Both the position numbers and the translations under genes were made by a program. From a virus: a stretch of 21,724 nt of DNA. Below are positions 1-21,724 of this stretch, piece after piece (the first letter of the stretch is position 1; each line of letters opens with the position of its first letter). The notes beneath the pieces were generated by a model that saw only the letters and a program-made list of their open reading frames with translations, had not been told where the DNA came from and did no database searches. The DNA lies in IMG/VR virus record IMGVR_UViG_3300027861_000219, positions 1-21,724 of that record. One strand, written 5' to 3'.

Positions 1-173
1 GGCCTTGGCTCTTCATAAAGCCAGTCAAATTTTTGCACAGCTTCTTTGCATGCAAGGCATCGTGTCCAATCCCATGCGAAACTCCACACTCTTTCCCACT
101 CCCCGCACCTGGGGCATTTGATCCGTTTACCCTGTGAACCTGCCCTTGTGTGTTTGGTTACGTGATAGAGCAT
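1..173 (-). CDS. Small phage zinc-ribbon protein, cut by the left window edge
   Basis: The ATG at 173..171 opens a frame that stays open to base 1 (57 codons visible). The product begins MLYHVTKHTRAGSQGKR and carries two Cys pairs, CPRC near residue 20 and CLAC near residue 42, separated by a Trp-rich stretch (WSFAWDW). This is a compact zinc ribbon. Short proteins with this opening and paired CxxC knuckles recur in tailed-phage accessory blocks; no function is established that I know of. The start is well supported: AAGGAGGT lies a few bases upstream inside the end of the preceding gene, and the upstream TGA overlaps the ATG as TGATG, so the two are translationally coupled. Related proteins end soon after the last visible residues, so probably only a few codons are missing. 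Confidence 0.8.
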   Translation of the reverse strand, partial: MLYHVTKHTRAGSQGKRIKCPRCGEWERVWSFAWDWTRCLACKEAVQKFDWLYEEPR

Positions 174-502
174 CAAAACACCTCCTTCGTTAGGATCTTA
201 GCTATTTTAGCCGCCCATTCTTTGCTGAATCCATTATCACGCAATCTGCACATGATATGGACAGGGTTAAGGTAATGCCTCCGCATCTGCAACACTTTTG
301 CGCTTAATCTCAGGTAGTAGGTGATAGCCCGTCCAGACCAAATAAGCGGCCTTTCTTTGAGTGAGATTACCCTCGCATGGATCAGGCCCTGGGTAACGTC
401 CGTAATTTCAGCTTTACAAGCAGGGCATATGCCGTGGGTTACTTCCAAGCTGGTAAAATTTACACCCTGTAATTTTTTACACCACGCACATATTCTAATC
501 AT
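173..502 (-). CDS. Zinc-finger phage protein of unknown function
   Basis: The 109-residue product starts MIRICAWCKK and has a second knuckle GICPAC near residues 24-29. This CxxC...CxxC arrangement should bind one zinc ion. The C-terminal half is basic and includes HYLNPVHIMCRLRDNGF (about 75-91), a pattern I associate with small phage proteins seen next to other zinc-ribbon genes. AAGGAGG sits 6 bases before the ATG and overlaps the stop region of the upstream gene. The stop overlaps the start of the next small zinc protein (TGATG), so the two are coupled. Nucleic-acid binding is a reasonable inference from the fold and charge, but no specific role can be assigned. Confidence 0.75.
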   Translation of the reverse strand: MIRICAWCKKLQGVNFTSLEVTHGICPACKAEITDVTQGLIHARVISLKERPLIWSGRAITYYLRLSAKVLQMRRHYLNPVHIMCRLRDNGFSKEWAAKIAKILTKEVF

Positions 503-513
503 GATTATCCTCC

Positions 514-720
514 TTATATGGTTAGATAGTTCTTGATAAGATTTAACTGGTCCTCAGATGTCGGATTCATCAGCCATTCTTCAGAAAGTCCCAGCTCTAC
601 AATTACTTTTGTGTAGAGTCCATAGAGCTCTTTTTCTATCCTCATTTTTCTCTGTACTGCAAGGATCTCGGTATTTGTTGATCCGTTGTCATCAATTTCC
701 ACACTCATAAAAGTGGTCAT
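514..720 (-). CDS. Small acidic hypothetical protein
   Basis: 68 residues, beginning MTTFMSVEIDDNG, with a central helix-prone region (QRKMRIEKELYGLYTKVIVELGL) and the patch EEWLMNPTSEDQLNLI near the end. I recognise no family. A strong AAAGGAGG lies about 10 bases before the first ATG. A second ATG at codon 5 is possible but is further from the ribosome binding site. The gene is tightly spaced between the DUF3560 gene and the zinc-finger gene, consistent with one leftward transcript. No signal peptide, membrane segment or cysteine motif is present. Confidence 0.65.
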   Translation of the reverse strand: MTTFMSVEIDDNGSTNTEILAVQRKMRIEKELYGLYTKVIVELGLSEEWLMNPTSEDQLNLIKNYLTI

Positions 721-736
721 ATCTTAAGATCCTCCT

Positions 737-1543
737 TTAGTTTAATATTTTAGCAACAACATTTTCCGTTGCGTATCTGCCTTGGTTGTTGAGATGTCTT
801 TGCCAGGCGTTATTGTGCTTCGAATATTTAAAGCCCTCTGATCTCAGCTTAATATTTTTACATAACTTTAAATATGTCTCTTTATTATCAAATATAATCT
901 GAATCCTGTTTTCCTCAACGTTCTCAACAACCTTAAATCCTTCATGTTCCACTGTTGTGGTTTCTTTATCAAGGTTCGATTGTAAAACTGCGAGGCGCTG
1001 TTTCATCCTTTTGATATTAGCATTATTATTGGTCAGGCTGTAGCTTGCAAACCCAACACGACCAGCAAAATCAGGTTTAAATATTTCCTCAGATTGTGAG
1101 GATGAAAGGCCGAGCTTTATCATGGATGTGATCTTTTCTTCGGTCCTTTCGTTCCTGGGTTTTGATTTTATTATTTTATTAGCCATCTTCATAATGGTTT
1201 GTGACTTTTCGGCCTTCTGAATCTTGCCTTCAAGCTTTGTAATGGCTTCAGGGTCATCTAAGCTGATAGCTGTGTTATTTGCTGCTGCCTTGGCTTTGTC
1301 TTCATAATAACGTGCCTTTCTGGTGTCATCGCAAGCCTTAAACATATGGGTTTGACTCTTAGTCAGCCTGTTTCTATGGGCTTTTTCGGAGTGATGCCCC
1401 ACTAATATGGGCTGTCCAAAAGGGATGCCCGATACTAAATCGTTAGATATCTTTTCATGGTTCTGGGCAGATTTAAGAGCTTTGGTTGCAAGATCGTTGT
1501 ATCGGTCTATCCTGTTTTGTTTTTTCTCTTCGTATGTTCCCAT
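737..1543 (-). CDS. DUF3560 family protein
   Basis: 268 residues from the chosen ATG at 1543. Residues 39-53 contain IPFGQPILVGHHSE, followed by a basic HRNR patch and a coiled KARYYEDKAKAAA segment. This combination is the hallmark of DUF3560, a family frequent on phages, plasmids and other mobile elements and without an established biochemical function. The C-terminus has the recurrent pattern GFKYSKHNNAWQRHLN (LKxxGF..W..AWQR type), often seen at the end of these proteins. The frame extends 21 codons upstream to an ATG at 1606, but that start would overlap the previous gene. AAAGGA at 1550-1555 sits 6 bases before the ATG at 1543, which decides the start. A small hairpin (1557-1574) immediately precedes this ribosome binding site. 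Confidence 0.82.
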   Translation of the reverse strand: MGTYEEKKQNRIDRYNDLATKALKSAQNHEKISNDLVSGIPFGQPILVGHHSEKAHRNRLTKSQTHMFKACDDTRKARYYEDKAKAAANNTAISLDDPEAITKLEGKIQKAEKSQTIMKMANKIIKSKPRNERTEEKITSMIKLGLSSSQSEEIFKPDFAGRVGFASYSLTNNNANIKRMKQRLAVLQSNLDKETTTVEHEGFKVVENVEENRIQIIFDNKETYLKLCKNIKLRSEGFKYSKHNNAWQRHLNNQGRYATENVVAKILN

Positions 1544-1556
1544 AATAAATCCTTTC

Positions 1557-1574
1557 GCCGGATCAGGCTCCGGC
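1557..1574 (-). promoter_or_regulatory. Hairpin just upstream of the DUF3560 ribosome binding site
   Basis: GCCGGA and TCCGGC pair perfectly (6 bp, mostly G-C, loop of 6). The stem ends 1-2 bases before the AAAGGA ribosome binding site. No T-run follows, so it is not a terminator. It could modulate ribosome access or protect the mRNA 5' side; that is inference. Confidence 0.4.
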
Positions 1575-1589
1575 GGGCCGTGTGTGGTT

Positions 1590-1892
1590 TTATGCAGTGC
1601 ATACATACTTTAAAGCTCTAATACCGGCATTAAACTCTTTATTTCTAGCCTTTATTGCCATATGTTTAAATGTAGGGTGATAATAAACTTCAGGCCTCAT
1701 GCCATCTTTTTTCATGTGCCCCAGCTCTCCACGTTTAACGGCATCGTTTAGAGCTTTCCGAACATCACGTGATAATTTATGGACAATGCGGAAGCGTTCG
1801 TTCCTTACCATTTCAATATTTGCTTCTGCTGCCGAAAGTATTCCGCGCTGTATTTTATCAGTCAACCGCTCTCTATCGTTCTGAATGCTCAC
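1590..1892 (-). CDS. Small basic hypothetical protein
   Basis: 100 residues beginning MSIQNDRERLTDKIQRG from a GTG start at 1892, with AAAGGAG 8 bases upstream. The protein is rich in Arg and Lys (VRNERFRIVHKLSRDVRKALNDAVKRGELGHMKKDGMRPEVYYHP) and predicted helical, so nucleic-acid binding is possible, but no domain is recognised. The segment KRGELGHMKKDGMRPEVYYHP resembles the wing of a small winged-helix protein; this is a weak impression only. It lies between the acidic EWW-motif gene and the DUF3560 gene in one leftward set. Confidence 0.65.
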   Translation of the reverse strand: MSIQNDRERLTDKIQRGILSAAEANIEMVRNERFRIVHKLSRDVRKALNDAVKRGELGHMKKDGMRPEVYYHPTFKHMAIKARNKEFNAGIRALKYVCTA

Positions 1893-1907
1893 TTTTATCT
1901 CTCCTTT

Positions 1908-1924
1908 GGTTCCGGCTGGCCGTG
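1908..1924 (-). repeat. 17-base leader repeat, copy 2 (copy 1 at 1566-1582)
   Basis: The plus-strand text GGTTCCGGCTGGCCGTG matches GGCTCCGGCGGGCCGTG at 1566-1582 with two mismatches. Both copies sit in the gap after a stop in the context GCATAA and before an AAAGGA-type ribosome binding site. Confidence 0.5.
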
Positions 1925-1928
1925 GGGG

Positions 1929-2294
1929 TTATGCTTCATTCTCAAAATCGGCACAAATGTTAATTAAAAATTCGGGATAATATTCTAAATCGCAACCTGA
2001 GCCTATATCCTGTATACATGTTTCTAATTCTTCAACCGTTTCATCATCTAACCTGTTGCCATTACGCAACTCATGATAAATGTTATCAGCCCTTTGGTAT
2101 CTTTTTATCAAATCTTTCCACCATTCAAAATCCTCCTGGGGCATAACGTACAGGTCCGTATCCTCATCTGTATCCAGATCATTAAAAGCCCCGTGGTTCC
2201 CCATGAGGTCCGAGACCCAACAACAGCCTGACTTCGGATCAATAATGCTTAACTCTTCTTTTTCGCCTGTCTCTTTGATGATAAATTCCTGCAT
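1929..2294 (-). CDS. Acidic phage protein with EWW motif, first gene of the left block
   Basis: 121 residues, strongly acidic. It begins MQEFIIKETGEKEELSI and then carries DPKSGCCWVSDLMGNHGA and QEDFEWWKDLIKRYQRAD. The pattern of a DP.(S/T)G..W..D..GN.GA stretch followed by D(F/Y)EWW recurs in small proteins of phage accessory or early regions; no function is known to me. The C-terminal third has Cys residues (ETCIQDIGSGCDLEYYPEF) that could stabilise the fold. AAAGGAG stands 6 bases before the ATG. This is the first gene after the 2295-2789 control region, so it probably leads its own transcript. Confidence 0.7.
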   Translation of the reverse strand: MQEFIIKETGEKEELSIIDPKSGCCWVSDLMGNHGAFNDLDTDEDTDLYVMPQEDFEWWKDLIKRYQRADNIYHELRNGNRLDDETVEELETCIQDIGSGCDLEYYPEFLINICADFENEA

Positions 2295-2481
2295 GATCAG
2301 TCTCCTTTGTGTTTGCGTTGAAGTTACTCATATACTAATGCACACCTCATGCCAAAACAGGGGGAAGAGCGGAAATAAAAGTAAAGAGTTATAACTGTGT
2401 GATATGATTAAGGAATAAATAGTGATCCCAAAATGGGGACTCTGTCTATCTAGAGGGAGCGATACGGTAAAAGTACAGGAT

Positions 2482-2510
2482 ATTATACTGTATATCGGGT
2501 GTAGTGTGGA
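2482..2510 (-). promoter_or_regulatory. Sigma70-type promoter for the left accessory block
   Basis: On the minus strand a consensus -10 TATAAT (2487..2482) lies 17 bases after TCCACA (2510..2505), which matches TTGACA at four of six positions. It lies downstream of both terminators and upstream of the gene starting at 2294, which is where a new leftward transcript needs a start. Predicted initiation is near 2475. Confidence 0.6.
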
Positions 2511-2539
2511 AAGGCGTATTGTGAGTGGGGTTAGGTAGG

Positions 2540-2578
2540 TATAGTATTTTTGACCAGAGTACAAAATATGATACTATA
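2540..2578. repeat. Interrupted palindrome, possible operator
   Basis: TATAGTAT (2540-2547) and ATACTATA (2571-2578) are exact inverted copies. The interval contains a second imperfect pair, TTTTGAC facing GTACAAAA. It lies about 30 bases upstream of the -35 box at 2505-2510. A dimeric repressor or activator site would look like this, but no regulator gene is visible in the window to pair with it. Confidence 0.45.
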
Positions 2579-2586
2579 AAACACAA

Positions 2587-2618
2587 AGAGCCAGACCATC
2601 TTTAAATGATCTGACTCT
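2587..2618 (-). terminator. Second leftward terminator-like hairpin
   Basis: On the minus strand AGAGTCAGATCAT pairs with ATGGTCTGGCTCT over 13 positions, two of them G-U, with a 6-base loop, followed by TTGTGTTTT. On the plus strand the two wobble positions become A-C mismatches, so the structure is formed by leftward RNA. It backs up the terminator at 2688-2721. Confidence 0.65.
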
Positions 2619-2687
2619 AAGGGAGGTTGCCCCCAAAAGGGCAAAGAATAAAATCATTATGAACTATTAATCAAGTTTATACAACAA

Positions 2688-2721
2688 AAAAAGGCCCTGC
2701 AACCCGATACAGGACCTTTTT
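2688..2721 (-). terminator. Intrinsic terminator ending the late (structural) transcript
   Basis: On the minus strand AAAAAGGTCCTG pairs with CAGGGCCTTTTT (12 pairs, one G-U, loop of 10) and continues as TTTTTTTGTTGT. This is a textbook intrinsic terminator 70 bases beyond the last late gene. The plus strand could also form it with one A-C mismatch and a T5 run, but the wobble pair favours leftward use. Confidence 0.82.
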
Positions 2722-2789
2722 AAGGAGATGAGGAAGAAAATGAAAAGTCATACTGTTTATATCAATCTATTACCTGGTTGTAAAGTAAA

Positions 2790-2948
2790 TTATTTCAAGG
2801 TCTGCTTTTTAGATACCACTCCTGTGACAATAGCTTTTAACCCATCGACTAAGATGTCATCCCACTTAACGGGCGTGATCTTCACGACCTTTTCCAGGGT
2901 GTAGAACCCTATAAGGCAGTACTCCCAATTCGCTATGATCCAATCCAT
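2790..2948 (-). CDS. Small phage membrane protein with TPxKWDD motif
   Basis: A 52-residue gene: ATG at 2948..2946, TAA at 2792..2790. The product begins MDWIIANWEYCLIGFYTLEK, a hydrophobic opening that could form one membrane segment. It then carries VVKITPVKWDDILVDGLKAI (residues 21-40), followed by a short basic tail. Small phage proteins with an N-terminal membrane segment followed by a T-P-(T/S/V)-K-x-D-D motif are common near the tail-fibre or lysis region of tailed phages; their role is not established and a holin-like role is only a guess. The ATG overlaps the TAA of the upstream lipoprotein gene (TAATG), so translation is coupled. It is the last gene before the late terminator. Confidence 0.72.
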   Translation of the reverse strand: MDWIIANWEYCLIGFYTLEKVVKITPVKWDDILVDGLKAIVTGVVSKKQTLK

Positions 2949-3238
2949 TATGAGTTACCCTCCTCTGTAATTTTGTCAATTGCGATTTTTATTATTGAGG
3001 CCTTGATACACTCTTCCAGGTCTTCATACTCAGGCAGGATCTCATTAATCTTAGCCTTTACGCACTCCTCTATATCATCACTGGTCAAGCAAGGTACTAT
3101 AAGCCCCTCAAGATCTAGATCAAGGTCAATACACGGTTCCACTACATCAACGACCTGCTCTTTCTGGCTGTCCGAAAATAGGCAGGCAGATACGAAAAGT
3201 ACTGCTATGATTGCTATGATTGTTTTTATTGCGTTCAC
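2948..3238 (-). CDS. Phage-encoded lipoprotein of unknown function
   Basis: 96 residues from a GTG start at 3238, with AAAGGAGG 8 bases upstream. The N-terminus MNAIKTIIAIIAVLFVSAC is a lipoprotein signal with lipobox VSAC (Cys19); the residue after Cys is Leu rather than Asp, which would route it to the outer membrane in enterobacteria. The mature part is acidic, with internal cysteines in repeated ECxK-type contexts (DIEECVKAKINEIL and DLEECIKASIIKIA). These two segments look like a short internal duplication. Its place after the tail genes and before a small membrane protein makes an outer-membrane spanin subunit or a lipoprotein acting in superinfection exclusion possible. It lacks the Pro-rich body common in Rz1, so neither is asserted. 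Confidence 0.72.
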   Translation of the reverse strand: MNAIKTIIAIIAVLFVSACLFSDSQKEQVVDVVEPCIDLDLDLEGLIVPCLTSDDIEECVKAKINEILPEYEDLEECIKASIIKIAIDKITEEGNS

Positions 3239-3271
3239 TGTGATTTCCTCCTTTATTTATAGTAACAAGTT

Positions 3272-5368
3272 TTACTGTTCGATTAATTTAATAGTTCCGA
3301 TGACAGCTCCTGTTCCGGTTGCTGTGCCGTTGCATCTCACATTAAACATTGCCGGTACATCATAATAGCTCAGATTTCCGTCAACCCTATCATGATCTAT
3401 TTGTCTAATATCATTTGACATGTCAGTTGTGAAACTAGGAAGAGTAGTAACCAAGCCGTCTATATCGAATATCCTCAAATAAAGTAAAATACCGGATGAA
3501 AGAGAAGATGCTTCCGTATGTCTATAATCAATCCCAGCAACTAAATATCTTTTATTGTAATCATATCCTGATAAATAGAAATTCAAATCCCCACCATCAA
3601 AATCCAGCTCAGGAGTTACAACATACGTTGCTCCTTCCCATTTAATCATGTCGTATTGTGCATCAGGCAAGTTATAGAAATAAGAATAATCATAATTGGG
3701 AATACCACCGTAATTATACCCTAGTCTTGTCTCATGATCTTCAGACAAAGATTGTAAAAGTATCTCAGCTCCCTCATTATACATGACCGTTAATTTGCCC
3801 GTATCCTCATACATATCAAAAGATAAATCATTATTAACGCCTATAATAGTATTCCCTTTAAACGTTAATTCCAAATCAGTATATGTTGTCGATGATCCAT
3901 CGCAATTTGCTAAAAACGGCTTAATTTTATTATCTACAATGACATTATCTTCAATTATACGATATCCTGTATAATAGTATGTGGATGTTGTGCTGCCTAC
4001 CTGTATTCCAATAGAATAATTTGTGATAGTGTTATTGATTATTTTTAAATTATGATTATCTCGATTGTCTGATATACCTCTTTGAGCCGAGCTTGACCCA
4101 TCAGCACCATACATAAGATTGCTATTAATCAGCACATCGGTACAACCTGCTATTATAATTCCGGTTATCGTATAATCTAAAGATCCTGTTTGATCAATTG
4201 TATTATTTGATATAATAATATTTTTCCCACCCTCAGACAGGATTGCACTACCGTAAGTATTTCCTCCGTCTATGACGTTGCCATTTACAACTAAATTAGA
4301 CGCTTGTAAATTTATATTACAATTTACACCTGCTAGATAAGTGGTTTCCTCAACATAATTCCCTTGCACGATTACATTTGTTGATCCGTTCATAATATCA
4401 ATGCTAGGATTTCCTACTCCGCTTTCAGGTAAAACAAAATCAGAATTAATAATTTTCACATTTTCTGCTTGACAAATATTCATTGACAGGGCATAAGATT
4501 TGAATTTACATGAATCAATAGTGATATTGTGATTTTTTAATTCGCCAGTAGGATCAACAAGAATTGCATCTCCAATTCTAATATTTACTCCTCTAGTCGG
4601 TGAGCTTGAAGCAACGTTCATCGGCGATACGCCAGAATTGTCGAAACACATATCTTTGAAAGAAACATTTGTTATGTTGTCATCAACGGTATTTCTCATT
4701 ATTGAATAAAATTGATTATTAACATCAAAATCTATCCAGTTAAAAATAGTGATATCGTCTTTACCTTGACCGACAAAGTGCATGTTATCCCTAATCTCAA
4801 AGTAGACCCTATCAGAAGCTTCAAACCAATATTCTCCTGCTGTGGCTTTTAGGATACAACCCGTAACCCCAGATATAGAAGCAGTCAATTTATTTATGTT
4901 ATTAAGATTTGAAGTTGCTACAGCATTAGTTTCGATATTAGGCTTTACGCCCACCCAATCAATAGGAATTTCTCCAGGAACAGTCCACTCTATCCCTCCA
5001 TCCAATTCAAAAACTCTCTGTGTATCTATAGCAATAATTTTGTTAGGGTTAAAAGATGGTGTTACTCCGCTTGGCGTATAAATCCAAGCCCTTGGTTCTA
5101 CTATGATCGTTTCGTATTCTTCAAATGTCACGCCAGAAGTAATGGAATAATAAGTAACATCTGAAACCCCAGTATGAATAAGCTTATAAGTAGGCTCTAA
5201 TCCATCCGAAGCATATCTAGTAAGTGCTTTATTATGCATTGATATGAGTTCAGCACCGCTTGAAGGATAATAAATTAAACCGCTTTTTTCAAGCTGAGTT
5301 CGCCAAACAGCACCACAAAATAGCCCAACGCATACAATTATTAAAAGTAATACATTTCTTAATTTCAT
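3272..5368 (-). CDS. Beta-helix tailspike-like protein with hydrophobic N-terminus
   Basis: 698 residues from the ATG at 5368, preceded by AAGGGAG with a 9-base spacer. An upstream ATG at 5392 would overlap the previous gene and ignore this site. Residues 4-21 (RNVLLLIIVCVGLFCGAV) form a strong hydrophobic segment without a clean cleavage site, so it may be a signal anchor. Residues from about 210 to 500 show many short Asn/Val/Ile rungs (KNIIISNNTID, TDVLINSNLM, NLKIINNTIT) typical of a right-handed parallel beta-helix of the pectate-lyase/NosD type, as in phage tailspikes that bind or cleave surface glycans. The C-terminal 200 residues look like a beta-rich cap. No catalytic residues can be assigned by eye. 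The gene is markedly AT-richer than the tail genes, suggesting separate acquisition. Confidence 0.7.
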   Translation of the reverse strand: MKLRNVLLLIIVCVGLFCGAVWRTQLEKSGLIYYPSSGAELISMHNKALTRYASDGLEPTYKLIHTGVSDVTYYSITSGVTFEEYETIIVEPRAWIYTPSGVTPSFNPNKIIAIDTQRVFELDGGIEWTVPGEIPIDWVGVKPNIETNAVATSNLNNINKLTASISGVTGCILKATAGEYWFEASDRVYFEIRDNMHFVGQGKDDITIFNWIDFDVNNQFYSIMRNTVDDNITNVSFKDMCFDNSGVSPMNVASSSPTRGVNIRIGDAILVDPTGELKNHNITIDSCKFKSYALSMNICQAENVKIINSDFVLPESGVGNPSIDIMNGSTNVIVQGNYVEETTYLAGVNCNINLQASNLVVNGNVIDGGNTYGSAILSEGGKNIIISNNTIDQTGSLDYTITGIIIAGCTDVLINSNLMYGADGSSSAQRGISDNRDNHNLKIINNTITNYSIGIQVGSTTSTYYYTGYRIIEDNVIVDNKIKPFLANCDGSSTTYTDLELTFKGNTIIGVNNDLSFDMYEDTGKLTVMYNEGAEILLQSLSEDHETRLGYNYGGIPNYDYSYFYNLPDAQYDMIKWEGATYVVTPELDFDGGDLNFYLSGYDYNKRYLVAGIDYRHTEASSLSSGILLYLRIFDIDGLVTTLPSFTTDMSNDIRQIDHDRVDGNLSYYDVPAMFNVRCNGTATGTGAVIGTIKLIEQ

Positions 5369-5382
5369 TGTGTTTTTCTCCC

Positions 5383-6021
5383 TTACATCCATGATGACCC
5401 GTTATAGATAAAAAGTTGTTTGCCTCTGCTTACAGGAGTTCCGTCAAAATATACATAGGCTCCATCAGTACCAATATTGACAATCCATGCCTCGTATCCA
5501 GTCGGAAATCCTGATCCTGGAGTTAAAAGCCTGTCTGTCCCATCTGGATCATAAACATAAACACGTTTCAAACCGCTTACATAGTCAATGCTTTCATTCC
5601 CTGTCATAGTTGATTCATATGCAGAGTTTTCCACAACGGGAGCCGAAAATGATATTGTCCAATCTGTAATTGTTCCGCTTCCCTCAAAGTATCGAGAGTC
5701 TACAACTAAGGCCCCCGTTCCTGAATTGTAAGAAGTTACCAGACAATTCATAAAGTTTTCAGGATCGGAGGTCTGGGCAATCTGAATGAACATGCCAGGC
5801 AGAAAAGACTTAGACACATCAACGGTCAAAGACTTTGCCCCACTACCTACCGTTAAAGAGGTCGTACTGGTGGATGATGTGTCGTTTAGGTCCATTGCCA
5901 GAGCAACGGTATTACACTCATCTGCAAAGGTGGGAAGGGCTCCCAAAAAGGCATCGGCCTTAGTCGAAAAATCATTAGGCTCCGCCCTGCTTGGTGGATC
6001 TGGTAAAGGTGTTATAGCCAT
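5383..6021 (-). CDS. Tail fibre/adaptor-like virion protein
   Basis: 212 residues. The N-terminus MAITPLPDPPSRAEPNDFST followed by KADAFLGALPTFADECNTVA is a signature of phage tail-fibre or adaptor proteins (P.PPSR.DP..F...AD.FL.ALP.F..E.N). A middle module (about 50-130) with TSLTVGSGAKSLTVDVSKSF and PGMFIQIAQTSDPENFMNCL is a small beta domain that recurs in phage fibres. The C-terminal part (160-212) is a short beta-rich region ending GKQLFIYNGSSWM. It probably sits at the tail tip and carries or connects to the next protein, the beta-helix spike. AGGAGC lies 8 bases before the ATG. Confidence 0.78.
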   Translation of the reverse strand: MAITPLPDPPSRAEPNDFSTKADAFLGALPTFADECNTVALAMDLNDTSSTSTTSLTVGSGAKSLTVDVSKSFLPGMFIQIAQTSDPENFMNCLVTSYNSGTGALVVDSRYFEGSGTITDWTISFSAPVVENSAYESTMTGNESIDYVSGLKRVYVYDPDGTDRLLTPGSGFPTGYEAWIVNIGTDGAYVYFDGTPVSRGKQLFIYNGSSWM

Positions 6022-6051
6022 TTTATTAAGCTCCTATATTATATAACGATA

Positions 6052-7224
6052 TCAAATCAAACCCTCTATTTCAAGGGTGCATATTGCATAGGCTGGATAA
6101 CTTATAACTGTACTAAAATCTCTAAAATATCCATATACAAGTAACGATTCATACTCTTCAGATCCGATCCATACAAGAGGCTGTGTTCTATAAAAAGCAA
6201 GTAACCTGTTGACCTCTGCAATGTCACTGTTTACTATTTTCACATCACAGTTCATCTTTTTAGAGTATGGTCTTTCCACTATGGTGTAGTTACCGAAATC
6301 GTCAATCTCTTTTGTGGAATAATCATGTATACCTATGGACGGAGAATAAAGGGTATCTCCAAATGTTGCTTGTAGCCCTAATACTATTTCACCCACCTTT
6401 GCGATAGCCTCATCACCTGAGTATGTGACAGTTACATCTATGGTTGCGTTGTAATAAGGAGGTATGTCTGTCAGAGCGAAATCAGTAATATATGTGTTTG
6501 TGCTGAAAAAATAGGAGTACCAGTCAAAAATGGATGTAACGCCTGACAAGGCTGTTGACACAAGCTCCTCAGTGTGGTCATAAACAACACCCTCAATGGG
6601 GTCCGTGGATACAACACGAACAGAGGTCACATTGACTAAGTTCATGAACGCCATGGCATTTATGATCTGTGCTGGTTCAAATTGGTATGTGAAAACCCCA
6701 TTATATTCTGACTGTGAGTTTATTATCTCATCAAAGGCTTTCCACCTGTTGTTATAACCAACCTCCAGCCAGCTAGGGACCGTCTCAAGTACATCAAGAG
6801 GTGGGTAATTCTGTGTGTTGCTATCAACAAGTGATTCATATATTTTATGCACATTGTCTGTTGATTCTGTGATAGTTGGGTGTGCAAGGCCCTGGTCTGC
6901 TAGCTTCGCTGGCGTGCCAGTAACCCCTATTATCTCACCAAGAGTATAATTACCTGACCGCTCCCTGACATAATATGTAAGGGTCGTGATCTTTTCCACC
7001 ACAACTGATGTTTCAGAGGATGTCTGACCTGTTATTATATCGCCTGGGTCCCAGTCAGTAGCAGGAGCAACATCCAGGGTCAATATCTCAAGGCCCTCTG
7101 CAACCATGATATAATCACCTTCAGAATAGGTGTCATTCATGGCGAACTCATCATAGTCATCCTCTGCAAGGCTAGAGCCTGTCAAAACTGTATCAGTAAT
7201 ATCTATGGGGCGTATTATAATCAT
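6052..7224 (-). CDS. Tail-tip/virion protein following the tape measure
   Basis: 390 residues, start overlapping the tape measure stop as ATGA. The opening MIIIRPIDITDTVLTGSSLA followed by EDDYDEFAMNDTYSEGDYIM and the later HKIYESLVDSN, NRWKAFDEIINSQ, DIPPYYNATIDV, GIHDYSTKEIDDFGNYTIVE and WIGSEEYESLLVYGYF belong to a protein family repeatedly found directly after the tape measure in siphophages. Its position suggests a distal-tail or baseplate hub role, which is inference. Residues about 44-119 appear to be an inserted small domain (GDIITGQTSSETSVVVEKIT, RSGNYTLGEIIG), a module seen separately in other phage virion proteins, placed between GDYIMV and the conserved HKIYESL. Confidence 0.75.
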   Translation of the reverse strand: MIIIRPIDITDTVLTGSSLAEDDYDEFAMNDTYSEGDYIMVAEGLEILTLDVAPATDWDPGDIITGQTSSETSVVVEKITTLTYYVRERSGNYTLGEIIGVTGTPAKLADQGLAHPTITESTDNVHKIYESLVDSNTQNYPPLDVLETVPSWLEVGYNNRWKAFDEIINSQSEYNGVFTYQFEPAQIINAMAFMNLVNVTSVRVVSTDPIEGVVYDHTEELVSTALSGVTSIFDWYSYFFSTNTYITDFALTDIPPYYNATIDVTVTYSGDEAIAKVGEIVLGLQATFGDTLYSPSIGIHDYSTKEIDDFGNYTIVERPYSKKMNCDVKIVNSDIAEVNRLLAFYRTQPLVWIGSEEYESLLVYGYFRDFSTVISYPAYAICTLEIEGLI

Positions 7225-10200
7225 ACAAGCCTCTCTGCTGGCATTCCATCATCATCAAAACGGCCTAATATTTTAGAGATCTTCAGTGTGTTTTTTGCAA
7301 CCTGATAGTTCCCTGATTCCATTACCTCTCTTAGGCCTCTTAATTCTTGTTTCATCTGTCTAAACTCTGTCAAAGATGTAACCCTTTCAGATTTTGACTT
7401 TCTCCACTGATCGGCCTCTGGAGCTGTCAGAACGGCCTCATCTTTATGAGCTTTCATCAGGTATCCATCATATGGGACCTGATTGAGTCCTGTGGCATGG
7501 CCTGGAACTGAAGCATCAAGAACCGCAATCTGTGAGCTGCTAAAGTCAGCTGCCTGGGCCAATTTATTCAAGACCTGTGATTCTAACCGCCTGTAATCAA
7601 GCTCTGACTGACTCATGGAATATGCAGAGGAGAGAAAGGTTTTTGCTGCTGCTGGCAGAGCTGTAAGGGCCTCGGTATCTCCACCCATGGCCTGAGTGAA
7701 TAGTGTATTAAAACCGGCTTGAGTTGACACTGTAGCGTTACCGCTTATATCTGATATTGCAGAGCTTAAAGCCTCTGTAATAGTTGTATATGTCTCCATT
7801 GCATCGTTAAGGTCCTGTTGCGCCCATATCTGCTTTTGTAGAGCCTGCAAGGATTCATCCATTACATCAAGCTCTGATTGTCTTGATAAGGCAAGGGCTG
7901 ACTCAGATTCGCCTTGAGCCTCTAATAACTGCATCTGTAGAGTAAACCTGTCTTTAAGCAAAGAATCCTGTTCTGATTGCAAAGCCTCCAGGGTCTCCAT
8001 TGTATCGTTGAGATCTTGTTGCGCCCATATTTGAGCCTGAATAGCCTGAAGAGATTCATCCATGGAGTCAAGCTCTGATTGTCTTGCCATTGCAAGTGCA
8101 AGTTCACTCTCTCCCTGAGCTTCCAGGAGAGCTATTTCAAGTTTTAATCTATCCTCTCTAAGACCTAAAGCGTCTGACTCCATATCCTCAAGTTGGGAAT
8201 AGTAATCTGCTGCGCTCTCTGACAGTCCAAGTAGTACAACATATGCCTGTTGTCCTGCCTGAGTGGTAAGGTCAAGACCCTGGACTAGATCCATGTATCC
8301 GTCTCTAGTGTCTGGCAGTATAGTGTTGAGGTCTGTCAATGCTCCGGTTAAGTCATTCTGTAAATTAACAAACTGCTCCGATTCCGGTATGAATTCAGAG
8401 TAGAAAACCTCAAAAGAATCCCTAAGCGTGTCGAGATCCCCAGCCATTGAAATCAGAGTTTCACTAAACTCTATAATTTCAGGTATGGTCCCAGTAAAGG
8501 CCTGCCCTGTTTTATCAAGCATGTCAACAATAATTGCTTTATCGGTCACAAGCCTTATTGCTGTTTCATATAAGCCTTCTCCTACTTCCTGGTATCCACT
8601 TATGATAGATCCGAAAAGAGATTCAACCGCCGTATCCGCAAGACCTGAAAAATAAGATTGTAAGAGTTCGTCCACCTGATCCGGTGTTTTACCCTGTAAA
8701 TCTAATGTTGCGGACTCAAAAGTATAGGCAAGAGTTGTTTCAATGTCAGTTCCAAATTGGGATGTCAAATCAATAAGATTAGTCGATATCCCTTGGTATA
8801 TCGACGTTAAAAGGGCTTCTGTGCTTTCTGCTATTGCTTCATACTCTGTCCTTGTTGATTTCTTAGCAAAATCATATGCTAAGATATTCTTATATAATCC
8901 AGAGTCAACGCCACCACCGCTTTTAAGCCCTGCAACTCCAGTCTCACTCAAAGTAAGACCAAAAGATTTGATGATGTTAATACCCGCTTCACCTAAATAG
9001 GATTCTCCGGCACCTATACCCATCTGGAAGACATTACTCACAAGACCAGATATATTGTCGTTAAGCTCAAGCATGGACCTATTTAAGCCTGAAAGCTCTC
9101 TATATTGCATATCATAAGTGTCTTGCAATAGCTCGTATGCGTTGCCTGTAGACTCACTATTGCCACCGCCCAAAGCTGTACCAGAGGGCTTTGTATAACC
9201 GCCTGAGCTACTTGAACCACCACCAAACGACATGCCAGCAGATGCCAACAATCCAACCATTGCGCTTGTCATTGCCGCTATCCTGGAAAAGGCTGTGTAA
9301 GGATCACCCATCCCCTGGTTGGCAATTGCTGCCACTGCATTTGCTACAGCAACGCCCTGCTGTGCTATCATCATAACTTGAGCGGCCTTTTGCATTTTAT
9401 CATAGCTTCCAGAACTTTTATCATACATATTGCCGATGGTCTGGAAAGCTGACCCCATCTGGCCCAATGATTCATTTACCTGGGCCGTTTTGCTTTCAAA
9501 AGCTTCCTGGTCAATTTTCTGTATTTCTTTTGTAGCCTTTATCCTGGCTGCTGCTTCGTCAAGTCCTGCCTCAATTTGTGCGTCCCTAACCCTGTATATC
9601 CATTCAATTTGAGCCTCTCTGTATTCGTTCTCGTAAGCTGACATGCCATCGTAAAGATCTATTTTCATTTTTAAGAGGTCATCAGCTTCTGACTGTGCAT
9701 CCTCTTGAGATATGAACAGACTTGGACCTGCATCTTGAAGGACTGGGAGTGTTCCACTATCCTGACCGACTCCAGAAGGTGCAGCGATTAAAGCCTCTTT
9801 CATCTTATTTATTTTATCTATTAGAGAATCATAAGTTCTATTTGTTGACTCGATATCATCTATTATCTGTTTTGTAACATCTCCGGAAGAAAGCCTAAAA
9901 GTTTCCAGGGAGTCAGAAAGCATCTCAAATGGATTGTTGTCTATGGCTCCAAGTTTTTCAAGGCCACTAAACATCAAGTCAAGAGGCTTCTGAATTAATC
10001 TAAATAGCTCAAAGAGGCCTTTTAAGGCAGTTGCAATGCCCTGTATAGCTGCGACACCAACAAGCTTTATGCCTAACCATGCATTGTGAAAAAACCTCAT
10101 TACATTTGTGGCAAAAACAATGGCATCACCAACTTTTTCTATGTAATGCGGTATGTTTTGCTCAATCACTGATTTATTAGCAAGTAGCCAGTTGTTTGTA

Positions 10201-11018
10201 AGGGTAATCAGCTCTTGATAATAAGGCAGTATGGATTGACCCAACAAAGTAGAGATGTCAGCCAATAGAGCTTGCTGTTGCTTCTCCTGGTTGGCTGCAC
10301 TTCCCATGGTCCTTTCCATGTCTCCAAGAGCTGCCGTTGAATTTTCAACCATTATTGCATAAGCTGCCTGGGCCTTCATTCCTGCGGTAAGTTGCTCTTC
10401 GGTATCGGCAAAACCCATAGTCAAGGCTTTTTGCTGGACGGTCGTGGCATTCAATATGACACCATACTTTTTCATGGACTCATACTCACCAGTCAAAGCA
10501 CTCTGTATATTAAGCATTACCTGTTCAGTGGGCAGGTTATTAAATGATCCAAGATCTGCTGCAAGCTTTACAATTTCAGAAGATAATTTTCCAGCTGATA
10601 CGGAGGACATGCCCATAGGGACCAATAAATCCTGCACTGAGGAAAGATATTTTTTAGCCTCAATGGTTGACATGGCATAGGATCCAACAAGAGCCTTAGC
10701 CCACATTTCAGCCTCTTTCCTCTGCCCTGCAAAAACAACATCAAACTTGCCCTGAACCTCTTGTAGCTCAGAGGCAAGACTAATAGCTATTCTTGTCTGT
10801 TTCTGGATTTGATATATTGCAAGGGCTGTGGCTGCTGCTGCTGCATATTTAGCATATGTGTTGAGCTGTTTACCAAGCTTGTCAAAACTACTTCTGAGGG
10901 AGTCTGTGGCCTTCTCTGTCTTCTTACTTTTATCGGTAAGGTCATCAAGATTCTTGCCAGCAGTTACAACACCGTTGCTGTCTACTTTGATATATAGTGA
11001 GGCTAAATCCTGAGTCAT
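7221..11018 (-). CDS. Tail tape measure protein
   Basis: 1265 residues, the longest gene in the window. The N-terminus (LYIKVDSNGVVTAGKNLDDL) and residues about 110-200 (KKYLSSVQDLLVPMGMS, SALTGEYESMKKYGVILN) are typical of phage tape measure proteins of the minor tail protein type. There are hydrophobic segments near 320 and 540-590, a Gly/Ser-rich linker near 590-615, and a long helical C-terminal half with an internal duplication (residues 956-1008 and 1023-1075). The protein sets tail length and fills the tail tube before DNA ejection. By the usual rule of about 0.15 nm per residue the tail would be near 190 nm. The ATG overlaps the chaperone extension's TGA (ATGA), so translation is coupled; GGAG is 11 bases upstream. 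Confidence 0.95.
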   Translation of the reverse strand: MTQDLASLYIKVDSNGVVTAGKNLDDLTDKSKKTEKATDSLRSSFDKLGKQLNTYAKYAAAAATALAIYQIQKQTRIAISLASELQEVQGKFDVVFAGQRKEAEMWAKALVGSYAMSTIEAKKYLSSVQDLLVPMGMSSVSAGKLSSEIVKLAADLGSFNNLPTEQVMLNIQSALTGEYESMKKYGVILNATTVQQKALTMGFADTEEQLTAGMKAQAAYAIMVENSTAALGDMERTMGSAANQEKQQQALLADISTLLGQSILPYYQELITLTNNWLLANKSVIEQNIPHYIEKVGDAIVFATNVMRFFHNAWLGIKLVGVAAIQGIATALKGLFELFRLIQKPLDLMFSGLEKLGAIDNNPFEMLSDSLETFRLSSGDVTKQIIDDIESTNRTYDSLIDKINKMKEALIAAPSGVGQDSGTLPVLQDAGPSLFISQEDAQSEADDLLKMKIDLYDGMSAYENEYREAQIEWIYRVRDAQIEAGLDEAAARIKATKEIQKIDQEAFESKTAQVNESLGQMGSAFQTIGNMYDKSSGSYDKMQKAAQVMMIAQQGVAVANAVAAIANQGMGDPYTAFSRIAAMTSAMVGLLASAGMSFGGGSSSSGGYTKPSGTALGGGNSESTGNAYELLQDTYDMQYRELSGLNRSMLELNDNISGLVSNVFQMGIGAGESYLGEAGINIIKSFGLTLSETGVAGLKSGGGVDSGLYKNILAYDFAKKSTRTEYEAIAESTEALLTSIYQGISTNLIDLTSQFGTDIETTLAYTFESATLDLQGKTPDQVDELLQSYFSGLADTAVESLFGSIISGYQEVGEGLYETAIRLVTDKAIIVDMLDKTGQAFTGTIPEIIEFSETLISMAGDLDTLRDSFEVFYSEFIPESEQFVNLQNDLTGALTDLNTILPDTRDGYMDLVQGLDLTTQAGQQAYVVLLGLSESAADYYSQLEDMESDALGLREDRLKLEIALLEAQGESELALAMARQSELDSMDESLQAIQAQIWAQQDLNDTMETLEALQSEQDSLLKDRFTLQMQLLEAQGESESALALSRQSELDVMDESLQALQKQIWAQQDLNDAMETYTTITEALSSAISDISGNATVSTQAGFNTLFTQAMGGDTEALTALPAAAKTFLSSAYSMSQSELDYRRLESQVLNKLAQAADFSSSQIAVLDASVPGHATGLNQVPYDGYLMKAHKDEAVLTAPEADQWRKSKSERVTSLTEFRQMKQELRGLREVMESGNYQVAKNTLKISKILGRFDDDGMPAERLV
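7794..7952 (-). repeat. Tape measure internal repeat, copy 2
   Basis: Residues 1023-1075 of the tape measure (begins DRFTLQMQLLEAQG, ends IWAQQDLNDAME). By hand alignment 41 of 53 residues match copy 1. The two copies are offset by 201 bases (67 residues). Confidence 0.85.
7995..8153 (-). repeat. Tape measure internal repeat, copy 1
   Basis: Residues 956-1008 of the tape measure (begins DRLKLEIALLEAQG, ends IWAQQDLNDTME). LEAQGxxExALAxxRQxELD-type repeats are known in tape measure proteins and are predicted helical. They lengthen the coiled portion of the protein and, with it, the tail. Confidence 0.85.
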
Positions 11019-11413
11019 TTTTTAAGGCTCTCCGATATAAAAAGTCTATCAATTCTTTTCAGGGTCTTAACTTCCCATGCTTCCGGGCCCTGCTTTGTAA
11101 GCTCCGACCATGCTTTTATTTCTGTGTAAGTTAGGGGTAAAGGTCCGACCTCAGTATAATCCCTGCCCCCTGACAAATCGCAGAACCATTCCCAAATATA
11201 TTCAATGCTTCTGTCATATTCAACTGGTTCAAGCTTTTCCCTTGCTTCCTTTGATCTGTCTTGGACCATCATCAGGTGATCCCTTAAAGATCCACCGTCT
11301 TTCTGTCTCTTGTTTAGCTCAAATTCGTGTTGTGCAAACCCGATAAGGCCAAATCCTGCGAGGAGATTACCCTCATCATCCTCACAGGCTGGTTCACCTA
11401 TCAGGCCTTGATA
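11015..11413 (-). CDS. Tail assembly chaperone, C-terminal extension made by -1 frameshift
   Basis: This frame is open from the slippery site at 11413-11419 to the TGA at 11017..11015 and encodes 132 residues (YQGLIGEPACEDDEGN at its start, LFISESLKK at its end). The first ATG in frame is only at 11272 and has no good ribosome binding site, so independent initiation is unlikely. Fusion to residues 1-144 of the upstream gene gives a 276-residue protein, the counterpart of lambda gpGT. In that system the long form carries a T domain that binds tail tube protein while the G part coats the tape measure. The gene lies between chaperone and tape measure and its stop overlaps the tape measure start, exactly the expected arrangement. 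Confidence 0.85.
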   Translation of the reverse strand, partial: YQGLIGEPACEDDEGNLLAGFGLIGFAQHEFELNKRQKDGGSLRDHLMMVQDRSKEAREKLEPVEYDRSIEYIWEWFCDLSGGRDYTEVGPLPLTYTEIKAWSELTKQGPEAWEVKTLKRIDRLFISESLKK

Positions 11414-11844
11414 AAATTTGCCCTGTCACCTATTGCGATGTCAACCTGCTCTTTGACCCATGGCCTTTCTGTATATAGTTTTTTTGCCGCACCTACAGAA
11501 AAATTAAGCTCTTCGCCATTAAATAGGATAGTGTCTTTTTCTTCGTCTCCATCAATGGTTTTCCATCCTATTGTACATGCTGCAAGCAATTCAAGACCGT
11601 TAGCGTCAAGCTCTTCCTGGGAAGGTGTGGCCTTGTTGGGCCTGAATCCATTCTTGGTCATGCGGTCTATACGCTTCTTGTTCTGCTGCCTGGATATCTT
11701 TTGGAATTCGTCAGAGTCCTTCCCTAGAACTGTTATAAATATTCCTGTATCCTCTTCTGTGGATGGATGATATAGTTCAACATCAAACCCCTTGTTAGCC
11801 GCTTTTACCGTGTCAATATCACCTAAATCAAATCGCTTGCTCAT
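11401..11844 (-). CDS. Tail assembly chaperone, short form (gpG-like)
   Basis: 147 residues beginning MSKRFDLGDIDTVKAANKGF, with KGFDVELYHPSTEEDTGIFI and then a helical lysine/arginine-rich stretch (EFQKISRQQNKKRIDRMTKN) and an acidic ELLAACTIGWKTIDGDEE region. Phage proteins with this layout, lying between tail tube and tape measure genes, are tail assembly chaperones; the family diverges quickly in sequence, so position weighs heavily. GGGAGGT lies 9 bases before the ATG. Three codons before the stop the message contains A AAT TTT in the correct phase for -1 slippage, and the stop TGA is followed at once by TAG. Most ribosomes should make this 147-residue form and a minority the 276-residue form. 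Confidence 0.85.
   Translation of the reverse strand: MSKRFDLGDIDTVKAANKGFDVELYHPSTEEDTGIFITVLGKDSDEFQKISRQQNKKRIDRMTKNGFRPNKATPSQEELDANGLELLAACTIGWKTIDGDEEKDTILFNGEELNFSVGAAKKLYTERPWVKEQVDIAIGDRANFIKA
11413..11419 (-). promoter_or_regulatory. Programmed -1 ribosomal frameshift site A AAT TTT
   Basis: In the zero frame the codons read GCA AAT TTT ATC AAG GCC TGA. The heptamer A AAT TTT fits the X XXY YYZ rule: after -1 slippage the tRNAs re-pair on AAA and TTT and reading continues TAT CAA GGC CTG. A weak stem (AGGC...GCCT with AGGT...ACC inside) can be drawn a few bases downstream; a stimulator is not clear. Confidence 0.85.
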
Positions 11845-11879
11845 GTGTGTGTTACCTCCCGTTAAATGTTATTAATTTA

Positions 11880-11901
11880 AGAGGGGCATCGCTACCCCTC
11901 T
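11880..11901 (-). terminator. Hairpin after the tail tube gene (weak terminator or mRNA-stabilising)
   Basis: AGAGGGG and CCCCTCT pair perfectly (7 bp, loop of 8), starting 6 bases after the tail tube stop. The minus-strand sequence that follows is TAAATTAATAAC, AT-rich but not a true T-run, so read-through into the chaperone and tape measure genes is expected. It could reduce downstream expression and protect the abundant tail tube message. Confidence 0.55.
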
Positions 11902-11906
11902 GTGGA

Positions 11907-13151
11907 TTAGGTCAAAGTACTGTCTTGAATGCTCAAGGTTGTTGCAAGTGTGTCTGTGGCGGTTGCTCCTGTGTCTGCTCCTGCATTAGTATCAAACAGG
12001 GCAGTAAAAGGCATGGTCTGAATGATTCCCTTTTCGCCATCGTCCTTGGATGCACCCCCAACTTTAACCCTTGGCATTGAAAATGCGATAAATTCAGCAT
12101 CATCATCATTGTTGGTGGTAAAGGCGCAAGCAATAGAAACCTCTGTCTCATCCTTAAAGTAATCCCTGAAGGTTGCATCCTCAAAATATACAGACATATT
12201 GCCTGAAACCATCACCTTGCCCTCGAAAAGATCAGGCTTTACATCAGATCCCACAACAGGCTCATTGGTCAAGTTAGCTGCAATGTCAAAATCCATGGAT
12301 GTAATAAGAGCAATCTGGGTACCCTCTACCGTTATAACCCCATTCACTGCTGCTACGATTCCGGTTGTGGTTGCGTCAAGTACGGCAGAAAAGTAAGGAG
12401 ATGCGCCGGTCTCAAGAAAGTTGTGATTAAGGCCCATGAGCCCTACATCTATGGTTGCCATTCCTGTGGCTGGTAGGCTTACCGCCATGGAGTTCACCTT
12501 GACATCATAAAATACCTCTGACAGGTCAACATCCTCAAAGTAATGCTCAAGGGTAAACCAATCCTCTGTGTGGCCTGTGGTTGGCGTCCATGTCTTCATG
12601 CCCTGGACAGAGGTGGTAATGGCCTGGCCTTCGCCCTCTGTGGTTAGGGTTGTTCCATTCAAAACAAGCCAATTCAATACGGTGTCGGTAACGGCTGTAA
12701 GCATAAGGTTGATATCATTGTTCCCTGTGGCGGTAAACCCAGAATGTCTTATAATATCACCTTTCTTGAATCCATCTTCAAGCCATGATCCAAGAGCATC
12801 ACTCCTGGTGGTTGTCTTGGCCGTGGCATCAATAGCAACATTTGAGTTTGCAGCATCCGAAACACCAGCCACAAAATCTTTTCTGAGAATTGCTGCCATA
12901 AGCAACTCATATGTTTCAGGGGACAGCTCACCATTAAGCGTTCCCTCAATAGACTGCACGCCGTGCCTGAAGTCTCCTACCTGTCTGTCTGGCCTGATCT
13001 CGTTTGACTGGTAAGTCTCTTTTACAAGGTCAATGCTACTCGTGACCCTTCTCAGGTACTTAGCCGTTGCGAGTGCTGCCTCTGCGACCGTTCCCTTTGT
13101 GGCCTGGGCTGCTAAAATTATCTTTTTTTCTATCCCTGAAGCTATTGACAT
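11907..13151 (-). CDS. Major tail tube protein
   Basis: 414 residues. The region LRRVTSSIDLVKETYQSNEI plus RPDRQVGDFRHGVQSIEGTL (residues about 33-72) is the hallmark of the phage tail tube family in which the tube subunit is 300-400 residues long (Phage_tube_2 type). The later part continues with beta-rich segments including NSMAVSLPATGMATIDVGLM and GVITVEGTQIALITSMDFDI. Hexamers would stack into the tube around the tape measure protein. AAAGGAG lies 6-7 bases before the ATG. A compact hairpin directly after the stop probably marks the 3' end of a heavily translated message segment. The neighbouring chaperone and tape measure genes support the call. Confidence 0.9.
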   Translation of the reverse strand: MSIASGIEKKIILAAQATKGTVAEAALATAKYLRRVTSSIDLVKETYQSNEIRPDRQVGDFRHGVQSIEGTLNGELSPETYELLMAAILRKDFVAGVSDAANSNVAIDATAKTTTRSDALGSWLEDGFKKGDIIRHSGFTATGNNDINLMLTAVTDTVLNWLVLNGTTLTTEGEGQAITTSVQGMKTWTPTTGHTEDWFTLEHYFEDVDLSEVFYDVKVNSMAVSLPATGMATIDVGLMGLNHNFLETGASPYFSAVLDATTTGIVAAVNGVITVEGTQIALITSMDFDIAANLTNEPVVGSDVKPDLFEGKVMVSGNMSVYFEDATFRDYFKDETEVSIACAFTTNNDDDAEFIAFSMPRVKVGGASKDDGEKGIIQTMPFTALFDTNAGADTGATATDTLATTLSIQDSTLT

Positions 13152-13174
13152 TGTGATTCTCCTTTGTGTTATAG

Positions 13175-13720
13175 TTAATTAAAAAAATTAAAAAATCCTA
13201 AGTATGCGTTATTTGTGTCTTCCACCACTTCTTTTATACTCATTTCGGATACTGTAATACTTTCACCAGCCCCTATGCTAGCCAGATGGTTTGTGCCCAA
13301 GAAAGTAGCATCGGCTATAAAAGTTTGCGTGTATGTTCCGGATGTTGTTATTTCTATAGAAAATTGCACATTCGCACCATTAGCCTGGCAGACTCTCCAG
13401 AGTATACCTCCCGTAACAGATTCAACAGTTATAGTCGCGGTATATTCTGTTCCCAGTGTTAAAGTTGGGAGGCTGACAGACCCGTAAAGACTTGCAACGC
13501 CTGCGGTTGTCGTTATCGCTTGATATCCTTCCACTGTTTTAGAGCCAATAGCCGTTATTGTTGCAAACATCCGGTATCCATCTGCAACAACACCAGTTGC
13601 AGACCCTACAGGAGTGCCACCCGTACCAGTCAAATTAGGGTTAGGTTGTAGTTCAGGGCCTAATGCTGCAAAGGCAACAGAGGCACATAATATCAATATA
13701 AATATGAGTATCCTTTTCAT
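13175..13720 (-). CDS. Secreted protein with carbohydrate-binding-like beta-sandwich domain
   Basis: 181 residues. The N-terminus MKRILIFILILCASVAFA followed by ALGPE is a textbook Sec signal peptide with an A-F-A cleavage motif (cut after about residue 18). The mature part (GPELQPNPNLTGTGG, then YTATITVESVTGGILWRVC and ESITVSEMSIKEVVE) resembles the jelly-roll carbohydrate-binding-like modules common in phage appendages, where a final strand of the form SIKEV is typical. There is no alternative Met to avoid the signal, and AAGG lies 7 bases before the ATG. The gene is packed 9 bases after another signal-peptide gene and just before the tail tube gene. A surface or periplasmic role is inferred; the partner is unknown. 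Confidence 0.65.
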   Translation of the reverse strand: MKRILIFILILCASVAFAALGPELQPNPNLTGTGGTPVGSATGVVADGYRMFATITAIGSKTVEGYQAITTTAGVASLYGSVSLPTLTLGTEYTATITVESVTGGILWRVCQANGANVQFSIEITTSGTYTQTFIADATFLGTNHLASIGAGESITVSEMSIKEVVEDTNNAYLGFFNFFN

Positions 13721-13729
13721 GACTATACC

Positions 13730-14242
13730 TTACTTGAAAACAAGTTTTATTGAGCCCGTTGCTGAATTTGTCGCTGTAGCTGCCTGGGTAATGGTCAACA
13801 CTATATCATCAGTGACAGGCCTTGGATATGGACCACTGCTGTCAATTCCAGGGTATGCCTGGGCCTTTGCGGTATTGTCCACTTTGTCAACACCGTTACC
13901 GTCAAGCAGGTCAATAGCATCCTGATAAACATAAATGTCGCTGTCCTCAGTAGGAGTGACCCCTGAAAGGCAATCAATGGATACTTCCCAGAGGTGCCAA
14001 CCTTCAAAAGATCCATGTGTTACCCATGTGGTGTTATTGTTTAGGGTCAAGTCTGGTATTGATCCGTCTGTATCATCTGCTACAAAATTGATCGTTACAG
14101 CTCTGACTACAGAACCTGTCCTTGAATTATGGTAGATCTTATCTCCATCCTCTGCAACTGAACTTGAGCTGCCAGCACCAAAAGCAAGAGTGTAGATCGA
14201 AACCAAAACAAAGCATAAAATTAAACTGAATAAATTTTTCAT
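13730..14242 (-). CDS. Signal-peptide protein related to a common phage virion protein
   Basis: 170 residues. MKNLFSLILCFVLVSIYTLA followed by FGAGSSSS is a Sec signal peptide, probably cut after FG. The remainder (VVRAVTINFVADDTDGSIPD, EDSDIYVYQDAIDLLDGNGV, KVDNTAKAQAYPG, GPYPRPVTDDIVLTITQAA) matches a small beta-rich protein often found in phages near the tail tube gene, where I know it without a signal peptide. AAGGGG lies 7 bases upstream of the ATG and no later Met could bypass the signal, so the export signal is translated. It follows the tail terminator gene closely. Function unknown; a virion decoration role would conflict with export unless the hydrophobic N-terminus is used differently. 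Confidence 0.65.
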   Translation of the reverse strand: MKNLFSLILCFVLVSIYTLAFGAGSSSSVAEDGDKIYHNSRTGSVVRAVTINFVADDTDGSIPDLTLNNNTTWVTHGSFEGWHLWEVSIDCLSGVTPTEDSDIYVYQDAIDLLDGNGVDKVDNTAKAQAYPGIDSSGPYPRPVTDDIVLTITQAATATNSATGSIKLVFK

Positions 14243-14261
14243 GATATAGCCCCTTATATTT

Positions 14262-14663
14262 TTAAATTACATCCGCAAACCATCTAATTTTAACAGGTAT
14301 CATCCACCTGTCACCATCTGCTCTACCCTGATTAATCTCTGGGGTCCTCTCTATCCTGGTAGTTACTCCACCTGATGTCATTGAGGTACCACGTTTGAAG
14401 GTTGTTTTTATCAGCTCGGCCCTTGCTTCTGCTGTGGCTGTACCCTCCTTAAGAGGGTAATATAAATTTATCTGAAAAACTCCTATGAGTCTATGAAAAC
14501 CATCTCCCATGGTTGGGTTTTCAACAGTATGCAGTACATAAGCCGCTTGATAAGGCGTACCATCTACAGGGTCATATTTGAAATTTTCCCATGCAACATC
14601 TACTGATCCAGGAATGCTTTCAAGTTTTGACTGTAGTGCTGCCCTGACTGATATTATGCTCAT
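14262..14663 (-). CDS. Tail terminator protein (DUF4128-like)
   Basis: 133 residues beginning MSIISVRAALQSKLESIPGS. The pattern IAWENFKYDP-like (VAWENFKYDPVDGTPYQAAY), then FQINLYYPLKEGTATAEARA and a final strand WMIPVKIRWFADVI matches the tail terminator family annotated as DUF4128. Such proteins form the hexameric ring that caps the completed tail and joins it to the neck. The ATG overlaps the TGA of the neck protein gene (ATGA), so the two are translationally coupled. Length and position (after the gp10-like protein, before the tail tube) fit. Confidence 0.85.
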   Translation of the reverse strand: MSIISVRAALQSKLESIPGSVDVAWENFKYDPVDGTPYQAAYVLHTVENPTMGDGFHRLIGVFQINLYYPLKEGTATAEARAELIKTTFKRGTSMTSGGVTTRIERTPEINQGRADGDRWMIPVKIRWFADVI

Positions 14664-15103
14664 TGTACTTTGTCCACCTCTTCAGATACTATGCCCTGGA
14701 ATTCTGCTACTGTGATTGCTACCATACCATTGGGAGCCTGCCTGCTGTAACCATCTTCAAGCCTTTCAATGTACGGTACTGAGTTTTGTATAAAATGCAC
14801 ATTGTCCCCTGGTTCAACTGGGATATTATTAACCATGTTGTTTATGGTCCTAGACCCTCCAGGAGAGGTATCAACACCGTCAAACTCTTGTATCACCCTT
14901 GTACCTTTTGAGTACATCCAATTAAAACGGGCATGTCCACCGACATATCCAGCAGGTGGTGGACTCTGCCAGTATTTTGCATCCCCTACAGGGGTCCTTG
15001 TGATTACTCTTTGACCTATATCAATGAGAGTCCTACGAATAACCACATTTGAGTTATTAACAGCCTTTTTTGCAAACTTGTTTATGTCATCCGCAAAACC
15101 CAT
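14660..15103 (-). CDS. Neck/tail completion protein (HK97 gp10-like)
   Basis: 147 residues from the ATG at 15103, which has AAAGG 6-7 bases upstream; a GTG two codons earlier (15109) is a less likely start. The protein opens with a helix (GFADDINKFAKKAVNNSNVV) followed by VITRTPVGDAKYWQSPPPAG, GHARFNWMYSKG, and VHFIQNSVPYIERLEDGYSR with QAPNGMVAITVAEFQ. The RTPVxTG...A..NW...N.lPYi..LE.G.S.QAP.GM pattern is characteristic of the HK97 gp10-like minor tail/neck family. It contributes to the head-tail junction. Its stop overlaps the start of the tail terminator. Confidence 0.85.
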   Translation of the reverse strand: MGFADDINKFAKKAVNNSNVVIRRTLIDIGQRVITRTPVGDAKYWQSPPPAGYVGGHARFNWMYSKGTRVIQEFDGVDTSPGGSRTINNMVNNIPVEPGDNVHFIQNSVPYIERLEDGYSRQAPNGMVAITVAEFQGIVSEEVDKVQ

Positions 15104-15133
15104 ATTCACCCTTTACAAATAAATGTATTTAAA

Positions 15134-15235
15134 TTAAGATAAACATACTTTCCAAGAGCACATGGGTGGCAAGCCCTTTGAGCACAAAAACTCTGCTCCA
15201 GATAAGCGGCCCATGTTGAGGAAATTACTTTCCAT
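15134..15235 (-). CDS. Possible 33-residue Cys-containing small protein
   Basis: In the 133-base gap between head-closure and neck genes, ATG at 15235 starts one base after the upstream TAA, with GAGG about 7 bases before it. The reading frame encodes MESNFLNMGRLSGAEFLCSK and then GLPPMCSWKVCLS before TAA. It has three Cys residues and no family I recognise. Tight coupling to the upstream stop and a plausible ribosome binding site favour a real gene; the short length and lack of any known relative count against it. Confidence 0.4.
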   Translation of the reverse strand: MESNFLNMGRLSGAEFLCSKGLPPMCSWKVCLS

Positions 15236-15236
15236 T

Positions 15237-15620
15237 TTATGCCCTCAAATTGATACTATATAAAACCACTGTACCGGCTGGGGAAATCCTATTGTAAGGC
15301 TCAACTATGGTGTATGTGGTACCTTCTGCGTCTGTGATTTTGTCACCCAACACAGGAGCGGTTAAGACATCCCCATCAGTATTAAGAGGAGACAAAAGTA
15401 AACGCTGATCTGTATTTTTTATCATGGTTCCGTCAATCAGCTTATTTTCCCACCCAACAATTGCACCTGTACCGTACTGTATTTCTGTGCTTTCCCCTGA
15501 TACTCCACCAGTTGCAGGGTTATAGGTGCCTGGCACTATATGTGTTATTGTTACAGCCTGCCCCTTTCCTATAAGGAGCCTATTTGATGTGGTTGCCATC
15601 CTGGTATAGAAATCAGTCAT
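15237..15620 (-). CDS. Head closure / head-tail joining protein
   Basis: 127 residues from the ATG at 15620, which overlaps the TAA of the connector gene (TAATG) and has GAGG 5 bases upstream. The frame extends 8 codons further but those would overlap the upstream gene. The protein has a short N-terminal helix (MTDFYTRMATTSNRLLIGKG) and then beta strands QAVTITHIVPGTYNPATGG, GAIVGWENKLIDGTMIKNTD, QRLLLSPL and GDKITDAEGTTYTIVEPYNR. This order (ADQRVLL-like strand, then iTD.eG..Y.I) is typical of small beta-barrel head closure proteins found between the connector and the gp10-like protein. Function is assigned from this pattern plus position. Confidence 0.75.
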   Translation of the reverse strand: MTDFYTRMATTSNRLLIGKGQAVTITHIVPGTYNPATGGVSGESTEIQYGTGAIVGWENKLIDGTMIKNTDQRLLLSPLNTDGDVLTAPVLGDKITDAEGTTYTIVEPYNRISPAGTVVLYSINLRA

Positions 15621-16126
15621 TAAGTCCTCACAAGACGCACACAAACACCGCTACTTGTTACACTAAGATAAGGTTTCAGCATTGCATCAACAGACCTGTA
15701 CCTTGTGTATTGAGGTGACGATTTGTCATACTCGACCTCAATCACATCAACCTTTTCCCTGACAACTCCCTGAGTAAGGTCTGGGGCCAGCTCTCCAGTG
15801 CTTGCTTTTAGTGCCAGCTCTGCGCATGCCCTCTGCACCTCAACAGGAATCTCATCAATATCAACTTGCCAACTGTCCCTTACCACTCCCTGTCTAGGCC
15901 AATCAAGGGCCTGATCCTCTGTGTACCTTACGCCTTCCCAACGCTCTCTGTACACCTGGATCATATACTCAGTTGCATTTCGCAAGTACGCCTCCCTGAG
16001 AGCGTCTGTGGCTATTGCAGCCCATGTGGTATTACCCCTTACAGAAAAGTATGTGGTTGTGTCTGCTACAGATATATAGCTTTCTGCATCAGATTTGCCG
16101 GTCCCGTCTTCCGTTACAAGTGCCAT
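15620..16126 (-). CDS. Head-tail connector, DnaT-like domain protein
   Basis: 168 residues. The opening VTEDGTGKSDAESYISVADT, the helix ALREAYLRNATEYMIQVYRE, RWEGVRYTEDQALDWPRQGV (residues 62-81) and the helix EIPVEVQRACAELALKASTG are the signature of the phage family annotated as DnaT-like ssDNA-binding domain, now generally seen as the connector that binds the portal. The LDWPR motif at 74-78 is diagnostic. AGG lies about 9 bases before the ATG, a weak site. The gene is followed by the head closure gene with a TAATG overlap. Confidence 0.85.
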   Translation of the reverse strand: MALVTEDGTGKSDAESYISVADTTTYFSVRGNTTWAAIATDALREAYLRNATEYMIQVYRERWEGVRYTEDQALDWPRQGVVRDSWQVDIDEIPVEVQRACAELALKASTGELAPDLTQGVVREKVDVIEVEYDKSSPQYTRYRSVDAMLKPYLSVTSSGVCVRLVRT

Positions 16127-16135
16127 AATAAATAC

Positions 16136-16411
16136 CTAGAAAGTTATTTTCTTTATAATTGCTTGAGATACAACGGCCAAGAATCCACCTAATATACCAG
16201 AGATGCCCGAAACAGTTGTGTCAAATCTCTTTCGCTTTTCAATCTTCTTAAATCTATTTTCGCAAACCTCATGTGACGATATGCATCTTTTTTTTATATC
16301 AAGCTGATGTACCCTTATATCTGAAAGCATGTCATAGGTTAATGCTCTTCCAGTCGGTGCGTCTGAGTTAATATAAGTCTCTCTGGATATCCCTGGAAAA
16401 TCTTTTCCCAT
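16136..16411 (-). CDS. Small phage membrane protein with CxxxHxxC motif
   Basis: 91 residues. A hydrophilic N-terminal half contains C43-x3-H47-x2-C50 followed by a basic helix (RFKKIEKRKRFD), and the C-terminal 25 residues (TTVSGISGILGGFLAVVSQA) form one membrane segment. Small proteins with a Cys/His cluster, RF..IE.RK..DT and a Gly-rich membrane helix recur among structural genes of tailed phages; their function is unknown. A holin-like or membrane-tethering role is possible but not shown. CGGAG lies 7 bases before the ATG. Confidence 0.65.
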   Translation of the reverse strand: MGKDFPGISRETYINSDAPTGRALTYDMLSDIRVHQLDIKKRCISSHEVCENRFKKIEKRKRFDTTVSGISGILGGFLAVVSQAIIKKITF

Positions 16412-16432
16412 TTAAAAACTCCGCTTACAAGA

Positions 16433-17326
16433 TTAATCGTCTATTAAAAGTAGGTCAAAAGCTCCTACAACTCCAACTGTGCCAGTAACCTCAGTGCATT
16501 CTATTTTTATATCCGTTTTTTCGGGAATCATCCCAATAGGGATACCGTATTCATATTGCCACCATGAGCTACCATGGGTAATACACTCAATCTGTCCTTT
16601 GGTTTGCCAGGCCTCATCTCCACCGTTTGTTAATTTTAATTTCCATTTGAATTCCGCTGCGTATACAGTAGCACCACCACCCTTGCTAATACCCACATAC
16701 CCCTTTACAAACATGCCTTGCTTTCCTGCCGGTATAGTGTATATAGCTTGCTGTGTCTGTCCGTCTCCTGCTGCTATGTAGGCCCCAACGTCACCACCGC
16801 CAGATACTTGAACTGATATATTACCAACATTGTCCATGACTGATCCAGCGGTTAATACAATAGCTCTGTGCATCCTGATATATGTGTTTGATAAGGCAAC
16901 GGCGTTTGTGCCATTCATATCAACTGTTTCTGAGATCTCGTTGAAATCACCATCTTTACCATATATAATGACCGTCCAAGCTCCTGTACCTGTAGTCAAT
17001 GTGTCTTCTGATGAAGTGCTTACAATCTCCATAGATTGTGCTGTGGTGGGATAAAAGTCATAAGTTCCACCTCCGCACCAAACATCCTCAGGATCTGAGG
17101 CAGTTGTTATTGATTCATTATGACCAAATTTATTAACTGATGAATATCCAGGAATAAGCCCCTGTGCCACTTGATATAAAAATGGTGGTTCGTGCATTCT
17201 AGTAAAAATGGAAGACAGCCACCCACGTATGCCCCAACCACCTGAAGGCATAGAGAAAGGGCTGGAGATATCAGCCCCATCTTGTGCCATCTGTCTGAAT
17301 GTTTCGTTACCGCCTGGTGCTACCAT
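16433..17326 (-). CDS. Conserved virion protein (capsid-associated or fibre-like)
   Basis: 297 residues. The regions GYSSVNKFGHNESITTASDP and EDVWCGGGTYDFYPTTAQSM, then DTLTTGTGAWTVIIYGKDGD, ISETVDMNGTNAVALSNTYI and GDGQTQQAIYTIPAGKQGMF, form a beta-rich pattern common to structural proteins of many environmental phages (KFG.N..I....ED.W.GGG.Y.F, TGTGA.TV.I.G.D, GQT..A.Y.IPAG). These are virion proteins, but where they sit on the particle is not settled. AAGGA lies 6 bases before the ATG. It follows the signal-peptide protein by 12 bases and precedes the neck genes, so a capsid or neck fibre is a fair guess. Confidence 0.72.
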   Translation of the reverse strand: MVAPGGNETFRQMAQDGADISSPFSMPSGGWGIRGWLSSIFTRMHEPPFLYQVAQGLIPGYSSVNKFGHNESITTASDPEDVWCGGGTYDFYPTTAQSMEIVSTSSEDTLTTGTGAWTVIIYGKDGDFNEISETVDMNGTNAVALSNTYIRMHRAIVLTAGSVMDNVGNISVQVSGGGDVGAYIAAGDGQTQQAIYTIPAGKQGMFVKGYVGISKGGGATVYAAEFKWKLKLTNGGDEAWQTKGQIECITHGSSWWQYEYGIPIGMIPEKTDIKIECTEVTGTVGVVGAFDLLLIDD

Positions 17327-17338
17327 CTAAAATCCTTG

Positions 17339-18058
17339 TCAATATGCTGTTCCCAGTGTAACCCTGCGCCAGTTAGTGCCTGATATCGTGTTTGCAGTAA
17401 TGCAATGATACATATAAGAGCCATCTGCACACGTTTCGTTTGCAATGCCCACTGTTCCATTGATACCGCCAACCAAAGCTACATCTGCATTATTCCAAGA
17501 TATCTGTGCGCTGTCATCTACTGTGACAATCGAGTTTCCCGCTGTACCTTTGGTACTGGCTGTGATTGTTATATCATCAGTGTCCGTTACTTCTGCCCCC
17601 ACAAGAGGATGTGCGACTGTCCCTGTCCCGTAAGTTGTCCCTGCACCGGTTGTTCCGCTTATGGCTGATACAAGATTATCGGCTGTGGCTCCAGTATTGG
17701 CACCGAGAAGAACCTCATAAGGGACTGTGCCACCTGAAGTAAGGGAAGTTTTAAGAGTGTAAACAACGGCCCCTATTGTCACGCCTGACCCATCCGCAGC
17801 AAGTGTGCCGGTCGATATCATCTTTCCGGATGCAGCAACGGCATTCACTGGGGTCTTTTCAGGCAGGGCCAAAAGTTCAGGGCTCATCTGTGTTGCAAGG
17901 ATATCGTCAACGGTCTGTATGGAGCCTCCTATATAGAGATCCCCTGTAATGACCTGTGTGCCTCTTTTTACTGCGGTCTGACCATAAGATATGGAGGCCA
18001 TAAACCCAAACATCAGAAAATAAAAAAGTATAATTATTGCTTTGAGGTTGTATTTCAT
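17339..18058 (-). CDS. Signal-peptide protein with phage virion-type repeat domain
   Basis: 239 residues. MKYNLKAIIILFYFLMFGFM plus ASISYG is a Sec signal peptide with a possible cut after SYG. The middle domain (TVTIG-like VTIGAVVYTLKTSLTSGGTV, YEVLLGANTGATADNLVSAI, GAGTTYGTGTVAHPLVGAEV, STKGTAGNSIVTVDDSAQIS) is a module widespread in phage virion proteins. The C-terminus (CADGSYMYHCITANTISGTN then WRRVTLGTAY) is another recurrent phage ending. Homologues I recall occur near the capsid gene without a secretory signal. AAGGAG lies 8 bases before this ATG, inside the end of the preceding gene, so the signal is translated. Confidence 0.68.
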   Translation of the reverse strand: MKYNLKAIIILFYFLMFGFMASISYGQTAVKRGTQVITGDLYIGGSIQTVDDILATQMSPELLALPEKTPVNAVAASGKMISTGTLAADGSGVTIGAVVYTLKTSLTSGGTVPYEVLLGANTGATADNLVSAISGTTGAGTTYGTGTVAHPLVGAEVTDTDDITITASTKGTAGNSIVTVDDSAQISWNNADVALVGGINGTVGIANETCADGSYMYHCITANTISGTNWRRVTLGTAY

Positions 18059-18061
18059 GGC

Positions 18062-18271
18062 TTAAAGCTCCTTATCTAGCACCTTTGCGCTAACTTCCTT
18101 TGCTTTCTTAGAGGCTTTCTTTAATTCAACAGGCTCCTTTGACCACCTCTTAGATGGATGACCAAGAAACTCTGAGGCGTCAATAGAAAAGCACTTCAAA
18201 GGCTTATTCTTGTTTTTTGTATCGTATATGGTGATTGTTTCTTTTATGTCTGACATTTTCTTAGCTGACAT
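18062..18271 (-). CDS. Small hypothetical protein after the cement gene
   Basis: 69 residues beginning MSAKKMSDIKETITIYDTKN, with a beta-prone first half (KETITIYDTKNKNKPLKCFS) and a lysine-rich C-terminus (KKASKKAKEVSAKVLDKEL). GGAGG lies 4-5 bases before the ATG. Small genes in this slot between capsid decoration and connector genes are common in phages but no function is known. The end of this gene carries the ribosome binding site of the next. Confidence 0.65.
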   Translation of the reverse strand: MSAKKMSDIKETITIYDTKNKNKPLKCFSIDASEFLGHPSKRWSKEPVELKKASKKAKEVSAKVLDKEL

Positions 18272-18298
18272 GCTACCTCCGCTAATTTAAGTGGTTGG

Positions 18299-18330
18299 AT
18301 AATGGTGCAGAGATTGAACTGCACCATTAT
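18299..18330. terminator. Perfect 12-bp hairpin after the cement gene
   Basis: ATAATGGTGCAG and CTGCACCATTAT pair over 12 bases with an 8-base loop. On the minus (gene) strand it is followed by CCAACCAC, not T residues, so it is not a classic terminator there; on the plus strand it is followed by TTTGTATAG. It probably acts as an mRNA-end stabiliser or processing site for the capsid-cement message, or stops antisense transcription. Confidence 0.6.
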
Positions 18331-18348
18331 TTTGTATAGTCTAACTTA

Positions 18349-18819
18349 CTATTTCTTGCGGTGGATTGCAAGCCAGATTGTGGTAGTGATAGTCTCGGCT
18401 GTACCGTTAAGGATGTTCAGGTATGCCCTGACATATCTCCAAACCTCGCCATTCTGAACATTACGGAAAGGAACGACAAAGCGATCACCAGCAGCACCAA
18501 CATCCTGATCACCTACCAATGTGTCAGCGTGACCCAACTCGACCATTGCAAGGTCAATAAAATCAGTTCCAAAAGTTCCAGCCTGGGAACCCTGAAGCTT
18601 GATTTCGTAGTTTTCATCTGTGCCGATTTCTATTGCATCGATATCAACTACCATGTATCCCTCTGCAACACCATCACCTAAATCTCTGACTGTGGCAACA
18701 TCAAGAACCTTTCCGGCCTGCGATGCAACAATTGGGGAGGAATCCCCAGCACTATCAAGGGAGTCCTCAAGAAGCAGATCATCATCATATACGAAATCTT
18801 CTTTTAAGTATGTGGTCAT
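18349..18819 (-). CDS. Capsid cement/decoration protein (Bbp16-like)
   Basis: 156 residues. The pattern SAGDSSPIVASQAGKVLDVA, VVDIDAIEIGTDENYEIKLQ, GSQAGTFGTDFIDLAMVELG and ERWRY-like NVQNGEVWRYVRAYLNILNG matches the phage family typified by Bordetella phage BPP-1 Bbp16, a beta-sandwich that cements capsomers. BPP-1 carries it directly after its major capsid gene, as here. AGGAG lies 9 bases before the ATG. The gene is bracketed by two hairpins (18859-18880 and 18299-18330). The family match is by pattern memory and not verified by alignment. Confidence 0.75.
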   Translation of the reverse strand: MTTYLKEDFVYDDDLLLEDSLDSAGDSSPIVASQAGKVLDVATVRDLGDGVAEGYMVVDIDAIEIGTDENYEIKLQGSQAGTFGTDFIDLAMVELGHADTLVGDQDVGAAGDRFVVPFRNVQNGEVWRYVRAYLNILNGTAETITTTIWLAIHRKK

Positions 18820-18858
18820 TTTAAATGTCTCCTGTTTTAAAATTTAAGTTTGAATATT

Positions 18859-18880
18859 TAGCCCCGACTTAACAGGGCTA
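18859..18880 (-). terminator. Hairpin between major capsid and cement genes
   Basis: On the minus strand TAGCCCTG pairs with CGGGGCTA (8 pairs, one G-U, loop of 6), 16 bases after the capsid stop. The sequence after it is AAATATTCAAAC, so termination would be weak. A 3'-stabilising or mild attenuating role is more likely. Confidence 0.5.
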
Positions 18881-18895
18881 TTGATTAATTATGGA

Positions 18896-19834
18896 CTAAG
18901 CCGTAACGGCTGTGGCTGTGCTTATATTCCAAAGTCTTGTTGCTGCCCTTGGATGATACAGAGCCATACCTACAAGCCACTCAACCAGAGTTCTCCAGAT
19001 TGTACCTGAATCGGTCTTTCCAAGGTCCTCAACTTCCATGACGCCGTTCTGAATTCCTTCAAGCTTTCCAGGCATGAAAGATACGACATAAAGACTTGTG
19101 GCATCGGAACCGGCATCCCCTGCGGTCTCTGTCAGTGGTATGATATCTGAATCAGTGTTGTCCTTTCCAGCGTCAAGAATAGGAAGTCCGGCATATTTCA
19201 CAACCTGACGACCCCAATCATCCTGGTCATATTCGACCTGACCACCTATGCTTGATGTTCTCTGGGCCTGAGTAAGTAGCCTTCTGAGCTTCTTATTCAT
19301 GATAAGGTGGGTTGGCTCCTCTGTCTGGTCAATAGCCTCATCCAGCTTTGCGAGGGTGAGGGCTCCAACAGAGTCAGTATCATTGGTTGTTACTGCTATC
19401 TTCTGATCATTGGCAAGTCTGCGCTGTAGTCCGTCAAACTCTCTTGGATCAGACTGAGAGTCTCCCTTGATTACTGATTTTGCAGTTTTCAGGGATAGGG
19501 CCTTGACTTTCATGGCCTCATGTTTTCCCCTTACACCCTCACCAAACATCTTGATAAGAGCCCTATCGACATCAAGAGTACCACCGGCAATTTTGAGAGG
19601 GTCATGCATTGGATTGATAACGCCTGCTGAAGCGGTGTATTCCTCATTGATACCACGAAATGCTACGCCTGGAAGTGTGGCTTCCTGGTCATAATCAACA
19701 CCGCTTCCCTGGATGTTTTCAAAGATCATAGCGTTGAGGATATCATTTGATTTTGCAAACAGCTCAATGATAGTACCCCTTTTTGTGTTGAGTCCTACAG
19801 TCTTGGCATATTCCATAAGTGTAATTGCTGCCAT
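18896..19834 (-). CDS. Major capsid protein, HK97 fold
   Basis: 312 residues. MAAITLMEYAKTVGLNTKRG and the N-terminal helix lead into FENIQGSGVDYDQEATLPGV and AFRGINEEYTASAGVINPMH, then LDVDRALIKMFGEGVRGKHE, REFDGLQRRLANDQ, HLIMNKKLRRLLTQAQ, GRQVVKYAGLPILDAGKDN and TIWRTLVEWLVGMALYHPRA. This order (LPGV.FRG.NE.Y; EFDGL..R; L.MN...RR.L; GR.V..Y.G.PI; R..IEW..G.A...P.A) is a well-defined family of HK97-fold capsid proteins. No maturation protease gene lies nearby. AAAGGAG is 9 bases before the ATG. A terminator hairpin sits 35 bases upstream, so most message must read through from the scaffold transcript or from far upstream. Confidence 0.95.
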   Translation of the reverse strand: MAAITLMEYAKTVGLNTKRGTIIELFAKSNDILNAMIFENIQGSGVDYDQEATLPGVAFRGINEEYTASAGVINPMHDPLKIAGGTLDVDRALIKMFGEGVRGKHEAMKVKALSLKTAKSVIKGDSQSDPREFDGLQRRLANDQKIAVTTNDTDSVGALTLAKLDEAIDQTEEPTHLIMNKKLRRLLTQAQRTSSIGGQVEYDQDDWGRQVVKYAGLPILDAGKDNTDSDIIPLTETAGDAGSDATSLYVVSFMPGKLEGIQNGVMEVEDLGKTDSGTIWRTLVEWLVGMALYHPRAATRLWNISTATAVTA

Positions 19835-19866
19835 AATAAATTTCTCCTTTAAATTGTTGTTTAAAT

Positions 19867-19911
19867 AAAAAAAGCCAAACTTAATGGTTTTGACCCATTA
19901 GGTCCGGCTTT
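19867..19911 (-). terminator. Intrinsic terminator between scaffold and capsid genes
   Basis: On the minus strand AAAGCC...ACC TAATGG pairs with CCATTA AGT...GGCTTT (6, 3 and 6 pairs separated by a 2x2 internal loop; loop GTCAAAA), followed by TTTTTTTATTTAA. Stem and seven-T tract form a good leftward intrinsic terminator, partial read-through being required for capsid expression. Confidence 0.8.
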
Positions 19912-19961
19912 ACCGTGTATCTTCAACCCCCATTAGGGAATGATCTAATTTTTATTGTTTC

Positions 19962-20597
19962 TTACTTACCTTCTCCCTGGCTGTTTATATGATCAAGCCT
20001 TGCCTCTGGTGTCAACTTGGCGAGATCTTCATTGTTTGGTGTACCACCCTTATTACCACCACCACCGCCTCCACTGTTTGCAGGAGCGTCAACAAAAGCC
20101 TTGCCATCATCCGATCCAGACCACTCTTTGACGAAATCTCCAAGGGTCTTATCCCCAACCTTTGCAACTCTGTTTTCGCCATCTGCCTCAAGCGTTACCT
20201 GACTTTTAAGCAGGGCCTTTGCCGCTTTAAGGTATTGAGGAGTTTTAACACCATTGTCCAGCAAAGCCTTTGACAGACCGTTATCAACAAGGAGGTCATG
20301 GACTACCTTGGATTCACCCTCATAGCTCTTAGTTGCCTTCTCTGCGTCTGCTGTGGCTTTCTTGGCTGTCTTTTCTGCTACCTTGAGTTTGTCCTGTGTT
20401 TTTTCAAGCTCTTTTTCAAGGTCTGCATAATCAGAGGGGTCAATCTCTTGGCCTTTTTTGGCCTTTTTCAGCTTGTCAAGTAGTTCTGAGTTTTTGCCAA
20501 GTATACGGTTCTTTTCATCGTTTGCGTCTTTTAACGCCGACTCTACAGCCTCCTTGATAGCTTTTTTGGTGTCTTCGCAATTTGGATCAAACGCCAT
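19962..20597 (-). CDS. Capsid scaffold protein
   Basis: 211 residues from the ATG at 20597, preceded by GGAGG at 7 bases; an earlier ATG 11 codons upstream has no ribosome binding site. The sequence begins MAFDPNCEDTKKAIKEAVES and runs as a long charged coiled coil (residues about 15-95, e.g. DLEKELEKTQDKLKVAEKTA), followed by DLLVDNGLSKALLDNGVKTP, which I associate with phage scaffold or minor structural GPO-like proteins. The C-terminus has the glycine run SGGGGGGNKGG and KLTPEARLDHINSQGEGK. Position directly before the major capsid gene, composition and length support a scaffold. The gene lies between a strong promoter and a terminator, so it could be made from a discrete message of about 810 bases. 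Confidence 0.85.
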   Translation of the reverse strand: MAFDPNCEDTKKAIKEAVESALKDANDEKNRILGKNSELLDKLKKAKKGQEIDPSDYADLEKELEKTQDKLKVAEKTAKKATADAEKATKSYEGESKVVHDLLVDNGLSKALLDNGVKTPQYLKAAKALLKSQVTLEADGENRVAKVGDKTLGDFVKEWSGSDDGKAFVDAPANSGGGGGGNKGGTPNNEDLAKLTPEARLDHINSQGEGK

Positions 20598-20679
20598 GTT
20601 GTTGCCTCCATTGGAGTGGTTAGTGGGCATTGCCCTGGAAAATCAGGTCATAAACCTAACATAATACGTGGATGCTAAA

Positions 20680-20707
20680 AGTATATAAGATTTTTTAAAC
20701 ATGTCAA
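20680..20707 (-). promoter_or_regulatory. Near-consensus sigma70 promoter before the scaffold gene
   Basis: On the minus strand TTGACA (20707..20702, six of six) and TATACT (20685..20680, five of six) are spaced by 16 bases. It starts 4 bases after the stop of the head morphogenesis gene, in an AT-rich stretch. Predicted initiation is near 20673, giving a leader of about 76 bases to the scaffold start. The leader contains two short hairpins (AGGT/ACCT and GGGC/GCCC). Confidence 0.75.
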
Positions 20708-20710
20708 GCG

Positions 20711-21724
20711 TTATTTAATCGAGTCTTGTAGCTCTTTTAAAGTCAACTCCCTTCCTGATCCATCAACCAGGTCTGAAAGTGTGATTTTTTTATCTCTCCA
20801 AAGTTGTGCACGGCCCTTTCCTAACTGTGCGTCCTGCTCCTTAACGGTCTTTCTCTTTAGGTAAGCGTCAAAGGTGGTGTCAGCTTTTATCTGCCCCTCA
20901 TCGCTGGCCCTGGTTGCTGGTGGTGGCTCCTTTATGTTGGGGTAGCCAAGCTCTTTGTACGACTTTAATTTAACTAAAATTACGCTCCTGCATCCTGGGT
21001 GGCGAGGACATCCTCCATCAAAGGGCAGTTCATTGGGCGGTATGGGCTTAAAATCAAGATCCCACTCTGCTCCCGAATAAGCAACACAGATTTTTGATGT
21101 GTGACTGTCCAGAGTAGAAAGCTGATAATACCCCTTTGCAATGTCTTCATTTTCTCTATACACGGCCATGCGTGCATCATTTGTCACCTGGGCAATGGTA
21201 TCATGCACCATGGTTGAGGCATTGCGCCTTAATGTTTTTTCAGGAAAACCTATTCCAGGTATCCCTTTCCTGGGAGATCCAAACACCCGGGTTATGATCT
21301 GCTGTTGTGTTTCGCCTGAAAGTATACCTAGCCGGACCTGACCTGCAAAGCTCCTCTTGAGTCCATCCGACTGCCTGGACCACCAATCATCCAGAGGTAC
21401 ACCCTCAAGGAGAGAATTAGAGGCCAGAGCCTTAAACACCTTTGTAGTTGGTAGGTTTGCACTAAGGTCAATGCCTCCCAGTATAGCAACCTCATTCTTA
21501 CCCTCATATATTGCAAGGGCTTCTTTATCCACCACGCCTGCCATGTCAGAATATGAGCTTTCAATTATCTTATTGGTCTGTTTGAGTAGCTTGTTTACCC
21601 TGGTTTTCTGAAAGGATGTCAGATCATTGTTGAGCTTGTTTTTTAACTCAATTCGTAGATCCTCAAGCATAGCAAACACCTTTTTGCGCTCACCTGCTGA
21701 AAGCCTCATAAGCTCTAGCTGGTG
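20711..21724 (-). CDS. Head morphogenesis protein (Mu gpF / SPP1 gp7-like), partial
   Basis: The frame stays open to the right edge (HQLEL before the first visible ATG at 21709), so the true start is probably outside the window; from that Met 332 residues are seen. Numbering from it, residues 105-195 show the helical region DDWWSRQSDGLKRSFAGQVR, GILSGETQQQIITRVFGS and RNASTMVHDTIAQVTNDARM. The C-terminal Mu F domain has TLDSHTSKIC (199-208) and CPRHPGCRS (234-242), the Cys/His pattern (DxxTxxxC ... HPxCR) that marks the family. These minor head proteins sit inside the capsid near the portal and help assembly or DNA ejection. The gene normally follows portal, which should lie just beyond the edge. 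Confidence 0.88.
   Translation of the reverse strand, partial: HQLELMRLSAGERKKVFAMLEDLRIELKNKLNNDLTSFQKTRVNKLLKQTNKIIESSYSDMAGVVDKEALAIYEGKNEVAILGGIDLSANLPTTKVFKALASNSLLEGVPLDDWWSRQSDGLKRSFAGQVRLGILSGETQQQIITRVFGSPRKGIPGIGFPEKTLRRNASTMVHDTIAQVTNDARMAVYRENEDIAKGYYQLSTLDSHTSKICVAYSGAEWDLDFKPIPPNELPFDGGCPRHPGCRSVILVKLKSYKELGYPNIKEPPPATRASDEGQIKADTTFDAYLKRKTVKEQDAQLGKGRAQLWRDKKITLSDLVDGSGRELTLKELQDSIK

Follow-up and report, generated by a model that had tools for sequence, protein, structure and literature searches.

The window analysed here (the whole stretch of DNA, 21,724 bases, an uncultured IMG/VR virus record) encodes 25 proteins and carries a siphovirus-type structural module on its - strand. 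Head morphogenesis, scaffold and major capsid genes, a capsid-adjacent gene (18349), the adaptor Ad1 and the head closure Hc1 are followed by neck, tail terminator, tail protein, chaperone, tape measure (assigned from its size and position) and tail-end genes. On the same strand, within or just behind this module, lie five ORFs whose products have a charged start and a strongly hydrophobic N-terminus (17339, 13730, 13175, 3272 and 2948, named by their lower coordinate). These and the neighbouring genes are listed below, with a slash at each predicted cleavage site.

18349..18819, - strand: capsid-adjacent decoration-like protein, signal-less, conserved in all close relatives; marks the head slot
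17339..18058, - strand: 239-aa fibre/decoration-type protein with a predicted N-terminal signal (residues 1-26 at 17981-18058; predicted cleavage SYG/QTAVKRG)
16136..16411, - strand: 91-aa protein with a C-terminal hydrophobic segment; homologues in contigs L002 (same slot) and L011 (between two spike genes)
13730..14242, - strand: 170-aa decoration-like protein with a predicted signal (residues 1-22 at 14177-14242; plausible cleavage AFG/AGS)
13175..13720, - strand: 181-aa beta-rich protein with a textbook signal (residues 1-18 at 13667-13720; predicted cleavage AFA/ALG)
5383..6021, - strand: signal-less tail protein just upstream of the spike gene, presumably fibre-like by its motif; syntenic in L002 and L011
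3272..5368, - strand: 698-aa beta-helix spike-like protein with a predicted signal or N-terminal anchor (residues 1 to about 20 at 5309-5368)
2948..3238, - strand: predicted lipoprotein of 96 aa with GTG start, lipobox VSAC and Cys19; its gene follows the spike gene directly
2790..2948, - strand: 52-aa small membrane-type protein, overlapping the stop codon of the lipoprotein gene; homologue in L011

Signal-like N-termini in the window

Each of the five proteins starts with positive charge, followed by an uncharged apolar stretch of 17-27 residues, and thus the n-region and h-region expected of Sec/signal peptidase I signals are present. The best 19-residue Kyte-Doolittle means were 2.19 (17339), 2.37 (13730), 2.63 (13175), 2.40 (3272) and 2.55 (2948), all peaking within the first 23 residues or so, while the highest mean among the remaining 20 proteins was 1.73 and was located C-terminally. 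Small residues at -3/-1 are clear in 13175 (AFA/A) and acceptable in 17339 and 13730; in the spike of the window the site is weak, and it is better in the spikes of L002 and L011. RBS-like sequence was found before all five signal-bearing starts (AAGGAG, AAGGGG, AAGG, AAGGGAG and AAAGGAGG), weakly so at the 13720 start, and none of these ORFs has an internal, RBS-preceded start that would bypass the signal. The hydrophobic starts and their fitting ribosome binding sites, as put forward in the original prediction, were therefore confirmed, with the ORFs lying where it had placed them and the number of proteins standing at five.

Signal prediction, which had been proposed as a check, bore this out in part. 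Our own scorer, built from 24 E. coli signals, called 13730 and 13175 signal peptides outright under its strict setting and 2948 a lipoprotein, whereas 17339 (SYG/QT) and 3272 (CGA/VW) were rejected, on the cleavage matrix alone, so that the case for these two rests on their relatives. As controls, 0.15-1.2% of whole-protein shuffles and none of 51 spurious ORFs of the window were called signal peptides.

A signal-less relative of 13730 is found in L006 (13099-13515, 37% over 73 residues), where it resembles a Methanosarcina virus protein, and a signal-bearing one lies behind the spike in L002 (E 2e-6, partly due to the signal itself); these two relatives match each other at 8e-11. No relative of 13175 was found beyond its signal, and a PDB fold search with it was uninformative; its mature part may resemble a carbohydrate-binding-type sandwich. 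Matches to Moricin, CARDB, DsdX and PDB 6wjb were rejected as chance.

Predicted signals on virion-type modules across the lineage

The close group of the window consists of ten IMG/VR contigs. Counting the window, the head slot is visible in seven phages and the tail end in three; a single metagenome yielded both L002 and L011, whose tail-end genes were located by searching the whole records. The capsid protein of the window shares 41-88% identity with 43 IMG/VR loci and at most 51% with cultured phages, and megablast and tblastn searches of cultured phages gave no match to window positions 3272-21724 or to 17339, 13730, 13175 or 3272. Further IMG/VR scans with alignments of the decoration protein and of the spike N-domain returned only contigs already known, and a genome scan for the host gave one distant capsid relative, in Rhizobium rosettiformans.

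Taking the group and the window together, a relaxed rule marks 12 of 153 genes as signal-like, against 3 of 497 elsewhere (other IMG/VR capsid relatives plus eight cultured-phage stretches, the cultured phages contributing 0 of 152). The corresponding Fisher p of 5e-6 is indicative only, because the rule was fixed after the data were seen, gene calling relied on a simple ORF procedure and the relatives are not independent. Every relative with enough sequence has a signal-like set of its own, sometimes on different genes. In L003 up to four consecutive genes of the head slot are signal-like, among them small ones of which one is coiled-coil-like, and L002 also has a signal-bearing 127-aa FnIII-looking protein for which Pfam gave only a weak DUF7359 match. 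The comparison of homologues suggested at the outset thus found signals in other members of the lineage and signal-less orthologues as well; as far as sequence can tell, signal-bearing proteins are a trait of this lineage. Two further IMG/VR contigs, L057, whose spike has a signal ending AWA/K, and L065, hint at the same habit in other lineages.

The slot of 17339 holds a signal-bearing protein in the window, L009, L011 and L003 (the last with another body) and a signal-less one in L002, L010 and L006 (again with another body in L006). The protein is composed of an N-module with the motif GDLYIGG, a sheath-type middle domain and a conserved C-terminus (ANETCADxxYxYHC...NWRR). Predicted cleavage leaves about the same length before the motif VITGDLYIGG as is found in the signal-less orthologues after Met removal; the predicted mature starts of signal-bearing forms are QTAVKRGTQV, ETSVKRGTQV and DATVTKGNRV (L003 two shorter), and the signal-less orthologues start with SSKVIDGDQV and ENKPIVGDQV. 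Since the cleavage sites of this family were chosen by eye among the allowed -3/-1 sites, the match in mature length is suggestive and no independent proof. The signals themselves share 25-50% identity. Between the window and L011, DNA identity is 35% in the 60 nt leading up to the motif, which is near chance level, and 76% in the 90 nt that follow. Moreover, the N-module of the window is 83% like that of L011 and 57% like that of L002, while its body is 78% like L002 and 54% like L011; because module and body are closest to different relatives, the N-module has been exchanged separately from the body. N-modules with and without a predicted signal are, on these comparisons, exchanged on the same body. 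Elsewhere, the C-terminal body occurs behind other N-modules in other phages, never with a signal, and a DNA-motif scan for GDLYIGG returned known contigs together with chance matches or unrelated fibres.

The virion-type character of 17339 is suggested by its middle domain. This domain matches the tail-sheath family PHROG 165 weakly, at an E of 0.002 that is insufficient alone, and the stronger evidence is a same-slot match in the Rhodobacter siphophage RcTitan. Fold matches were RcTitan gp13 and gp17 as well as proteins named major tail and major capsid. The gene for gp13 occupies the corresponding slot, with the capsid-adjacent gene on one side and the head-tail adaptor on the other, and gp13 has the same domain (hhalign 94%; Foldseek 1.7e-6), yet it is devoid of a signal, of the GDLYIGG module and of the ANETCAD C-terminus. 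The AlphaFold models of 17339 and 13175 are weak (pLDDT 52 and 44).

At the tail end, L002 has one and L011 two homologues of the spike, all hydrophobic at their start and placed behind homologues of 6052 and 5383. The copies begin with MKLLKIIIIGLIVFMSASLSWG/KTFEQSG in L002, MKFRLIVMMVFVWCLWFGSVSWG/ATEKSG and MKLKLALMTTVFFALICNHAYS/QNFEPSG in L011 and MKLRNVLLLIIVCVGLFCGAVWR..EKSG in the window; the 220-aa copy of L011 falls just under the relaxed hydropathy cut. Across these four copies from three phages the signals are 5-20% identical and the adjoining domain, an N-domain common to the signal-bearing spikes of L002 and L011, is 44-64% identical. The front of the window spike reads as a signal plus a lineage-specific domain. 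The L002 spike matches Pfam Beta_helix (PF13229, 4e-12), and in the window spike, which has no Pfam match, NxIxxNxI repeats are visible. Over residues 149-589 the L002 body matches a protein of Vibrio phage LP.2 that is signal-less and whose N-terminus we take to be of the virion-docking type of tailspikes; the likeness to beta-helix tailspikes (LP.2, P22 type) lies in the body, the lineage differing by the signal and small domain placed before it. A need for disulfide bonds was considered as a reason for export and set aside, cysteine content being not striking at about 1% in the mature spikes. Trees built from six structural genes showed too much mosaicism, and were too small, for timing signal gains.

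Probable export and its possible role

In both families, 17339 and the spikes, signal character is retained while the sequence drifts. The predicted signals thus act like real ones, keeping their physical character with a free sequence and lying at the mature boundary, and we therefore consider it likely that the proteins bearing them are exported; the Sec route is well supported by these sequence features. We infer cleavage as well. The other possibility raised originally, that the N-termini are kept inside the particle, is less likely, as the signals diverge freely beside conserved residues and predicted cleavage restores approximately the N-terminus of the signal-less forms.

We propose that the structural operon of this phage lineage yields, late, a few Sec-signal proteins derived from virion-surface modules (a beta-helix spike and fibre/decoration-like proteins). 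Their signals would direct them across the inner membrane and would be cut off by signal peptidase I, or by signal peptidase II in the case of the lipoprotein. The mature proteins, in the envelope or outside, could then bind or cut surface polymers and receptors, with the outcome that neither superinfecting phages nor the progeny of the phage itself would adhere to the infected cell or its remains. Surface interference of this kind, by masking or stripping receptors against superinfection and progeny re-adsorption, seems the most economical function, and its receptor-directed part is the most speculative. That Sec-exported derivatives of virion surface proteins act in the envelope to keep phages from sticking is our leading explanation, held tentatively. 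If the spike is the main adhesin it should reach the particle, which would count against this explanation, as do the poor matrix scores of the cleavage sites of 17339 and 3272 and the small number of phages in which the head slot and tail end are visible, and family searches gave no match to a known exclusion protein. In its favour, the predicted exported proteins have the build of parts that contact the cell surface, they are encoded among late genes, and the lipoprotein gene has the position, relative to the putative adhesin gene, of the exclusion lipoproteins of T5 and of several cor-bearing phages. The expectation of a set of envelope-targeted late proteins, some with virion-type modules, is supported by these results, the virion-type part in 17339 by its middle domain; 13175, with no relative beyond its signal, is only a putative virion gene. 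Somewhat less probable is the broader reading that the lineage routes spikes and capsid/tail surface proteins through Sec as a rule, with signals swapped on and off intact virion modules and exported copies either blocking the surface or dressing particles at lysis.

The main rival is that these are true virion parts with an unusual assembly route: they would reach the periplasm, be processed and perhaps also oxidised in it, and dock on finished particles at lysis. Phage spikes can join particles last, as in P22; the genes occupy head and tail slots, RcTitan gp13 being a same-slot signal-less protein, and the predicted mature ends are about equal to those of signal-less orthologues, which would leave the virion-fitting part intact. 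However, signal-less relatives within the group apparently manage without export, and the cysteine content of the mature spikes is not strikingly high; we regard late docking as unlikely. Still less probable is that the proteins are not exported and that the hydrophobic N-terminus is retained as a helix by which the particle, or an assembly intermediate, docks or is anchored in a membrane. The long apolar segment and weak cleavage site of the window spike would suit such a helix, as would the lone low-confidence helix that AlphaFold placed at residues 5-23 of 17339. Docking helices should nonetheless conserve their sequence, which these do not, as seen in the low identity of the spike signals beside their conserved domain; in addition, the segment is wholly absent from signal-less orthologues, and in the spikes of L011 and L002 the cleavage sites are acceptable.

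It is also improbable that the exported proteins are lysis accessories weakening or bridging the envelope for release, with the lipoprotein as an outer-membrane spanin-like subunit. The head slot of L006 holds putative endolysin- and holin-like genes, that of L003 the small signal-bearing genes described above, and the 52-aa membrane-type gene comes after the gene of the lipoprotein, the putative O-spanin of this reading; the bodies, however, are of spike, decoration and FnIII-like types rather than spanin-like, and family searches gave no spanin match. Least probable is that the genes are morons, which encode surface proteins and are passed around between phages and hosts, and whose signals come and go by mosaic exchange with no coherent role: mosaicism is high and the signal-carrying genes differ between relatives, but relatives with enough sequence tend to carry several signals and signal character is kept despite drift.

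Relation to known exported phage proteins

In the textbook view tailed phages build everything in the cytoplasm, and those phage proteins that are exported are mostly small and serve in exclusion or lysis. Exported proteins from late regions are already known, namely Cor and Llp and also Lom and Bor of lambda, envelope proteins from the late region of a tailed phage. The genes described here resemble lom and bor in encoding predicted envelope proteins in a late region; neither Lom nor Bor is known to be related to virion proteins, whereas in this lineage signal-less homologues occupy structural slots. Among the Cor/Llp superinfection-exclusion lipoproteins (T1, N15, HK022, T5), the T5 llp gene lies directly downstream of the receptor-binding protein gene (pb5) and in several phages the cor locus follows the tail fibre gene (PMC9586334, PMC13164509). 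The 2948..3238 product is likewise a short lipobox lipoprotein, predicted to be exported and encoded behind a spike that is only a putative receptor-binding protein. It has no sequence match to this group and no Pfam, PHROG or NCBIfam match, so we do not class it as a Cor/Llp member, the comparison being by sequence only. Unlike those systems, several larger non-lipoprotein proteins with virion modules are also predicted to be exported in this lineage.

If this is true, virion modules may double as envelope effectors, or some particles may be finished outside the cytoplasm. Close relatives would differ by the gain or loss, exactly where the mature part begins, of signals on spike- and decoration-type modules, the exported copies perhaps keeping other phages or the phage's own progeny from binding the cell, and the paired signal-bearing and signal-less orthologues offer a directly testable system. 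Searches of an open-access library found no report of spike, fibre or decoration modules that bear signal peptides and have signal-less orthologues, a weak indication that the observation is new. A signal peptide in front of phage-fibre-like proteins is found in the MAT fibres of Bdellovibrio, which are proteins of a bacterial predator and not phage-encoded (PMC10769870).

Mobile membrane gene and lysis-like genes in the head module

A protein of 90-91 aa with a hydrophobic segment at its C-terminus is encoded at loci that include:
window, 16136-16411
L097 (contig), 3734-4006, - strand

Its gene lies in the head module in the window and in L002, whereas in L011, also of the window's phage group, it stands between two spike genes. 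It is a mobile membrane gene, possibly with a role in lysis. In L006, another member of this group, genes that we take to resemble endolysin and holin families (14155-15170) are found inside the head module, flanked by adaptor and head-closure genes.

Relatives of the head and sheath-type proteins

The L006 protein at 13099-13515, a signal-less relative of the family of the window's 170-aa decoration-like protein (13730-14242), has 45% identity to a protein of the Methanosarcina virus MetMV (MK170447.1, 42771-43196), a match that links bacterial and archaeal viruses.

Several copies of the sheath-type domain, followed by the conserved C-terminus, were observed in proteins of ~745 aa whose genes adjoin the capsid gene on two contigs:
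L052, 2822-5068
L053, 2831-5065

Signal-like starts on other viral contigs

On L057, an unrelated IMG/VR contig, an 833-aa spike-like protein (4001-6499) carries a strong predicted signal (AWA|K), and near it is encoded a signal-bearing 173-aa protein (7509-8030), whose terminal part looks like an outer-membrane barrel. Signal-like starts were also detected in two reverse-strand ORFs of a single viral contig, L065, one fibre-like (2577-5963; start MKRLTLALLLLTSLSFGQ) and the other encoding a 2762-aa protein (5840-14236).
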